Shown in pieces: positions 1-64,000 of a stretch of 64,000 bases of DNA (position 1 is the first letter of the stretch; each line of letters begins with the position of its first letter). Under the pieces are notes generated by a model, which searched no databases, had not been told where the DNA came from, and saw nothing but the letters and a program-made list of their open reading frames with translations. Position numbers and translations under genes: made by a program. The DNA comes from Phycisphaerae bacterium (GTDB lineage Bacteria; Planctomycetota; Phycisphaerae; Sedimentisphaerales; Anaerohalosphaeraceae). The stretch is from NCBI GenBank assembly GCA_018052735.1, contig JAGPMT010000003.1, positions 62,001-126,000 of the forward strand, in the 5' to 3' direction.

Positions 1-592
1 TCGCGCGGTAAAGCGAGAGGTTTTCATCCCGTCCCCAACTGGTCGAACAATGGTCCACAATCACATGATGGTGCGGGTGTCCGCCGATATTGTCTGATCC
101 TTGACCTCCGGAGGTAATCCCCCGGCGAACGCGCAAGTGCCGCAGAATCACGTTGTAGGTATTAATGTCCAATGAACCGTGTGCGATGCAGATGCCGTCG
201 CCCGGAGCGGATTGTCCAGCGATAGTGATGTGCGGATGCGTAATGGTGAGGTTGGATTGAAGCTGGATGATGCCCGCTACACGGAAAACCACGATCCGCG
301 GTCCTTCGGTTTCGATTGCAGCACGCAGACTTCCGGGGCCGCTGTCATCCAGGTTTGTTACAAGAATGACTTTGCCCCCGCGGCCGCCTGTAGCGAACAT
401 GCCTCCGCCCCATGCACCGGGAAAAGCGGGAATTTCAGCTGGCAACAACGGCGGCAGAGGAGGAACCATGCCGGGTTTGGGCTCCTGGACTGCGGCGGAT
501 TGATTTTCCTCTTGGGCTTGCACCAGACCAATGAACAGAAAAGCCGCTACTAGCACAGCATCCAGCCATCTTAATACAGCACTCTTCTTCAC
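1..592 (-). CDS. Secreted pectate-lyase-like protein, partial (C-terminus beyond window)
   Basis: Reading the minus strand from a GTG at 592-590 gives an open frame that runs off the left edge (197 codons seen). A GGGAGG ribosome-binding site lies about 5 bases before the GTG. The protein begins with a signal peptide (MKKSAVLRW, then a hydrophobic stretch ending in VQA-Q). A proline-rich linker follows, then the start of a right-handed beta-helix: AFPGAWGGGMFATGGRGG, VTNLDDSGPGSLRAAI, TIAGQSAPGDGI, RVRRGI, then SGGQGSDNIGG and VDHCSTSWGRDE. This order is typical of bacterial pectate-lyase-superfamily (PL1-like) proteins, which cleave polygalacturonate outside the cytoplasm by beta-elimination. 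The catalytic C-terminal part is not in the window, so activity cannot be judged. The pectin theme agrees with the PL1 gene at 8840. Confidence 0.8.
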   Translation of the reverse strand, partial: MKKSAVLRWLDAVLVAAFLFIGLVQAQEENQSAAVQEPKPGMVPPLPPLLPAEIPAFPGAWGGGMFATGGRGGKVILVTNLDDSGPGSLRAAIETEGPRIVVFRVAGIIQLQSNLTITHPHITIAGQSAPGDGICIAHGSLDINTYNVILRHLRVRRGITSGGQGSDNIGGHPHHHVIVDHCSTSWGRDENLSLYRA

Positions 593-759
593 AATCGCCT
601 CCCAATCTTTTTTCTTGATAGCATTCAGGAGATTCGGATTTGCAGATAAGTCCTGTTGGATTGCAGGAGATTGTTTTAATTATCGCTTTCCAACCTCAAA
701 TTAGCAGTGTGCAACCGCAAATATTCCAAATCTCCAATTATAAAGAACCGTATCAGAAG

Positions 760-1632
760 TTAACTGCTGTGTAATTGATGAGCTGCACGATACTCACGCG
801 GCGTGCAGCCGCAAAGCTGCTTAAAGGAAGCATTGAATCGGCTCAAAGAATTGAAACCCGATTCATAAGCAATGTCCAAAATCTTATTATTTGTTGTTAC
901 CAGCATTCGCTGTGCATGCTGAACACGGTACTGGGTAATAAAATGATTCAGCGTAACCCCAAATGTTTTTCGAAACAGATCCGCAGCGTAATCGGGATGA
1001 AGTTTTACTTCCTTGGCAATATCAGCAGTGCATATATTTTTTGTGTAATTCTGTGCAATAAACTTTGCTATACACTCAATTTTGCTGACACTCTGCGTTC
1101 CTACCGGTTTGGAGCTGCTGTTTGAAGTTCCTGAAGCAAATGCATTGCTGGCAATTAAATTAGCGGCAAGCCGCAGCAAACGTGCTTTTATTTCAAGCAG
1201 CACAATTTCATGACAATGTTCCGAATGATGCGTCATATCCTGATACCATTGCTCAAATATCTGGCGATCGGGGTATCCTGCAGAGAGCTGCTGATTTTCC
1301 TGAAGCAGCTGACCATTCAGCAGCTGTGTAATAAAGGGACTTGGAAGGTCCCAGCTAAGCACCCAAGGAAGGGGCAGCGTGATCACAAAGTAGGAATCAA
1401 TATCTTCATAGTCTACAATTTGGTGCGGCGTAGCGGCCCAGAATACGGCTGGCCTGCCGCCTTCCACAGTGACCCGTTCTCCCCAGAAAAGATATGTTAG
1501 CTGTCCTTGATCACAATAATTTAATTCAATCTCGTTGTGCTTGTCCGGCCGGTACATCAAAACCGGTTCCCAGCGTTCACAGGTAAAACCATACGGGGTA
1601 AATTCCTTGCGTTTAGGATCAAAATGGACCAT
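760..1632 (-). CDS. AraC/XylS-family transcriptional regulator
   Basis: 290 residues from the ATG at 1632 (MVHFDPKRKEF). An in-frame TTG 12 codons upstream is possible but less likely. The N-terminal ~170 residues resemble the cupin-like sugar-sensing half of AraC regulators (aromatic-rich, ending in a helical linker). The C-terminal ~100 residues carry the two helix-turn-helix motifs of the family: DIAKEVKLHPDYAADLFRK, then ILDIAYESGFNSLSRFNASF and the closing TPREYR. The gene is transcribed away from the isomerase/transketolase/kinase operon starting at 2458, across an ~825-base intergenic region. A role as its inducer-dependent activator is the natural inference; the inducer is unknown. 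It could also control the pectate lyase downstream on the same strand. Confidence 0.88.
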   Translation of the reverse strand: MVHFDPKRKEFTPYGFTCERWEPVLMYRPDKHNEIELNYCDQGQLTYLFWGERVTVEGGRPAVFWAATPHQIVDYEDIDSYFVITLPLPWVLSWDLPSPFITQLLNGQLLQENQQLSAGYPDRQIFEQWYQDMTHHSEHCHEIVLLEIKARLLRLAANLIASNAFASGTSNSSSKPVGTQSVSKIECIAKFIAQNYTKNICTADIAKEVKLHPDYAADLFRKTFGVTLNHFITQYRVQHAQRMLVTTNNKILDIAYESGFNSLSRFNASFKQLCGCTPREYRAAHQLHSS

Positions 1633-1875
1633 GAACCTAAGAATATGGTAGATTATTATATAAATCAAGCGAAAATATTCTATTTTCTTGTAAATTTTTA
1701 TTGTATGATTAGTGCAGACAGTTAAGCATATTGATTCACCAAAGTTTATAAAAATATAATTTTTGACTTAAAAAATATGGTTTTTTTAACACGATTTTAT
1801 CGCATGACTCAGATAGACTACGATTCTGCTGAGATTAATTATATTGATTATAATGAGTTGTATTAAATCAGGAAG

Positions 1876-1916
1876 GATTGGTTTTTTGGGGAAAAGTCCC
1901 AAATCAATTTTTTTTT
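1876..1916 (+). terminator. Possible intrinsic terminator or attenuator
   Basis: TTTGGGG at 1885-1891 can pair with TCCCAAA at 1897-1903 (one G-T pair, 5-base loop) and is followed by a run of nine T at 1908-1916. No plus-strand gene lies upstream, so if it is real it ends a leader transcript or small RNA. The stem is only 7 pairs, so this is tentative. Confidence 0.3.
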
Positions 1917-2392
1917 AATGGGTATATTTGATAAATGCTGGCCAATTTCATACTATATCTATAATGTCGAGATCGAATCAATCGATTGCTGTTCTCCAAG
2001 AAACATAAAAATTGGCTGAAAAGTCTGCTGGCGCGGATGGTCAATTTCGTTGGGATACAGTTCAATCTGTGGGACTATGTGTGGTGTGTTTATGATCAGG
2101 AACATGAGTTTGAAGAATATATTAGAATGGTTGCAGGGAGTTCCCAAAGGCAGCATCTTGCTGCAGGTCATCTCATGGCCTGTAATAAAAAGGAATCGGT
2201 TTTAGGTCGCAAACGCTAAATCTGGCCACGCATACGGCTGAACAAATGTTTGGCGGGTTGACTGCGGTAAAAGGAGTTTTTAAATTGTTTCAAAAACATA
2301 TTCGATTTGCTGCTGCTGTTTATGCTTTGCACAAATGTGCTGATACTGCTGCAGCCAATCGTATGTACGGAACGTATAATATATTCAGTGTC

Positions 2393-2419
2393 TTGATCCA
2401 TCGCGTATGGCGCTATAAT
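2393..2419 (+). promoter_or_regulatory. Candidate promoter of the isomerase/transketolase/kinase operon
   Basis: A perfect TATAAT at 2414-2419 is preceded, 15 bases earlier, by TTGATC at 2393-2398 (four of six matches to TTGACA). It sits 38 bases before the operon start, and AAGGAGGT lies at 2447-2454. The spacer is shorter than the usual 17. A second TATAAT is at 2375-2380. Consensus matches alone are weak evidence in this phylum. Confidence 0.3.
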
Positions 2420-2457
2420 ATCAGTATGGGCGACTTGACAGAACTTAAGGAGGTCGT

Positions 2458-3930
2458 ATGAACATAATGCAAAAGAAAATAACTTTTGGTGTCATTATCG
2501 GCACGCGTAATATTTTCAATGCCCATCTTGCCGCCAAACAAAGGCAAAAAATACTGAACCAGCTGGACCGGCTTGGATTCGGGTATGTTATTCCGGACGA
2601 AAAGGCCACTCGTGCAGGAGCAATTGAAACACGGGCAGACTCCAAAATCTGTGCTGAATTGTTCAAGGCACATCGAGATTTGATAGATGGAGTCCTGATT
2701 ATTTTGCCGAATTTTGGCGATGAATTGGGTATTATCCAAACGCTTCAGTTGGCAAAGCTCGATCTGCCGGTACTGGTTCAGGCCTGCAATGATGAAATCA
2801 GCAAGGTCGATGTAAAAAGCCGGCGTGATGCATACTGCGGCAAGATATCCGTATGCAATAATTTATACCAATATAAGATCCCCTTTACCGACACTACCGA
2901 GCACACCTGCGATATTGACAGTGAGCTTTTTGCCCAAGACCTGAAATACTTCGGATTTGTCTGCCGGGTTGTTAAGGGCCTGAAAAATGCCCGCATTGGA
3001 GCATTTGGGACCCGGCCGGCGGCGTTTCAGACGGTACGTTACAGCGAAAAACTTCTTCAGGCGGCAGGAATTACGGTGGTGCCGATCGATTTATCTGAAA
3101 TCTTTGCCCAAGCTCAAGCGCTGGATTCTTCAGCTGCGGCTGTCAAAAACAAACTGGCGGCCATCAAAGATTACGGCAGAATCCCCAAAGAGATAGCTCC
3201 TGAGGCGATTGTGAAACAAGCCAAATTATCGGTTGTGCTGGATAGACTGATGGAGGAAAACGAGTTGGATGCAAGCGCGATCCAATGCTGGAATTCTGTC
3301 GAAAACAATTACGGCTGTGCCGCGTGTCTGTCGATGTCCATGATGGGCCAGTGCTATATGCCCAGTGCCTGTGAAATGGATGTTACCGGTGTCATTTCGA
3401 TGTATACCCTGCTGCTGGCTGGAGGCAATATTCCCGCGCTGCTGGATTGGAACAACAATTATGGAAACCAGCGTGATATGTGCGTGTGCACACATTGCAG
3501 CAACTACCCCAAAGATTTCATAGGCAGCGAGATTGAGATATCGAACCTGGATGTACTGGGGACTGTATTAGACCGTAAAAACTGCTTTGGTGCTGTTAAA
3601 GGCAAAGCGGTACCGGGGCCTATGACTTTCTTCCGACTATCCACAGATGATACCAAAGGGCGGATTAAATCCTATCTGGGAGAAGGAGTATTTACGAACG
3701 ATCCGTTCGGAATGGATGGCGGGATTGCTGTCTGCAAGGTTAACAACCTGCGTCAGCTGCTTCGCTATATCTGTCAAAACGGCTATGAGCACCATGTCGG
3801 AATGGCTCGGGGGCTTAGCGCCAGAGTCATTTATGAGGCAGTATCAAACTATATGAAATGGGACATCTATTATCACAACGGTCAGAAATATAATGAATCC
3901 ATTCAATTTATCTGCGGACAAAATTGCTGA
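2458..3930 (+). CDS. L-fucose/L-arabinose isomerase-family protein; candidate apiose isomerase
   Basis: 490 residues, cytosolic, first gene of a four-gene operon. It resembles the FucI/AraA-like ketol isomerases (COG2407 type). The N-terminal ~200 residues are alternating alpha/beta Rossmann-like segments. The C-terminal half carries the metal-site region, with ACEMD (Glu306), LLDWN (Asp330) and CTHCSNY (His346) as the likely metal or catalytic residues. Such enzymes interconvert aldoses and ketoses using Mn2+. Because it is fused in an operon to a glycerol-kinase-like kinase and a split transketolase, I infer that it turns D-apiose into D-apulose, or acts on another unusual aldose. AAGGAGGT ends 3 bases before this ATG; an ATG at 2467 is the alternative start. 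Substrate is not readable from sequence: L-fucose, L-arabinose or a deoxy sugar remain possible. Confidence 0.75.
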   Translation: MNIMQKKITFGVIIGTRNIFNAHLAAKQRQKILNQLDRLGFGYVIPDEKATRAGAIETRADSKICAELFKAHRDLIDGVLIILPNFGDELGIIQTLQLAKLDLPVLVQACNDEISKVDVKSRRDAYCGKISVCNNLYQYKIPFTDTTEHTCDIDSELFAQDLKYFGFVCRVVKGLKNARIGAFGTRPAAFQTVRYSEKLLQAAGITVVPIDLSEIFAQAQALDSSAAAVKNKLAAIKDYGRIPKEIAPEAIVKQAKLSVVLDRLMEENELDASAIQCWNSVENNYGCAACLSMSMMGQCYMPSACEMDVTGVISMYTLLLAGGNIPALLDWNNNYGNQRDMCVCTHCSNYPKDFIGSEIEISNLDVLGTVLDRKNCFGAVKGKAVPGPMTFFRLSTDDTKGRIKSYLGEGVFTNDPFGMDGGIAVCKVNNLRQLLRYICQNGYEHHVGMARGLSARVIYEAVSNYMKWDIYYHNGQKYNESIQFICGQNC

Positions 3931-4717
3931 AAAAGCAAAAGAAATCCGAAAAAAGATAATTCAGACCAACGTCCATGCCGGACAGGGACATACCGGCAGC
4001 GACCTGTCGGAAACGGATATTCTGGCCTGTCTTTTTTTTCGCATCTTAAATATTGATAAGGAGCATATGGATGATCCGAATCGCGACCGATTTATCCTGA
4101 GCAAGGGTCATGGAGTTTGCGGATTGTACTGTACGCTTGCCGAGGCCGGATTTATTCCTGAGGAAAAGCTTGATACATACCTTCAGTTTGATTCGGACCT
4201 TCCGGGGCATCCTGTTCGACAGAAATGTTCTTTTGTCGAGTTGAATACTGGGGCACTGGGGCATGGTCTCAGTGTCGGGGCGGGGCTGGCTCTGAGTGCA
4301 AAAATGAATCATCGCAGCTTTCGGGTTTTTGTGCTGACTGGCGACGGGGAATTGCAGGAGGGATCCAATTGGGAAGCTGCTATGTGTGCGGCTCATTTCC
4401 ATTTGGATAATTTAGTTATGATTGTGGATAGAAACAAGCTGCAGCTTGCCGATGGCACAGAGACGATTATGGCTCTTGAACCTTTGGCTGACAAATTCAG
4501 GGCATTCGGATTTGATGTTCATCTCACCAACGGCAATTCCCCGGCGGCTATTATCCAGACAATCGAGGGATTGAACATGGATAATCAGAAGCCGAAAGCA
4601 GTCATTGCACAGACGACCAAAGGCAAAGGCGTTTCATTTATTGAAAACCAACCAGCCTGGCATCACCGAATTCCCAACAGGGAGGAAACGATTCGGGCGA
4701 TTGAGGAGCTTCAGTAA
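3893..4717 (+). CDS. Transketolase, N-terminal (ThDP-binding) subunit
   Basis: 274 residues, equal to the N-terminal domain of transketolase. SKGHG, ALGHGLSVGAGLA and the ThDP/Mg motif GDGELQEG (Asp151) with the matching Asn in VDRNKLQ are all present. The second half of the enzyme is the next gene, so this is the split type with two polypeptides forming one active site. The start overlaps the 3' end of the isomerase gene by 38 bases and the stop overlaps the next ATG (TAATG), indicating coupled translation. Split transketolases are found both in ordinary pentose metabolism and in sugar-specific routes such as apulose-4-phosphate transketolase (AptA/AptB). The operon context favours the second. 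By analogy with AptA, it would transfer a two-carbon unit to glyceraldehyde-3-phosphate. Confidence 0.85.
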   Translation: MNPFNLSADKIAEKAKEIRKKIIQTNVHAGQGHTGSDLSETDILACLFFRILNIDKEHMDDPNRDRFILSKGHGVCGLYCTLAEAGFIPEEKLDTYLQFDSDLPGHPVRQKCSFVELNTGALGHGLSVGAGLALSAKMNHRSFRVFVLTGDGELQEGSNWEAAMCAAHFHLDNLVMIVDRNKLQLADGTETIMALEPLADKFRAFGFDVHLTNGNSPAAIIQTIEGLNMDNQKPKAVIAQTTKGKGVSFIENQPAWHHRIPNREETIRAIEELQ

Positions 4718-5667
4718 TGATCCAACAGCAGCGATACGACTTGCGATGCGTCATGGTGCAGACTTTTATCGAAGCGGTAGAAAACAAGACCAATCTGGCA
4801 ATTGTGGTAAGCGACTCAACCAGCACATCCAAGATAGAACCATTTCAGGAGCGCTTTCCTGAACGATTAATCAATGTGGGCATTGCCGAACAGAATCTGG
4901 TTGGAATTGCGGCCGGCCTCGCGTTGGGGGGATTCGTCGCCGTGACGGCTAATGCGGCCTGCTTTCTTACAACGCGAGCCGCCGAGCAGGTTAAAAATGA
5001 CATCTGTTACTCCGATACGAATGTTAAATTGGTTGGATTGAACGCAGGTGTTTGCTACGGACCGTTAGCAAGCACCCATCATGCCATTGATGATATCTCC
5101 ATGATGCTGGGATTGGGCAATATTGTCATTCTCGCACCGTCCGATCCGCTTGATGCAAAGCAGATATTTGAGTATGCCCTTCGGCGGAAGGGTCCTGTCT
5201 ATATTCGCATGGACAATGACAAATTTCCTATCATCCATAAAGAAGAGTATCGGTTCCAACCCGGCAAGGCGGATATACTCCAAGAAGGCTCGGATCTTTC
5301 TATTTTCACAATGGGTTCTACGGCTTATGAGGCATACTTTGCGGCCCAAGCACTGCAGAATGATTCAATAAATGCTGAAGTTATTAATATCGCTTCGGTC
5401 AGGCCTCTGGATAGAGATTCCATAGCCGCATCTATTGCGAAAACCGGGCGGGTTATCACCGTCGAAGAGCATTCTCTGCACGGAGGTCTGGGAAGTTTGG
5501 TTTCTGAGGTTATCGCCAAGTGCGGCCTTAAAGCCAAACTGATAACACGGGGTATTCCGGAAGGCTGTTTTTCAAAAGCAGGCCCTCGCAATCAGATCCG
5601 CGCATACTATAAAATCGACAAAGATGGGATCATTGAAACAGCAAAACAGCTGCTGGCTGCCGATTGA
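4717..5667 (+). CDS. Transketolase, C-terminal (pyrimidine-binding) subunit
   Basis: 316 residues, equal to the central plus C-terminal domains of transketolase. NVGIAEQNLVGIAAGLA contains the conserved glutamate (Glu58) that activates ThDP. It is followed by the THHAIDDISMM substrate-side loop and the C-terminal transketolase domain (FTMGSTAYEA ... VEEHSLHGGLGS). It pairs with the product of the gene at 3893, whose stop codon it overlaps by one base. The kinase gene follows 23 bases after its stop. The inferred role is the B subunit of a sugar-specific transketolase, with D-apulose-4-phosphate as the best guess from context. A generic transketolase cannot be excluded. Confidence 0.85.
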   Translation: MIQQQRYDLRCVMVQTFIEAVENKTNLAIVVSDSTSTSKIEPFQERFPERLINVGIAEQNLVGIAAGLALGGFVAVTANAACFLTTRAAEQVKNDICYSDTNVKLVGLNAGVCYGPLASTHHAIDDISMMLGLGNIVILAPSDPLDAKQIFEYALRRKGPVYIRMDNDKFPIIHKEEYRFQPGKADILQEGSDLSIFTMGSTAYEAYFAAQALQNDSINAEVINIASVRPLDRDSIAASIAKTGRVITVEEHSLHGGLGSLVSEVIAKCGLKAKLITRGIPEGCFSKAGPRNQIRAYYKIDKDGIIETAKQLLAAD

Positions 5668-5690
5668 ATATAGAAGACAGGAACCGGCTT

Positions 5691-7187
5691 ATGAAGAATC
5701 CATATATTCTTGCTATTGATCAGGGCACAAGCGGCACCAAAGCGGTATTATTTGACGGCCAAGGACAGATTGCGGCCAAGGCATCAAGTCCGCTGCGTTC
5801 GTATTACCCCCGTCCGGGATTTGTGGAACAGGATCCTGAAGAAATCTATGAAAGCGTTCTTGACGCCGCAAGACAATGTATCCGTCAATTTACGGCACAA
5901 AACGGAAAAATCAGCGACATTGTTGCCTGCGGAATTTCCAATCAGCGGGAAACATTTTTGTTATGGGACAACACCGGCAGGCCCTTGTGTCCGGCAGTCG
6001 TATGGCAATGCAAGCGCTCGGTTGACATCTGCGAGCATCTGAAAGGCAGTGCTGTCGAAAAAGAAATCATTGCCAAAACAGGACTCCTTGCCGATCCCTA
6101 CTTTTCAGGCACCAAGCTGATCTGGCTGTACGAAAATAATCCCCGCATTCGAGATGCTGTTGCATCGGGCAACGCCTATTTTGGAACCGTCGACACTTGG
6201 CTTCTCTTTAAATTGACCAACGGAACACAGTATTGTACCGATTATACCAATGCTTCGCGGACCCTGTTTTTTAACATCCATACACTTCGATGGGATTTAG
6301 ACCTTCTGAAACATCTTTCATTGACGGGGCTGAATCTGCCGGAAGCCAGACCATCTGCGTATCTGTATGGCGCATCGGATTTTCAGGGACTTTTCCAGAA
6401 AGCGGTTAAGATTAGCGCAATGATCGGGGATTCCCATGCCGCTGCCATGGGGGAAGGGTGTTTTGATGTTGGAACAGCCAAGGCAACGATGGGAACGGGC
6501 TGTTCGATTCTGTTGAACACAGGTTCCAAACCAGTTCAATCCCAATACGGCATGGTCACAACTATCTGCTGGAGTGCACAAGACAGGGTGGATTATGCCT
6601 TAGAGGGCGTCATTGTCACATGCGGGGCTGCAATCAAATGGATACGGGACCAGCTGGGCCTGTTTGGTGATAGTCGCGAAACGGAGGCGATGGCTCGGGC
6701 GGTACCTGACAGCAACGGAATTGCTTTTATCCCTGCCTTCAGCGGACTTGGTACGCCATACTGGCGGATGGATCTTAAGGCTGCCATTGCGGGTCTGACT
6801 TTGGGGTCTGATAAACGGCATGTTGTGCGTGCAGCTCTCGAATCTATACCCATCCAGATTAAAGATGTAATTGATGCAATGCAGGCCGACAGCGGCATCC
6901 AGCTTGCCGGTTTAAACGTTGATGGGGGTATTACAGCTAATAGATTTGTGATGCAGTTTCTGGCTGATTTGCTGAATGTACAGGTTACCAATATTGGAAT
7001 GGAAGAAGTCTCTGCTCTCGGCGCTGCCTACCTGGCAGGTCTGCAGGAAGGTGTTTTTAGTAATCTTGCTGTACTGGCCAAGCTTAATCAAGATAAGACT
7101 GTCTTTTCTCCGGTCCAGGATCGTATGTATGCCAGCGATGCCTATAAAGAATACCAAAAATATCTGCATATACTCCTAAAAGCATAA
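5691..7187 (+). CDS. FGGY-family carbohydrate kinase, glycerol-kinase-like; candidate apulose kinase
   Basis: 498 residues from the ATG at 5691 (an in-frame TTG at 5664 is the alternative), close to the ~500 of glycerol kinase. Both FGGY ATPase-fold halves are present: LAIDQGTSGTKAVLF at the N-terminus and MGTGCS, GLGTPYW and LNVDGG in the second half. It keeps most of the glycerol site: NQRET (Arg86, Glu87), DPYFS (Tyr137) and Asp247. The glutamine that normally follows that aspartate in glycerol kinase (GDQQ) is replaced here (GDSH). D-apulose ends in a C(OH)(CH2OH)2 group that looks like glycerol, so a modified glycerol kinase is a sensible apulose 4-kinase. That is inference from operon context; glycerol or another ketose remain possible. 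It is the last gene of the operon. Confidence 0.82.
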   Translation: MKNPYILAIDQGTSGTKAVLFDGQGQIAAKASSPLRSYYPRPGFVEQDPEEIYESVLDAARQCIRQFTAQNGKISDIVACGISNQRETFLLWDNTGRPLCPAVVWQCKRSVDICEHLKGSAVEKEIIAKTGLLADPYFSGTKLIWLYENNPRIRDAVASGNAYFGTVDTWLLFKLTNGTQYCTDYTNASRTLFFNIHTLRWDLDLLKHLSLTGLNLPEARPSAYLYGASDFQGLFQKAVKISAMIGDSHAAAMGEGCFDVGTAKATMGTGCSILLNTGSKPVQSQYGMVTTICWSAQDRVDYALEGVIVTCGAAIKWIRDQLGLFGDSRETEAMARAVPDSNGIAFIPAFSGLGTPYWRMDLKAAIAGLTLGSDKRHVVRAALESIPIQIKDVIDAMQADSGIQLAGLNVDGGITANRFVMQFLADLLNVQVTNIGMEEVSALGAAYLAGLQEGVFSNLAVLAKLNQDKTVFSPVQDRMYASDAYKEYQKYLHILLKA

Positions 7188-7621
7188 AAGAAAAATTTAC
7201 AGTAAAACAAGACCAATTAAACATAAAATATTTGAAGCAGTCAAAAAAACCTGAAAAGTAGAAGCCGAAAAGACGGTGCGCTGACTATTTTAGGCCGCTG
7301 CCAGATTTATCATCTATGTATATAATAACTTTTTTGGTCAAATGAGGTAGAGACATCTTTGTTAATATAGTTAAAATCTATCTATAATCGACGGCAGGGG
7401 GTTTACTTAATTCAATAAAACCCTATATAAAGACAGAGTAAATCTAAAATAAGTCGTAGTGTTATGACAGGAGGAAAGTTTGTCGATGACAGAGAGGTTC
7501 ATCGGCTGTTTTACTATGCATCGCAGCAGCATCGGCATTCGAAGAGCTTCTGAAATAGGATTTTTTAGTACCTTCGGCAGTTCTCGCACCACTGTACTGT
7601 TCTGGATTTAGGGCTTGGATA
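7188..7621. other. Intergenic region between kinase operon and secreted pectinase genes
   Basis: 434 bases, AT-rich in the first 250. I see no clear intrinsic terminator for the kinase operon and no RNA gene. A 41-codon frame with a good ribosome-binding site lies at 7486-7611 and is listed separately. The region must contain the promoter for the genes at 7622-14648, but no convincing sigma-70-like element stands out. Confidence 0.5.
7486..7611 (+). CDS. Possible 41-residue leader peptide
   Basis: ATG at 7486 is preceded by AGGAGGAAAG, one of the better ribosome-binding sites in the window, about 7 bases upstream. The frame encodes MTERFIGCFTMHRS..., basic in the middle and aromatic at the end, and stops 10 bases before the next gene's ATG at 7622. 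That next gene has almost no ribosome-binding site of its own, so coupled translation is conceivable. I recognise no family. It may be a chance frame. Confidence 0.25.
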   Translation: MTERFIGCFTMHRSSIGIRRASEIGFFSTFGSSRTTVLFWI

Positions 7622-8818
7622 ATGGCAATGAAAGTAATATCTAAAAAGCAGAAAATGCGGGGATCCTATTTTTTTCTTGTCGTGTTTTCCGTTTTTTGCC
7701 TTTGGACAATGGCCCAGACTGCGGCGGTTGACCCTGTTAGGATGGAAGCGATTTACAATGAGGTCAAAACTCCGTACAAGTATGGTGTGGTAATTCACAG
7801 AGATACGGAGCAGAACAGGAACATCGATTGTCCAACTGTATTTCGGCATGGTGACTATTGGTATATGATGCATGTGCAGAGTGAAAAGGATCGGGCCGGC
7901 TATACCACCCAGCTGGCCAGAAGTGCGGATCTTTTGCATTGGGAGCGTCTGGGTACCATTTTGCCTCAGGGCAATCTAGGCGAGTGGGATTACGCCAATG
8001 CCGCCGGCGGGATTGCCCTTGCTGATACGGAATGGGGAGGGAAGGGACATCTTGGGATCTACGAAGGCAAGTACTGGCTTTCTTACTTCGGCGGAGCGAT
8101 TACAGGTTATGAAATTGCTCCGCTTTCTATCGGTCGGGCTTCTGCAACCGAACCCAGCGCTGTGGTATACTGGACCAAGGACAAGTCGCCGATGCTGTCA
8201 GTGACCGATCCGGATGCGGGGGCGTGGGAAGATTATACCCTGTACAAAAGTTTTATTTTCGAAGATCCCAATCGAACCCTTGGTCCGGATGCGCGTTTTA
8301 TCATCTTCTACAACGCCAAAGGCGGAAGCAGCGAAAGCGAATTTATCGGTCTGGCCACATCTTCGGATATGCGCAATTGGAAACGCCACAAAAACAACCC
8401 GGTAATCGTCAACGGGGGGCCGACCCACAAGATCAGCGGAGATCCGCAGATAGTCCGAATTAATGGAATCTGGGTTATGTTCTATTTTGGTGCATTCTGG
8501 GACCCGTATCCGGGCAATAAGAGTGCGGCTTTTGACACCTTTGCCTGTTCCTATGATCTTGTTCACTGGACAAAGTGGGATGGCCCTAATCTAATCGAAC
8601 CGAGCACCTCTTATGACAAGACTTTTGCACATAAGCCGTGGCTTATTAAGCATAACGGTATTGTTTATCATTTTTACTGTGCCGTTGGTGACCAGGGACG
8701 CGTTATTGCGTTGGCCACGTCGGTAGATTTGCGCCAAGAAAAGACGATGTCGAATTCTTTGCTACAACAAAACAGACCGACAGCAAATGACGCCAGTTAT
8801 AGTTCTGACAGTCAGTAA
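7622..8818 (+). CDS. Secreted five-bladed beta-propeller glycosidase (GH43/GH117/GH130/GH137-like fold)
   Basis: 398 residues. After a basic start (three possible ATGs at 7622, 7628 and 7655) there is a signal peptide (FFLVVFSVFCLWTMAQTAA). The mature part shows repeated blade motifs of the W-Y/F and S.DL..W kind: CPTVFRHGDYWYMMHV, SADLLHWERLG, SSDMRNWKRH, PQIVRINGIWVMFYF, SYDLVHWTKW and KPWLIKHNGIVYHFYC. This is the pattern of five-bladed propeller glycosidases, which include arabinofuranosidases, galactosidases and the GH137 beta-L-arabinofuranosidase of RG-II degradation. Family and substrate cannot be fixed by eye. It begins a run of secreted pectin enzymes (PL1, then GH95), so it probably acts outside the cell or in the periplasm on a pectin side chain. 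Confidence 0.7.
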   Translation: MAMKVISKKQKMRGSYFFLVVFSVFCLWTMAQTAAVDPVRMEAIYNEVKTPYKYGVVIHRDTEQNRNIDCPTVFRHGDYWYMMHVQSEKDRAGYTTQLARSADLLHWERLGTILPQGNLGEWDYANAAGGIALADTEWGGKGHLGIYEGKYWLSYFGGAITGYEIAPLSIGRASATEPSAVVYWTKDKSPMLSVTDPDAGAWEDYTLYKSFIFEDPNRTLGPDARFIIFYNAKGGSSESEFIGLATSSDMRNWKRHKNNPVIVNGGPTHKISGDPQIVRINGIWVMFYFGAFWDPYPGNKSAAFDTFACSYDLVHWTKWDGPNLIEPSTSYDKTFAHKPWLIKHNGIVYHFYCAVGDQGRVIALATSVDLRQEKTMSNSLLQQNRPTANDASYSSDSQ

Positions 8819-8839
8819 TGTGTATATTAAGAGTGAGCA

Positions 8840-11800
8840 ATGATAATGCTGGGTAATCATCATTTAACCGGTGTTGGATATTTGTTTGCTGTGCTTTTGA
8901 GCCTGCGGTCCTTATCCTTTGGCACGGAGCTGATAGGCTGGGCAACTGCCGCTGGGGGGACGACCGGGGGACAAGGCGGTCAGGTTGTGACAGTGACAAA
9001 CAAGGCGGAGTTTATCAGCGCTGTTGAGGGCAATACCCCGCGGATCATCCAGGTAGTCGGCACCATTCACGGGGATTACAATATCCCCAATGTCGGGGCC
9101 AATAAGACTATCGTGGGCATCGGATATGATGCCCGAATCGCCGGATTCAGCGTCAAGGTCACTGATGTTGATAATGTAATTATTCGCAACATTACCTTTC
9201 AGGGTGGGATGCCGCAAGACGGCCTGATCTGCCGCCGCGCCACGCATCTGTGGATTGACCATTGTACCTTCTTAGACGCTGCCGACGGATTGCTGGATAT
9301 TACCGACCAATGCGATTATGTTACAGTTTCCTGGTGCAGGTTCTATTATACTTCCAAGATTAATCCCCACAGGTTTGCCTGTCTTGTCGGTTCAACCGAT
9401 GACAACCCGACCGATGCAGGCAAGCTGAACGTTACCTTCCATCACAACTGGTGGGGAAGATATGTGGACCAGCGCATGCCGCGCGGCCGTTACGGCAGCG
9501 ATCACGTGTTCAATAACTATTACTCATGCACCGGCAATTCTTACTGTATCGGCGGGTCATGGGGCTTCAAAGTGCTTCTTGAGAGCAACTACTTTGACCA
9601 CGTGAACAATCCGATGAGAGATGCCGGCATCGTCAATGTCGGTTCCGGCGGGACCTATACGGTGGAGATCAAATCTGTCGGCAATATCTTCGATGGATGC
9701 ACAGGCAGCATGCAGACGTACGGTCAGGCATTTGTGCCGCCCTATCCCTACACGCTTGATGCGGCGGAGAATATCCCATCCATCGTTAAGGAGGGGGCGG
9801 GCACTACAATTCTAGTCGGAGCCACGACGCTCTGGCCGACAAAGGCCACGGTTCCTGCTCCAGCCAGCGGGGATAACAACGCATCGGCTGATGCGATTCT
9901 GTGCTGGCGTGCCGGCAGCACGGCTGTCAGTCATCATATCTACGTTGGTGCTTCCCCGGACGGGCTTGCCAGCTGCGGCATCCAGGCAGCCACCTCGTTT
10001 ACACCGCCAGCCCTGAAGCCGGATACGAGATATTACTGGCGTATCGATGAAATAACCGCTGACGGATCAGTTATCGGGGGTGATTTGTGGACATTTAAGA
10101 CCAGTCCGGAACTTCCGGCATCACTTTTGCATTACTGGCCGTTTGATGTGGATTTTCTGGATGTTGCAAAGGTATTTGCTTCAAATCCGAACAATCCGTT
10201 CGGAGCGGCGTGGTTGGATACCGATGTCAAACTGCTGGGTGTAGGGTGTCTGGATTTAACTTACCCCAAAGACGGATTGATTGCCGGGTGGTCTGAATCG
10301 GCCACCAACACCATTTTTCCGCCTGCCGCTCCAATGACTATCTCGCTGTGGTTTAAGCCGACGGTCCTGCCTTCTTCTGATAATACTGCCTGCATCCTCG
10401 GCAGCAAGCCCGGAACGGTGTCAGGAGCTAAAATGTTTCGTATCGAATTGTTGCCGTCGGGTGTCTGCCGGCTGACTGTTGACAACGCAACACCGGAATT
10501 CGGCAATTTGCCTGTCGTAAATGGGTGGAACCATGTGTTGATAACAATTGGTACATCTGGTTATCTGCGTGCTTGGCTCAATGCCAATGAGGCTGGCTCC
10601 ATTTCTCTGTTGACCAATGCGTCAAACAATTACAATGGACAATATGCCGGAATTGGTTTCTATGGGGATACCCCCAATGGTTTGCATAGGGGGGATTATA
10701 CCGGCTTTATTGATGATGTCGCCGTCTATAATGTACCATATGATCTGACATTTGCTGAAATTCTTTACAACAGCGGTAACGGCAGGGCAGCGATAGGCAA
10801 TCCTGTATTTACAGCCGATCCAATCGGCAATCAGGATGCCGTCGAATTAGTACCTTATGTCGGGCAATCCCTCGCAGCCTATACCGGTGGTATCGGAGTT
10901 TTCAGCAAGGAATCTGGGCCAGCCTGGCTGGCCGTCTTGCCCAATGGAATGCTGTCGGGAATTCCATCGGATGCTGATGTCGGTCAAAATACCTTTAGGG
11001 TGCGTTTTGGAAATTCTTCTGGGGCTTATGATACAGCGGCGATGACAATTAATGTCAGAAATATGTATTCCGGCATAAAGGGGATGGAAGATCTGGCCGG
11101 ACTGGCGTCCGAATGGCTGCTGGCCGGCTGTGAGGATATCCCTGCATGCGGGGGAGCCGACTTGGACGGGGATAGGAATGTGAGTCTGCCCGATTTGCAA
11201 ATCCTAACTGACAACTGGCTGGCCGATGAAGATTTGGTTTTGTATCTGCCCTTTGATGAGATGAGCGGGGATAACAGCGCCGATGGTTCTCTCTATGCCC
11301 GAACAGCCGGCTTGGTCAACGGCCCAACGTGGGTGACGGGTGTGTCCGGCGGAGCACTGGCATTTGACGGGATAGATGATTATGTAGAGATAGCCGGCTA
11401 CAAAGGTGTCAGCTGCGGCCATATGCGGACCGTTTGTGCGTGGATACAAACCTCGCAGATTTCCGAAATGATTTTAAGCTACGGCGGTCTTAATCCGGGG
11501 ACGCGCTGGTTGTTTTTTATCACTAATTCAAAACTGCAATTGGGTGTCGGCGGGGGCAATATCTTCAGCAATCGGAGTGTGAATGACGGACAGTGGCACC
11601 ATGTGGCGGCTGTGCTGCAGGAACCGGCATCTGGACCGGCCAGCGTACAGAACCTTCGCCTGTATATTGATGGACAGCTGGATGCAGGGACTTACACCAA
11701 TCCGACTGTGGAGATTAATACTGGAACTGATTGTTCGGTGCGGATTGGAGTTATGCAGAAGCCGGATGGAGCACTGGAATCATTCTTCGGCGGACAGATT

Positions 11801-11863
11801 GATGAAGTCCGCATCTATGACCGAGCGCTGAGCGAGTCGGAAATTCAAAGTCTTTTGCAATAA
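8840..11863 (+). CDS. Secreted modular PL1 pectate lyase with LamG and dockerin-like modules
   Basis: 1007 residues with a signal peptide. Residues ~30-330 form a PL1 parallel beta-helix with the family hallmarks LWIDHCTF, TFHHNWWGRYVDQRMPRGRYG (catalytic arginine region) and HVFNNYY. It would cleave de-esterified homogalacturonan by Ca2+-dependent beta-elimination. Then come a fibronectin-III-like module (~345-435), a LamG/concanavalin-like module (~440-650), a putative Ig/cadherin-like module (~655-745), an EF-hand-like dockerin pair (~750-795, DLDGDRNVSLPDLQILTDNWL) and a second LamG module (~800-1005). The repeats and lectin-like modules suggest attachment to polysaccharide or to the cell envelope. 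Placement between two other secreted pectin enzymes supports the substrate. The dockerin-like segment is internal, which is unusual. Confidence 0.9.
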   Translation: MIMLGNHHLTGVGYLFAVLLSLRSLSFGTELIGWATAAGGTTGGQGGQVVTVTNKAEFISAVEGNTPRIIQVVGTIHGDYNIPNVGANKTIVGIGYDARIAGFSVKVTDVDNVIIRNITFQGGMPQDGLICRRATHLWIDHCTFLDAADGLLDITDQCDYVTVSWCRFYYTSKINPHRFACLVGSTDDNPTDAGKLNVTFHHNWWGRYVDQRMPRGRYGSDHVFNNYYSCTGNSYCIGGSWGFKVLLESNYFDHVNNPMRDAGIVNVGSGGTYTVEIKSVGNIFDGCTGSMQTYGQAFVPPYPYTLDAAENIPSIVKEGAGTTILVGATTLWPTKATVPAPASGDNNASADAILCWRAGSTAVSHHIYVGASPDGLASCGIQAATSFTPPALKPDTRYYWRIDEITADGSVIGGDLWTFKTSPELPASLLHYWPFDVDFLDVAKVFASNPNNPFGAAWLDTDVKLLGVGCLDLTYPKDGLIAGWSESATNTIFPPAAPMTISLWFKPTVLPSSDNTACILGSKPGTVSGAKMFRIELLPSGVCRLTVDNATPEFGNLPVVNGWNHVLITIGTSGYLRAWLNANEAGSISLLTNASNNYNGQYAGIGFYGDTPNGLHRGDYTGFIDDVAVYNVPYDLTFAEILYNSGNGRAAIGNPVFTADPIGNQDAVELVPYVGQSLAAYTGGIGVFSKESGPAWLAVLPNGMLSGIPSDADVGQNTFRVRFGNSSGAYDTAAMTINVRNMYSGIKGMEDLAGLASEWLLAGCEDIPACGGADLDGDRNVSLPDLQILTDNWLADEDLVLYLPFDEMSGDNSADGSLYARTAGLVNGPTWVTGVSGGALAFDGIDDYVEIAGYKGVSCGHMRTVCAWIQTSQISEMILSYGGLNPGTRWLFFITNSKLQLGVGGGNIFSNRSVNDGQWHHVAAVLQEPASGPASVQNLRLYIDGQLDAGTYTNPTVEINTGTDCSVRIGVMQKPDGALESFFGGQIDEVRIYDRALSESEIQSLLQ

Positions 11864-12029
11864 ATGCGTGTAAACTTTATCGTTTCGTCATCAAAACTGA
11901 AAATTCTGTAGCGATGGGAAGGGTTTAGATCCGAGTATGTCAACGCATAAGATTATCAGCGATATGAAGGAAAATGTCCGGTGCATAATCAAGAGATGGT
12001 TCAGCGGCAAGAATGGGAGGATTAGTCTG

Positions 12030-14648
12030 ATGCAATGCAATCATTTGTTTGTGTCTATAATACTGGTGTTTTTTCCTCTTCTTGTATATAGGGCGGGGGC
12101 GGATCCCGGACCGATGGTCTTGTTTTATAACAGCCCGGCCTCTTATACATCCGATGTGACATCCAATGAGGCCTTGCCCATCGGCAACGGCAAGCTGGCT
12201 GCTATGGTGTACGGCGGCACAGGCACGGAAATTATCCAGTTCAATGAAGATACTGTCTGGGCTGGTCAGCCGCATAATTATGCCCACGCCGGAGCCGTCA
12301 ATGTGCTGGAACTGATCCGGCAGCATGTGTGGGCCGGCGAGGGTCTGGCCGCCTACGCCGACGCCAGCGGTTCTTTTATGAGCGTTCCTCTGCGTCAGTG
12401 TCCCTACCAGCCGACGGCTGAACTGCGATTGACCTTTAACCATTCCGCCCCAACAAATTATCGCCGTCAATTAGATTTGAGCACGGCGACCGCTTCAGTA
12501 AGTTATGTGACCGGCGGTGTAACTTATCAGAGAGACTGTTTTGCCAGCTATCCGGACAATGTAATAGTGGTGCGTCTGACTGCCAGCCAGTTCGGCAAAA
12601 TCAATTTTACTTGCGCTTTAACCACACCGCACACAGTTGTAAGCAATAGCGCCAGCGGCAGTGATGTTGTGCTGCGCGGTGCGGTCGATCATGTGGGCAA
12701 AAACGGTTTGGCCAGCAATATCGAATTCGAAGCACGGGTGCGGATTCTTTGCGAAGGCGGTTCCATAGCAGTGATTGGAAATACTCTGCAGGTCAGCGGT
12801 GCCGACGCCGCAACATTGGTGTTAGGGGCCGCGTCAAACTTTGTTCGCTATGATGATATCAGCGGCAATCCGAGTCTGATTTGCCAGCAAACGGTAACCA
12901 AGGCCGCCGCCAAGGGCTTTAATGCCTTGCGTCAAGATCAGCTGAATGATTATCAATCTCTCTTTAACCGAGTAACTTTGGATTTAGGCACCTCGAATAA
13001 AGTCAATCTTCCCATCAATGAGCGTCTGGATGCGATTGAGGCTGGGGTGGATGCTGCCAAGTATGATTGGTCGCTGTTCAATGCCGACGATCTCCAGTTA
13101 ATAGCCTTGAATTTCCAAATGGCTCGATATCTGATGATTTCGGGTTCTCGTCCCGGCTCGCAGCCGCTGAACTTGCAAGGCAAATGGAACAATGAGTTCG
13201 AACCCTCATGGGAAGGCAAGATGACCCTGAATATCAATGAGGAAATGAACTACTGGGCTGCAGAAGTAGCTAATCTTCCAGAGTGCCATGAGCCGCTGTT
13301 TGATATGATTCGAGATTTGTCCGAGACCGGCGCAGCGGTAGCCGCTGCGCATTACGGAGCTGATGGATGGGTAGTCCATCACAATACGGATCTATGGCGC
13401 GGGGCAGCGCCCATTAATAACGCCGGCGGCCTCTGGCCGACAGGGGGCGCTTGGCTTTCTATGCATCTATGGTGGCATTATGAATATAGCGGAGATGCTG
13501 CCTTTCTGGCTCAGGTTTATCCTTTGATGAAGGGGGCAGCCGAGTTTTTTGCGGGCTTTCTGGTGCGGGATCCGCGCCCCGGCAGTGCCGGCTATCTCCT
13601 AACCAATCCTTCGCATTCTCCGGAGCAGCCCAATCCTGCCTTGGGTGATAACGGCGAACTTGTGGCCGGCCCAACCATGGACTGTCAATTGATACGGTGC
13701 CTGTTTACTTATGTTATTGAAGCCAGCAAGATTCTCGATGCAGATGCGGCATTCCGACAGCAATTAGAGCAGATGCGAGCACAGCTGCCGCCCAACCAAA
13801 TTGGTCGATATGGTCAACTGCAGGAATGGCTGGAGGATGTAGATGTCCCCAATACGCATCGTCATCTGTCCCACTTGGTTGACCTGATGCCGGCCGGCAA
13901 CATTACTCCCCATCATACCCCGGAGTTGGCAGCTGCTGTCAAGGTGGTCTTGGATTGGAAGGGAGACGACACAAATAATACGGCTTGGAGTCAGGCTTGG
14001 AAGATGTGCTGCCGCACGCGTCTGCTACAGGGCAATCATGCTTATATGATTCTCAACAAGATCCTCGGTAAATCCCATACAGATAATATGACCTTTTCCC
14101 GCAAGGGCAATGAAAACCAGATTGACGGCAATTTGGGCGTCTTGATGGGAACGGCGGAGTTCTTCCTGCAGAGCCATCAGGGGGAAGTGTATCTTCTGCC
14201 GGCCCTGCCGGACAAAATGGCAAACGGCAGCGTAACCGGCTTGAGAGCCCGTGGCGGCTTTGAAGTTGATATCACCTGGCAAAATCACCAGCTGCTTACC
14301 GCAACCATCCGATCGCTGGCGGGCAAGACATGCCGTATTCGTTCAGCCTGGCCGATTGTTGTATCCGAGGCAGCTCATCGTGTGGCGGTGCATTCACCAG
14401 GCAAGGATCTTTATGAATTTCCCACGGAGGCCGGGCATACCTATACTCTGACTGTCTATTCCTGTTCAACTCCAATCGCTTCTGACCTTGACGGCAACTG
14501 CCAGGTTAATATCAGCGATTTCGCAGTCCTTGCTGAGGCTTGGATGGGCGAGGGGGACAATACGGGGTATGATTTAGGTGATCTGGAAAATCTTGCGGAA
14601 GATTGGCTGACCTGCAATCGGCTGCCTACTTCAGAGTGCTGGCAGTAA
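12030..14648 (+). CDS. Secreted GH95 glycoside hydrolase (alpha-L-fucosidase / alpha-L-galactosidase family)
   Basis: About 872 residues from the ATG at 12030, chosen because GGGAGG lies 9 bases before it and a signal peptide follows directly (MQCNHLFVSIILVFFPLLV). A longer frame starts at 11937. GH95 landmarks are clear: NEALPIGNGKLAAMVYGG and FNEDTVWAGQP (N-terminal beta-sandwich), NLQGKWN, NINEEMNYWAAE (the Asn pair that supports the base), HHNTDLWRG, and QLQEWLEDVD with the general-acid Glu, then HRHLSHL and LLPALP. The last ~55 residues are a dockerin-like EF-hand pair (DLDGNCQVNISDFAVLAEAW). GH95 enzymes remove terminal alpha-L-fucose or alpha-L-galactose, and both sugars occur in pectin side chains. 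Which of the two is not decided by the sequence. Confidence 0.9.
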   Translation: MQCNHLFVSIILVFFPLLVYRAGADPGPMVLFYNSPASYTSDVTSNEALPIGNGKLAAMVYGGTGTEIIQFNEDTVWAGQPHNYAHAGAVNVLELIRQHVWAGEGLAAYADASGSFMSVPLRQCPYQPTAELRLTFNHSAPTNYRRQLDLSTATASVSYVTGGVTYQRDCFASYPDNVIVVRLTASQFGKINFTCALTTPHTVVSNSASGSDVVLRGAVDHVGKNGLASNIEFEARVRILCEGGSIAVIGNTLQVSGADAATLVLGAASNFVRYDDISGNPSLICQQTVTKAAAKGFNALRQDQLNDYQSLFNRVTLDLGTSNKVNLPINERLDAIEAGVDAAKYDWSLFNADDLQLIALNFQMARYLMISGSRPGSQPLNLQGKWNNEFEPSWEGKMTLNINEEMNYWAAEVANLPECHEPLFDMIRDLSETGAAVAAAHYGADGWVVHHNTDLWRGAAPINNAGGLWPTGGAWLSMHLWWHYEYSGDAAFLAQVYPLMKGAAEFFAGFLVRDPRPGSAGYLLTNPSHSPEQPNPALGDNGELVAGPTMDCQLIRCLFTYVIEASKILDADAAFRQQLEQMRAQLPPNQIGRYGQLQEWLEDVDVPNTHRHLSHLVDLMPAGNITPHHTPELAAAVKVVLDWKGDDTNNTAWSQAWKMCCRTRLLQGNHAYMILNKILGKSHTDNMTFSRKGNENQIDGNLGVLMGTAEFFLQSHQGEVYLLPALPDKMANGSVTGLRARGGFEVDITWQNHQLLTATIRSLAGKTCRIRSAWPIVVSEAAHRVAVHSPGKDLYEFPTEAGHTYTLTVYSCSTPIASDLDGNCQVNISDFAVLAEAWMGEGDNTGYDLGDLENLAEDWLTCNRLPTSECWQ

Positions 14649-14809
14649 AATCGTCTCTGTATAACCGCTAAGATGCAAACTAACAAATTCAAGTCAGCAT
14701 TATGAGGGCAATTGTTCGTCAAAAGCCAAAGCGGCATTAACGGACCTTATTTTGACACAGGTGCTTCGGCTGAATGAAGACACCGATCTCGTAACATTAT
14801 GCAGATGAA

Positions 14810-15565
14810 TCATTTGCTTTTGGTTCGGGTGGCCCAGGCTTCGTAGCGTTTGCGATAGTCGTAGCCGAAGTCATCAATCGAAAATTCGTTGCGGATTTTG
14901 TATTTTTTGAAGATTTTGACTATGGATTTATCGCTCCAGGCAGACAACGATTCTATCCGGGCCTGTTCCAGACGATTTCGAAGAATCTTTTTTTCCTCTT
15001 CTTTCATCTCCGGCACCATTTCAAGATAGGCATTGTAGGTGCGGTCGACGCCCGGAGAACGCGTAATGCGATCCAGCAGCGCTATAATCTGTTCATCGGT
15101 GATTTCCTTGCGCAGAGCTGTGAGCAGTCCCTGAATCTGTGGAGCAAATTCGGCATAGATGGGCTCAATCTGTTCGACCATAATGGTCAGGGCTTTCAGC
15201 TCATTTTTTCCTCCTTTGGCTGGATCACGGGCATCATCCCAAGCCAGCCAAGCAGCATCCAGTTTTTCGTCTGCCTGCTGATGCCATGCCCATACCCGGC
15301 CATAATGTTCGGCCAATAGATCTGCCACTTTGGACTGCTTGATTTCATTGCCTAACTTTAGCGATTGTGCCAGTTCTTTACCTTTGTTTTGAACGTTTTG
15401 TTGGATATCCTCAGGCAGATTCGGTGACATCCAGGCGGGCGCAGCGCCGGCATCGATTGCGGCCTGTGTCTTGACCGCCACCTCGATAGCGGTTTCGGCT
15501 TGCAGAGTTGATATAAAGACCAACATGATTGCATTTACTGCGGTTAGATTTATGCATCTTGACAT
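14810..15565 (-). CDS. Secreted DUF3826-family protein
   Basis: 251 residues from the ATG at 15565. GGAGG lies 8 bases upstream, inside an earlier in-frame ATG at 15580. A signal peptide (AVNAIMLVFISTLQAET) is followed by a helical, highly charged protein with KGKELAQSLKL, HYGRVWAWHQ and YNAYLEMVPEM. It looks like the DUF3826 family, which is met repeatedly in pectin-utilisation loci but has no established function as far as I know. It stands alone on the minus strand between the GH95 gene and the PEP-CTERM gene. Acting as a periplasmic helper or binding protein would be a guess. Confidence 0.6.
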   Translation of the reverse strand: MSRCINLTAVNAIMLVFISTLQAETAIEVAVKTQAAIDAGAAPAWMSPNLPEDIQQNVQNKGKELAQSLKLGNEIKQSKVADLLAEHYGRVWAWHQQADEKLDAAWLAWDDARDPAKGGKNELKALTIMVEQIEPIYAEFAPQIQGLLTALRKEITDEQIIALLDRITRSPGVDRTYNAYLEMVPEMKEEEKKILRNRLEQARIESLSAWSDKSIVKIFKKYKIRNEFSIDDFGYDYRKRYEAWATRTKSK

Positions 15566-16209
15566 GCTCGAATCCTCCATAAACGGAATTGATAAAAAAT
15601 TGACACGACAGTCTTGTCAAGCTTGTCCACTATTATTCATATATCTTGAAAAGATGCAAGAATATGCATCAAATTTCATTCAGCTTAATAGCCACTCTAT
15701 GAAATTTCGCTACAGGGATTTGAAAGGAATCTACGATATCAAGCATTCTACCTTTAGCATAATACTCCCCAAAGAGCATGACATTGAAACCTATGCTATA
15801 ACATGACATGAAGGGCAAAGGTTGTTAATAACAAGACTTATTAGATCTATATACACGAGATGTATTGAGGCCGGCTGTTTCAAAGATGAAGGATAATAAC
15901 CAGAAAACATAGATCTACGAGGTTGGGAATGAATAAATTCCCTCAAATTTTTGATTTTTTTTATAAAAAATTAATCCGGTAAGGTTTTTTTATTGTTTAC
16001 GATGCGGTTTTTCCCTCAAAATTAACATAAATACCCCTTTTTTATACGAAATATTCTGTGAATCTAAATATATGGTAATTTTTTCTAAAAAATCGGGAAG
16101 AAATTAGCGTTGAATTGTTATAAAATAAGTATTTATAAGAGCATGAAATTTGCTCATTTAGTATCCATTTCGGCTTTTTTCAAAAAAAGCCAAACTGTGG
16201 GAGTGAAAT
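15566..16209. other. AT-rich intergenic region, no gene recognised
   Basis: About 640 bases, strongly AT-rich from ~15900 on, between divergent genes (DUF3826, minus; PEP-CTERM, plus). A near-perfect inverted repeat GGCTTTTTT/AAAAAAAGCC lies at 16172-16191. An open frame at 15471-15806 overlaps the DUF3826 gene and looks like chance. Promoters for both neighbours should lie here. Confidence 0.5.
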
Positions 16210-16295
16210 ACAAAAAGTTAAGATAATTTCAGGAAATAAATCGTGAAATGTGGATTTCGGCTATGTAGTCGAAATAATAAACGTTAACTTTTTGT
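16210..16295 (+). promoter_or_regulatory. Structured 5' leader of the PEP-CTERM gene (predicted three-way RNA junction)
   Basis: ACAAAAAGTTAA at 16210-16221 is perfectly complementary to TTAACTTTTTGT at 16284-16295. Inside it, ATTTC (16226-16230) can pair with GAAAT (16245-16249), and ATTTCG (16254-16259) with CGAAAT (16270-16275). The result is a 12-pair closing stem with two inner hairpins, ending 3 bases before the GGAGG of the next gene. I do not recognise it as a known riboswitch class. A structured, possibly regulatory, leader is the reading. The stems are AT-rich, so chance is possible. Confidence 0.4.
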
Positions 16296-16310
16296 TTGGA
16301 GGTTGGAAAG

Positions 16311-17204
16311 ATGAAGAAATTATTAGTGTTAGTGGGGCTTGCTGCAGTAGTGATGCTGGCGGCGGATAGCCAGGCGTTTCGCGTCACCACGGCCGACCCG
16401 GGTGGGGCTGATGCGGAATTGCGAGAGGAGACTCCGACAACAAACAGGGGGACAAGTACGGAAATTGCCTCACGCATCTATGCCAGTACAGACCCAACAA
16501 AATGGCGCAACAGTGTGATTTATCTGAAGTTTGGTGTGGCAGGCATCACGGCGCAAGATCTGGCTGGAGACATCACCATACGATTGACCTATCGAAATAC
16601 CAATTTGGTCATCAGTCGAATCCAGGATACAGTTGAACCGATTGGTCCAAACACCGGTTGGGATTATTTCATTTTGGATCCCACGATCGATGGTGCCAAT
16701 TGGGATGAACTTACAATCACACCAAGCAATGCGCCGGGTTACAGCCTTGATAATGATTACGCAACCAAAGCAACCGGAAGTCCTATTGCCCCGACAGATG
16801 GCTTATACTATCTGGGGCGGCAACTGTACGATAGTGCTGCTTTGGTGGGCACCCCCGCGCACCTGCCTGTCGGTGGGGCATTCGACTTTACTCTTCCAGC
16901 GGGAAGTCTATTGCATGAAGCGATCCTGATGGCACAGGAGACTGACCATAAGACGCTGACCATTGTGATGGGAATTGCTCACGATTATGACAATGACAAC
17001 ACCAACTGGCTGAACTTTAATTATTTGTTCAATCCCAAAGAAATGACAACACTGCTCAAGGATACAGCCAGTCCGTGGAGCGAGAAATCCAATGCCAGCA
17101 ACCTTTTCTCACCGATGCTGACGAACGAACCGCACATTCCTGAGCCGGCAACGATGGCTCTGCTTGGTTTCGGTGGTCTGGCCTTGCTGCGCAAGCGCAA
17201 GTAG
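16311..17204 (+). CDS. PEP-CTERM sorting-domain protein of unknown function
   Basis: 297 residues from the ATG at 16311, with GGAGG at 16298-16302. It has an N-terminal signal peptide (MKKLLVLVGLAAVVMLAADSQA) and a C-terminal PEP-CTERM anchor: PEPATMALLGFGGLALL followed by RKRK. This is the signal recognised by exosortase-type transpeptidases that send proteins to the cell surface or matrix. The body (~residues 25-270) contains VIYLKFGVAG and DITIRLTYRN, suggesting a beta-rich domain of the kind often found around LamG and polysaccharide-binding proteins. I do not recognise a catalytic motif. No exosortase gene is in the window. The gene has a structured leader and a strong hairpin just after its stop, so it is probably a single-gene unit. 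Confidence 0.85.
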   Translation: MKKLLVLVGLAAVVMLAADSQAFRVTTADPGGADAELREETPTTNRGTSTEIASRIYASTDPTKWRNSVIYLKFGVAGITAQDLAGDITIRLTYRNTNLVISRIQDTVEPIGPNTGWDYFILDPTIDGANWDELTITPSNAPGYSLDNDYATKATGSPIAPTDGLYYLGRQLYDSAALVGTPAHLPVGGAFDFTLPAGSLLHEAILMAQETDHKTLTIVMGIAHDYDNDNTNWLNFNYLFNPKEMTTLLKDTASPWSEKSNASNLFSPMLTNEPHIPEPATMALLGFGGLALLRKRK

Positions 17205-17236
17205 ATTGTAACAACTGACAATTCACTGTATGTGGT

Positions 17237-17276
17237 GCATTGAGCTGGCGCTATCCGAATAGCGCCAGCTCAATGC
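17237..17276 (+). terminator. Strong hairpin after the PEP-CTERM gene
   Basis: GCATTGAGCTGGCGCT (17237-17252) and AGCGCCAGCTCAATGC (17261-17276) are perfectly complementary over 16 bases with an 8-base loop. It starts 32 bases after the stop codon. No T run follows on either strand (TGAAAAAAG on plus), so it may protect a 3' end or act as a non-canonical terminator. Confidence 0.6.
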
Positions 17277-17514
17277 TGAAAAAAGACTTGCATACGAAGT
17301 CTGCGGGATTACCCTTTGATGGGAATTTGCATGTTGAATATCTGATTTGTACATCGTCATTCCTAGATAATAAGTTATATCTTTATCATTAATGAAGAGA
17401 TTATACTTTTTATGATGCAATTATAAAACATTTATGTTTGTGCCTGCCTGTAGGAATTATAAAGCGGCATAAGGCGGTCTTTGAAATCGGTAAATATATT
17501 GAAAGGATGGAAAA

Positions 17515-19626
17515 ATGAGAAGAATTTTATGTATTATAATATGCTTAAGCGTCGTTCCAATAGCTTCCGCGCTGTCGATTACAAATGGCAATTTTGAAAA
17601 CCAGACTGGTCTTGGTTCGAATTATGATATCAAATATTGGTATGATTATGGCGGTCCCACGCTTGCTACCACAGCTGGCCCCTTTTGGAATCCTGCTAAT
17701 TCCTTCAGCATGAATCGTACCAAAATTGCATGCAATGGACAAGGTTCTAATACCAGCGAGGATGGCGGAAATCATGCCTATATTTATCAGAGTATTGGCA
17801 TTTATGACGGCAACCCGTCGGTGGCCGAAATTGCTTTAGATTGGGGCTTGATCCCTACCTATACGCCGGGAGAGATGGGGATTACCGTTATGATTTTAGA
17901 GTCCGACGGCACGTTTGAACCCAACGAATGGGATGGGGCCGCTCATGACATCTATGGATTCAGGAAAACCGAAGCGAATCCGAACGCTCCTATTACGGAA
18001 ATCGGCCGGGGTTCTGTAATCAGATATGCGGCTGAAGGTGTTGTAATGCATGAACGATTCCAAATCGATTTGACAAGTGCTACTGTGGGCAAAGAATTGT
18101 TCCTCCGCATCAATGCATTCAGACGGAACGTAACACCGTGGGTGAGTTTTGATAATATCACATTATCGCCGGCCTATGTGGTCAATAAATCACCCCAAAA
18201 TGGAGCTGTTTATGTAGCAACCGAGCTTGCCTCTCCGGAGAATGATTTAGTTTTCAATGTTGCTGATCCTGCGATTGTTGCAGTTGATATTCTGTTTGGT
18301 ACAGATCCCAACCTCATTACTGCAACGAAGATTGTTGCGGGTATGCCGGTAACACCGGGTTTGAATACTGTTGATCTTGTAGGTGAATTGGCTCAGGATC
18401 TTAACTGGACTACAACATATTACTGGAAAGTCCTTGCTTATGAGTCAAACGGCAGCGGAGGGCTTTCCCTCAAATACACGGGCCTGATTACCAGTTTCAC
18501 AACCATCCAGTATGGTCCCTTGCTGGGCGGCATCACGCCGGCTATTCAGGCTGTTTGGCCCGGTGAAGATGCTGTCTTCACGGTGCCGTTTACCTTAAAA
18601 GCAGATACCTTGCAGTGGTATAAGGCAGGAAATCCCGATGTGGCCCTCGCAGATGGTGCTGATTATGCGGGCACCAGCACAAATAAGCTGACGGTTCTTA
18701 ATTGCCGAACAGAAGATGAAGGAATTTACTATTGTATCGGGACAGAAACGGCAACCGGCGCAACCATTGAGAGCACCAATCGCGGGGAATTGGCCATTAA
18801 GGAATTAAAGTCGTACTTGCCGTTTGACTCAACCGGAAGCGATGCCCAGGGCATGTATAGTCCAGACATCATCAGCGGTAAGCATTTGTACTTGAGAGGG
18901 GGGGCATCTGTCAAAAGTGGTGCAGATCCCAATTCCATCGCCGGCGGACATTTGAAACTCCTTAATCCAAGAGGAGTGACACATACGCAGTATGGAGAGT
19001 TCCTCAATAACAGCATTGCCCATCATCGGGATATTACTATCAGCTGCTGGGTTAAGCCGACGATCCTTGATCTTGATTATGAACGGTATGCCAGAATCTT
19101 TGACTTTGGTCAGGATGCGAACAATTATTTTTACCTGACCTTGCTTCAGGCCACCAATGCCGCACGCTGCGTGATGAATGTTGCGGGTGATGATAATGAA
19201 CTCAATGGCACCGGTGATATCGGTTACGGCGCAAAGTGGATTTATGTCGTCTTAACCATCGAAGACAGTGATGGCAAGCTCTATATTAATGGTCAATACA
19301 GTGGAGGAGGAGGGATGTACAGTCCCTCAGAACTGCCAAAGACGCTTAACTACATCGGCAAAGCCATCGCGGCACCGGAGACAGGGTCTTATCCGAACTT
19401 TGACGGCTTGATCGATGAAGTGAAGATCTATAATTATGCCAGAACGGCCGAACAGATTGCCCAGGAATATATGGATGTGCGAACGGATGTCAGCTTTATC
19501 TGCGATAGGGAAGACTATGATTTAGGGGACTGGGACTTCAATGGTGATTGTCTGGTCGATATTAAAGATTTATTGGTAATTGCTGAAAAATGGCTGATGA
19601 ATTACTTTATGAATCTCGAATCCTAA
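17515..19626 (+). CDS. Secreted Ig-like / LamG / dockerin-like surface protein (paralogue 1)
   Basis: 703 residues: signal peptide (MRRILCIIICLSVVPIASA); a beta-sandwich domain beginning SITNGNFE (~20-210); a fibronectin-III-like domain ending in YYWKVLAYE (~215-325); an Ig-like domain with LQWYKAG and DEGIYYCIGTET, including the W and Y-x-C pattern of Ig folds (~330-415); a LamG-like lectin domain ending in FDGLIDEVKIYNYART (~420-655); and a C-terminal EF-hand/dockerin-like tail (DFNGDCLVDIKDLLVIAEKWL). No catalytic motif is seen. It is probably a carbohydrate-binding or adhesion protein on the cell surface. The downstream gene at 19670 is a diverged tandem copy with the same domain order and an almost identical start region. 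Confidence 0.75.
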   Translation: MRRILCIIICLSVVPIASALSITNGNFENQTGLGSNYDIKYWYDYGGPTLATTAGPFWNPANSFSMNRTKIACNGQGSNTSEDGGNHAYIYQSIGIYDGNPSVAEIALDWGLIPTYTPGEMGITVMILESDGTFEPNEWDGAAHDIYGFRKTEANPNAPITEIGRGSVIRYAAEGVVMHERFQIDLTSATVGKELFLRINAFRRNVTPWVSFDNITLSPAYVVNKSPQNGAVYVATELASPENDLVFNVADPAIVAVDILFGTDPNLITATKIVAGMPVTPGLNTVDLVGELAQDLNWTTTYYWKVLAYESNGSGGLSLKYTGLITSFTTIQYGPLLGGITPAIQAVWPGEDAVFTVPFTLKADTLQWYKAGNPDVALADGADYAGTSTNKLTVLNCRTEDEGIYYCIGTETATGATIESTNRGELAIKELKSYLPFDSTGSDAQGMYSPDIISGKHLYLRGGASVKSGADPNSIAGGHLKLLNPRGVTHTQYGEFLNNSIAHHRDITISCWVKPTILDLDYERYARIFDFGQDANNYFYLTLLQATNAARCVMNVAGDDNELNGTGDIGYGAKWIYVVLTIEDSDGKLYINGQYSGGGGMYSPSELPKTLNYIGKAIAAPETGSYPNFDGLIDEVKIYNYARTAEQIAQEYMDVRTDVSFICDREDYDLGDWDFNGDCLVDIKDLLVIAEKWLMNYFMNLES

Positions 19627-19669
19627 CCAGACACCCTTTAAGAAGACATTTAAATGAAAGGATGGAAAA

Positions 19670-21754
19670 ATGAGAAGAATCATTTACATTTTAATATGTA
19701 TATGCATGGCATCGGGCGTATCAGCTCTGTCGATTACCAACGGGGACTTTGAGGCCTTAGGAGTTCGCGAGGATGTGCCCTACTGGTTCGACTATAATGT
19801 AGGCACTGGGGCCGCAGGGACTTACCTGCGACTCCTTAACAGTCCAAACGGCACGCAGTATATGGGTTTAGCTGACGGCAACTCTTGGGCCTATCAGAGC
19901 ATCGGTTTCAATACGGAAAGATTGCCTGCGCTGCAGATTCAGTATGACATCGGGCGAACGACAAATGCGGCGGAGCCGCGTGATCTGGTTATTACTGTGT
20001 CAATCTATGAATCGGACGGCTCATTTGCAGGTTCCGATGGGCCGCGTTCATCGGATATTGACGGAGTCAAAGGTGTTAAGCTGATTGACTCTATGCGTGT
20101 CGCATATCCTGCGGTTGCTCCGGGTCAGGTTATCACAGATTCGGTTACGCTTCATTATTTGGATTCGACCGTCGGCGAGCTTTTTTTGCGTTTTAGGAAT
20201 AACGGCGATGGGAATAGCGACACCGAAGACCTTGCTGTGATTGATAATGTCCAGATTGCTGAACTTGTCAGCGTTGTCAATCCGCTTCCGAAGAATGGCA
20301 CCAATTATGTTGCAGTTGAACGTACTTCAGGCCAAAACGATTTAATTTTCACTGTTGCCGACAGCGAGATTATAAAAATAGATGTTCTATTCGGCCCGGA
20401 TCCCAATCTGTCGGAGGCGCATAAGATTGTGAATGGCCTGTCCGTTTCGCCGGGACAATATGCCATTACCCTTGAGAGCGAATTGTCTCAAGACCTTGCA
20501 TACAGCACAGACTATTTCTGGAAAGTCCTTGCTTATGAACCCAACGGGATCGAGCTGTCTCTGAAATATCAGAGTCCGGCCTGGAGTTTTAGAACCAGAC
20601 AGAAAGGCCCCTACCTCGGTGACGTTGATCCCTACAAGCTCGGTGTTCATCCCGGCCAAGATGCTGTTTTCACAGTGGAGTACTACAACAATACAGACTC
20701 CTTCCAATGGTACAAAGCCGGTGTTGGTGCACTGACCAATGGTGCAAAATATGCCGGCGTCAACACGGATACACTGACTGTTCGCGACGCTCAGTTAGCC
20801 GATGCGGGATTGTACTATTGCGTCGGGACAGAAACGGCGACAGGACTGACGGCTCAGACTTTGACCAGCGGCGAGTTAAAGATCAAGCAATTGATGACGT
20901 ACTACCCATTTGAGACCACCTATAATGCGGGCGGCAAGATTTACACCCCGGATATCGTAAGCGGCAAAGATATGGAGTTGAAGAATGGAGCGAGCTTGAG
21001 CGATGCGTATTCGCTTGTGGGTAAAAACCTGTGGCTTGACAATCCGAAGAATCAGTACGCGCAGATTGCAGATAACACAGTGGCTCATTATGATGATATT
21101 ACCATCAGCTTCTGGTGTTATGCGACAACTCTGGTTAATACAACCGATGGGGACCGATGGGCCCGAGTCTTTGACTTTGGCAAAGATTCGACGGAATATA
21201 TTTTCTTTACATTGCTTTACCGGCAAGATGATCCCAGACAAAACGGTCTGGATGTGGCTCGTTGTGAGCTGAGATATTATGATGCTCAAGGAGTGGCACA
21301 TAATCCGGAACTCGACGTGGAACACCCGGATATTGCCGCCGGAAGGTGGTATTTTGTGGCGATAACCATCGAAGCGGATGAGGACGGCCAAGGCGGCACA
21401 GGACGCATTTATTTTGGCGGAGAACACGGAACAGAGACCGAAACCCCACAAATAATGAATATACCCAAGATGACAGAGATAACAAAGACACTTCATTATA
21501 TCGGCAAAAATATCGGATTTACGGCCCCTCTCTTTAATGGCAGGATCGATGAATTCAAGATCTATAACTATGCCCGAACAAAAGAGGAAATTGCTCAGGA
21601 ATACTACGGTATAACGGGTGATGCATCCGTTTGTGATATGGAAAACTATGATTTGTACGACTATGACTACGATCGGAACTGTGTGGTTGATCTTTCTGAT
21701 TTTGCCAAGATAGCCGTCCGCTGGCTGGATGATTACCGAATTTATGCCGAATAA
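19670..21754 (+). CDS. Secreted Ig-like / LamG / dockerin-like surface protein (paralogue 2)
   Basis: 694 residues, a tandem paralogue of the preceding protein, 43 bases downstream. Domain order is the same: signal peptide (MRRIIYILICICMASGVSA), SITNGDFE sandwich, fibronectin-like domain with DYFWKVLAYEPNG, Ig-like domain with FQWYKAG and DAGLYYCVGTET, LamG-like domain ending in FNGRIDEFKIYNYART, and dockerin-like tail (DRNCVVDLSDFAKIAVRWL). The stretch AAAGGATGGAAAAATGAGAA around the start codon is shared with paralogue 1, pointing to a duplication that included the translation-initiation region. A rho-independent terminator follows the stop. The likely role is surface binding of pectin fragments or adhesion; this is inference. 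Confidence 0.75.
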   Translation: MRRIIYILICICMASGVSALSITNGDFEALGVREDVPYWFDYNVGTGAAGTYLRLLNSPNGTQYMGLADGNSWAYQSIGFNTERLPALQIQYDIGRTTNAAEPRDLVITVSIYESDGSFAGSDGPRSSDIDGVKGVKLIDSMRVAYPAVAPGQVITDSVTLHYLDSTVGELFLRFRNNGDGNSDTEDLAVIDNVQIAELVSVVNPLPKNGTNYVAVERTSGQNDLIFTVADSEIIKIDVLFGPDPNLSEAHKIVNGLSVSPGQYAITLESELSQDLAYSTDYFWKVLAYEPNGIELSLKYQSPAWSFRTRQKGPYLGDVDPYKLGVHPGQDAVFTVEYYNNTDSFQWYKAGVGALTNGAKYAGVNTDTLTVRDAQLADAGLYYCVGTETATGLTAQTLTSGELKIKQLMTYYPFETTYNAGGKIYTPDIVSGKDMELKNGASLSDAYSLVGKNLWLDNPKNQYAQIADNTVAHYDDITISFWCYATTLVNTTDGDRWARVFDFGKDSTEYIFFTLLYRQDDPRQNGLDVARCELRYYDAQGVAHNPELDVEHPDIAAGRWYFVAITIEADEDGQGGTGRIYFGGEHGTETETPQIMNIPKMTEITKTLHYIGKNIGFTAPLFNGRIDEFKIYNYARTKEEIAQEYYGITGDASVCDMENYDLYDYDYDRNCVVDLSDFAKIAVRWLDDYRIYAE

Positions 21755-21783
21755 CCGTATTGTGTGAATTCGCTAACAGCGTG

Positions 21784-21819
21784 ATGGAGGGCTCCTGCGG
21801 AGGAGCTCTCCATTTTTTT
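21784..21819 (+). terminator. Intrinsic terminator after the paralogue pair
   Basis: A GC-rich stem (TGGAGGGCTCC paired with GGAGCTCTCCA, one G-T pair, short loop) at 21785-21812 is followed directly by seven T at 21813-21819. It lies 30 bases after the stop codon at 21754 and separates the surface-protein pair from the acid-sugar operon at 21876. Confidence 0.85.
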
Positions 21820-21875
21820 ACTTGCGAATAAAGAAATCTGCCTGTTTGAATTGTGTTAGATAGCAATTTGAAAAA

Positions 21876-22808
21876 ATGCATGCCAATATGTCGAATGGAG
21901 TAAAATGTCAGGGGGTTATTGTTCCCATGGCAACCCCCTTTACCTTGGAAGGACACATTGACGCAAAGGCTGTTCATCGGATTGTCGAGCATCTGATTGG
22001 CGGGGGCGTCGACGGCATATTTGTCCTGGGAACAACTGGCGAGGCTGCTTCGATATCGCTGGCGGAAAAAGTGAAGATGGTTCAAATAACCGCCGATTGC
22101 GTCGATAACAGGGCCCTTGTTTATGCGGGCATATCGAGCAATTGTTTTAACGAGTCGATCACGATGGCCCGGGACTTCAAAGACTTTGGGGCTGATATCA
22201 TGGTGGCTCATCCGCCTTATTATTATTCCTTGAATGCCGGTGAGCTGTTCAATTATTTCATAAAATTGGCAGATTCCATTGCAACTCCTTTGATGATTTA
22301 TAATATACCCCAGACGACCGGTGTTTCACTTCCTATTGACATTGTGGAAAAACTGAGCCGTCATAAATGGATAGTCGGCTTAAAAGATTCGGAAAACAGC
22401 CCCGGACGATTGGAAGCAGCTGTTGAACGATTTGCGCGCCGAAGCGATTTTTCTTATGTTGTCGGCTGTGCAGCGCTTTCGGCTAAGGCCTTATCAATGG
22501 GGGCGGCAGGAATTGTTCCGAGTGCTGCAAATCTTCAGCCCGGACTCTATAAAAAGCTTTATGAAAATGCACTCACCGGCAGCGTATCCGCTGCACAGGA
22601 ACTTCAAAAGCAGACGGATCAGATTTCAGCACTGTATCAGGGCCCCAGATCCTTGGGGCAGTCGTTGGCCGCATTGAAGGCGGCTATGCATCTTCTTGGG
22701 CTGTGCGAACCCACAGTATTGCCTCCTCTTCAGACAGTTCAAAAGCATGAGATAGCCGAGATACAGCAGCAAATGGCAAAATTGTGCATTAATACAGTTA
22801 TTTCATAA
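21876..22808 (+). CDS. DapA/NanA-family lyase (2-keto-3-deoxy-acid aldolase candidate)
   Basis: 310 residues, a complete class I (Schiff-base) aldolase of the dihydrodipicolinate synthase / N-acetylneuraminate lyase family. Motifs in order: GTTGE at 52-56, YNIP with Tyr142, and GLKDS with the Schiff-base Lys170. Members either condense or cleave pyruvate-containing acids. The next genes, 18 bases on, are a PdxA2-like dehydrogenase and a DUF1537 kinase, so biosynthetic DapA is unlikely. It more probably cleaves a 2-keto-3-deoxy sugar acid to pyruvate plus an aldehyde. Candidates are KDG from galacturonate, or the RG-II sugars Kdo and Dha. No clear ribosome-binding site is seen; the ATG at 21888 is an alternative start. 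Confidence 0.8.
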   Translation: MHANMSNGVKCQGVIVPMATPFTLEGHIDAKAVHRIVEHLIGGGVDGIFVLGTTGEAASISLAEKVKMVQITADCVDNRALVYAGISSNCFNESITMARDFKDFGADIMVAHPPYYYSLNAGELFNYFIKLADSIATPLMIYNIPQTTGVSLPIDIVEKLSRHKWIVGLKDSENSPGRLEAAVERFARRSDFSYVVGCAALSAKALSMGAAGIVPSAANLQPGLYKKLYENALTGSVSAAQELQKQTDQISALYQGPRSLGQSLAALKAAMHLLGLCEPTVLPPLQTVQKHEIAEIQQQMAKLCINTVIS

Positions 22809-22826
22809 TTCCGCGAAAGATGGAGT

Positions 22827-23852
22827 ATGACTGAACGAAGACCGATTCTTGGAATAACGATGGGGGATCCTGCCGGCATTGGTCCTGAAATAGCGGTCAA
22901 AGCGCTTGCAGATAAAAACGTGTATACAATAGCCAAACCGATTGTTGTTGGGGATGCATCTGTTATTGCCCGGGCGACCCAGATTGCGGGAGTCAGTCTG
23001 CAGGTAAGAGCGGTTTCGAACATTGGGGAAGCGCTATTCCAATATGGAACGGCGGATGTCTTGGATTTGAACAATGTGGATACAGGCAGGCTGGAGTATG
23101 GAAAAGTCTGTCCAATGGCCGGCAAGGCAGCCTTTGAGGCTGTCGAAAAGGCAATAATGCTGGCGATGAGCGGTCAAATCGATGCGACCGTCACCGGACC
23201 CATTAACAAGGAGTCTTTGAATAAAGCCGGATACCCTTATTCGGGTCATACCGAAATATTTGCTGCATACACAAAGACACGGCAGTATGCCATGTGTCTG
23301 ATTGAGGGAAATATGCGGGTCGTGCATGTATCTACGCATGTTTCGCTGAAACGGGCATGTGAACTTGTCAAGACGGAGCGGATTCTGGAAGTAATTAAAT
23401 TGGCACACGATCTATGCAAGCGATTGGGTATCGAGCAGCCTGCAGTTGGAGTGGCAGGATTGAATCCGCATGCAGGTGAGGGCGGTTTGTTTGGGGATGA
23501 GGAGGCAAAGGAAATAATGCCCGCGATAGAAACGGCCAGATGTTTTGGAATTGATGCCGATGGTCCTGTTCCGGCAGATACGCTGTTTTCTAAGGTCAAA
23601 GGAGGCCAGTATGATATTGCTGTGGCGATGTATCATGACCAAGGACATATTCCTGTGAAAGTAACCGGATTTGTACTGAATCATAAATCGAAAAAGTGGG
23701 AGTCGGTTAAAGGTGTAAACATTACACTTGGGCTTCCCATTATTCGGACGTCGGTGGATCATGGAACGGCTTTTGACCAGGCAGGCAAGGGGACTGCAAA
23801 CGAGGAAAGCTTGATTCTCGCAATCGAATATGCTGCCAAGCTGGCGGTGTAA
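22827..23852 (+). CDS. pdxA2: PdxA2-like 4-phospho-tetronate dehydrogenase (PdxA family)
   Basis: 341 residues with all PdxA landmarks: MGDPAGIGPE near the N-terminus, VTGPINKES, SGHTE, and the metal-binding histidines in HVSLK, GLNPHAGEGG and MYHDQGHIPVK. Classic PdxA oxidises 4-phospho-hydroxythreonine for vitamin B6. The PdxA2 branch is known to oxidise and decarboxylate 4-phospho-D-threonate or -erythronate to DHAP, and is found next to DUF1537 kinases exactly as here (kinase 23 bases downstream). That arrangement, not a diagnostic residue, is why I prefer PdxA2. GGAG precedes the ATG. Confidence 0.8.
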   Translation: MTERRPILGITMGDPAGIGPEIAVKALADKNVYTIAKPIVVGDASVIARATQIAGVSLQVRAVSNIGEALFQYGTADVLDLNNVDTGRLEYGKVCPMAGKAAFEAVEKAIMLAMSGQIDATVTGPINKESLNKAGYPYSGHTEIFAAYTKTRQYAMCLIEGNMRVVHVSTHVSLKRACELVKTERILEVIKLAHDLCKRLGIEQPAVGVAGLNPHAGEGGLFGDEEAKEIMPAIETARCFGIDADGPVPADTLFSKVKGGQYDIAVAMYHDQGHIPVKVTGFVLNHKSKKWESVKGVNITLGLPIIRTSVDHGTAFDQAGKGTANEESLILAIEYAAKLAV

Positions 23853-23875
23853 TACGATTCTCTTTAAGGGATATT

Positions 23876-25060
23876 ATGATCGTTGTTGTAGCAGATGACT
23901 TGACAGGTGCCGCCGAGATTGCAGGAATCGGTTGTGGTTGTGGTATGACCGCAGAACTCCAGAGAGGATTTTGTTCGAAGACTGACGCACAGCTGTTGGT
24001 TATCGACACAGACACCCGATCGCTGTCACCTCAGCAGGCTGGGCAGAAAATACGGCACCTAGCTCAGGGTCTTAATGCATCAGGCCTTCCTATAGAGTGG
24101 ATTTATAAAAAGACCGATTCGGTTCTTCGTGGGCCGGTTGGCTGTGAATTGGAAACGCTGCGTGAAGAAATGCACGCGGCGAGAGTGTTGCTTGTTCCGG
24201 CCAATCCCTCAAAAGGCAGGATTGTGCGTGACGGAATTTATCTTATCAGGAATCAGCTGTTGAGCGAGACAGAATTTGCACGCGATCCTGAATATCCCGC
24301 AGCTACTTCAAATGTTCTTAAAATGCAGGGTCTGTTCGGTTTCGATCAAGTATGTTGTCTTGATACGCATCAGCCGTTTCCCAATGAAGGAATCATAATT
24401 GGACAGGCTGAAACGACCGATGACCTGATGCGGTGGGCACAGCGAATAGATGAGCAAACACTGCCGGCAGGAGCCGGGGAGTATTTTGAAGCGATTCTGA
24501 AAAACAAAGGTTTTTCCAAAAAACCGCATGTGGATGAAATAGACTATCAGCTGAATACCAAGACATTGTATGTCTGCGGGAGCAGTTCGAATGCCAGCCG
24601 TCAGGCTTTGCGAAAAGCAGAAAGTCTAGGGATGAAAGTATGCAGGATGCCGGCCGGGCTGTTTAGACCGGATTGTGACGAACAGAACACATTTCTGCAG
24701 TGGACTGAAGAGGTAATCGGCAGTCTTCAATACAGCAGCCGTGTTATCGTAGCAATCGATCGTGAAATAGTCCCTGATGTTGCCGTCAGACTTCGCGGTC
24801 TAACAGCCAAGCTGGTGCAGGCAGTGATCTGTGAGATTCCTTTAAGCGAGTTGTGGGTGGAAGGAGGCGCAACGGCCTCTGCGATCGCAGACAGCTTCGG
24901 ATGGGTCCGTTTTGCACCGTGCTTTCAACTGGAACCAGGCATTGTACGAATGAAGGTAATGAACGCCGATAATGTCTATCTGACGGCGAAACCCGGCAGC
25001 TATGCCTGGCCGGCAGGTATTTTGAATTTCTTTTCGAAAGGATTTTACTGTGCCCCGTGA
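23876..25060 (+). CDS. DUF1537 four-carbon acid-sugar kinase (DtnK/OtnK-like)
   Basis: 394 residues. The N-terminal domain starts with the family signature VVADDLTGAAE and contains KKTDSVLRGPVG, the substrate-side motif. The C-terminal nucleotide domain contains LYVCGSSSNASR and ELWVEGGATASAI. DUF1537 proteins phosphorylate four-carbon sugar acids: D-threonate, D-erythronate, 3-oxotetronates, and in one apiose pathway 3-oxo-isoapionate. The PdxA2-like neighbour argues for a D-threonate or D-erythronate kinase giving 4-phospho-tetronate. The 3' end overlaps the symporter gene by 11 bases, so the four genes from 21876 form one operon. Confidence 0.85.
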   Translation: MIVVVADDLTGAAEIAGIGCGCGMTAELQRGFCSKTDAQLLVIDTDTRSLSPQQAGQKIRHLAQGLNASGLPIEWIYKKTDSVLRGPVGCELETLREEMHAARVLLVPANPSKGRIVRDGIYLIRNQLLSETEFARDPEYPAATSNVLKMQGLFGFDQVCCLDTHQPFPNEGIIIGQAETTDDLMRWAQRIDEQTLPAGAGEYFEAILKNKGFSKKPHVDEIDYQLNTKTLYVCGSSSNASRQALRKAESLGMKVCRMPAGLFRPDCDEQNTFLQWTEEVIGSLQYSSRVIVAIDREIVPDVAVRLRGLTAKLVQAVICEIPLSELWVEGGATASAIADSFGWVRFAPCFQLEPGIVRMKVMNADNVYLTAKPGSYAWPAGILNFFSKGFYCAP

Positions 25061-26642
25061 AACACTGCATTGGATAGATTGGTTGATTATACTATTTTAC
25101 TTGGGATTGATAATTTATCTGGGCAAAAAATTTTCCGAAAAGGGCAAATCAACAGATAGTTACTTTGTCGGAAGCCGAACCATTCCAGCGTGGGCAATCG
25201 GCATGTCAGTTTTGGCCACCCTCATCAGCAGCGTAACATTTTTAGCCTATCCCGGCCAGGGATTCAGCGGCAATTGGATTCTGCTGGTGCAGGGATTGGC
25301 TGTACCGATAACATTATTGACATTTGTCTGGCTTATTGTTCCTCTGTATCGGCGGTTTATTGGCCTCAGTGCCTATGAATATTTTGAAAAACGGTTCGGA
25401 TTTTTTGCCCGCTTGTACAGTTCTATGGGATTTATCATGATGCACTTTACAAAAATGGGAACCGTTTTCTATCTTCTCGCTATGGCGCTGGCTTCTATGA
25501 CCGGACAAAACACTTATGGTATCGTTGCAGCGGTTGGCATTGTTACAATTCTGTATACTTTAGCCGGAGGCATTGAAGGCGTTATCTGGATGGATGTTAT
25601 ACAGGGACTTATTCTTATTGCAGGGGGGATTGCCAGTTGTCTTATCTTGCTGCTTCACTCAGCACAAGGCCCTGTTCCAGTGCTTCAGACAGCATGGGAA
25701 AGCGGGAAGATGAGCATTGGCGAGTTCACATGGGATTTTACACGACTTACATTTTTCGTAATGTTTATCAACGGGATTTTCTACGCAATTCAAAAATACG
25801 GTACCGATCAGACCATTGTTCAGCGATTTCTGGTTGCTCAAACCGATAAAAAAGCAATCAAAGCGGCCTTGGTGGGGACATTTTTATGTGTGCCTGTATG
25901 GACATTGTTTATTTTTATCGGTACATTGCTGTGGGTTTACTACCGTAGGCGCCCGGAACTGCTGGCCCAAGGTATTACAGGCGACCAGGTTTTTCCATAT
26001 TTTATTATGACGCAGATGCCTGTCGGATTGACTGGACTGATTGTTTCGGCTTTATTTTCGGCCGCTATGTCTACCCTCGATTCAGATTTGAATTGTCTTG
26101 CGGCCGTAGGTGTTGAAGATTACTACAAGAGATTCAAGAAAAATGCTGATGATCAGCGGTGTTTGCATTTGGGAAAGATGATTGTCTTGACGTGCGGAAT
26201 CATCTCCGTCGGCATCGCCTGTCTGTATATCCACTTAGGAGGCGAGGCAATTCTGGGAACATTATTTGAACTGTATGCTATCTTTTCCGGCGGGATCGCC
26301 GGGATCTTTTTGCTTGCTTTTTTTACAGTGCGTGCAAATCGAAAAGGACTTAATATAGGAATAACAGCCTGTATTGTATTTACGGCCTATGCTGTACTGA
26401 CCTCCACAAAATTCGATCTGGGCGGCTCAGAGAAACAGCTTATACTCGATTTGGGACGGTATAACTTTCCCCATCATAAATATATGCTTGGAGTTTACAG
26501 CCACCTGATTTTGTTTGTTGTGGGTTATTTGGCCAGTTTCTTTTTCAAGCCGGATAAGGAGGTGAGGCAAATGACAGTTTACGGATGGATTGAAAGACAA
26601 AAAAATATACCCCCTGACCTGGCCGAAAAGAGTAAGACCTAA
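25050..26642 (+). CDS. Sodium/solute symporter (SSS family)
   Basis: 530 residues from a GTG (MPRETLHWIDWLIILFYL), with about 13 hydrophobic segments. SSS features are clear: YFVGSRTIPAWAIGMSVLATLISS near TM2, GGIEGVIWMDVIQG, TDQTIVQRFL, and FSAAMSTLDSDLNCL at the sodium-site helix. It overlaps the acid-sugar kinase gene, so it most likely imports the sugar acid or oligogalacturonide processed by this operon with Na+. A gene on the opposite strand ends 55 bases downstream and no terminator hairpin is evident. It is one of three SSS transporters in the window. Confidence 0.88.
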   Translation: MPRETLHWIDWLIILFYLGLIIYLGKKFSEKGKSTDSYFVGSRTIPAWAIGMSVLATLISSVTFLAYPGQGFSGNWILLVQGLAVPITLLTFVWLIVPLYRRFIGLSAYEYFEKRFGFFARLYSSMGFIMMHFTKMGTVFYLLAMALASMTGQNTYGIVAAVGIVTILYTLAGGIEGVIWMDVIQGLILIAGGIASCLILLLHSAQGPVPVLQTAWESGKMSIGEFTWDFTRLTFFVMFINGIFYAIQKYGTDQTIVQRFLVAQTDKKAIKAALVGTFLCVPVWTLFIFIGTLLWVYYRRRPELLAQGITGDQVFPYFIMTQMPVGLTGLIVSALFSAAMSTLDSDLNCLAAVGVEDYYKRFKKNADDQRCLHLGKMIVLTCGIISVGIACLYIHLGGEAILGTLFELYAIFSGGIAGIFLLAFFTVRANRKGLNIGITACIVFTAYAVLTSTKFDLGGSEKQLILDLGRYNFPHHKYMLGVYSHLILFVVGYLASFFFKPDKEVRQMTVYGWIERQKNIPPDLAEKSKT

Positions 26643-26696
26643 ATTTATAGCAAGTAGATAAACCTACAATGCACATCGCTTAGAGTGTCGGCTCGG

Positions 26697-29417
26697 TTAC
26701 ATTCGCCCCGGTGCTATTCCAGCATCGCGTGATGTTATTTCCATATCAGCGGGTATGACTCCCAGGAACAAGTAGCTGCCTGGACTTCGGGGATCAAACA
26801 CAATTTCTCCCGCAGGATAGCTGAACACATGAATATTGACATTTGGGCACCCTTCAATTTGCAGCGCATTTTGCATTGTGCTTTCAACGCCGCCGTATTG
26901 AGCGGCCTGACTGTCGATATCAAGATTAGGGGGTTGTGCCCAAATGGGACGGTTTTCATTAAAGTAGCCGATGAGGATTTGTACGGGCACTGAGGTTTTC
27001 AGACGAATGGGCTTGAGTTGGCCGGCTTTGCCGGCGGTATGCGAGAAGCGAATACCCACCAAGCCTTCCAGTTCTTCTGCGATTTGCAGGATCTGATAAT
27101 CGCGGTCTGTAAAGGGCTTGGCGCCGACCTTGACCTCATAAGTTTCACAATCTTGGCTAATCAGTTCAAACGGTACGCTTTTGAGTTTAGGGCCGGCCCG
27201 ACGAGGCTGCGGTGTGGTAACATCAAGGTGAGACAGTTGATTTTTAAACTCTTCCAATTCTTTTTCATAGAGCGGCAGCATGTGTTCCCAATGATAGTAA
27301 TAGGGCAAGCCGTCTTTGATCCCTCGGATCGGAATGCGGCGATGACCCGTTTGCAGGGTGTTTGCATAGCGATAGGTTTTACTGGTACGCTCGGTCAGGG
27401 TACGGTAATGCTCCAGACTTTGCTCCAGATGTTTTTGGGCTTTGCGCATGCTTTCTGAATTGCGGCTGTAGTTGTAATCCAGTACCAAAATGGCGGCCCG
27501 AACCTTCTCGGCATAGAACTTGCTTATCAAGTCAATACAGTGTATATCATTGCAAAGCCGATCAAATTCATCTTGATTGCGTGTGATCCGTGAGGCCGCC
27601 TCATCAATTGCCTTGACAGCTGATTGCGCATGACCGGTCGCTTCCTCAATGACTCCGACAGGGGTTTCACCGCTGTGGGATTCACCGGCCCATTCCTTTT
27701 TAGCATACTCTTCAAGACGTTCGCCGGCAGGAGCATGCCATTCCCAGAGACCGCTGATGGGACCGTATGGTCCGGGATTGACCAGCTGATCCAGAAACAT
27801 GCCCAGCGAGAAAGTCTGGCGGTTGCCTTCGGTAATACCGAAACGGCGGAGCAGCAAGGGGGCACAGTATCCGGATTCATTGTAGGCCTTGAGGATCAGC
27901 TCGGCGGCTTCTGGGTTGCCGTACATCTCGGTAAGCCGCCGAATCCAATACTGTTGATCTTGGACTGGGTCACGATCTAAACGCCACAGGTAACGAGCCC
28001 ATGCTTCGAACCAGAGCCAGTCTCGTTTATACTGTTTGAGATAAGGATTGACTTTGTCGGGTGTGTTAGGCCAGTCCCAGTAAGCCAATGGATAAAGGTG
28101 CACACCCTGAGCACCCAAACGGTCACGGCAGGCCAGAACACAGCGGCGTATGAAGTCTGTGGCACCGTACCGGAAGGGCTCCAAGTTGGAAAGCAGATGG
28201 ACATTAACTACATGGGTGGAGCCTAAACGGCTCATGTCCAGATGCACCTGCTGCCATTGTCCGCGGGGTTCATAAGTGGTCAGTGATTCACCATTGTATT
28301 TAGCCATGGTATAAAGATTTGTGTAGTGTTTTAAAGCGGATTCTACCATCTGTTTTACATTGCTGACTGCATGAGCCCGCACGACAATCGGGGGCTCTTC
28401 AGTCTTGCCCAAGGCAGCCAAGCCCTGTTTAACGGCAGGGATGATCGTTTCATTCATCCATGCTTCTTGATTTTCCTGTCCTTTCAGCGCCTCACCAAGA
28501 CAGACTAATAATCCTACATTCGGGTACATCTTTATGAATTGACTGATAGACTTGCGGTTGTAATCGGCAATCAGTTCATTGGGAGCAGCATGCTGGGTTT
28601 CAATATGGTGGTGTTCAGCGAAGGGCTTGGATACAAAGATATTGTAAAACATCTGGATAATCCAGATGCCGCGCTTGTCTGCTTCTTCGGTTAGCAGGCG
28701 GTAAATTTCCACGTTGCGCTGATAGACTTCTTCAGAGACCTCCAAGGCATAAGGATAGTCCTCCAGCTTAACCAGAGAGGCAAAAGGGTGCCCGTTCCAC
28801 AGGTAAAGGGTGTTCAAGCGGTTAGCAACCAAAAAGTCCAGAAACTCAATCCACTGGTCTTTGTCATAGAAGAAGGGAAAATTCTCGGGTGTGTAAGGAT
28901 ATTCGTAGGTGCCGCGACCCGGCAAAATGGATGTAAGCTGCATCCCGATACAGGGTCCTCGCAGCTGAAAGTCTGGTGCTTCGGTAACCTCTAACGTCGC
29001 GGGCCATTGGCCTGTTTCTTTAACCCGGTCAATTAATTCCAAAGCTCCATAGAGTGCCCCGGAGTCGCCATAACCTTCGATATGAAAGACGCCTTCGGCA
29101 TCTCGATAGAGATAAAAACCCTCAGGATTGCGGCGGTCTTCGACCTTATTTAGGTTATGGCTGCTGAGAATAATGCGAGCGGGGCCAAACGCGCGAAGGT
29201 GTTGTTGAAGTCTTCCCGATGCATAGGTCAGGCGGGGCGAGGTCTGGCCCCGGACTTCTACGGTTAGGCCGGCAGGGCTTTGCAGCTGATGGGGTGACGT
29301 TTGGGATTCTTCTGTATTGTTGTTGGTATGTACAGCAAGGGAACGGCTTTCGCTGGACATCGCAGTTGTGGGGCTAATGACAAAAAAAAGCAATACAATA
29401 CAGATAACTTGATTCAT
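26697..29417 (-). CDS. Secreted GH138-like protein (candidate alpha-galacturonidase)
   Basis: 906 residues, signal peptide (ICIVLLFFVISPTTA). A GH20b-like alpha/beta domain (~50-150; FHIEGYGDSGALYGALELID) leads into a (beta/alpha)8-like region starting FQLRGPCIGMQ and spanning ~150-560, and a beta-rich C-terminal part (~720-906) follows a helical stretch. Candidate catalytic glutamates are Glu309 (LLVCLGEAL) and Glu377 (AKYNGESL). Their spacing of 68 residues is close to the 67 I recall for the two catalytic glutamates of the characterised GH138 enzyme, which removes galacturonic acid from RG-II. GH67- or GH20-related families are the alternative. AAGGA precedes the ATG. It is the only minus-strand gene between 21.8 and 58 kb. 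Confidence 0.5.
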   Translation of the reverse strand: MNQVICIVLLFFVISPTTAMSSESRSLAVHTNNNTEESQTSPHQLQSPAGLTVEVRGQTSPRLTYASGRLQQHLRAFGPARIILSSHNLNKVEDRRNPEGFYLYRDAEGVFHIEGYGDSGALYGALELIDRVKETGQWPATLEVTEAPDFQLRGPCIGMQLTSILPGRGTYEYPYTPENFPFFYDKDQWIEFLDFLVANRLNTLYLWNGHPFASLVKLEDYPYALEVSEEVYQRNVEIYRLLTEEADKRGIWIIQMFYNIFVSKPFAEHHHIETQHAAPNELIADYNRKSISQFIKMYPNVGLLVCLGEALKGQENQEAWMNETIIPAVKQGLAALGKTEEPPIVVRAHAVSNVKQMVESALKHYTNLYTMAKYNGESLTTYEPRGQWQQVHLDMSRLGSTHVVNVHLLSNLEPFRYGATDFIRRCVLACRDRLGAQGVHLYPLAYWDWPNTPDKVNPYLKQYKRDWLWFEAWARYLWRLDRDPVQDQQYWIRRLTEMYGNPEAAELILKAYNESGYCAPLLLRRFGITEGNRQTFSLGMFLDQLVNPGPYGPISGLWEWHAPAGERLEEYAKKEWAGESHSGETPVGVIEEATGHAQSAVKAIDEAASRITRNQDEFDRLCNDIHCIDLISKFYAEKVRAAILVLDYNYSRNSESMRKAQKHLEQSLEHYRTLTERTSKTYRYANTLQTGHRRIPIRGIKDGLPYYYHWEHMLPLYEKELEEFKNQLSHLDVTTPQPRRAGPKLKSVPFELISQDCETYEVKVGAKPFTDRDYQILQIAEELEGLVGIRFSHTAGKAGQLKPIRLKTSVPVQILIGYFNENRPIWAQPPNLDIDSQAAQYGGVESTMQNALQIEGCPNVNIHVFSYPAGEIVFDPRSPGSYLFLGVIPADMEITSRDAGIAPGRM

Positions 29418-29803
29418 GCAAAGTCATCCTTAACGGATTAAAGCTTTTTTTCTTGCCTGCACCGGAGCAAAAATTCTATGGAACCAACGTTGTTATAGCA
29501 TGAATATAGTGATTTCTTTCTCGATTTCAACCATAATTTAATCAATCTGCATGCGAAGGGCTTATTTGTCCCCAAACCATCTTGTTTCATTGCGGTTCTA
29601 AGAATATGATATGTTATACCTGAAACACAGGAAGAATCTTTGCTGTACGAAATAATAAACTGCTATTTCTGAGAATTCATAGCGTGGCTATTATTACTCA
29701 CAAATCGGAGAAGAGGCGGCAGGTTGAACCTTACAAAATATGACAGCCATTTATATTGAACACTCACAGTATTCGATGTATTATTTTTAGAAACGGATAA
29801 CGT
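29418..29803. other. Divergent intergenic region
   Basis: 386 AT-rich bases between the GH138-like gene (minus) and the long plus-strand rhamnose/pectin block. It should hold two promoters. I see no RNA gene, no terminator and no clear operator repeat. Confidence 0.5.
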
Positions 29804-32149
29804 ATGCACTTGACAAAACAGCCAGAAAAGTATTACGGAGGAGATCCTTGGACTGTTGTAGAAGAAGGATTCCAAGCAGAAAAACAGCGGCTTAGCGAAT
29901 CAATTTTTTCAGTTTCGAACGAATATATGGGCGTCAGGGGATATTTTGAGGAGGGCTACAGCGGCGATCATCTGTTGGGCAGCTATTTTAATCACCTCTA
30001 TGATTATCTTGAAATCGGCCATGACCAGCTTTTTAAGGGAATGGTCGATAAAAGCGGCGCTATGATTAATGCGGTTGATTGGCTCTACACGCGCATCCGC
30101 ATTGACGGGGAGTTGCTTGACCTTGCTGCTGTCTGTTTCAGCGATTTCAGGCGAATCCTTGATATGAAAAAGCTTGTGTATACCCGCCAATTTGTCTGGC
30201 ACCTGCGGTCCGGCCGGCAGGTTAAGATAACGTTTATACGCTTTTTGAGTATGCATATGACAAAAATAGGATGCCAGCGCATCCTGTTGGAGCCGATAAA
30301 TTTCTCTGGAAAAGCGGATATTGTGCTTGGGCTTGACTTTAATAGCCGTTATGAAATTGCCTCCGGCTGGACCCAGACGCAGACGACCGGTTCAAAAGAT
30401 TCAGATAGGGGTAAAAACTTCTGGAATGAAGTCAAAAAGGATTCGGACGATACAAGCTGCCGAATTCTGGCGCAGACAAAGACGACAGGCTTTCAATTGT
30501 TTTCAAGCTTCCGGATGTTGACTGCGCAGCCCGTTGCTCCGCACGTGCTGGAACACGATAAGTTTATCGGTCTTGGATTTTCACTCTCTTTGGATAAAAA
30601 CAAGGCCGCATGTATTGATAAAATCGTTTTCAATCACTGGGAGAAAAATGACCATACCGATGAAAACTGGAAAAATGCATGCAAATTAGCCGCTGGGTAT
30701 GCAGACGTCACGTTTGAAGCCGCCTATAAACAGCATGTCCAATTCATGGAGCATGTATGGGATCGTTTCGGCGTTGCTATTGATGGAGACGATGATGTAT
30801 TGCAGGGCCTGCGTTTTTCCATCCTGTCGTGCTACCAAACCTATCACGGAGAAAATCCCCACTTAAATCCGCTTTGTAAAGGAATGACGGGCGAAGTGTA
30901 TTTTGGCTGGGCATTCTGGGATACAGAAATCTACTGCCATCGATTTCATTTGTTTGTCAATCCCCAAGCTGCTAAAAATCTCTTGATGTATCGCTATCAT
31001 ACGCTGGATCATGCACGCCGGCGTGCCCGGGATCTGGATTGCAGGGGGGCACGATATCCTTTTGCGACGGTTTCCGGATATGAGGACTCCGGGACCTGGC
31101 AGCATGTGGATCTGGAACACCATATCAGCGGCGCGGTTGGTTATGCGATCTGGCAGTATGACAAGATTACACAGGATAAGGACTTTTTATATCGGGAAGG
31201 GATCGAGATGCTTCTTGAGATTTCCCGATTCTTTGCAAGTGCCGGAGATTACAGTCCTTCGAATGGGGATTTTGGACTTTATGGAGTGATGGGGCCGGAT
31301 GAGTTTCATATGATGGTCAATCATAACTTTTATACGAATTACCTGGCCAAGAAGATTTTTCTTTATACGCTGGATGTTCTGGAGGAGATGAAGGCAAATG
31401 CCCCGGAACAATATAAGGCCGCTGTCCAAAAAGTCGCACTAGATCCTGCGGAGCCAAAGGCATGGACAGATATGGCCCAAAAAATGCGTATCCGTCAGGA
31501 TCCTGATACAAAAATATTTGAACAGCATGCCGGCTACTTTGATTTGCCGCATGTGGAGATTGCCGATATTCCAATAACAGATATTCCTATTTACAAAAAC
31601 TGGGCCTATATCCGCATTTTTCGGAAAAATATGATCAAGCAGCCGGATGTGCTGAACCATATGTTTTTCTTCAGCGAAGATTTTACGTTGGAAGAAAAAA
31701 AAGCCAATTATGAATTTTATGAATCTCGAACAATTCATGAATCTTCCTTATCCCCATCCCTGCATTCAATTTTAGCGCTGGAAGTAGGCCGGTCTGACCA
31801 AGCTTATGATTTTTTTAAGTATGCAGCTCGGCTGGATCTGGATAACTATAACCGCAATACAGAGCAGGGCCTTCATGCTACATCGGCATCGGGGGTCTGG
31901 GCAAATCTGGTTTGCGGTTACGGCGGAATGCGCAGCGACGGATCTGTTTTGTCATTTTGGCCTCGGATTGCTAAAAACTGGAAGGGCTACCAGTTTAATG
32001 TCAATTATCGAGGCGGAGTAATTGCGGTTTCTGTGGATAAAACGAAAGCGGTGTTTAACTTGATTGAAGGTGTCCCCGTTAAAATAAAAATATACGGCAG
32101 ATTGTATCAGATTGATCCCAAAGGAGTGCAGCTTCCTTTGATTTGTTAA
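29804..32149 (+). CDS. GH65 glycoside phosphorylase/hydrolase
   Basis: 781 residues without a signal peptide, so cytosolic. It has the GH65 architecture: N-terminal beta-sandwich (~10-270), linker, (alpha/alpha)6 barrel (~310-700) and C-terminal beta-sheet. The general acid is Glu500 in GVMGPDEFH, and the substrate/phosphate loop region is TGEVYFGWAFWDTEIY. GH65 members phosphorolyse alpha-glucosides (maltose, trehalose, kojibiose, nigerose), and one known branch acts on 3-O-alpha-glucosyl-L-rhamnose. Because two rhamnose-mutarotase genes, GH78 and RhaT lie in the same block, an alpha-glucosyl-rhamnose phosphorylase is an attractive but unproved assignment. First gene of the block; the next begins 26 bases after its stop. 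Confidence 0.85.
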   Translation: MHLTKQPEKYYGGDPWTVVEEGFQAEKQRLSESIFSVSNEYMGVRGYFEEGYSGDHLLGSYFNHLYDYLEIGHDQLFKGMVDKSGAMINAVDWLYTRIRIDGELLDLAAVCFSDFRRILDMKKLVYTRQFVWHLRSGRQVKITFIRFLSMHMTKIGCQRILLEPINFSGKADIVLGLDFNSRYEIASGWTQTQTTGSKDSDRGKNFWNEVKKDSDDTSCRILAQTKTTGFQLFSSFRMLTAQPVAPHVLEHDKFIGLGFSLSLDKNKAACIDKIVFNHWEKNDHTDENWKNACKLAAGYADVTFEAAYKQHVQFMEHVWDRFGVAIDGDDDVLQGLRFSILSCYQTYHGENPHLNPLCKGMTGEVYFGWAFWDTEIYCHRFHLFVNPQAAKNLLMYRYHTLDHARRRARDLDCRGARYPFATVSGYEDSGTWQHVDLEHHISGAVGYAIWQYDKITQDKDFLYREGIEMLLEISRFFASAGDYSPSNGDFGLYGVMGPDEFHMMVNHNFYTNYLAKKIFLYTLDVLEEMKANAPEQYKAAVQKVALDPAEPKAWTDMAQKMRIRQDPDTKIFEQHAGYFDLPHVEIADIPITDIPIYKNWAYIRIFRKNMIKQPDVLNHMFFFSEDFTLEEKKANYEFYESRTIHESSLSPSLHSILALEVGRSDQAYDFFKYAARLDLDNYNRNTEQGLHATSASGVWANLVCGYGGMRSDGSVLSFWPRIAKNWKGYQFNVNYRGGVIAVSVDKTKAVFNLIEGVPVKIKIYGRLYQIDPKGVQLPLIC

Positions 32150-32175
32150 CCATTATTGAAGATTGGAGGTGCTGT

Positions 32176-32973
32176 ATGAAAAAGCTATCCTGGTTAGTGC
32201 TGTTTCCCTTGTTATTCTCTTTTAGGACCTATGCATTTTCGCCTTATGAAAATTATTTATTGTCGGGAAGACCAACGCATGTAGGCCTGATCGCACGTGC
32301 CAAATCTGGTCAAGATGACAAACTGTCTCAAAAGCTTTTAGAGTTATGCAATGATCAGGAAAACGAAAAAATTAAGCAGGCTGGAATATCCAATCTGGCA
32401 GTATTTAAAAGACAGATTCAGTCTGAAACATGGCATGTGGTTTATTTTCAGTATTCAGGAGGCAAACAGTATTTGAAGGCGGCCCAATCATTTGAAGCAA
32501 TCACCCCCGAGCTGAAAACTCTGATCAATCCCCATCCGCGGGCGGCCCGGTACGGCTGCAGCTGGCTGCAAATGGAATGGATAAATTATATTCGTGGTCT
32601 GGATAGAGAGGGCTGGCCAACTCAAATTCTCTCTATGATAACAACGATAAAACCTGAAAAGGAAAGTTATTACCGCAGTCTGCACCAGACCGTCTGGCCG
32701 GGTGTGGTAGACCAAATGGTTCGGGGGAACAACCGCAACTTTTCTATTTTTCTGGTGGAAATTGGGGATACATTGTATGAATTATTCTATCTGGAATATA
32801 TGGGATCCGATTTTGAAAAAGATGATCAGATGAACAGAGAGGATCCTGTTAACCAGCGATGGTGGGCTCAGACAGACTCCTGCCAGCAGGCCCTTCCGGG
32901 GGAAAAAGATATTTGGACACCCATGGTTCAGGTAGCAATCGCATCGCTCCAAAAGGATTCCGCCCATGATTAA
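32176..32973 (+). CDS. Secreted tandem L-rhamnose-mutarotase-like (RhaM) protein
   Basis: 265 residues from the ATG at 32176, with GGAGGT just upstream. A signal peptide (KLSWLVLFPLLFSFRTYAF) is followed by two RhaM-type ferredoxin-like domains. The second (~155-265) keeps the family pattern SYYRSLHQTVWP (Tyr and His of the anomer site), NRNFSIFLVEIGD and RWWAQTD. The first (~35-150) has the right secondary-structure rhythm (VFKRQIQSETWHVVYFQY) but lacks the Tyr...His pair and looks degenerate. RhaM normally is a ~104-residue cytosolic enzyme that interconverts alpha- and beta-L-rhamnose. A secreted duplicated form would act before transport. The gene overlaps the symporter gene by 8 bases. 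Confidence 0.75.
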   Translation: MKKLSWLVLFPLLFSFRTYAFSPYENYLLSGRPTHVGLIARAKSGQDDKLSQKLLELCNDQENEKIKQAGISNLAVFKRQIQSETWHVVYFQYSGGKQYLKAAQSFEAITPELKTLINPHPRAARYGCSWLQMEWINYIRGLDREGWPTQILSMITTIKPEKESYYRSLHQTVWPGVVDQMVRGNNRNFSIFLVEIGDTLYELFYLEYMGSDFEKDDQMNREDPVNQRWWAQTDSCQQALPGEKDIWTPMVQVAIASLQKDSAHD

Positions 32974-34606
32974 GCTGCCGGCAATTCTGGCTGTCGGGGT
33001 AAAATTGTCTCCGTTGGATGTATGGGTGTTTGTGCTCTACCTTTTTATTCTGCTGTCAATCGGAGCATTTGTGAGCTATCGCCAGCGCAACAGTGAGGAT
33101 TTGTTTCTTGGCGGTCGCTCGATGGGGTGGGCCAATGTGGGTTTAAGCATATTTGGAACGAATATCGGACCGACTTTTTTAATTGCCACCTGCGGAGCCG
33201 GCTATACCACGGGGATGGTGACGGCTAATTTTGAGTGGATGGCTTGGATCTTTCTTTTTTTGCTGGGTATGGTCTTTGTTCCTTTCTACTTGAATACGAA
33301 AATTGCCACAATGCCGGAATTTATGAATAAGCGTTTTGGGCCCGGCTGTTATACGTTCATGTCTTTCTATGCCTTGTTGGGCACTGTAGTTTTATGGATT
33401 GGCGGCACATTATTTGCCGGCGGAGCCTTGCTGTCTCAGCTTCTGGGCTGGAAATTGATGCTGTGTATCTGGCTGCTGGCTGCCGTTGCCGCTAGCTTCA
33501 CCATTACCGGGGGTCTAGTTGCGGTAATGGTAACGGATTCATTCCAGTCAATTCTAATGATATTGGGAGCGGCTTTGCTGGCTGTTATTACGGCCAGTCA
33601 ATTGGAATCTTTTTCTGCCCTGCTTCATGTTCAGTGCGGCAGCACGCCGTCGGAGCTGACTTGGAAACTGCTGCATCCGGCCGGTTCAGAAAATCCTTGG
33701 TATGCGTTTGTCCTTGGATACCCTGTTCTTTCGCTGTGGTTTTGGTGTTCAGATCAGACGATTGTTCAACGTGCCTTAGGAGCGAAGAATTTAAAGCAAA
33801 GCCAGGGGGGGACCTTATTTGCGGCATTTCTTAAGATCATTCCGCCCTTTATTTTTTTGCTGCCGGGTATTTTTGCAGCTCAGTTGCTTCCCGATATTAA
33901 AGATGACAAACAGGTGTTTTTGAGTCTGGTAAGTACCTACTTGCCGGCAGGATTGGTTGGATTGATTGTTTCAGTTCTGGTTGCAGCGGTGATTTCAACA
34001 CTGGATTCGGGTCTCAATTCCTTCAGTACAATCTTTACACTGGATATTTATAAACGCTGGATAGCCCCGACAGCATCGGAGCATCAAATCAAACAAATTG
34101 GACGCATAACAACCCTCTTCTCGACTCTGCTGGCTGTATGGATTGCCTTGTTTTTGAGCAAGGCAGAAGGGACGAATCTGTTTAACCTGTTTCAAGGTAT
34201 CATCGGATACATGGCTCCGCCGGTATCGGCCGTTTTCGTGCTGGGGATTTTCTGGAGACGTTCGACCGCAACAGCAGCTTTGCTGACATTGATCGTCGGT
34301 TCATTGATTTCACTGGTGATCGGCTTTTGCGATATTACGAACATATTTGCAAATGAAGCCGGCGAAGATATTTTCCCGCATTTTCTTCTGCTATCGTTTT
34401 ATTTATTCTGCAGTATCCTCGTATTTATGATAGCGGCCTCTCTTTTAACACAACACAGCATTTCTGAAACGCCATTGCCGACGCTGGCTCAGACGTATCG
34501 GCAAAATCCGGGACTCGGGCCTGTCGGATTGGCCGGGTGGATTCTTCTGGCAGTTATTATGGTAGGTTTGTATTTATTCTTTCAGTATGGGATGAAGGCG
34601 TCATGA
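32966..34606 (+). CDS. Sodium/solute symporter (SSS family), likely sugar importer
   Basis: 546 residues and about 14 hydrophobic segments. SSS features: DLFLGGRSMGWANVGLSIFGTNIGPTF, SFTITGGLVAVMVTDSFQS, SDQTIVQRALGAKN and ISTLDSGLNSFSTIFTLDIYKRW. It resembles the SGLT-like branch (sugars, myo-inositol) more than the proline branch. Position between the secreted mutarotase-like gene (8-base overlap) and the GH141-like gene (ATGA overlap) shows tight co-translation. It probably imports L-rhamnose, fucose or a short oligosaccharide released by the neighbouring enzymes. Confidence 0.88.
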   Translation: MIKLPAILAVGVKLSPLDVWVFVLYLFILLSIGAFVSYRQRNSEDLFLGGRSMGWANVGLSIFGTNIGPTFLIATCGAGYTTGMVTANFEWMAWIFLFLLGMVFVPFYLNTKIATMPEFMNKRFGPGCYTFMSFYALLGTVVLWIGGTLFAGGALLSQLLGWKLMLCIWLLAAVAASFTITGGLVAVMVTDSFQSILMILGAALLAVITASQLESFSALLHVQCGSTPSELTWKLLHPAGSENPWYAFVLGYPVLSLWFWCSDQTIVQRALGAKNLKQSQGGTLFAAFLKIIPPFIFLLPGIFAAQLLPDIKDDKQVFLSLVSTYLPAGLVGLIVSVLVAAVISTLDSGLNSFSTIFTLDIYKRWIAPTASEHQIKQIGRITTLFSTLLAVWIALFLSKAEGTNLFNLFQGIIGYMAPPVSAVFVLGIFWRRSTATAALLTLIVGSLISLVIGFCDITNIFANEAGEDIFPHFLLLSFYLFCSILVFMIAASLLTQHSISETPLPTLAQTYRQNPGLGPVGLAGWILLAVIMVGLYLFFQYGMKAS

Positions 34607-36591
34607 ATAAACGCAAAGAAACCGGTTTGAGGATATGGATGCTTGCATATACGGGTGCAGTCCTTCCGTTTTTTTTCGGTTGTATAACCACATTTCAAAG
34701 ACCGCAAACGGCTTTTTATATTTCGCCCAACGGTGATGACAGTGCAGCGGGCAGTCTGGAACAGCCGTGGCGGACACTGCAGCATGCTCGTGATTTTATC
34801 CGGACCATCAACCAAAATATGCACCACGATATTGTGGTATATCTTCGGGGCGGGATATATCCGCTGGACAGGACATTCGAATTGACCAGTCTGGACTCCG
34901 GAATGAACGGATATCGGATCATTTACAAAGCTTATCAGAATGAAAAACCGATCTTGAACGGAGCGGTACCGGTTAGGGACTGGGAACATCATGTGGGTAA
35001 TATCTGGAAGGCGCGGCTTGTCAGAGACCGGAAACTGCGGGCATTGTATATAAATGGGAAAAGAGCAATGATGGCAGGGATGTCCCGCGGAGTTATCGGG
35101 CAAGGCGGTTACGGGACATTTACTATCACTGGTAAAGAGGAATGGGCTTCAACTTCTGGGACGGAATTTGCCGGCATCAAATTTAAATCGGACCAAGTCG
35201 GAGTATACCGTAATCCTCAGAATGTCGAATTATGTCAATCCAATATATGGAGTGAACCGATTTTATGCGTCAAAGATATGTTTTACGAGGACGGATATAC
35301 CATCGCTATGCTTCAGCAGCCGTATGGTGCGATTGCATTGAATATGAGCTGGGTGCCTTTTCATGCGGATCCGCGTCCGGATCGGCCTATATATATTCGG
35401 AATGCCTTTGAGCTGCTTGATGAGCCGGGAGAGTTTTATTTCGACGATCAGGCCGATACGGTGTATTATTATTCGAGGGGCGAGGATATGACAACAGCAC
35501 AGGTGTATGCCCCTGCCGTAGAAGGACTTGTCAGCATAAAAGGAGAGAATACATCCTTGCGGGTCCGAAATATCCAATTTTACGGACTAACATTTGCTTA
35601 TGATGATTACTTGTTATCCTTGCTGGGCGATTCACGCGGATGGGTCAGCGTACAGAGCTTATCGCAATTTGTGCGATATATCGAGAACGGCAACTGGCAT
35701 CCGAACCGCTATAATGATATCACCATTCCAAAAGGTACGGTCACTCTGTGCAATGCCGACTCCATTCGGTTGGAACGAAATCGTTTCGAGCACTTGGCAA
35801 GTGCTGTGGCATTAAATCTGGAAAATGATGTGATTAATACCGCGGTTGTTGGGAATTACTTTGGTGATTTGATGGGAACGTCGGTCAATATAGGCCATCC
35901 CCAGCATTACCAGATCGGCGATGGGCAGCAGTTTCCTCGCGGGATTGAAGGAGTCTGTAAGAATATTCTGATAGCCAATAACTATGTCCACAATGCCTGC
36001 CTCGATTTTAGACAGCTCGAAGGAATGACCGGTTTTTTTGTAGAAAATGTAAAAATTGTACATAATGAGATTTGCGGTACACCCTATGGCGGAATTGCTT
36101 TGGGCTGGTGGTGGGGCAATGCCCAGATTCCCCCCTCGACGGTAGCAAAGAATAATTCTATCATGTACAACCGCATCGGCAGCACGCACCGTGTGCTCCA
36201 AGATGGGGGAATTATTTATGTGCTGGGCGAGCAGCCGGATTCGGAAATTGCATATAATTATTGCTATGACGGTCCTCGGTGCATTTATCCGGATGACGGA
36301 TCGGCCTATTGGAAGATTCATCATAATGTTATTTTAAACGAGCTTTCGAGCTCTTCAGAAAACACTGTATTGTGGCTGCATATCTGGACAAAGGCCTGCC
36401 ATGATATGAGGATCGACAACAATTATGTTAGGGCCGACAACATTCGCTGTGAGGGCACCAATTGCCCGATTACTCGCACGATTGTGGAACCGAATGCCCC
36501 GCCATGGTCCAAGCAGGCAGAGGCGATTATCAAAAAGGCTGGTCTTGAGCCGGCCTATCAGGATATCAAACCCGGCTTCAAGCACGATTAA
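34603..36591 (+). CDS. Lipoprotein with right-handed beta-helix, GH141-like
   Basis: 662 residues from the ATG at 34603, which overlaps the symporter stop (ATGA). The N-terminus is a lipoprotein signal (LPFFFGC). FYISPNGDDSAAGSLEQPWRTLQHARD is the usual entry strand of large parallel beta-helix enzymes, followed by VVYLRGGIYPLDRTFELT and many helix turns (NNYVHNACLD, IVHNEICGTPYGGIALGWWWGN, YNYCYDGPRC, IHHNVILNEL). This is the layout of GH141, whose characterised RG-II member is an alpha-L-fucosidase, with a xylanase also in the family. GH120/GH39-like or polysaccharide-lyase beta-helices remain possible because I cannot identify catalytic residues with certainty. It probably acts in the periplasm or at the surface. 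Confidence 0.55.
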   Translation: MNKRKETGLRIWMLAYTGAVLPFFFGCITTFQRPQTAFYISPNGDDSAAGSLEQPWRTLQHARDFIRTINQNMHHDIVVYLRGGIYPLDRTFELTSLDSGMNGYRIIYKAYQNEKPILNGAVPVRDWEHHVGNIWKARLVRDRKLRALYINGKRAMMAGMSRGVIGQGGYGTFTITGKEEWASTSGTEFAGIKFKSDQVGVYRNPQNVELCQSNIWSEPILCVKDMFYEDGYTIAMLQQPYGAIALNMSWVPFHADPRPDRPIYIRNAFELLDEPGEFYFDDQADTVYYYSRGEDMTTAQVYAPAVEGLVSIKGENTSLRVRNIQFYGLTFAYDDYLLSLLGDSRGWVSVQSLSQFVRYIENGNWHPNRYNDITIPKGTVTLCNADSIRLERNRFEHLASAVALNLENDVINTAVVGNYFGDLMGTSVNIGHPQHYQIGDGQQFPRGIEGVCKNILIANNYVHNACLDFRQLEGMTGFFVENVKIVHNEICGTPYGGIALGWWWGNAQIPPSTVAKNNSIMYNRIGSTHRVLQDGGIIYVLGEQPDSEIAYNYCYDGPRCIYPDDGSAYWKIHHNVILNELSSSSENTVLWLHIWTKACHDMRIDNNYVRADNIRCEGTNCPITRTIVEPNAPPWSKQAEAIIKKAGLEPAYQDIKPGFKHD

Positions 36592-36607
36592 CAACGAAGA
36601 TTATCAG

Positions 36608-37708
36608 ATGAAATTACTCTGGAAAAAAAACTGGCTGCAAACACAACAGCATTTTACAGACTGGTGGAAGTGTAAAGGATTTGTGCTGGGCTGCTGGGGC
36701 ACTGGAATAGCCAGTGATGGTATGCCGCATGAAGATGTCATTCTGCCTCCGCCTGCGGCCGATTTCCAGCAATATCATACCGATCCGGAGTTGGTATCCG
36801 CACGCATTCATTATGAAATGGCGCACAAAGTCTGGCCGGCGGATGTGCTGCCTGTTGCCTGGCCTGATATCGGCACTGTTACTTTAGCCCCTTATCTGGG
36901 TGCTGTTCCGGAGTATAAAAAGGATAACATCTGGTATCGACCCTGCATTGCCGATCCTGATACGCATCCCCCGCTTTTGTATGATCCTGCACATCCCTAT
37001 AGCCGGATGCTGAAGGCAGTACTTGGGAGAACGGTCGCAAGCAGTCAAGGACATTATTTTGTGGGAATGCCTGCCATTGTTCCCAATCTTGATGTGCTGG
37101 CCCAGTTGCGGGGAACAGAGGAATTGTTGATAGATATGATCGAACGTCCTGCGTGGGTGCATGAAAAACTTGAGGAAATCGAAATCGCTTACCGGCAGGT
37201 ATTTGATAGTCTGTATGAAATTATCAAAGATGAAGACGGTGCTATGGCTTTTGGTTATTTTATGCTCTGGGGGCGGGGTAAAACAGGTCTGCTTCAGTGT
37301 GATGTAGCAGCGCTGTTTTCCCCTAAAATGTTTCAAGATTTTGTTGTACCGTATTTAAGATGGTCCGTCAGCTATCTGGATTATTCGATGTTCCATGTGG
37401 ATGGACATCAATGTCTGGGACATATCGATGCACTGCTGGAAATTGAGGGATTGGATGCCATTGAATGGACGCCGGATTCTCAGGTTCCGCCGGCAGGGTC
37501 GTCTCAATGGTACGAATTGTATAAAAGGATCCGAAGTGCGGGAAAGGCCGTTTGGGTTGCCAATCTTGATGCGGATGATGTTATTCCATTATTGGACGCG
37601 ATCGGGCCTGAAGGTGTGTATCTGAATGTCATTTCAGCCGGCGGACAGATAATTCGTCCCTGGCAGATGGAACAGCTTTCTGATAAGCTGGAATCTTATC
37701 GCCGCTGA
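36608..37708 (+). CDS. Uroporphyrinogen-decarboxylase-family protein, function unknown
   Basis: 366 residues from the ATG at 36608, 16 bases after the GH141-like gene. A cytosolic (beta/alpha)8 barrel of the UroD superfamily: VLGCWGTG, VLPVAWPDIGTVTLAPYLGA, YLDYSMFHVDGHQCLGHIDALLEIEGLDAIEWTPD. True UroD is unlikely here; the superfamily also contains Zn-dependent methyltransferases of the MtaA/MtbA type. The clear H-x-C-G zinc motif seen in the second UroD-like protein (56840) is absent; instead there is HVDGHQC. Its close linkage to carbohydrate genes suggests a role with a sugar or a methylated sugar, but no function is established for this group, as far as I know. Confidence 0.65.
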   Translation: MKLLWKKNWLQTQQHFTDWWKCKGFVLGCWGTGIASDGMPHEDVILPPPAADFQQYHTDPELVSARIHYEMAHKVWPADVLPVAWPDIGTVTLAPYLGAVPEYKKDNIWYRPCIADPDTHPPLLYDPAHPYSRMLKAVLGRTVASSQGHYFVGMPAIVPNLDVLAQLRGTEELLIDMIERPAWVHEKLEEIEIAYRQVFDSLYEIIKDEDGAMAFGYFMLWGRGKTGLLQCDVAALFSPKMFQDFVVPYLRWSVSYLDYSMFHVDGHQCLGHIDALLEIEGLDAIEWTPDSQVPPAGSSQWYELYKRIRSAGKAVWVANLDADDVIPLLDAIGPEGVYLNVISAGGQIIRPWQMEQLSDKLESYRR

Positions 37709-37843
37709 AATGATTAGCTGCTTTGCGCGCCTGATTGCTTGGCAGGTTTATAGAAGCTTTATATTTGACAGGATGCATTTTATTTCTTGTGGTTTTCGAA
37801 TGCCCATAAGTCAATTTTTTTGCGGAACTGGAATTTTGAGCCT

Positions 37844-39046
37844 ATGATGAAAATATTATTGAGGCTGTGTATTTTCTTGTTTGTTTTGAGCTTAAATGCT
37901 GTGAGTGCCCACGAACCGCCAAAAGAGGCAGATAGCACGCAACCTTCTACAATCCCAACTGCCGGACAAGAGTTGTGCCAGCAGCAACCTGCTTCGTTCA
38001 AGCCGGGACTGGTGCTTGAAGAATTTGTTTTTACCAACGCCCCTTTTCCCTCTTGTCATGCAGCAACTATCGCCGAAGTCAATGGGGAGTTAGTCTGCGC
38101 CTTTTTTGGCGGAACGGCCGAACGCAATCCTGATGTCGGCATCTGGATCAGTCACACATTCAGCGGCAAGTGGACTCCGGTTGTCGAAATTGCCAATGGT
38201 ACAATTACACCCGAACTGCGATACCCAACTTGGAATCCGGTTCTGTTTTTGCCCAAAGGTGCAGAACTGCTACTGTTCTATAAAGTTGGCCCATCCCCGA
38301 CCCAATGGTGGGGCATGATGATGACGTCTTCCGACGGCGGTTGGAACTGGAGTAAGCCCAAAACTATAATCGGTGAAAAAGGCAAGGCACTGATTGGGGC
38401 AGTCAAAAACAAGCCGATCCAATTGTCCGATGGTACGATTTTGGCCCCTTCGAGCCGTGAAGACAGCGGGTGGAAAGTTCATATTGAGGCCAGCAGCGAC
38501 AACGGCAAAACCTGGACTGAGCTGACCGGGCCGCTGAACGATCCCAATGAAATGTCCGCTATCCAGCCGACATTATTGACATATCCCAATGGACAAATCC
38601 AGATGCTTTGCCGCAGCCGGCAGGATAGAATCTTAGAAACATGGTCCGGAGACGGCGGAAAAAACTGGTCACCAATGCAGCCGACAATACTGCCGAATCC
38701 GAACTCAGGAATTGACGGCGTAACACTGGCAGACGGCCGTCAGCTGCTTGTTTATAACCATTCGACTCGCAGCCAGCCGGCTGTGGGGCACAAAGGGCGC
38801 GGAATCCTGAATGTTGCGCTCAGCCGCGATGGCAAAAATTGGCAGGCGGCATTGGTCCTTGAATACGAAGACCAGCCAAACAGCCAATTTTCTTACCCAT
38901 CCGTGATTCAGACTGCTGACGGATTGGTACACATTGTATATACTTGGCATCGTCAACGGATCAAGCATGTAGTGCTGAATCCAGAGAAACTCCAAACCGT
39001 ACCGATGCCCGACGGACAATGGCCGAAGAATGCCTATCCACGATGA
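37844..39046 (+). CDS. Secreted sialidase-fold (six-bladed beta-propeller) exo-glycosidase-like protein
   Basis: 400 residues from the ATG at 37844, with a signal peptide (LLRLCIFLFVLSLNAVSA). Four Asp-box repeats of the S-x-D-x-G-x-x-W type are visible: SSDGGWNWSKP, SSDNGKTWTEL, SGDGGKNWSPM and SRDGKNWQAAL, the signature of sialidase-like propellers. CHAATIAEVNGELVCAFFGGTAE at the N-terminus is typical of this bacterial group. An obvious sialidase FRIP motif is not seen, so sialic acid is an unlikely substrate. In this pectin block a Kdo-, rhamnose- or uronic-acid-linked side chain is more plausible. Neighbours are the UroD-like gene upstream and the DUF6298-like gene 205 bases downstream. 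Confidence 0.72.
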   Translation: MMKILLRLCIFLFVLSLNAVSAHEPPKEADSTQPSTIPTAGQELCQQQPASFKPGLVLEEFVFTNAPFPSCHAATIAEVNGELVCAFFGGTAERNPDVGIWISHTFSGKWTPVVEIANGTITPELRYPTWNPVLFLPKGAELLLFYKVGPSPTQWWGMMMTSSDGGWNWSKPKTIIGEKGKALIGAVKNKPIQLSDGTILAPSSREDSGWKVHIEASSDNGKTWTELTGPLNDPNEMSAIQPTLLTYPNGQIQMLCRSRQDRILETWSGDGGKNWSPMQPTILPNPNSGIDGVTLADGRQLLVYNHSTRSQPAVGHKGRGILNVALSRDGKNWQAALVLEYEDQPNSQFSYPSVIQTADGLVHIVYTWHRQRIKHVVLNPEKLQTVPMPDGQWPKNAYPR

Positions 39047-39251
39047 CAATCTTTCTGCTAATGTTTGGATGTACCGGCGTAGAATCGTCCGAGTTGAAAT
39101 AAGGTCGATTGATTCTCCCATTTTTAATTATGCTATCTCTATGAAGAAACAACTGAAAAAAACAGTCAAGTAGGGTCTTATCAAAACCAACAAGGCCAGA
39201 TATATTTATTTACCGTCAGGATTCTGCAAAAACTGCAAAGGCAGGGACGGA

Positions 39252-42200
39252 ATGACAATGGCACAAGCAGAATTGAAAAAAGCAGGGGTATTTGTTCTGA
39301 TAGCGCTTTTGGTGTGGACAGTGGCGGGATATTGTGCGGATGTGCCGGAGATTTCTTTTCTCACTCTTGACAAAAACGGTCATTTGGTCTACGGGACAGA
39401 TCAGAAAGGCAACCAGATTCCTGATTTTTCACATTGCGGCTATAGAGGAGCCAATCACCCTATTCCGGACTGTACTATCCGGGTTGTTCTTTCACCTGTA
39501 AAGGGGGATAATACCGGCCGGATTCAGGCAGCTTTAGATTATGTCGCTATGCTTCCGCAGGATTCGGAAGGTATTCGCGGGGCAGTTTTGCTGCGGCGGG
39601 GTAAATATTCGGTTTGGGGCGGTCTAACAATTAATTCCTCTGGAGTTGTCCTCCGCGGCGAGGGAATGGGTTCAGATGGGACTGTGCTTATCGCTGCGGG
39701 AACAAACCGCCGGACATTGCTGCGTTTTGCCGGGATCAATGACCGAAAATGGCATTCTGACAGACTTCGGCATGTTGCCGATGAATTTGTACCGGTTGGC
39801 GCCTATCATATCCGTTTGGATGAGACAAAAGGACTCAAAGCAGGGGATAATATTTGTATTACACGTCCCTCCACGCAAGAATGGATAGAAGAGATGGAAA
39901 TGAATCGTTTTGGAGGGGGCTTAAAGGGACTTTTTGACTGGAAACCCGGTTCACGCAATATTGTTTGGGACCGGGTTATAACGGATGTTAACGATCTTGT
40001 TATCACGATTGATGCGCCCCTTACTGCAGCCATCAACCCTCAAGCAACACTGCAGACATATAACTGGCCGGGACGCATCTGTAAGGTGGGAGTAGAAAAT
40101 CTTTGCTTGCGGTCGGAATATAATCTTGACAATCCCAAAGATGAAGACCACGCATGGATGGCCGTGACGGTAGAGAACGCTGAAGATGTTTGGGTGCGTC
40201 AGGTTGCAATGGAGCATTTTGCCGGATCAGCTGTTGCAGTTTGGGAATCATGCAGACGTATTACTGTAGAGGATTGTCTTTCACTGGCTCCGATTTCAGA
40301 AGAGGGCGGTTATCGCAGACATACCTTTTTTACTATGGGCCAGCAAACGCTTTTCCTTCGCTGCTGGTCCGAGAAGGGTCGGCATGATTTTTCCGTCGGC
40401 CATTGTGCAGCCGGCCCCAATGCATTTGTACAATGTGAAAGTTTCCAATCCCTGGAAGACAGCGGGCCAATTGAAAGCTGGGCATGCGGTGTTTTGTATG
40501 ACAACGTTCGTATTGACGGCAATGCCCTGCGGCTCGGAAATCGCGGCAGTCGCGGCGAGGGCATCGGCTGGGCGGCTGCAAACAGCGTTTTGTGGCAATG
40601 TCAGGCAGCCGTTATCGAATGTGATAAGCCGCCGACGGCTTGGAATTGGGCTTTTGGCTGCTGGGGCGAGTTCGAGGGCAAGGGTTTCTGGCACGAGTCC
40701 AACTCATTTATCAATCCGCACAGTCTCTATGTTGCGCAGCTGCAGCAGCGGTTGGGCGGTAAGGCACAGTCTATCTCCCTTATGAAAAATGAAACATCCA
40801 GCACAACGAGTCCTTCGGTCGAATTGGCAGCGGAAATGACGGCACACTCCGAAAAGAAAGCAGTAACTTTGCGAGAGTATATAGAAGCAGCTCCCAAACG
40901 GCAGTTGATTCCCACCGACAGCACCGATGCAAAAAGAATAGAAGACATATCCAGCATAATACCTGAAAATCACAGCAATACATCCGGCAAAACCATTGCC
41001 CTCTCAAACGGCCGATTGGTTTGCGATAATCAGCTTGTTATCGGAGGATCCACAGAAGTAGCATGGTGGCGCGGCAATATCCGACCGGATGCGGCCGCAT
41101 CATTCGGAGTGGGAATAACCCGATTCGTCCCCGGACGAAATGGGCCCGGCTATACGGATGACTTAAACGACCTGACAGATAGAATGATCGCAAACGGACA
41201 GGCGATTCTGGAACATAACTACGGACTTTGGTATGACCGGCGCCGCGATGACCATCAGCATGTCCGGCGGATGAACGGCGATGTTCGGCCGCCATTTTAT
41301 GAGCAGCCGTTTGCCAGAAGCGGAGTTGGAACCGCATGGGATGGATTAAGCCGGTACGATCTGACAAAATATAATGTGTGGTATTGGAATCGCTTAAAGC
41401 AATTTGCCGATCTATGCGATCGCAAGGGTTTGGTTTTGATTCATCACAACTATTTTCAGCATAACATCCTGGAAGCTGCCGCACACTGGGCGGATTTTCC
41501 TTGGCGATCCGCCAACAATATCAACGATACAGGTTTTCCCGAACCGCCCCCTTATGCCGGGGATAAACGCATTTACATGGATGAACAGTTTTACGATACA
41601 AGGCATCCGGTCAGAACTTCATTGCATCAGGCCTATATTCGCCAATGCCTTGGGAATTTTGCAGACAACAGCAATGTAATTCAGATGATCAGCCAGGAAT
41701 ATACGGGTCCGGTTGAATTCGTCCAGTTCTGGCTTGATACGATTATTGATTGGCAGGAAAAAGCCGGGCGGTCGCCTTTAATTGGACTTAGCTGTACCAA
41801 GGATGTTCAAGACCAGATATTGTCTGATCCTAAACGGTCCAAGGTTATCTCCCTAATCGACATCCGATACTGGTGGTATCAGGGGGACGGCCTGTTATAT
41901 GCCCCCCAAGGCGGACAGCATCTGGCTCCCCGGCAGCATGCACGCCTCCTGCATCCTCGCCGCACCTCATTTTCACAAGTTGTTAGGGCTGTCCGGGAAT
42001 ACAGAACGCGCTGTTCGGACAAGGCCGTCATTTATTCGGCTGATGCCAATTACGGATGGGCGGTTCTAATGGGCGGAGGGTCTATTCCCAATCTTCCCTC
42101 AACGACAGATAAGGATTTGCTCAAAGCAGTTCCTTCTATGAATCCGTATAATCTGGCGGGCAATCCAGAGGGGCAATATGCTCTGATGGATCCAGCAGGA

Positions 42201-42395
42201 GATGCGCTGATTTATGCCGATTCCGGAGATACTGTTGTGATTGATTTTAGCAGTATCCATGCTGATTTTACTGTTTCGTATATCAATTTGAAGACAGGAC
42301 AATCTGAACAGACCCAAAAACATGTCTCCGGCGGCACTATCGTGCAGATGGAATTAGAGAATACGCCTTGTCTATTATGGCTTCGGCGACAATAA
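39252..42395 (+). CDS. Large secreted two-domain protein: beta-helix plus DUF6298-like barrel
   Basis: 1047 residues, signal peptide (GVFVLIALLVWTVAGYCAD). Residues ~45-500 form a pectate-lyase-3/GH55-like beta-helix (GDNTGRIQAALDYVAMLP, VVLRGEGMGSDGTVLIAAG, VTVENAEDVWVRQVAMEHFAGSAV). A low-complexity linker (~520-590) follows. The second half (~600-1047) looks like a TIM-barrel domain with aromatic-rich loops (HNYGLWYDRRRDDH, WNRLKQFADLCDRKGLVLIHHNYF, QEYTGPVEFVQFWLDTI) and a small beta-sandwich end. It matches what is annotated as DUF6298 in similar loci. Glu in MISQEYTG and Asp in SLIDIRYWW are candidate active-site residues. No activity is known to me; both halves may be enzymes acting on pectin side chains. 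Confidence 0.55.
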   Translation: MTMAQAELKKAGVFVLIALLVWTVAGYCADVPEISFLTLDKNGHLVYGTDQKGNQIPDFSHCGYRGANHPIPDCTIRVVLSPVKGDNTGRIQAALDYVAMLPQDSEGIRGAVLLRRGKYSVWGGLTINSSGVVLRGEGMGSDGTVLIAAGTNRRTLLRFAGINDRKWHSDRLRHVADEFVPVGAYHIRLDETKGLKAGDNICITRPSTQEWIEEMEMNRFGGGLKGLFDWKPGSRNIVWDRVITDVNDLVITIDAPLTAAINPQATLQTYNWPGRICKVGVENLCLRSEYNLDNPKDEDHAWMAVTVENAEDVWVRQVAMEHFAGSAVAVWESCRRITVEDCLSLAPISEEGGYRRHTFFTMGQQTLFLRCWSEKGRHDFSVGHCAAGPNAFVQCESFQSLEDSGPIESWACGVLYDNVRIDGNALRLGNRGSRGEGIGWAAANSVLWQCQAAVIECDKPPTAWNWAFGCWGEFEGKGFWHESNSFINPHSLYVAQLQQRLGGKAQSISLMKNETSSTTSPSVELAAEMTAHSEKKAVTLREYIEAAPKRQLIPTDSTDAKRIEDISSIIPENHSNTSGKTIALSNGRLVCDNQLVIGGSTEVAWWRGNIRPDAAASFGVGITRFVPGRNGPGYTDDLNDLTDRMIANGQAILEHNYGLWYDRRRDDHQHVRRMNGDVRPPFYEQPFARSGVGTAWDGLSRYDLTKYNVWYWNRLKQFADLCDRKGLVLIHHNYFQHNILEAAAHWADFPWRSANNINDTGFPEPPPYAGDKRIYMDEQFYDTRHPVRTSLHQAYIRQCLGNFADNSNVIQMISQEYTGPVEFVQFWLDTIIDWQEKAGRSPLIGLSCTKDVQDQILSDPKRSKVISLIDIRYWWYQGDGLLYAPQGGQHLAPRQHARLLHPRRTSFSQVVRAVREYRTRCSDKAVIYSADANYGWAVLMGGGSIPNLPSTTDKDLLKAVPSMNPYNLAGNPEGQYALMDPAGDALIYADSGDTVVIDFSSIHADFTVSYINLKTGQSEQTQKHVSGGTIVQMELENTPCLLWLRRQ

Positions 42396-42424
42396 ATAAA
42401 GTATTCTGTAAAGGGCAGACAAGA

Positions 42425-43996
42425 ATGAACAGGTTTGGATGTCTCGTCGTGTTGGGAATAATGTATCACTGTATCTGCTTTGGGGCAGATGAAAATGTCG
42501 AACGGTGGGGAGTTTATGAACTATCGCTGTCCGGACCTGCGGCTGGAAATCCGTTTATTGGAATTCAATTTACGGCTGTTTTCAAGCATGGCGATCAGGT
42601 CTTTGAGCCGGAAGGTTTTTATGATGGAAACGGCGTCTTTAAAATTCGTTTTATGCCCAATAGCGAAGGTCTCTGGACCTATCAGACGAAAAGCAACTGT
42701 GATGCCTTGAACGGCAAAACGGGGCAGTTTACCTGTATAGCCCCCTCGGCCGACAACCATGGGCCAGTACGTGTGCGGAATCAATATCATTTTGCGTATG
42801 AAGATGGTACCCCCTTTTTCCCGTTCGGCACAACCATTTACGAATGGGCGTTTTATTCTGAATCCATGCAGACGCAAACGATTGAAACATTGAAAACTGC
42901 ATCCTTTAACAAAGCACGCTTTCTGGTGATCCCTCCCTGGCAGGAATACTATGTAAAAGGGCCTCACGCCTTAAATTGTTTTCCGTTTGTGGGCAATTCA
43001 AAAGACAACTGGGATTTTTCCCGTTTTAATCCTGAGTTTTTCCACCGGCTGGAGCGCTGTGTCGCAGAGCTTGGTAAAATCGGGGTTCAGGCGGAACTGA
43101 TTCTGTTCCGACCTTATGATAACGGGAAATGGGGATTTGATACCATGGATATGGCCACGAATGAACGTTTTCTTCGTTATGTGGTAGCTCGCTTTGCTGC
43201 GTATCGGCATGTGTGGTGGAGCCTTGCCAACGAAAATAGTTTTATGGAGTCTCTGACAGACCAGGACTGGGACCACCTTTTCCGGATTTTGCAGCGCAGC
43301 GATCCGTACGGCCATTTGCGTTCTATCCATAATGCAGACCGGATTTACGATCATACCCAGCCTTGGGTAACACATGTCAGTCTGCAATATTATATGGCGG
43401 TCCGGTTTTTCGGAGTCTCTCCTCTGCTGCGTGATATTTATAAAAAACCGGTTATTCATGACGAGATTAATTACGAAGGCAACCGTGATCGCCGCTGGGG
43501 GCAGCTGTCCGGAGAAGAAATGGTTTATCGGTTTTGGATTGCTTATATCGGGGGTGCGTATGCAACCCATGGAGAAACAATTCAGCGGCCGAATGATCCA
43601 GATTGGATCTCTGTGGGTGGGGACTTGAAGGGCCAAAGCCCCCCGCGCATTGCTTTTTTAAGAAAGATAGCCGAAGAAGGTCCGCCGGAAGGACTGGATC
43701 CTGTTGATCCGTATTTTGAAACAAATATAGCCGGCCAGATCGGCAACTATTATCTGATTTATTTTGGCAAAGAACCCTTGACAGAATGGGAGTATAAACT
43801 GCCGCAGAAGGGTCTTAGGGAGGGCATGCGATTTCGGGTTGATATTATTGATACTTGGAATATGACAATTACTCCTGTCAATCAGGAATTCGAAATCGAA
43901 AAACAGAATCAATATACTTATATTGACAAAAAGAAAGCAAAAATTATCTTGCCGGGCAAACCCTATATGGCATTGAGAATCCGTCGAGTCGATTGA
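42425..43996 (+). CDS. Secreted DUF5060 + GH140-like (apiosidase-type) glycosidase
   Basis: 523 residues from the ATG at 42425 (upstream starts at 42368/42377 would overlap the previous gene), with a signal peptide. Residues ~22-110 are a DUF5060 beta-sandwich (WGVYELSLSGP, FTAVFKHGDQVFEPEGFYDGNG, MPNSEGLWTYQT). Residues ~120-450 form a (beta/alpha)8 barrel of the DUF4038/GH140 apiosidase-like group: FFPFGTTIYEW, then the acid/base candidate Glu270 in VWWSLANEN and the nucleophile candidate Glu347 in PVIHDEINYEG. The reference GH140 enzyme cleaves apiose from RG-II. Together with the apulose-type operon at 2458-7187 this is the best candidate for apiose release. Related DUF5060 enzymes act on other substrates, so specificity needs testing. 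Confidence 0.65.
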   Translation: MNRFGCLVVLGIMYHCICFGADENVERWGVYELSLSGPAAGNPFIGIQFTAVFKHGDQVFEPEGFYDGNGVFKIRFMPNSEGLWTYQTKSNCDALNGKTGQFTCIAPSADNHGPVRVRNQYHFAYEDGTPFFPFGTTIYEWAFYSESMQTQTIETLKTASFNKARFLVIPPWQEYYVKGPHALNCFPFVGNSKDNWDFSRFNPEFFHRLERCVAELGKIGVQAELILFRPYDNGKWGFDTMDMATNERFLRYVVARFAAYRHVWWSLANENSFMESLTDQDWDHLFRILQRSDPYGHLRSIHNADRIYDHTQPWVTHVSLQYYMAVRFFGVSPLLRDIYKKPVIHDEINYEGNRDRRWGQLSGEEMVYRFWIAYIGGAYATHGETIQRPNDPDWISVGGDLKGQSPPRIAFLRKIAEEGPPEGLDPVDPYFETNIAGQIGNYYLIYFGKEPLTEWEYKLPQKGLREGMRFRVDIIDTWNMTITPVNQEFEIEKQNQYTYIDKKKAKIILPGKPYMALRIRRVD

Positions 43997-44042
43997 ACGG
44001 GGTAGGGGTAAAATCCCTTGCCAGAAAGGACTGTTTCAAAAT

Positions 44043-47000
44043 ATGCTTAAAACCAGGCAATTTCTAGTTATAGTGAGATTGTTGTCTATTTTGTTGCCGG
44101 CCTCTGCTCTTTGGGCAGCCGTAGGTGATGAAGAGGAACCTGTTCGATTTGTGGGGGAGGTAAAAGTATCCAACAGCGATTACAAAAACGGCTATCATGA
44201 CGGTCAGATGCCGGTAGCGATCGGCGTACAAAATTATCAAATCCTGCGGGCCAATCGAACCCATCCAGAGTTCTCTGATGGATTGGGTTGGACCTATAAT
44301 CATGCACCGATGCTGGCTTATGTCAACGGGCAGTTTTATTGTCAGTACTTGACGAATCCCTGCGGAGAGCATATTCCCCCCGGTATGACGATGCTTACAC
44401 GGTCATTGGATGGAAAGCACTGGACCAAGCCGCAGGTTCTGTTTCCGATTTATTTTACCGCTGATCCGAATGATGCAACTCGTATAACGTTTGTATTTAT
44501 GCATCAGCGAATGGGTTTTTATTTGGCTGACAATGGGCGGTTTTTGACGATGGCTTTTTATGGATCGCCTGATGGGGATGGAGTGGGTCGGGTTGTCCGG
44601 GAGATATATGCGGATAATTCATTGGGACCGATTTATTTTATTCGCGTAAATGACAACTGGACAGGCGAGGTGAAATATCCTCTCTATACCGCTTCACCTG
44701 ATGCCGGATTTGTGGAGGCCTGCCGCAGCTTTCTGGAAGATAAAATTCGAAGGATTCAGTGGTGGGAAGAGGATTATCAAGCCAAAGATAGAGACGACTT
44801 TTACCGCGTCACATGGGGCGGTGATATAGGCCGCTCAAGACCGGCCAAGGCATTTTGTTTTTATACACGACCGGATGGTGCGGTGGTCGGTTTCTTCAAA
44901 AGCCGGTGGGTTACGATGACCCGTGATCAGGGACAAACCTGGTCTCCGCTGGTCCAGTGCAGCACATTAACCTATGGCAGTGCTAAAATCTGGGCACAAA
45001 AACTGGACAACGGCCAATATGCCTTGGTTTATAATCCTACCGACAGCGAAGCCCGCCATCCGCTGTGCATCGCCGTCAGCAAGGATGCGATACATTATGA
45101 CCATCTTGTCAACATTCACAGCGAAGTTCCTCCCAAGCGGTTCTGGGGTCGGGAAAAACGTCCGGGTCCCCAATATGTACGCGGGATTGTTGAAGGCAAT
45201 GGCAATCCGCCCGGCAGCGACTTATGGGTCGTATATTCCGTGAACAAGGAAGACATCTGGATATCCCGTGTTCCAGTTCCTGTTCAATGGCAGGTGCAGG
45301 GTTCTGTTGCGGATGATTTCAGCCAAATGGACACTGGGGGTGTTATTAAAGGTTGGAATATCTATTCTCCGCAATGGTGTCCAATAGAAGTTGTAGATTT
45401 TCCCAGCAAAGCTGACAAAAGTATGCGGATCAAGGATGCCGATCCTTATGATTATGCCAAAGCGGTAAGGGTTTTTCAGAAATCAGCCAATCTGATATGT
45501 TCTTTCCAGCTGTATATTGAATCGTCTGCACAAGTTCTGGATATCGAGATTGTTTCAACAAAAGGCAGCCGTCTGGTTCAAACACGGCTGGATACCAGCG
45601 GTCGTCTGCTGACAAAAAATGGAAACCAACCTTATCAGACGGTTGCGGCATTGAATTCAGGAAAATGGTATTCAGTTGAATTTCATGTTGATGCGCCAAA
45701 ACAGCAGTATTCTGTTCTATTGGATGGAAATATGATCTTACAAGATGCTTCTTTTTCATCGGTCGAAGAACTGCCGGAACGAATAGTTTTCCGAACCGGC
45801 CCCTATCGGCTGGCCGATGATGTTCAAAAATACAAAAGCGGCAGCGAGCGTATACCGGGTACAGATGAACCGGGAGCCGATGAACAGGTTGAAGCTGCAG
45901 TATATTACATCCAAGATTTCCGTGCCTTTGATACGGGACAGTCTGTATTATCCCCCAGGACCTTTGAGCACTATATCGATGATTTTAACAGCATGGAAGA
46001 AGAAAATATTGTCAATGAAATACCAAACGCCCAATCTTGGGATTGGATCAAAGAAAATGTCCCCCTCTTCGAATGCCCCGATAAAACACTTGAGCAAATC
46101 TACTATTATCGCTGGTGGACTTTTCGCAAACACCTAAAACGGACGCCGGACGGCTACGTCTTCACCGAATTTCTTGACAGTGTTGGTCACAGCGGCAAAT
46201 ACAACACGATCAGCTGTGCAGTTGGTCATCATATCTATGAAGGGACATGGCTAAGAGACTGCCGCTACATTGATGACTATGCCCGATTCTGGTACACCGG
46301 ACATAACGGCGGTTTGCAGCCGCATTTCCACAAATACAGCAACTGGGCTACGGCAGCATTATATCGCCGGTATTTGGTTAATCAGGATAAACTGTTTATC
46401 ATAGGCCTGCTGGACGCTTTTGTGCAGGATTATCAAGCCTGGGTTGATGAAAAAGCTGCGGAGAATGGGCTTTTCTGGCAATACGATGTCCGGGATGGAA
46501 TGGAAGAGTCCATCAGCGGCAGCCGAACAATTAAAAATATGCGGCCTCCGCTGAACTGCTATATGTACGCCAATGCTATGGCTATTGCGAAAATTGCCGA
46601 GGTGGCGGGCAATCTTGAGCTGTCAAAAGAATACATTCAGAAAGCATCCGACTTGAAGTTGCGGATTCAGCAGCTGATGTGGGATGGTACATCCGCGTTT
46701 TTCAAAGTACGCCATCCGGACGGCACATTGGCTAATGTTCGGGAGGAACTTGGCTATATTCCGTGGTATTTTAATCTGCCGGAGAAAGGTTTTGAAGCGG
46801 CCTGGCAGCAGTTCACGGATCCGCAGGGTTTTAAAGCTCCTATGGGAATTACAACCGCCGAACGGCGGCATCCTGAATTTCGCAGTCATGGGGTCGGAAC
46901 CTGTGAATGGGATGGTGCTGTTTGGCCGTTCGCAACAAGCCAGACTCTGACGGCCTTGTCAAACTTCCTGCGGTATTATAGCCAGTCGTATGTCAGCAAA

Positions 47001-47405
47001 AAAGACTACTTTGAGGCCTTGTTGACTTATGCCCGCTCGCATCAGCGCAACGGCAAACCTTATATCGGGGAATACCTCGATGAAATCAGCGGTATCTGGC
47101 TGACACCGGATTCGAATCGAAGCCGCTACTACAATCATTCAACTTTTTGCGATCTGGTCATTTCAGGATTGGTCGGTTTACTGCCTCGGGAAGATGACAT
47201 TGTAGAGGTTGATCCGCTTCTTCCCGATGGGGCATGGGATTGGTTCTGTCTGGACAGGGTAGTCTATCATGGAAAAATCCTTACGATATTGTGGGACCGA
47301 ACCGGTGAAAAATATAACCAAGGAAAGGGATTTCGAATTTTTGCAGACAGCAAAGAAATCGGACATGCCGATGAGCTGTCGCACCTAACAGTAAAACTTC
47401 AATAA
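44043..47405 (+). CDS. Secreted propeller plus (alpha/alpha)6 enzyme resembling the GH143-GH142 fusion of RG-II degraders
   Basis: 1120 residues, signal peptide (LVIVRLLSILLPASALWAA). Residues ~45-410 look like a sialidase-type propeller (WTYNHAPMLAYVNGQFYCQY, TRSLDGKHWTKPQ, TRDQGQTWSPL, SKDAIHYDHL). Residues ~420-620 are a concanavalin-like beta-sandwich (DDFSQMDTGG, SGKWYSVEFHVD). Residues ~660-1100 form a six-hairpin (alpha/alpha)6 barrel (EGTWLRDCRYIDDYARFWYTG, YANAMAIAKIAEVAGN, GTCEWDGAVWPFATSQTL). A bifunctional Bacteroides enzyme with this order, GH143 Dha-hydrolase followed by GH142 beta-L-arabinofuranosidase, removes RG-II chain D. I assign by architecture and length, not by identified catalytic residues. 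Confidence 0.6.
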   Translation: MLKTRQFLVIVRLLSILLPASALWAAVGDEEEPVRFVGEVKVSNSDYKNGYHDGQMPVAIGVQNYQILRANRTHPEFSDGLGWTYNHAPMLAYVNGQFYCQYLTNPCGEHIPPGMTMLTRSLDGKHWTKPQVLFPIYFTADPNDATRITFVFMHQRMGFYLADNGRFLTMAFYGSPDGDGVGRVVREIYADNSLGPIYFIRVNDNWTGEVKYPLYTASPDAGFVEACRSFLEDKIRRIQWWEEDYQAKDRDDFYRVTWGGDIGRSRPAKAFCFYTRPDGAVVGFFKSRWVTMTRDQGQTWSPLVQCSTLTYGSAKIWAQKLDNGQYALVYNPTDSEARHPLCIAVSKDAIHYDHLVNIHSEVPPKRFWGREKRPGPQYVRGIVEGNGNPPGSDLWVVYSVNKEDIWISRVPVPVQWQVQGSVADDFSQMDTGGVIKGWNIYSPQWCPIEVVDFPSKADKSMRIKDADPYDYAKAVRVFQKSANLICSFQLYIESSAQVLDIEIVSTKGSRLVQTRLDTSGRLLTKNGNQPYQTVAALNSGKWYSVEFHVDAPKQQYSVLLDGNMILQDASFSSVEELPERIVFRTGPYRLADDVQKYKSGSERIPGTDEPGADEQVEAAVYYIQDFRAFDTGQSVLSPRTFEHYIDDFNSMEEENIVNEIPNAQSWDWIKENVPLFECPDKTLEQIYYYRWWTFRKHLKRTPDGYVFTEFLDSVGHSGKYNTISCAVGHHIYEGTWLRDCRYIDDYARFWYTGHNGGLQPHFHKYSNWATAALYRRYLVNQDKLFIIGLLDAFVQDYQAWVDEKAAENGLFWQYDVRDGMEESISGSRTIKNMRPPLNCYMYANAMAIAKIAEVAGNLELSKEYIQKASDLKLRIQQLMWDGTSAFFKVRHPDGTLANVREELGYIPWYFNLPEKGFEAAWQQFTDPQGFKAPMGITTAERRHPEFRSHGVGTCEWDGAVWPFATSQTLTALSNFLRYYSQSYVSKKDYFEALLTYARSHQRNGKPYIGEYLDEISGIWLTPDSNRSRYYNHSTFCDLVISGLVGLLPREDDIVEVDPLLPDGAWDWFCLDRVVYHGKILTILWDRTGEKYNQGKGFRIFADSKEIGHADELSHLTVKLQ

Positions 47406-47426
47406 TAATGCAGCGGAAAATCTACA

Positions 47427-50400
47427 ATGAAACGAATCATGCCTCTAATCGTTTTTAACGTTGGTTTGGTTGTCTGTGCCGGCTGCTTGAGTTCTCTGAA
47501 TCCGGCTTCTCATCAGCTCATCCCCGTTTTACTGCGATGTGAATATCGAACAGATCCAATAGGTATAGACATTATATCTCCTCGTTTCAGCTGGCAGCTC
47601 CAATCCGACCAGCGCGGTCAAAAACAGACTGCTTATCAGATTTATGTTGCATCTGACCTGCAGCTTCTCCAAAACAACCAGCCGGATATGTGGGATTCTG
47701 GAAAGGTCCAAAGTGATGAAACAGCTGCCGTTGCGTATGCTGGGAAACCGCTTGCATCCGACAGCGTTTATTTCTGGAAGGTTCGTCTTTGGGATAAAGA
47801 CGGGAATTCGTCCCCATGGAGTCTGCCTGCAAAATGGTCTATGGGCCTGCTCCATCAGGAAGAGTGGCAAGCCGAATGGATTGGATATGATATCGATGAG
47901 AAACCGATTCCGACGCCGGATGTTGTGAGCCGTGCAAAATGGATATGGGCACAACCTAACGCCAATATCAGCGCCGCGCCGGGAACCTGTTATTTCAGAA
48001 AAGCCTTCCAACTTCCACAGGATTGGATTATTCAAAAAGCCGTATGCTACTACACGGCCGATGATTTTGTGCAGCTGTATCTCAACGGCAGCCTGCTCAG
48101 GTCATTCCGCAATCGTAAAGTCATCTACGAAGTTGTGCTGGCTGATTACCTTAGGCCGGGTGTGAATGTGTTAGCGTTTCGTGCCGTCAATGAAGGAAAT
48201 GCGGATAGTCCAGCCGGTTTTTGGGCGGCTGTCCGGATTGAATCTGCAGATGGCCGAATCTTGGAATTTGCGACCGATAATGAATGGCTGTTAAGCACAG
48301 ATGAACAGCTCGGATGGAAAACGGTGGATTATGACGATGCCGGCTGGTCCCGTGCTGTTGAGATTGGTCCGCTCGGAATAACACCGTGGGAACAGACAAA
48401 GCCGATGAAGCGGCTGCTTCCCCCAGCTCGTTATTTTCGCAGGGATTTTGCAGTAAGTAATAAAGAAATTGAACGTGCCACCCTTTACGCAACTGCACTG
48501 GGAATTTACCAGTGTTCTATAAATGGTCAGCGTGTCACTGACGATTATTTGTCGCCCGGCTGGACCGACTATCGAAAACGGGTATATTATCGGGCGTATG
48601 ATGTAACCAAGCAGCTTCGAAGGGGCAGCAACGCCATCGGCGGCATTTTGGCAGACGGCTGGTATGCCGGCTATGTCGGAGGAGGGCTGAACCGGAACCA
48701 TTATGGCCGCAAGACACGCATGTTGCTGCAGCTCAACATTCAATACGAGGATGGGACTAAACAAATTGTTGGAACGGCAAAAGACTGGAAGGCATTGACG
48801 GGGCCAATTTTATATGCAGATTTGCTGCAGGGCGAGGGCTATGATGCCCGTCAGGAACTGCCGGGTTGGGATATGCCGGGCTTTGACGAATCTGCATGGC
48901 GGCCGGTGATTGCCGGAGATACAGAGGTGAATCCTCAAATCCGGGCAGCGGTGACCGAGCCGGTCAGGGTATTTTCGAGCATCAAGCCGGTTTCTGTTGC
49001 CGAACCTGTGCGCGGGATATATGTTTTTGACATGGGTCAAAACTTTGCAGGAATTGTTCGCCTTCAGGTTCACGGCCGCCCAGGTCAGCGCATCCAAGTG
49101 CGTCATGCTGAACGGTTAAATCCGAACGGCACAATTTACACAACAAATCTGCGAACGGCATCAGCGACAGATATTTATATCTGCAAAGGCAGCGGGAAAA
49201 CAGAAGTCTGGCAGCCGTATTTTACACAGCATGGATTTCAATATGTAGAAATAACCGGATTGGATGAAAAGCCGGATTTGGATACGGTTACCGGATTGGT
49301 TTTGACCAGTGACACTCCCATAGCCGGCAGTTTCGATTGTTCCGATCCAATGGTCAACCGGCTCTACTCCAATATTGTCTGGACGCAGCGGATGAATTTT
49401 ATTGATATTCCGACGGACTGTCCCCAGCGAGATGAACGATTCGGCTGGACTGGTGATGCCCAGGTTTATATAAATACGGCTTGTTATAATAATGACGTAC
49501 AGTCGTTTTTTACCAAATGGCTGATGGATCTGACTGACGCCCAGCGCGACGATGGACAATTTCCTCGCTATGCCCCGCTGAAAGTCGATCCGACAGACGG
49601 CGGTCCGGCCTGGGCTGATGCTGGTGTTATTTGCCCGTGGACGATTTATAAAATGTACGGTGATAAGCGCATCCTCCAGACGCATTATGATGCCATGAAG
49701 AAATTTATTGAATTCAATCGAAAACGCTGCACAAGTGCTCTTTTGCCGCCTGAAAAATTTCAGTGTTTTGGCGATTGGCTCAATATTAACGATGAAACCC
49801 CTCATGACGTTATATATACAGCGTATTTTGCGCATAGCACTCACCTTTTTGCCATGATCGCCGATGCACTTGGCAAGACAGATGATGCTCAGACCTACGG
49901 CACTCTGTTTGAACAGCTCAAGAGCGCATTCAGCAATGCATATGTGGGACCGGATGGAACAATCAAGGGGGACACCCAGACGGCCTATGTATTGGCCATC
50001 GCGTATGATCTGCTGGATCCAGCTCATCAGAAATTGGCTGCTGAGCATCTTGTTCGGCGAATCAGAGAGTGCGGCTATCACCTGTCCACCGGCTTTATCG
50101 GCACGAAGGATTTGATGCTGGCGCTGGCCAAGATTGGGCGTAATGACCTTGCCTATCGGCTGCTCTATAACGACAGTTTTCCTTCTTGGGGCTTTACTAT
50201 TAAACAGGGTGCTACATCCATCTGGGAGCGGTGGAACGGCTGGACTCCCCAAGACGGTTTTGCCGATCCCGGGATGAATTCGTTTGCTCATTATTCATTC
50301 GGAGCGGTCGGTCAGTGGATATTCGAGAATATTGGAGGTATCCAATCCCAAGGACCGGGCTTTAAGACTATGATGATTCATCCTCAGCCGGATGGAAAAA

Positions 50401-50672
50401 TGATGTGGGCCAAAACATCCTATCATTCTGTTCGGGGATTGATTGTATCGAATTGGGAAATCAGGAATGGTTGTTTTGTACTGGATGTAACGATTCCTCC
50501 TAATACCGAAGCTGATGTATTTATTCCTGCCCAAGATGCCGAAAAAGTATTGGAATCAGGAATCCCTGCACAACAAGCAGAGGGAGTTACATTTCTAAAG
50601 CAGCAGGCAGGAACGATTGTTTACAAAGTTAAATCAGGGAAATACCAATTTCGTTCTCCTTGGACGCCGTAA
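47427..50672 (+). CDS. GH78 alpha-L-rhamnosidase, lipoprotein
   Basis: 1081 residues with a lipobox (VVCAGC) in the signal peptide, so it is probably membrane-anchored. Typical GH78 order: fibronectin-like N-domain (PRFSWQLQSDQRGQKQTAYQI), inserted carbohydrate-binding-like sandwich (~170-290), DUF-type rhamnosidase N domain (GLNRNHYGRKTRMLLQL), and the (alpha/alpha)6 catalytic barrel with the general-acid signature DCPQRDERFGWTGDAQ and the later WERWNGWTP and MNSFAHYSFGAVGQW. It hydrolyses terminal alpha-L-rhamnose and would feed the RhaM mutarotases and RhaT transporter in the same block. It follows the GH143/142-like gene by 21 bases. Confidence 0.93.
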   Translation: MKRIMPLIVFNVGLVVCAGCLSSLNPASHQLIPVLLRCEYRTDPIGIDIISPRFSWQLQSDQRGQKQTAYQIYVASDLQLLQNNQPDMWDSGKVQSDETAAVAYAGKPLASDSVYFWKVRLWDKDGNSSPWSLPAKWSMGLLHQEEWQAEWIGYDIDEKPIPTPDVVSRAKWIWAQPNANISAAPGTCYFRKAFQLPQDWIIQKAVCYYTADDFVQLYLNGSLLRSFRNRKVIYEVVLADYLRPGVNVLAFRAVNEGNADSPAGFWAAVRIESADGRILEFATDNEWLLSTDEQLGWKTVDYDDAGWSRAVEIGPLGITPWEQTKPMKRLLPPARYFRRDFAVSNKEIERATLYATALGIYQCSINGQRVTDDYLSPGWTDYRKRVYYRAYDVTKQLRRGSNAIGGILADGWYAGYVGGGLNRNHYGRKTRMLLQLNIQYEDGTKQIVGTAKDWKALTGPILYADLLQGEGYDARQELPGWDMPGFDESAWRPVIAGDTEVNPQIRAAVTEPVRVFSSIKPVSVAEPVRGIYVFDMGQNFAGIVRLQVHGRPGQRIQVRHAERLNPNGTIYTTNLRTASATDIYICKGSGKTEVWQPYFTQHGFQYVEITGLDEKPDLDTVTGLVLTSDTPIAGSFDCSDPMVNRLYSNIVWTQRMNFIDIPTDCPQRDERFGWTGDAQVYINTACYNNDVQSFFTKWLMDLTDAQRDDGQFPRYAPLKVDPTDGGPAWADAGVICPWTIYKMYGDKRILQTHYDAMKKFIEFNRKRCTSALLPPEKFQCFGDWLNINDETPHDVIYTAYFAHSTHLFAMIADALGKTDDAQTYGTLFEQLKSAFSNAYVGPDGTIKGDTQTAYVLAIAYDLLDPAHQKLAAEHLVRRIRECGYHLSTGFIGTKDLMLALAKIGRNDLAYRLLYNDSFPSWGFTIKQGATSIWERWNGWTPQDGFADPGMNSFAHYSFGAVGQWIFENIGGIQSQGPGFKTMMIHPQPDGKMMWAKTSYHSVRGLIVSNWEIRNGCFVLDVTIPPNTEADVFIPAQDAEKVLESGIPAQQAEGVTFLKQQAGTIVYKVKSGKYQFRSPWTP

Positions 50673-50833
50673 AATGAATAGCAGAAGCAAACAGTTGTTC
50701 TATGGGCTCTTGTACAGCCAATGGCCAAACTGATTGACAGGGAGTTTCTGCGAATTGCGAAGTTTCATTAAAAAAGTGATAAAGGATTTCTTATGATATT
50801 CAACAAAAGCAATGCCTGAATGCAGGAGACTTC

Positions 50834-52420
50834 ATGCAGCGTCATTTCTTACCCATCGACTGGATTGTTTTGGCTGTATATTTCTTAAGCACCATGTGCA
50901 TCGGTTTTTATTTTTACCGCAAAAGCCGGTCCCGGGAGGGCTTTACCGCTGCAGGCAGGGCGCTGCCGGGCTGGGTGTGTGGTTTATCTATTTTCGCAAC
51001 ATATCTTAGCAGTATCAGTTTTCTTGCATTGCCGGGAAAATCATATGCAAGCAATTGGAATCCGTTTGTGTTCAGCTTATCGCTGCCTATTGCAGCGTGG
51101 ATTGCAGTGCGTTTTTTTATGCCGTATTACCGAAAAACCGGAGACGTATCTGCATATTCCCATTTGGAACATCGCTTTGGTCCCTGGGCACGAATGTATG
51201 CCAGCTCTTTTTATATCCTGACCCAATTAGCCCGCATTGCGGTTGTTATGTACCTGATGGCCCTGCCAATGAGTATTCTATTGGATTGCGACATCCGCCT
51301 CATTATACTGATAACCGGTATCTCGGTAACAATATATTCCTTTATCGGAGGAATTGTTGCGGTGATATGGACCGATGCATTTCAGGCGGTTGTGCTGATT
51401 GGCGGGGCAATTCTATGTTTGCTGCTGATACTGTTCAATATGCCCCAAGGGCCGCAGCAGGTGTTTCAGATTGCTGCTGAACATCATAAGTTCAGCATGG
51501 GAAGTGTGGGGGGGTCATTGGCACAACCTACCTTTTGGGTTGTTCTGGTTTACGGGATTGTTATCAATCTTCAGAATTTCGGCATCGATCAAGGGTATAT
51601 CCAGCGATATATCGCTTCCAAAAATCATTTGGAAGCACGTAAAAGCATCTGGCTGGGAGGGCTTCTTTATTTGCCTGTTTCTGCTGTGTTCTTTTTTATT
51701 GGAACCAGTCTTTTTGCATTTTATAAGGTCCATCCGGATTATCTGGAAGAAGTCCGGCTGCAGGTTGCCCAACAGCAGCTGATTCAGGAAGGTTTCAGCA
51801 GAGACCAAGTGGAATTTTCTGGGAAATTATCGAACCGGGCTTCTTTGCTGACAGATCAAGATCTCGGCGATCGGGTATTTCCTCATTTTATAGGGCGAAT
51901 GCTTCCTGCCGGTGTTACAGGATTGTTGGTGGCAGCAATTTTTGCTGCAGCAATGAGTACGGTGTCGACCAGTCTGAATTCATCGGCGACACTGCTTGCA
52001 ACAGACTGGTATCAGCGGTATATACGGCCTGACGCTTCCGAAAAACAGTTTATGACAGTGTTGTATGCGGCTACGATATTCTGCGGGCTGCTGGGGACGG
52101 GATTGTCTCTGCTGTTAATCAATGTGACCAGTGCCTTGGATGCATGGTGGATCTTATCCGGCATATTGGGCGGAGGCATGCTGGGTTTGTTTTTGCTGGG
52201 GCTTATCAGTCGAACAGTCAATAGCTCGATTGCAGCGGCTGCGGTCGTATTCGGCTTGCTGGTTATTGCATGGATGACGTTGTCTCCCAAGATAAAATCA
52301 TGGCCCGTTTCCCTGCAAAGCCATTTTCATGCTTTCTTGATACCGGTGTTTGGAACTCTAATGATCCTGTTAACCGGATTGTTGCTGCAATTTATCATAA
52401 GACCAAAACAACATCTTTAA
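50834..52420 (+). CDS. Sodium/solute symporter (SSS family)
   Basis: 528 residues, ATG at 50834 with GGAG upstream, about 13 hydrophobic segments. SSS signatures include FTAAGRALPGWVCGLSIFATYLSSISFLALPGKSY, GGIVAVIWTDAFQAVVL, FGIDQGYIQRYIASKN and FAAAMSTVSTSLNSSATLLATDWYQR. It is more like the symporter at 25050 than the one at 32966 in its amino-terminal motifs (my reading). The neighbouring GH78 rhamnosidase and L-rhamnose mutarotase suggest rhamnose or a rhamnosyl oligosaccharide as cargo. Confidence 0.88.
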   Translation: MQRHFLPIDWIVLAVYFLSTMCIGFYFYRKSRSREGFTAAGRALPGWVCGLSIFATYLSSISFLALPGKSYASNWNPFVFSLSLPIAAWIAVRFFMPYYRKTGDVSAYSHLEHRFGPWARMYASSFYILTQLARIAVVMYLMALPMSILLDCDIRLIILITGISVTIYSFIGGIVAVIWTDAFQAVVLIGGAILCLLLILFNMPQGPQQVFQIAAEHHKFSMGSVGGSLAQPTFWVVLVYGIVINLQNFGIDQGYIQRYIASKNHLEARKSIWLGGLLYLPVSAVFFFIGTSLFAFYKVHPDYLEEVRLQVAQQQLIQEGFSRDQVEFSGKLSNRASLLTDQDLGDRVFPHFIGRMLPAGVTGLLVAAIFAAAMSTVSTSLNSSATLLATDWYQRYIRPDASEKQFMTVLYAATIFCGLLGTGLSLLLINVTSALDAWWILSGILGGGMLGLFLLGLISRTVNSSIAAAAVVFGLLVIAWMTLSPKIKSWPVSLQSHFHAFLIPVFGTLMILLTGLLLQFIIRPKQHL

Positions 52421-52888
52421 AAAGAGTTCCAATGATTTTGCGATATGTCTAACATTAAATCTTGCTGCCGGTCGATGAGTACTTGGCTTGGGTTTCTGAT
52501 ATGACCAATCGCTATATGAAACTTCTGATAAGCCAACAGGGCGGAAGCCAAACCAATGAAGTTCGGAATACCTGTAAGATAAAATGACACAGGAACATTA
52601 TAATAAGATGCAGCGACATTCCTCAAAGAGACGGCTATAAATTCATTTTAAAATGTTATGGAATAAGAAATGAACCTGAAGGATGATATTCTGATGCACC
52701 ATCATGAAAGAATTTATCCTAAAATTCAACATGAATTCCCTATCGTGGGGAATCAAGTATAAAATGCACTGAAAAGCATGGACTCTTTTATGAAATCTGC
52801 TTATAATTATTGCCACTAACGGATTCGATGCAGCTGTCAAGAGGGCGTTTTGCTTTATCGACAAATCCGGCTTATTTCGGAGACTGAC
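52421..52888. other. Intergenic region inside the rhamnose/pectin block
   Basis: 468 bases, AT-rich, the largest gap between 32 and 58 kb. I see no RNA gene or intrinsic terminator. A minus-strand frame at 52417-52626 (69 codons) has no recognisable family. A secondary promoter for the mutarotase and downstream genes may be located here. Confidence 0.45.
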
Positions 52889-53227
52889 ATGAAACGTTAC
52901 GGAAGTGTTATTCAAGTTAAAGAAGCGAAATTGGATGCGTATGTAAAACTGCACGCAGCTGTCTGGCCTGAAGTTCTCAGCATGATCAAAAAGTGCAATA
53001 TCCAGAACTATTCCATCTATCTGCGCAAACTGCCTGATGGCAAGTATTATTTATTCAGCTATTTTGAATATGTGGGTCAGGATTTCGATTCGGATATGAA
53101 AAAAATGGCCGCTGATGCAGCAACACAGAAGTGGTGGGACGTATGCAAGCCTTGTCATGAACCCTTTCCGGACCGAGCCGAAGGAGAATGGTGGGCAAGC
53201 ATGGAGGAGGTATTTCACTTGGATTAA
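52889..53227 (+). CDS. rhaM: L-rhamnose mutarotase
   Basis: 112 residues from the ATG at 52889 (CGGAG upstream), close to the 104 of the E. coli enzyme, without a signal peptide. It keeps the residues implicated in anomer exchange, Tyr18 and His22 in AYVKLHAAVWPE, and the family pattern QNYSIYLRKLPDGKYYLFSYFEYVG and TQKWWDVCKPC. It interconverts alpha- and beta-L-rhamnose in the cytoplasm so that the sugar can enter catabolism. No rhamnose isomerase, kinase or aldolase is in the window, so the rest of the pathway must be elsewhere. Downstream are a DUF5703 enzyme and RhaT. Confidence 0.9.
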   Translation: MKRYGSVIQVKEAKLDAYVKLHAAVWPEVLSMIKKCNIQNYSIYLRKLPDGKYYLFSYFEYVGQDFDSDMKKMAADAATQKWWDVCKPCHEPFPDRAEGEWWASMEEVFHLD

Positions 53228-53337
53228 AAGTATTCTGACGGCGCAAAGAGGTACAGGCAGGCAGAGTAAGACGTTGGTTTTACCCGATTAGTAGAGGATT
53301 GATTAGCAGGACAACTGCAATAAGGTGATAGGCAAGG

Positions 53338-55686
53338 ATGTATAGTATCAAAAAAACAATATATTTTATCACAGTTGCCTGCCCTTTTTTTTTAACAGCA
53401 TTTCAAGGTCTTGTGCAGGCGGGTCTTGATCTGGATGCATATAACCTGATTTGGAACAGTCCGAGTCTTAATGCCGGCCAGTCCATGCCTTGCGGCGGCG
53501 GTAACATTGGTCTGAATGTTTGGGTCGAAAACGGCGATATTTTATTTTATGTGTCGCAAACCGGTGCTTATGACGAAAATAACTGTTTGATGAAATTTGG
53601 CCGGATGCGCGTGAAACTGTCACCCAATCTGCTGCAGGAAGCTGCTGTTTTTCGTCAGACATTGAAACTGAAAGAAGGATATATCGAAATAGTCTGCAAA
53701 AAAGGGGAACACACCGCAACCATCAACCTCTGGGTGGATGTCTATAAGCCTGTCATTCATGTAGATATTGCCTGCAGCCAGCCGATATCTGTCCAAGCAA
53801 TCTATGAATCCTGGCGGACAACTCCCCGTGAACTTGCTGACGAGGAAAACAACAGCAATCGCTCATTCTTGGGCTCTGGAGTCAAGGCCCTTGTTCGCAA
53901 CGATACAATCGCATTCCGGGATGATGGTATCCTCGTCTATCACTGCAACGACAATAACAAGCCGAATGCATTTGACTTGTGTGTCGAGCAGCAGGGTTTG
54001 GCAGATGTAAAAGATCAGATGTGGAATCCGCTTAAAAATCTCATATCCGGCGGCTTGATTTGCGGTGGGAATATGGAACCAGCCGGCACTGGTGAAGGCC
54101 GCTACGCCAGTACGGACTTCAAATCCTGGATACTCAAAAGCATCAAACCGGCGGTTTCTCATTCCATCGCCATCTATCTGCACATCGACCATGCCGAAAC
54201 ACAGCAATTGTGGCAGCAAGGGCTCGATAGGCTTGTTAACATCTATGAAAAAATCGACGGTCGGGAGAAAACATTGGCTTGGTGGGATGAATTCTGGAAT
54301 CGCAGTTATATCGCGATACAGCCTTCCAAGGAATCCAGCAACAGCCTTCCCTGGACAATCGGCAGGAATTATCAGCTGTTTCGCTACCAGCTCGGCTGCA
54401 ATGCCTACGGCGAATATCCCACCAAATTCAATGGGGGACTTTTTACCTTTGATCCGGAATATGTTGACCAGCGCATCACATGTACGCCGGACTACCGCCG
54501 ATGGGGGGGAGGTAGCTTTACAGCCCAAAATCAGCGGCTGGTTTACTGGCCGATGCTTAAAAGCGGCGACTATGATATGATGTTGCCGCAGTTTGACTTT
54601 TATTTAAGGCCCCTGAAAAACGCGGAACTGCGCACGGAGGTATATTGGGGGCATAAGGGAGCATGTTTTACTGAGCAGATGGAAAGTTTCGCTTTGCCGG
54701 TAGGATTTGAATACGGCTGGAAGCGGCCTCCCTATTATGATCCCGGGATTGAGTATAATTCATGGGTGGAGTACCAGTGGGATACTGCACTGGAATTCTG
54801 CTGGATGATTCTTGAATACTACCGCTATTCCGGCAATGATATCAGCCGATACATCCCATTGATTGAAAGCTGCTTAATCTTCTTCGATGAACACTATCAA
54901 AGGCTGTCTTCGCGCAGGACACCCCACTCTCTGGATGAGCATGGGCATCTGGTGCTGTATCCCGGGACCGCATGCGAAACTTACAAAATGGCAACGAACT
55001 CTGTAACAACAGTGACTGCATTAAATACGGTAATTACCCGATTTCTGGAACTGCCGGCTTTCTATCTTGATGGGCAAAGACGCCTATACTATAAGGAATA
55101 CCTCAAACGGCTTCCCCCCATCAGCTTTCGCCAGAAAGATGGACACAAGACGATTGCCCCGGCTGAACGATATGAACGCATCAACAACATCGAACTGCCG
55201 CAGCTTTATCCAGTTTTCCCCTACGGGAGGTATGGTATTGGCAGGCCGGATCTGGAAGTTGCCATTGATACCTGGAAATATGGATGCGACCGGCCGGAGC
55301 AGAAAGGATTTATCAGTTGGCATCAGGATGCCATTTTTTGTGCACGGCTTGGGCTGACGGACGAAGCGGCTGAGATAACCGCAAAAAAGATGCGGGATTC
55401 TGGCAGGCGATGTCCGACATTCTGGGGGCCGGGGCATGACTGGGTGCCCGACCACAACTGGGGCGGTTGTGGCATGATCGGTTTGCAGGAAATGCTTATG
55501 CAGGCAGTGGATAATAAGATTTATCTTTTGCCGGCATGGCCGGAAGACTGGGATGTCGATTTTAAGCTTCACGCGCCGTACCAAACAACAATTGAGGGAA
55601 AAGTTAGAAACGGCAGTTTGGAAGAACTGAAAGTAGTGCCTCAAAGCCGATTGAAAGACATAGAAATTTGCAGCAAATATAAGTGA
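53338..55686 (+). CDS. Secreted DUF5703 / GH95-like six-hairpin glycosidase
   Basis: 782 residues with a signal peptide (YFITVACPFFLTAFQGLVQA). The N-terminal domain (DLDAYNLIWNSPSLNAGQSMPCGGGNIGLNVW) is characteristic of the DUF5703 group, distantly like the GH95 N-terminal sandwich. The middle and C-terminal parts are an (alpha/alpha)6 barrel: YRWGGGSFTAQNQRLVYWPMLKSGDYD, SWVEYQWDTALEFCWMILEYYRYSGND, GLQEMLMQAVDNKIYLLPAWPEDWDV (compare the GH95 ending LLPALP). Specific activity is not known to me. Position between RhaM and RhaT suggests a rhamnose- or fucose-releasing exo-enzyme. Confidence 0.6.
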   Translation: MYSIKKTIYFITVACPFFLTAFQGLVQAGLDLDAYNLIWNSPSLNAGQSMPCGGGNIGLNVWVENGDILFYVSQTGAYDENNCLMKFGRMRVKLSPNLLQEAAVFRQTLKLKEGYIEIVCKKGEHTATINLWVDVYKPVIHVDIACSQPISVQAIYESWRTTPRELADEENNSNRSFLGSGVKALVRNDTIAFRDDGILVYHCNDNNKPNAFDLCVEQQGLADVKDQMWNPLKNLISGGLICGGNMEPAGTGEGRYASTDFKSWILKSIKPAVSHSIAIYLHIDHAETQQLWQQGLDRLVNIYEKIDGREKTLAWWDEFWNRSYIAIQPSKESSNSLPWTIGRNYQLFRYQLGCNAYGEYPTKFNGGLFTFDPEYVDQRITCTPDYRRWGGGSFTAQNQRLVYWPMLKSGDYDMMLPQFDFYLRPLKNAELRTEVYWGHKGACFTEQMESFALPVGFEYGWKRPPYYDPGIEYNSWVEYQWDTALEFCWMILEYYRYSGNDISRYIPLIESCLIFFDEHYQRLSSRRTPHSLDEHGHLVLYPGTACETYKMATNSVTTVTALNTVITRFLELPAFYLDGQRRLYYKEYLKRLPPISFRQKDGHKTIAPAERYERINNIELPQLYPVFPYGRYGIGRPDLEVAIDTWKYGCDRPEQKGFISWHQDAIFCARLGLTDEAAEITAKKMRDSGRRCPTFWGPGHDWVPDHNWGGCGMIGLQEMLMQAVDNKIYLLPAWPEDWDVDFKLHAPYQTTIEGKVRNGSLEELKVVPQSRLKDIEICSKYK

Positions 55687-55717
55687 TATTTGATAACTTC
55701 CAGAGAGAAATAAAACG

Positions 55718-56794
55718 ATGACAATTTCTGCTAATCCGATGCTGGGAATCGGTTTCCACAGTGTCGGCGCAATGCTTGCGGCAAATTGCTATGCGCCGCA
55801 GAAACTCATCCGCCGCTGGTCATGGGAAATATTCTGGATCGTGCAGGCATCGTGGTGCTGGCTGTTGTGGCCGATCATTGGTGCGGTGCTGACGATTCCC
55901 GATCTGCCCAATGTGCTGGCAGATGCAGTGCGAGAATGTCCGCTGGCCTTGGTCTGGTCGTTTTTATTCAGTATGGCCTATGGTGTCGGAGGCATCGCAT
56001 TTAATCTGTCCATTCGCTACATCGGATTTTCGCTGACTTATGCTGTCGCCGTCGGGCTATCTGCGGTATTGGGCACGGTTGTGCCGCCTCTGGTGCGCGG
56101 GCAGTTTGGGGCTATCCTGTCAAAAACCGGTTCGGGCTGGGTTCTTTTCGGCGTGGCAATTGGCGCATTGGGTATAGCCGTCTGCGGCATTGCCGGCCGG
56201 CTCAAAGAGCATGACCTTGCTGCACAGGCTTCAGGAATGGGCCAGTTCAGTCTGTTCAAGGGATTTGGACTGTCGCTGCTTGCTGGTATATTATCGGCGG
56301 TGTACGGATTTGCCCTCGATGTAGCTGCGCCTGTTGCCGAGATTGCTGAGTCTTACGGCGCCGGACACTGGAAAGGCAATGTGATTTATCTGACAGCCAA
56401 CACCGGCGCCTTTGTGACGTCGATGATTTATTGCTTGTTCCTGGCAAGGAAAAATGCCTCATTCAGAGATTTTTTCCGCCTCAAAGAAGGTGCTGAATCC
56501 AGCAGCTTATGGGGTAATTATATCTTGGCAATACTGACCGGGACCCTGTGGTATGGGCAGTTTTTCTTTTATAATCTCGGCCATGTGCGCATGGGCCAGT
56601 ATGCATTTACAAGCTGGGCGATTCATATGATTATGCTGGTTTTGTTCAGCAACTTGACCGGCATTCTCTTTCATGAATGGAAGGCCTGTTCCTTCCGCAC
56701 GCGCCTGGCAATTGTAGCAGGATTGGCCGTGCTGATTGTCTCGGTTTTGCTGTTGACTTACGGCAACTATCTGGGCCAGCAGGCGACTTATTGA
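55718..56794 (+). CDS. rhaT: RhaT-type sugar/proton symporter
   Basis: 358 residues, about ten hydrophobic segments, similar in length to E. coli L-rhamnose/H+ symporter (344). Family features: NPMLGIGFHSVGAMLAANCYAPQKLIRRWSWEIFWIVQ at the N-terminus, FSMAYGVGGIAFNLSIRYIGFSLTYAVAVGLSAVLGTVVPPL, and a C-terminal LWYGQFFFYNLGHVRMGQYAFTSWAIHMIM. It probably imports L-rhamnose, which fits the RhaM gene two positions upstream and the GH78 rhamnosidase. It begins 32 bases after the DUF5703 gene and is followed 46 bases later by the second UroD-like gene. Confidence 0.88.
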   Translation: MTISANPMLGIGFHSVGAMLAANCYAPQKLIRRWSWEIFWIVQASWCWLLWPIIGAVLTIPDLPNVLADAVRECPLALVWSFLFSMAYGVGGIAFNLSIRYIGFSLTYAVAVGLSAVLGTVVPPLVRGQFGAILSKTGSGWVLFGVAIGALGIAVCGIAGRLKEHDLAAQASGMGQFSLFKGFGLSLLAGILSAVYGFALDVAAPVAEIAESYGAGHWKGNVIYLTANTGAFVTSMIYCLFLARKNASFRDFFRLKEGAESSSLWGNYILAILTGTLWYGQFFFYNLGHVRMGQYAFTSWAIHMIMLVLFSNLTGILFHEWKACSFRTRLAIVAGLAVLIVSVLLLTYGNYLGQQATY

Positions 56795-56839
56795 ATAAGT
56801 TTAGAATAACACGGAATCTATTCATCCAGAGGCAGACAC

Positions 56840-58057
56840 ATGGGTATGTTTGATACAACCGGAAAAGCGCAGGGGAATATTAAACGCAAAGACAGCACGC
56901 TGAAAAAACTCCAACGGATGCAGAAAGCACTGCATCACGAAGAACCAGACCGTGTGCCGATAAGCGATTTTTTCTGGGGCAGTTTCATTCAGCGCTGGCG
57001 TAAGGAGCTGAACCTTGCCGGCGATGCAAATCCGTACTATTATTACGACTTGGACTGGATTGTTACTGTTCCGAATATGGACCCATTCATTCGGCCGTTT
57101 GAAATGCTTGAAGAAAGCAGTAAACAGGTTATTGTCAAAACCGGTTTCGGCGCCGTCATTCGCAAAAAGTTCGATGCACCCATGCCCGAATTTATTGCTT
57201 TTGAGACAGATACGATTGATAAGCTTGAAGCCCTGGAGTTTGATGACCCTTGGGACCGCCGCCGCTATTTTGAAGCGGGCGACAACCAGATTGCCGGAGT
57301 GGGGGATGGTTTTGAGCGAAATTCCCCGCCCTGGATTGAGACGGTACAATCGCTACGGCCGGATTTTCCTGTCTTCGGCAGCATCATCGAATGCAACGAA
57401 TGTCTGACCCGGCTGATCGGCCCGGCCAATAATATGCTCTGGATTGGTATGTACCCCGAACGAATGGGCAGGATAATTGCCCACATCGGCGAGTTTTATT
57501 TCGAGTGTGCAAAAGCACAGATTCACGCCGCAAGAGGACTTTTGGACGGCTTTGTCATCTGGGGAGATGTGGCATACAAAAACAGCATGTTTTTTTCGCC
57601 CGATTACTGGCGACGGTATTTCAAGCCGGCTGTCAAAGCGATTGCCGACTATGCCCATGAACAAGGACTGATGGTGATTTATCACGGCTGCGGCAATATC
57701 AATGCAATTCTGCCCGATTATATCGAAATAGGCATCGATGCCCTGAACCCGCTGGAGGCCAAGGCCGGATTGGATGCTGTGGAGCTTCGGAGACAATACG
57801 GACACAAACTCGGCATCTGCGGAAACAGTAATATTCAAATTTGGGAGTCGAATGACAAAGAAGCAATTCGCAAGGAAGTCCTTCGCAAGCTGAATGCAGC
57901 CAAAGGCGGCGGCTATATTTTCCAGTCTGATCATTCGGTCGCCAGCAATGTATCCGGCCATACCTATGATTATATTGTAAAGTTGGTTCGCCAATACGGA
58001 AACTATCCGCTTCATTTAGGCCAGTATAATCCGTCATTTGTCGGCGACTGTATTTAA
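56840..58057 (+). CDS. UroD-family protein with zinc-methyltransferase-like motif
   Basis: 405 residues, a (beta/alpha)8 barrel of the uroporphyrinogen-decarboxylase superfamily (RMQKALHHEEPDRVPISDFFWGS at the start). Unlike the paralogue at 36608 it has IYHGCGN (His282, Cys284) and LGICGN (Cys327). This recalls the His-x-Cys...Cys zinc site of MtaA/MtbA-type methyltransferases that take methyl groups from corrinoid proteins. RG-II contains 2-O-methyl-xylose and 2-O-methyl-fucose, so a role in demethylating or handling methylated sugars is imaginable. No corrinoid protein or activating enzyme is in the window and the role is unknown. It is the last plus-strand gene of the 28-kb block. Confidence 0.65.
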   Translation: MGMFDTTGKAQGNIKRKDSTLKKLQRMQKALHHEEPDRVPISDFFWGSFIQRWRKELNLAGDANPYYYYDLDWIVTVPNMDPFIRPFEMLEESSKQVIVKTGFGAVIRKKFDAPMPEFIAFETDTIDKLEALEFDDPWDRRRYFEAGDNQIAGVGDGFERNSPPWIETVQSLRPDFPVFGSIIECNECLTRLIGPANNMLWIGMYPERMGRIIAHIGEFYFECAKAQIHAARGLLDGFVIWGDVAYKNSMFFSPDYWRRYFKPAVKAIADYAHEQGLMVIYHGCGNINAILPDYIEIGIDALNPLEAKAGLDAVELRRQYGHKLGICGNSNIQIWESNDKEAIRKEVLRKLNAAKGGGYIFQSDHSVASNVSGHTYDYIVKLVRQYGNYPLHLGQYNPSFVGDCI

Positions 58058-58214
58058 TCCGCTGCTTTGCGGTAAAACCTCCTGTTTGGGTCGCCCAATC
58101 AGCCGAATTATCAAAGGCGGTAAAACGACTATTAGTGATATTTTCCGATACACTGCTGCGGTTAACCCGTTTTATGTAAGCCGAACCGAAATCGCCAATG
58201 CCCAGTATCTATAT

Positions 58215-59171
58215 TTAATCCCCTGACAGCGGCTCCCTGAATTTGATAATATGATAGAGTGTCTGGTTATAGGGGACTTGGATATGATGGGTGTCAGCTA
58301 GCCGTATGACAGCCCCGTTGAGAGCATCAATTTCGGTTTTCTTTTCCGCGTTCATATCCTGCAGGGTCGATGAACGATGCTCGGCGGTGTCGGGCACAAG
58401 CCGACTGTAGAAGACATCCAGAAAACTGTCTGCATCGTCCCAGTGCGTGCGGTATCCTGTGCAGGCCAGCACTGCAAATATCTCGCGGATGATGCTGTTC
58501 ATGATAAAGCGGGTTGATTTATTTTCTGCCAGCGCTCCATAAGGTACATTGAGAATAGCTCCAAGAGGATTAAGGGCACAGTTGTAGAGCATTTTAGCCC
58601 ATAGATCTTTTTCGATATCATTGGTTGGCCGGCAGGGGATGCCGCCACGTGTAATAGCCGAGCAGAGATTTTGTATTTTTTCGGATGCGGCCGCAAACAA
58701 TCTTCCTATATGAATTGCATCGGCATGCACAGTGATGACCACTTCATTGGCTTTGGCTCTGGTAAAACCGGTTATGACGCGGGCGCAGTAAATCTGCTCT
58801 TTCGGGAAAAATGAAGAGAAAATCTCTGCATTGCCCCAGCCGTTTTGAAAGAGCACAATCCGCGTATCGGCGTCAAAACAGCCGGAATGCCTGCGGATAT
58901 CTTGAGCCGCCTGCAGGGTATCGTAGGATTTTGTGCAGACCAGTATGTAATCATAAATACGTGTAGGCAATGCCTCCAGCGAGCTGTATGAGCCAAACTC
59001 CGTCGGGGCAGCGAAAAAGTCTCCGAAAAGTCCTTTTCTAAACAATCCTTCTCTGCGCAGCTGCAGCACCGTCTGGGGACGGGCAATAATGTCAACGGCA
59101 ATCTGGGAGTGAATCAGACAGCTTGCAATACCTAATCCTACTGCACCTCCGCCGTAAATCAGTACATTCAT
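58215..59171 (-). CDS. Ketopantoate-reductase-family (PanE/ApbA-like) dehydrogenase
   Basis: 318 residues from the ATG at 59171 (a TTG at 59210 would add 13 residues). N-terminal Rossmann fold with the dinucleotide motif LIYGGGAVGLGIAS, then YDYILVCTKSYDT, ILFQNGWGN, and the C-terminal helical domain with KMLYNCALNPLGAILNVPYG (Lys and Asn of the 2-dehydropantoate reductase active site) and SSTLQDMNAEKKTEIDALNGAV. Such enzymes reduce alpha-keto acids with NADPH. It could be housekeeping PanE, or a sugar-acid reductase serving the adjacent catabolic block. The upstream ABM gene ends 58 bases before this start, so they form an operon. Confidence 0.85.
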   Translation of the reverse strand: MNVLIYGGGAVGLGIASCLIHSQIAVDIIARPQTVLQLRREGLFRKGLFGDFFAAPTEFGSYSSLEALPTRIYDYILVCTKSYDTLQAAQDIRRHSGCFDADTRIVLFQNGWGNAEIFSSFFPKEQIYCARVITGFTRAKANEVVITVHADAIHIGRLFAAASEKIQNLCSAITRGGIPCRPTNDIEKDLWAKMLYNCALNPLGAILNVPYGALAENKSTRFIMNSIIREIFAVLACTGYRTHWDDADSFLDVFYSRLVPDTAEHRSSTLQDMNAEKKTEIDALNGAVIRLADTHHIQVPYNQTLYHIIKFREPLSGD

Positions 59172-59229
59172 CCTCTGTTTTTGGCTCCGATAAAAACGCA
59201 ATAATTTCAAAACAATGTCCCGCCGTTTT

Positions 59230-59526
59230 TTAGTTGGGAAGGCTTACCATTGTATAGTTAATACTCCTGCGAGGCTGGGCCATCATATCGGCGACGGTGT
59301 CACGCCATTTTTGGTAATGTGCGGTCCCTTTATGAGTTGTAGCGTCCTGTTGCGAGCGGTAAATCTCGACCAGCAGAAAGCGGCTGGGTTCGTCCTGCTG
59401 TTGGAGCACGTCGAACTGTATAACTCCCGGTTCTTGACGACTGTGACGGGCATTTTCAACAGTGGCAGCCTTAAATTTGTCTATGTAATCCTTTTTGACA
59501 TCGACAAAGACATGAACAATATGCAT
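59230..59526 (-). CDS. ABM-domain (LsrG/YgiN-like) monooxygenase-fold protein
   Basis: 98 residues, a single antibiotic-biosynthesis-monooxygenase-type ferredoxin-like domain: [40 protein letters not shown] and [29 protein letters not shown] with the family's central His. Similar small proteins include quinol monooxygenase YgiN and the AI-2 degradation isomerase LsrG. In sugar loci they are often of unknown role and structurally close to RhaM. It is co-directional with the PanE-like gene. Confidence 0.8.
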
Positions 59527-59903
59527 TCTTGAATCCTTTTTACGATTGCCTGTAAGATTTAAATTTCACAATACCTGAAAAAAGAGCAAAAATCTCCCCT
59601 GCAGCTGCGAAGAAGATACCTCAATCAAATCCATTTGTCTATATTCTGGATAATGGCTATGCCGAATATGTGTCGAATAGGAATTAGGTATCCGATAAAA
59701 ATGTTCCATAGCCCATAATACGGTCTTTTCTTTTGAGAATTGGGAATCAAGCAGATAAGGCGGAAAGTTTGAAGTGGAAGCAGATTTTCCATAATTTAAC
59801 TCCTCAATCATCGAATTACCCGCCTTTTTCGTTCACTTCAGAAGCATCCGGCATTATAGTATAATTTTATCGCTGGATGTAAAACTGTAAATGGGGAAAA
59901 CAA
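59527..59903. other. Intergenic region, no gene supported
   Basis: 377 bases between the ABM gene (minus) and the HAD phosphatase gene (plus). A minus-strand frame at 59566-59811 (81 codons) has no recognisable family and only a weak ribosome-binding site. No RNA gene or terminator is seen. It marks the boundary between the carbohydrate island and the housekeeping genes. Confidence 0.45.
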
Positions 59904-60680
59904 ATGCTACAGCAGATTCGGAACAAAAAGGCGTTTATCTGCGATATGGATGGAGTTATTTATCACGGCCGGCGGCTTCTGGATGGTGCGGCGGCCTTTG
60001 TGGATTGGCTTAAACGGGAGGGCAAGCAGTATCTGTTTCTGACCAATAGTTCGGAGCGTTCACCAGCTCATTTGCGATATAAACTGGGGAAAATGGGTAT
60101 TGAAATCTCGGAAGATCACTTTATGACCAGTGCTTTAGCCACAGCCAGTTTTCTGCATTCCCAGAAAGCCGAGGCCCGTGTTTATATGATTGGCGGCAAG
60201 GGATTAGAAGAAGCCCTGCGTGAGGCGGGCTGCATTTTGGCCGATGAAAAGCCGGACTATGTAGTTATAGGAGAAACCCGGGAATACTCCTATGATAAAC
60301 TGGAAACGGCGATTTTGGCGGTGCAGGCTGGGGCTAAACTGATCGGCACCAATCCGGATATATCGGGACCCGGTGAAAAAGGAATTGTGCCGGCCTGCGG
60401 GGCATTGACAGCACCGATTGAACTGGTTACTGGCAAAAAGGCGTATTTTATCGGGAAACCCAATCCCCTGATTATGCGGCATTCTCTCAAACGGCTGGGA
60501 TGCCGGCGGGAGGACACCGTGATTATAGGAGATCGGATGGATACAGATATTATTGCGGGGATAGAATCTGAGATTGAAACGGTGCTGGTTTTAAGCGGCA
60601 TTACCAGCAGACAGGACATGGAACGGTTTGCCTATCGGCCAAGCTTGATTCTTGACCATGTGGGGCAAATTGCAGAATAG
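59904..60680 (+). CDS. HAD-IIA family phosphatase (NagD-like)
   Basis: 258 residues. HAD motif I CDMDGVIYHG (nucleophile Asp), motif II LTNSSERS, the type IIA cap inserted after motif II, motif III Lys in FIGKPNP, and motif IV IIGDRMDTDI. NagD-like enzymes dephosphorylate nucleotides and sugar phosphates in the cytosol, often for metabolite repair. It appears to belong to the housekeeping side of the window, together with the small membrane protein and DNA polymerase I. Confidence 0.9.
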   Translation: MLQQIRNKKAFICDMDGVIYHGRRLLDGAAAFVDWLKREGKQYLFLTNSSERSPAHLRYKLGKMGIEISEDHFMTSALATASFLHSQKAEARVYMIGGKGLEEALREAGCILADEKPDYVVIGETREYSYDKLETAILAVQAGAKLIGTNPDISGPGEKGIVPACGALTAPIELVTGKKAYFIGKPNPLIMRHSLKRLGCRREDTVIIGDRMDTDIIAGIESEIETVLVLSGITSRQDMERFAYRPSLILDHVGQIAE

Positions 60681-60743
60681 AAGACATACAAAATCGGTCG
60701 ATAGTTGATTTTGTCTAAGTATATGTAAAACATAGGTATTCTT

Positions 60744-61172
60744 ATGAAGCCATGGACAAAAACAGAACGAATAGCGGTATGCATCGGCTGTTTTATGGCG
60801 GTACTTTCTTTCTTTTTGTTGTCTGCAGCGATTCGAAGCATCCGGCAGGCAAATCAAATGCAGCTCAAGTACAGGCAGATCCAGCCGCTGGTGGACAGAA
60901 GCGTAGAATTGAGCCGGCAGATTAATGCTGAACTATGGGCGGTGATGGAAGAGGCCCAAGCTATTGTTGCTGACCAAGCAAAGCCAGCTGACCAGCAGCC
61001 GTCTGATCTCGAACAGCGCCCACAGCTCAACCGGCAGCGAATAGAAGGACTTGCAGAAATTATGACACAGCAGCAGCGCATTATTGAGCAGATTTGTGAA
61101 ATCCAGAGACAAAACGGGGATTCTACCCGGACCGAAAGCCCTGAAACCAAGGCTGTATTGGAGAAATACTGA
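60744..61172 (+). CDS. Small single-span membrane protein with coiled coil, unknown
   Basis: 142 residues. A basic N-terminus (MKPWTKTERIA) is followed by one membrane segment (~12-32, CIGCFMAVLSFFLLSAAI). The long helical part that follows is rich in Q, E, R and K with heptad-like spacing (~40-75 and ~95-125) and is predicted to form a coiled coil. No family is recognised. It sits 63 bases after the phosphatase gene and its stop is 2 bases before the polA start codon, so it is co-transcribed with polA. Orientation would place the coiled coil either in the cytoplasm or the periplasm; the charge pattern favours an inside N-terminus. Confidence 0.7.
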   Translation: MKPWTKTERIAVCIGCFMAVLSFFLLSAAIRSIRQANQMQLKYRQIQPLVDRSVELSRQINAELWAVMEEAQAIVADQAKPADQQPSDLEQRPQLNRQRIEGLAEIMTQQQRIIEQICEIQRQNGDSTRTESPETKAVLEKY

Positions 61173-61174
61173 AT

Positions 61175-63943
61175 ATGTCAAAAAAGCTGTATATTATTGA
61201 CGGCCACGCGCATATTTATGCAGCGTATTATGCGCCGATGCGGCCGCTGACAGCGCCCAGCGGAGAACCGACCAAGGCGGTATTTGTTTTCACGACAGCC
61301 CTTTTAGGACTGATTGAAAAGCACAAGCCGGATATGCTCGCAGTGGCGATGGATTCCAAGACGCCCAGTTTTCGGGCCAAGATGTATAAAGAATACAAAG
61401 CTCATCGGCCGCCTATGCCCGAAGACCTGCCCGGCCAGATCAACCGTATTGAACAGATTTTAGAGGCGATGAATATTCCGTTGCTGCGGGTAGACGGCTG
61501 GGAGGCCGATGATATTATTGGCACGTTGGCAAAGCAGGCCGCCGTCAGAGGGATTGATGCGTATATCTGCTCCAAAGACAAAGATATGCTTCAGCTTCTG
61601 GGTGAACATATAATTGCCTATGATGTAAAAACCGATACCGTAACAGATGTAAAAACCCTGCAGGACGAAATGGGACTGACACCGCTGCAGATTATTGATA
61701 TGATGGCTCTGCAGGGCGATGCGGCGGATAATATTCCGGGTGTGCCGGATGTCGGGCCGAAAACGGCGCTGGAATGGATACGGCAGTATGGTTCGCTGGA
61801 TAATCTGTATGCCCATGCCGATGAAATTAAAGGCAAGCGGGGCGAGAATCTGCGGGCATATAAACAGCAGGCGTATTTGAGCCGGGATTTAGTAATTATT
61901 AACTGTGCCGCCCCTGTGGAACTGAATGAACAAACCTTTGCACTTCGACCGCCGGATAAGGAAAAGCTGGCAGCGATTTATAGAGAATTGGGTTTTACGC
62001 GGCTGCTTTCATCGCTGGAAGTGCCCACCGAAGGCGGCAGGACTGCTCAAATGGAGTCCCAATCTGCCTCTGGCGTTCAGAGAGACCTGTTTGCCCAACC
62101 GGAAAAACAGACAGCGTATAAGTCTGGTGCCAAGGGTCATTATGAGCTGATTGATACGGTCCTGAAGCTGGAACAATTCGTCAGCGAACTCCAAACACAG
62201 CAGCGGTTTGCATTTGATACCGAAACTACCCATATCGACCCGATGCGGGCTGATTTGGTGGGATTAAGTTTCTCTTGGCAGGCCGGCAGCGCCTATTATC
62301 TGCCGGTTAGGGCGCCAATGGGACAGAACCGGCTTGATATGGCTGATGTTCGCAAAAAGATAGGACCGATTTTAGCTGATAAAAAGCGGTATAAAATCGC
62401 CCAAAATCTCAAATATGATTATCTGGTACTGGAAAACGCCGGATTGCCTATAGCGCTGGAGCCGGGGCGTGTATTTGATACAATGGTGGCCTCGTACTGC
62501 CTTAATGCTGACCGCGAGAGTCATAGTATGGATGCGATGGCCAAGGATTATCTGGGCATCGAACCGATACCCATTTCGGCTTTAATCGGCAAGGGGCGGA
62601 ATCAGCTGACATTTGATAGGGTTGATACCGCAGCGGCATGCGAGTACTCTGCAGAGGATGCGGATGTAACCTATCGGCTGTATGAGTATCTGTCCCAGCG
62701 GCTGGAGACCGTGCCGGCATTGAAGGATTTATTTGAGACGCTTGAAATGCCTCTGGTGGAGGTGCTGGCGCGAATGGAGGCCAATGGTGTGTCGCTGGAT
62801 ACGGCGCTGCTGCGAAGAATGTCCGATGAGATGATGCAAACTGCGGAAAAACTTACCCATCGGATTTACGCACTGGCCGGCATACCGTTTAATATCGATT
62901 CCACCAAGCAGCTTGCCGAGATCCTGTTTGATCGGCTTGGACTGCCCAGCGTGCGAGCGGGTAAGACCCAGCGGAGTACGGATGCCGATGTTTTGGAAGA
63001 ATTGAAAAATGCACACCCGATTGTGCCGCTGATAGTGGAATACCGTCAAATTGTCAAGCTGAAGAATACTTATACTGACAAGCTGGTCCAGTTGATTAAT
63101 CCGCGTACAAATCGGGTGCATGCTTCGTTCAATCAAACCATTACGGCAACGGGGCGGCTGTCTTCGTCGGATCCGAACCTGCAGAATATTCCGGTGCGAA
63201 CGGAACTGGGACGGAAGATACGTTCAGCATTTATTCCGGCTGAAAAGAGCGGCTGCATTCTGAGTGCCGACTATTCGCAGATAGAACTGCGGCTGCTGGC
63301 GCATTTTTCACGCGATAAGCAGCTTTTGAAAGCATTTGCGGAAAATCAGGATATTCATCGCTTTATTGCTTCGCAGGTTTATGGGGTGCCGCTGAATGAA
63401 GTGACCAGCGAAATGCGCAATAAGGCAAAGGCGGTGAATTTCGGAATCATTTATGGGCAAGGCCCCTTCGGATTGTCTAAATCCATCGGGATCAGTCAAG
63501 CCGAAGCCAAACAGTTCATTGAAGATTATTACAAGCGGTATCCTGCGATTCGCGAGTTTATGAATAATGCGATTAACAGGGCTAAAACTCTCGGTTATGC
63601 AGAGACAATCCTCCATCGCCGGCGTCCTATCAGCGGACTGTCCAGCAGGAATTTTAATGTACGTTCACAGGCAGAACGGCTGACGGTGAATACGATAACC
63701 CAAGGATCAGCGGCGGATTTAATTAAAAGGGCAATGATTAATATACACCGCCGGATAGAAAGAGACAAGCTGCCTGTCAAGATGATACTTCAAATCCATG
63801 ATGAGCTGGTTTTTGAATTGCCCCGGCAGGGAGCGGAGGAACATGCCGCCTGGATAGAAAAAGAAATGGCCGAGGCAATTCAACTGGAAGTGCCGCTGAA
63901 GGTGGATGTATCCATCGGCCACAGTTGGCTGACAGAGAAATAG
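61175..63943 (+). CDS. polA: DNA polymerase I
   Basis: 922 residues, full three-domain PolA. The 5'-nuclease domain spans ~1-290 (LYIIDGHAHIYAAYYA, DKDMLQLL, MALQGDAADNIPGVPDVGPKTA). The 3'-5' exonuclease domain (~325-520) keeps the metal ligands: FAFDTETTHID, KIAQNLKYDYLVLENAG and YSAEDADVTYRLYE. Proofreading is therefore probably intact, unlike in many Gram-positive PolA proteins. The polymerase domain (~540-922) has motif A LSADYSQIELRLLAHFSRD, motif B RNKAKAVNFGIIYGQGPFGLS and motif C QIHDELVFEL. It fills gaps and removes RNA primers. GGAG lies 11 bases upstream of the ATG. Confidence 0.97.
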   Translation: MSKKLYIIDGHAHIYAAYYAPMRPLTAPSGEPTKAVFVFTTALLGLIEKHKPDMLAVAMDSKTPSFRAKMYKEYKAHRPPMPEDLPGQINRIEQILEAMNIPLLRVDGWEADDIIGTLAKQAAVRGIDAYICSKDKDMLQLLGEHIIAYDVKTDTVTDVKTLQDEMGLTPLQIIDMMALQGDAADNIPGVPDVGPKTALEWIRQYGSLDNLYAHADEIKGKRGENLRAYKQQAYLSRDLVIINCAAPVELNEQTFALRPPDKEKLAAIYRELGFTRLLSSLEVPTEGGRTAQMESQSASGVQRDLFAQPEKQTAYKSGAKGHYELIDTVLKLEQFVSELQTQQRFAFDTETTHIDPMRADLVGLSFSWQAGSAYYLPVRAPMGQNRLDMADVRKKIGPILADKKRYKIAQNLKYDYLVLENAGLPIALEPGRVFDTMVASYCLNADRESHSMDAMAKDYLGIEPIPISALIGKGRNQLTFDRVDTAAACEYSAEDADVTYRLYEYLSQRLETVPALKDLFETLEMPLVEVLARMEANGVSLDTALLRRMSDEMMQTAEKLTHRIYALAGIPFNIDSTKQLAEILFDRLGLPSVRAGKTQRSTDADVLEELKNAHPIVPLIVEYRQIVKLKNTYTDKLVQLINPRTNRVHASFNQTITATGRLSSSDPNLQNIPVRTELGRKIRSAFIPAEKSGCILSADYSQIELRLLAHFSRDKQLLKAFAENQDIHRFIASQVYGVPLNEVTSEMRNKAKAVNFGIIYGQGPFGLSKSIGISQAEAKQFIEDYYKRYPAIREFMNNAINRAKTLGYAETILHRRRPISGLSSRNFNVRSQAERLTVNTITQGSAADLIKRAMINIHRRIERDKLPVKMILQIHDELVFELPRQGAEEHAAWIEKEMAEAIQLEVPLKVDVSIGHSWLTEK

Positions 63944-64000
63944 AAGGGATTTCAGGCGGGCTGGCAGATTGACAGGAGAAAAAGGATTGCTGTTTGCAGC

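Follow-up and report, generated by a model that had tools for sequence, protein, structure and literature searches.

A conserved operon for an aldolase, a PdxA2-type dehydrogenase and a DUF1537 kinase in a Phycisphaerae bacterium: a probable pathway for Dha catabolism

We analyzed a 64,000-nucleotide (nt) stretch of DNA, here called the window, from a Phycisphaerae bacterium (GCA_018052735.1, contig JAGPMT010000003.1, positions 62,001-126,000 of the forward strand); coordinates are window positions. At positions 21876-26642, four open reading frames (ORFs) lie in tandem on the plus strand. They encode a DapA/NAL-superfamily aldolase (21876..22808; PF00701, 209 bits), a PdxA2-type dehydrogenase/decarboxylase (22827..23852; PF04166, 354 bits), a DUF1537 (SBD_N/NBD_C) kinase (23876..25060; PF07005, 111 bits), and an SSS-family sodium:solute symporter (25050..26642; SSF PF00474, 130 bits). 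The gaps between the genes are 18 and 23 bp, followed by an 11-bp overlap of kinase and symporter. This operon had been described in the initial annotation, and the ORFs, the Pfam matches, and its recurrence in relatives bear out that description. The gene order was found again in at least 12 genomes of three phyla, with aldolase identities of roughly 40-65%; thus, the operon in the window is no chance stack of genes. Symporters at the same position in genome G311 and locus L077 are 73% and 80% identical, respectively, to that of the window. Just 5' of the operon, a LamG/Ig secreted protein is encoded (19670..21754, plus strand). Its counterpart in genome G959 (L218:2822-4948) is 66% identical, and there a gene for an iron-containing alcohol dehydrogenase (Fe-ADH; L218:1535-2728) sits between the counterpart and the aldolase gene (L218:637-1593). 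The window has no Fe-ADH at that place.

The aldolase belongs to the DHDPS/NAL class I superfamily, as shown by its PF00701 match and by the Schiff-base Lys170, Tyr142, and the GTTGE motif at residues 52-56, all of which are invariant in 17 operon aldolase homologues. DHDPS enzymes carry, after YNxPx, an Arg that binds aspartate semialdehyde; this residue was absent in 17 of 17 homologues and was replaced by Thr in nearly all. Together with a TIGR00674 (DapA) score below the cut-off (181.7 versus 206) and the presence of other DapA-family copies in the window genome (for example, C18:65549), this led us to reject a housekeeping DHDPS. The scores were also below the cut-offs of the N-acetylneuraminate lyase models (NF003164, 138.7 versus 281; TIGR00683, 112.8 versus 382) and of the archaeal-type KDG/KDPG aldolase model (NF040954, 123.2 versus 390). 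Among the closest characterized relatives was YagE, a DapA-family KDG-type aldolase (117 bits). In a phylogenetic tree, the operon aldolases formed a monophyletic clade (support 100/100), which was accompanied by the operon PdxA and kinase in the examined loci of Planctomycetota, Bacteroidota, and KSB1. A peptide-pattern search for close aldolase relatives yielded only five loci, since its two patterns were strict.

The operon PdxA is the second copy in the genome, the housekeeping PdxA being encoded on contig C56. When compared to PDB entries, it reached 296 bits with 2hi1, 279 bits with 6e85 (D-threonate 4-phosphate dehydrogenase), and 197 bits with 1ps7, and is closer to the PdxA2-type structures than to the 4-hydroxythreonine-4-phosphate dehydrogenase 1ps7. 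The metal-site residues His167, 171, 215, 270, and 274 are invariant in six operon homologues. This similarity, the DUF1537 partner, and the retained His residues identify a PdxA2-type enzyme, although its score for the PdxA2 equivalog model NF002891 was below the cut-off (328.2 versus 583). The kinase, the sole DUF1537 protein in the window genome, belongs to this family by its PF07005 (SBD_N) score of 111.1 (cut-off 25), with PF17042 (NBD_C) at 27.3, just below 28.3. Its best NCBIfam model was D-threonate kinase DtnK (NF047819), matched in the N-terminal half only (109 versus a cut-off of 450).

The conversion of D-threonate and D-erythronate to dihydroxyacetone phosphate (DHAP) by a DUF1537 kinase and PdxA2 is an established pathway. 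The operon could simply serve to use these acids as taken up from the surroundings, the aldolase and the Fe-ADH then catalyzing some side reaction, and the more distant relatives G955 and G598 do have PdxA and the kinase with no aldolase nearby. We consider this very improbable, because the aldolase was present in all loci of the close kinase subfamily with enough flanking sequence, the Fe-ADH in most of them, and because genes of GH143, an enzyme family cutting the sugar Dha off polysaccharides, cluster with the operon set (see below).

In most relatives, the Fe-ADH gene is located directly upstream of the operon aldolase gene, and the order Fe-ADH-DapA-PdxA-DUF1537(-SSS) is kept in Planctomycetota, Bacteroidota, and KSB1. 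The encoded proteins are group III iron-containing alcohol dehydrogenases according to PF00465/PF25137 and their Asp-His-His-His metal ligands (D205, H209, H274, and H288 in G959 numbering; invariant in 11 sequences). They share the family, these ligands, and, as predicted, a reaction on an omega-aldehyde acid with 4-hydroxybutyrate dehydrogenase and lactaldehyde reductase, and FucO-type enzymes are among their closest characterized relatives. However, they scored below every curated equivalog cut-off among those listed, and threuronate is their predicted substrate. We propose that this Fe-ADH is the aldehyde reductase which the initial annotation had missed in the window operon. For the relatives the gap would thereby be filled, but not for the window genome itself: a protein search detected no operon-type Fe-ADH there, and a search with PF00465 gave a single weak 33-bit match on contig C29, away from the operon. 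The operon of G1073, a relative of the window genome, is also without Fe-ADH. A PanE-like gene at 58215, previously put forward as a remote candidate, was rejected. With 221 bits for TIGR00745 (cut-off 141), it is a normal member of the ketopantoate reductase family; it is encoded close to polA on the strand opposite to the operon, and in none of the relatives examined did it accompany the operon.

Downstream in the window, a GH143-GH142 protein is encoded (44043..47405, plus strand). The resemblance noted previously proved to be true membership: the protein is an orthologue of BT1020, aligning end to end (residues 50-1116) with PDB 5mqr at 1037 bits and matching PF24067 (BT_1020) with 276 bits. 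In several relatives, GH143 is physically linked to the operon. In G1071 (L224 7877-19680), the genes SSS-FeADH-DapA-PdxA-KIN-GH143-GH143-GH143 are consecutive on one strand; in G1023, three GH143 homologues in the same orientation lie about 5-12 kb past the operon; in G426, GH143 is located about 7 kb past the symporter, on the same strand amid BNR and LamG genes; and in G923, it adjoins the kinase at the contig end. One 45-kb contig of G959 carries both an RG-II locus with GH143-142 (78% identical to that of the window) and the full operon with Fe-ADH. The clustered GH143 proteins are genuine according to PF24067, and one that was tested aligned with the GH143 half of 5mqr.

Linkage was also seen at the genome level. 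GH143 was present in 4 of 4 operon genomes retrieved by an aldolase-only search and is carried by most operon genomes examined, against a background of 2-5% (8/392 planctomycete and about 21/395 Bacteroidota genomes). Three of the five Bacteroidota operon genomes were GH143 positive (Fisher P = 0.0012, or 0.014 without the centre genome). An early impression that the two are unlinked, based on G157, G209, and G261, which belong to the same family and have GH143 but neither operon nor kinase, and on the operon genome G311, was overturned by this wider survey. Conversely, the operon was absent from 18 of the 21 Bacteroidota GH143 genomes, indicating that it is not the sole way to live with Dha. 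The BT1020/RG-II loci of Bacteroides share with the window the GH143-GH142 orthologue, DUF6298, GH78, BNR_2, and apiosidase-like proteins, but most surveyed Bacteroidota GH143 genomes lack the operon, and several have a divergent DapA-like gene and an SSS gene near GH143.

These data also bear on a reading with two unrelated routes, in which a KDG, KDGal, or 2-keto-3-deoxy-rhamnonate aldolase would act with a lactaldehyde- or glycolaldehyde-type Fe-ADH, and the kinase and PdxA separately on D-threonate or D-erythronate. The YagE and FucO relationships are in line with it, and galacturonate and rhamnose are obtained from pectin. Nevertheless, we regard it as quite unlikely: the aldolase clade is distinct and, in the loci examined from three phyla, travels with PdxA and the kinase, its KDG aldolase and NanA scores are far below the cut-offs and its DapA score is below as well, and the clustering with GH143 would be left unexplained.

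RG-II, which carries Dha as a signature sugar, is found in vascular plant walls, and apiose is another RG-II sugar. A sugar isomerase, a split transketolase, and an FGGY kinase, possibly forming an apiose-type route, are encoded at 2458..7187 (plus strand). In G428, the counterparts of these genes are contiguous with the Fe-ADH-aldolase operon, which counts in favour of Dha as the substrate. The stereochemistry is consistent with this substrate. To our knowledge, Dha is the only natural C7 ulosaric acid. In a configuration check, cleavage of D-lyxo Dha between C3 and C4 gave D-threuronate and, upon reduction, D-threonate, in agreement with the earlier Fischer projection, which we found correct; an arabino or ribo configuration would give L-erythronate instead. 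According to published reports, Dha occurs in RG-II (PMC12168206) as well as in the scales of prasinophytes and the thecae of Tetraselmis (PMC10762512, PMC7693365).

With unchanged chemistry, the sugar could also be a 3-deoxy-2-ulosonic or -ulosaric acid other than Dha itself, for example a further stereoisomer, a derivative of Kdo, or a ulosaric acid bearing O-methyl or sulfate groups, set free by propeller enzymes of the GH143-like or BNR_2 kind. No GH143 was found in three operon genomes (G311, G469, and G571), and the first two encode further sialidase-like proteins of the BNR_2 type next to the operon. Moreover, the three GH143 paralogues each of G1071 and G1023 are divergent, and members of the clade may therefore differ in substrate. 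Still, a different sugar seems unlikely, since only a C7 ulosaric acid yields a C4 acid that requires a reductase ahead of a four-carbon acid kinase, and the lyxo configuration of Dha leads exactly to D-threonate, whereas Kdo would yield D-arabinose.

Taken together, the operon probably encodes a Dha catabolic pathway in which Dha is converted to pyruvate plus a four-carbon acid, the latter being channelled into glycolysis. We infer each enzymatic step, and Dha as the imported sugar, from gene content and order, the aldolase clade, conserved catalytic residues, the clustering and co-occurrence with GH143, and the consistent stereochemistry. Counting against this reading are the missing operon-type Fe-ADH in the window genome, the three operon genomes devoid of GH143, the many GH143 genomes devoid of the operon, and the low DtnK score of the kinase. 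GH143 (44043) would remove L-Araf and free Dha from RG-II side chain D; the stand-alone GH143 proteins of relatives may free it from other polysaccharides, for example algal ones. The symporter would import Dha, and the aldolase would split it between C3 and C4 into pyruvate and D-threuronate (2,3-dihydroxy-4-oxobutanoate). D-Threuronate would be reduced to D-threonate by the operon Fe-ADH in most relatives and by some other enzyme in the window genome. The DUF1537 kinase would then form D-threonate 4-phosphate, which the PdxA2-type enzyme is predicted to oxidize and decarboxylate to DHAP and CO2. The route postulated in the initial annotation, from aldolase through reduction to DUF1537/PdxA2 and DHAP, is thus supported by the upstream Fe-ADH and by GH143 clustering and co-occurrence.

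The proposed pathway resembles several known systems. With D-threonate/D-erythronate catabolism (DtnK/DenK and PdxA2), it shares the same two families, adjacent genes, and the expected products DHAP and CO2; it differs by the aldolase, and in relatives the reductase, which would make D-threonate inside the cell, and by a kinase of a divergent subfamily below the DtnK cut-off. Its logic is common to glucarate/galactarate degradation by the 5-keto-4-deoxyglucarate aldolase GarL, the tartronate semialdehyde reductase GarR, and the glycerate kinase GarK: a 3-deoxy-2-keto-aldarate is cleaved to yield pyruvate plus an omega-aldehyde acid, and reduction of the latter precedes phosphorylation. However, Dha is one carbon longer (C7), and its C4 acid requires PdxA2 to reach DHAP. 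In addition, the operon aldolase is of the DapA and not the HpcH/HpaI family, and the reductase an Fe-ADH and not a beta-hydroxyacid dehydrogenase. NanA catabolism likewise uses a DapA-superfamily aldolase on a 3-deoxy-2-ulosonic sugar, release by a beta-propeller glycosidase, and, in some bacteria, SSS-type import, but the operon scores far below the NanA cut-offs, lacks a ManNAc kinase/epimerase, and has the C4 acid pathway instead. What is proposed as new is the joining of glucarate-style aldolase/reductase logic to the known D-threonate kinase/PdxA2 pathway.

We found no published Dha catabolic pathway in the openly accessible literature. There is a good chance that the operon represents the first one, present in at least three phyla, in which a DapA-clade Dha aldolase and a D-threuronate reductase of the Fe-ADH type, both of them new, feed the D-threonate pathway. 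It would serve degraders of RG-II and of algal Dha, and the BNR_2 neighbour may be a new Dha-releasing family where GH143 is absent. As each step of the five-gene pathway is named, it is directly testable, and a role is thereby proposed for a clade whose DapA, PdxA, and Fe-ADH genes carry generic annotations. The operon would also offer a genomic marker for Dha utilization in sediments.

The genome that holds the window (G000, contig C42) is a 2.9-Mb planctomycete assembly, 96% complete. The four-gene operon proposed in the initial annotation was confirmed at 21876-26642, with genes for a DapA-family aldolase, PdxA, a DUF1537 kinase, and an SSS symporter in tandem on the + strand (gaps of 18 bp and 23 bp, then an 11-bp overlap). 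Genes of pectin/RG-II type in the locus encode pectate lyase, GH95, GH78 rhamnosidase, apiosidase-like, GH141-like, and DUF6298 proteins. The GH143/142-like protein noted earlier at 44043 is a GH143-GH142 protein that matches PDB 5mqr from end to end. BT1020, the hydrolase of the RG-II sugar Dha (3-deoxy-D-lyxo-2-heptulosaric acid), belongs to family GH143. The operon kinase is the only DUF1537 protein of the genome; the operon PdxA is its second PdxA copy and was nearer to PdxA2-type structures than to classical PdxA 1ps7 in a structure-database comparison. Both scored below the equivalog thresholds set for the D-threonate models.

Curated cut-offs ruled out DHDPS, NanA, and KDG aldolase as identities of the operon aldolase. 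Lys170, Tyr142, and GTTGE were unchanged across all 17 operon aldolase homologues, and the DHDPS substrate-binding arginine was missing from all of them. A maximum-likelihood tree of 61 DapA-family proteins, drawn from planctomycetes, Bacteroidota, and KSB1, placed the ten operon aldolases on a single branch with 100/100 support. Their closest solved structure was PDB 4xky (225 bits versus 163 for the next best), deposited as a dihydrodipicolinate synthase and originating from Bacteroides thetaiotaomicron; the true substrate of that protein may merit a retest.

Cleavage of a C7 3-deoxy-2-ulosarate between C3 and C4 yields pyruvate plus an omega-aldehyde acid of four carbons; this explains the placing of a reductase ahead of a C4-acid kinase. 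When the stereochemistry was worked through, the D-lyxo configuration gave D-threuronate, reduced to D-threonate, as first argued for Dha; arabino or ribo configurations gave L-erythronate instead.

A candidate for the missing reductase was found in relatives. In G311, a genome of the same order, the four genes are kept at 54, 65, 44, and 73% identity; immediately upstream of them lies a gene for an iron-containing alcohol dehydrogenase (Fe-ADH). An aldolase-only search returned the same set with Fe-ADH in planctomycete (L077), Bacteroidales (L078), and KSB1 (L079) loci, and the same set at L080, with a LacI-type regulator preceding the aldolase. A kinase search of 395 Bacteroidota genomes gave five close members, all with Fe-ADH-DapA-PdxA-kinase, and a second kinase search, across 337 class-level genomes, added further operon loci. 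The Fe-ADH carries the Asp-His-His-His metal ligands and falls in the group that contains lactaldehyde reductase and 4-hydroxybutyrate dehydrogenase. Succinic semialdehyde is reduced by the second of these enzymes, and threuronate is dihydroxysuccinic semialdehyde. In the relative G959, the Fe-ADH gene lies between a LamG gene and the aldolase, a spot occupied in the window by 121 bp only. A search of the window's genome found no operon-type Fe-ADH, so its reductase must be another enzyme. The PanE-like protein (58215), once a remote candidate, was dropped.

Genes for RhaM-like, RhaT-like, and URO-D-like proteins in the window (52850-53227, 55718-56794, and 56840-58057) have counterparts directly after the operon symporter of L077 (14923-17519; 80, 30, and 79% identity); a mutarotase or demethylation role might be asked of them.

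GH143 was present in all four genomes from the aldolase-only search and in 7 of 10 operon genomes tested genome-wide, the window's included, against backgrounds of 8/392 planctomycete genomes over the cut-off and about 21/395 Bacteroidota genomes. Three of the five Bacteroidota operon genomes carry it (Fisher p = 0.0012; 0.014 without the centre genome). With four more known by linkage (G1023, G1071, G923, and G959), 11 of the 14 operon genomes of known GH143 state are GH143 positive, a total that leans upward on account of those four; some genomes are related (e.g., G393 and G395) and so do not all count as independent. GH143 was not found in the operon genomes G311, G469, and G571, and 18 of the 21 GH143-positive Bacteroidota lack the operon.

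Physical linkage is stronger evidence than co-occurrence. In G1071, genes for SSS, Fe-ADH, DapA, PdxA, kinase, and three GH143 proteins follow one another uninterrupted on one strand. Three GH143 homologues follow the operon on the same strand in G1023, GH143 lies within the operon's same-strand cluster in G426, GH143 adjoins the kinase at a contig end in G923, and a single 45-kb contig of G959 holds GH143-142 and the operon. The KSB1 GH143 contig has five gene families in common with the clusters of G426 and G469, and it ends close to a transporter whose homologue comes next after the G469 operon; the KSB1 operon contig ends inside the kinase gene. These features fit a single locus that has been broken. 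Pfam identifies the linked proteins as true GH143 members, and the single one tested aligned with the GH143 half of 5mqr. The three close-set, divergent GH143 paralogues in each of G1023 and G1071 (L220:12152-18966; L224:7877-13881) suggest different Dha linkages.

Other enzymes may act at these loci. BNR_2 sialidase-like proteins adjoin the operon in G311 and G469, both without GH143, and perhaps represent another Dha hydrolase or target another sugar. A BNR_2 sialidase-like family is found repeatedly next to the operon, in G311, G426, and G1071 (L049:4992-6620; L122:2548-3690; L122:7880-9484; L224:4870-6093), and is a candidate new ulosonic/ulosaric acid hydrolase. A window BNR_2 protein (37787-39046), weakly similar to GH143, shares 55% identity with one from the G428 RG-II locus (L125:17625-18758) and is a candidate Kdo or Dha glycosidase. 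Several operon-less, GH143-positive Bacteroidota carry in their RG-II loci (L177, L179, L181, and L184), about 8-20 kb from GH143, a divergent DapA-like gene beside an SSS symporter gene resembling window 50834-52420; the DapA-like protein may serve as an alternative aldolase for Dha or Kdo.

Window 2458-7187 encodes a FucI-like isomerase, a split transketolase, and an FGGY kinase, a putative route for the RG-II sugar apiose that resembles the one through apulose-4-phosphate transketolase. In G428 the homologues (L124/L243; 49, 44, 39, and 60% identity) lie on one strand in a single cluster that also contains a ribose-type ABC transporter and the Fe-ADH-DapA operon.

Full-text literature searches that covered Dha catabolism, threuronate or tetruronate, and DUF1537 together with rhamnogalacturonan, in a corpus excluding most subscription journals, turned up no account of the pathway. 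Comparative genomics supports the proposed order of aldolase, reduction, and DUF1537/PdxA2, and on these genomic grounds the operon is probably a Dha catabolic route in which the operon Fe-ADH serves as the reductase in relatives. The operon occurs in two settings: RG-II loci (the window, G959, and G428), and clusters poor in RG-II enzymes in which BNR, LamG, and probable sulfatase genes accompany it (G426, G469, and KSB1). Dha has been reported from RG-II (PMC12168206), there in chains C and D (PMC12282258), and from prasinophyte scales (PMC10762512) and Tetraselmis walls (PMC7693365), a distribution that fits the two settings.
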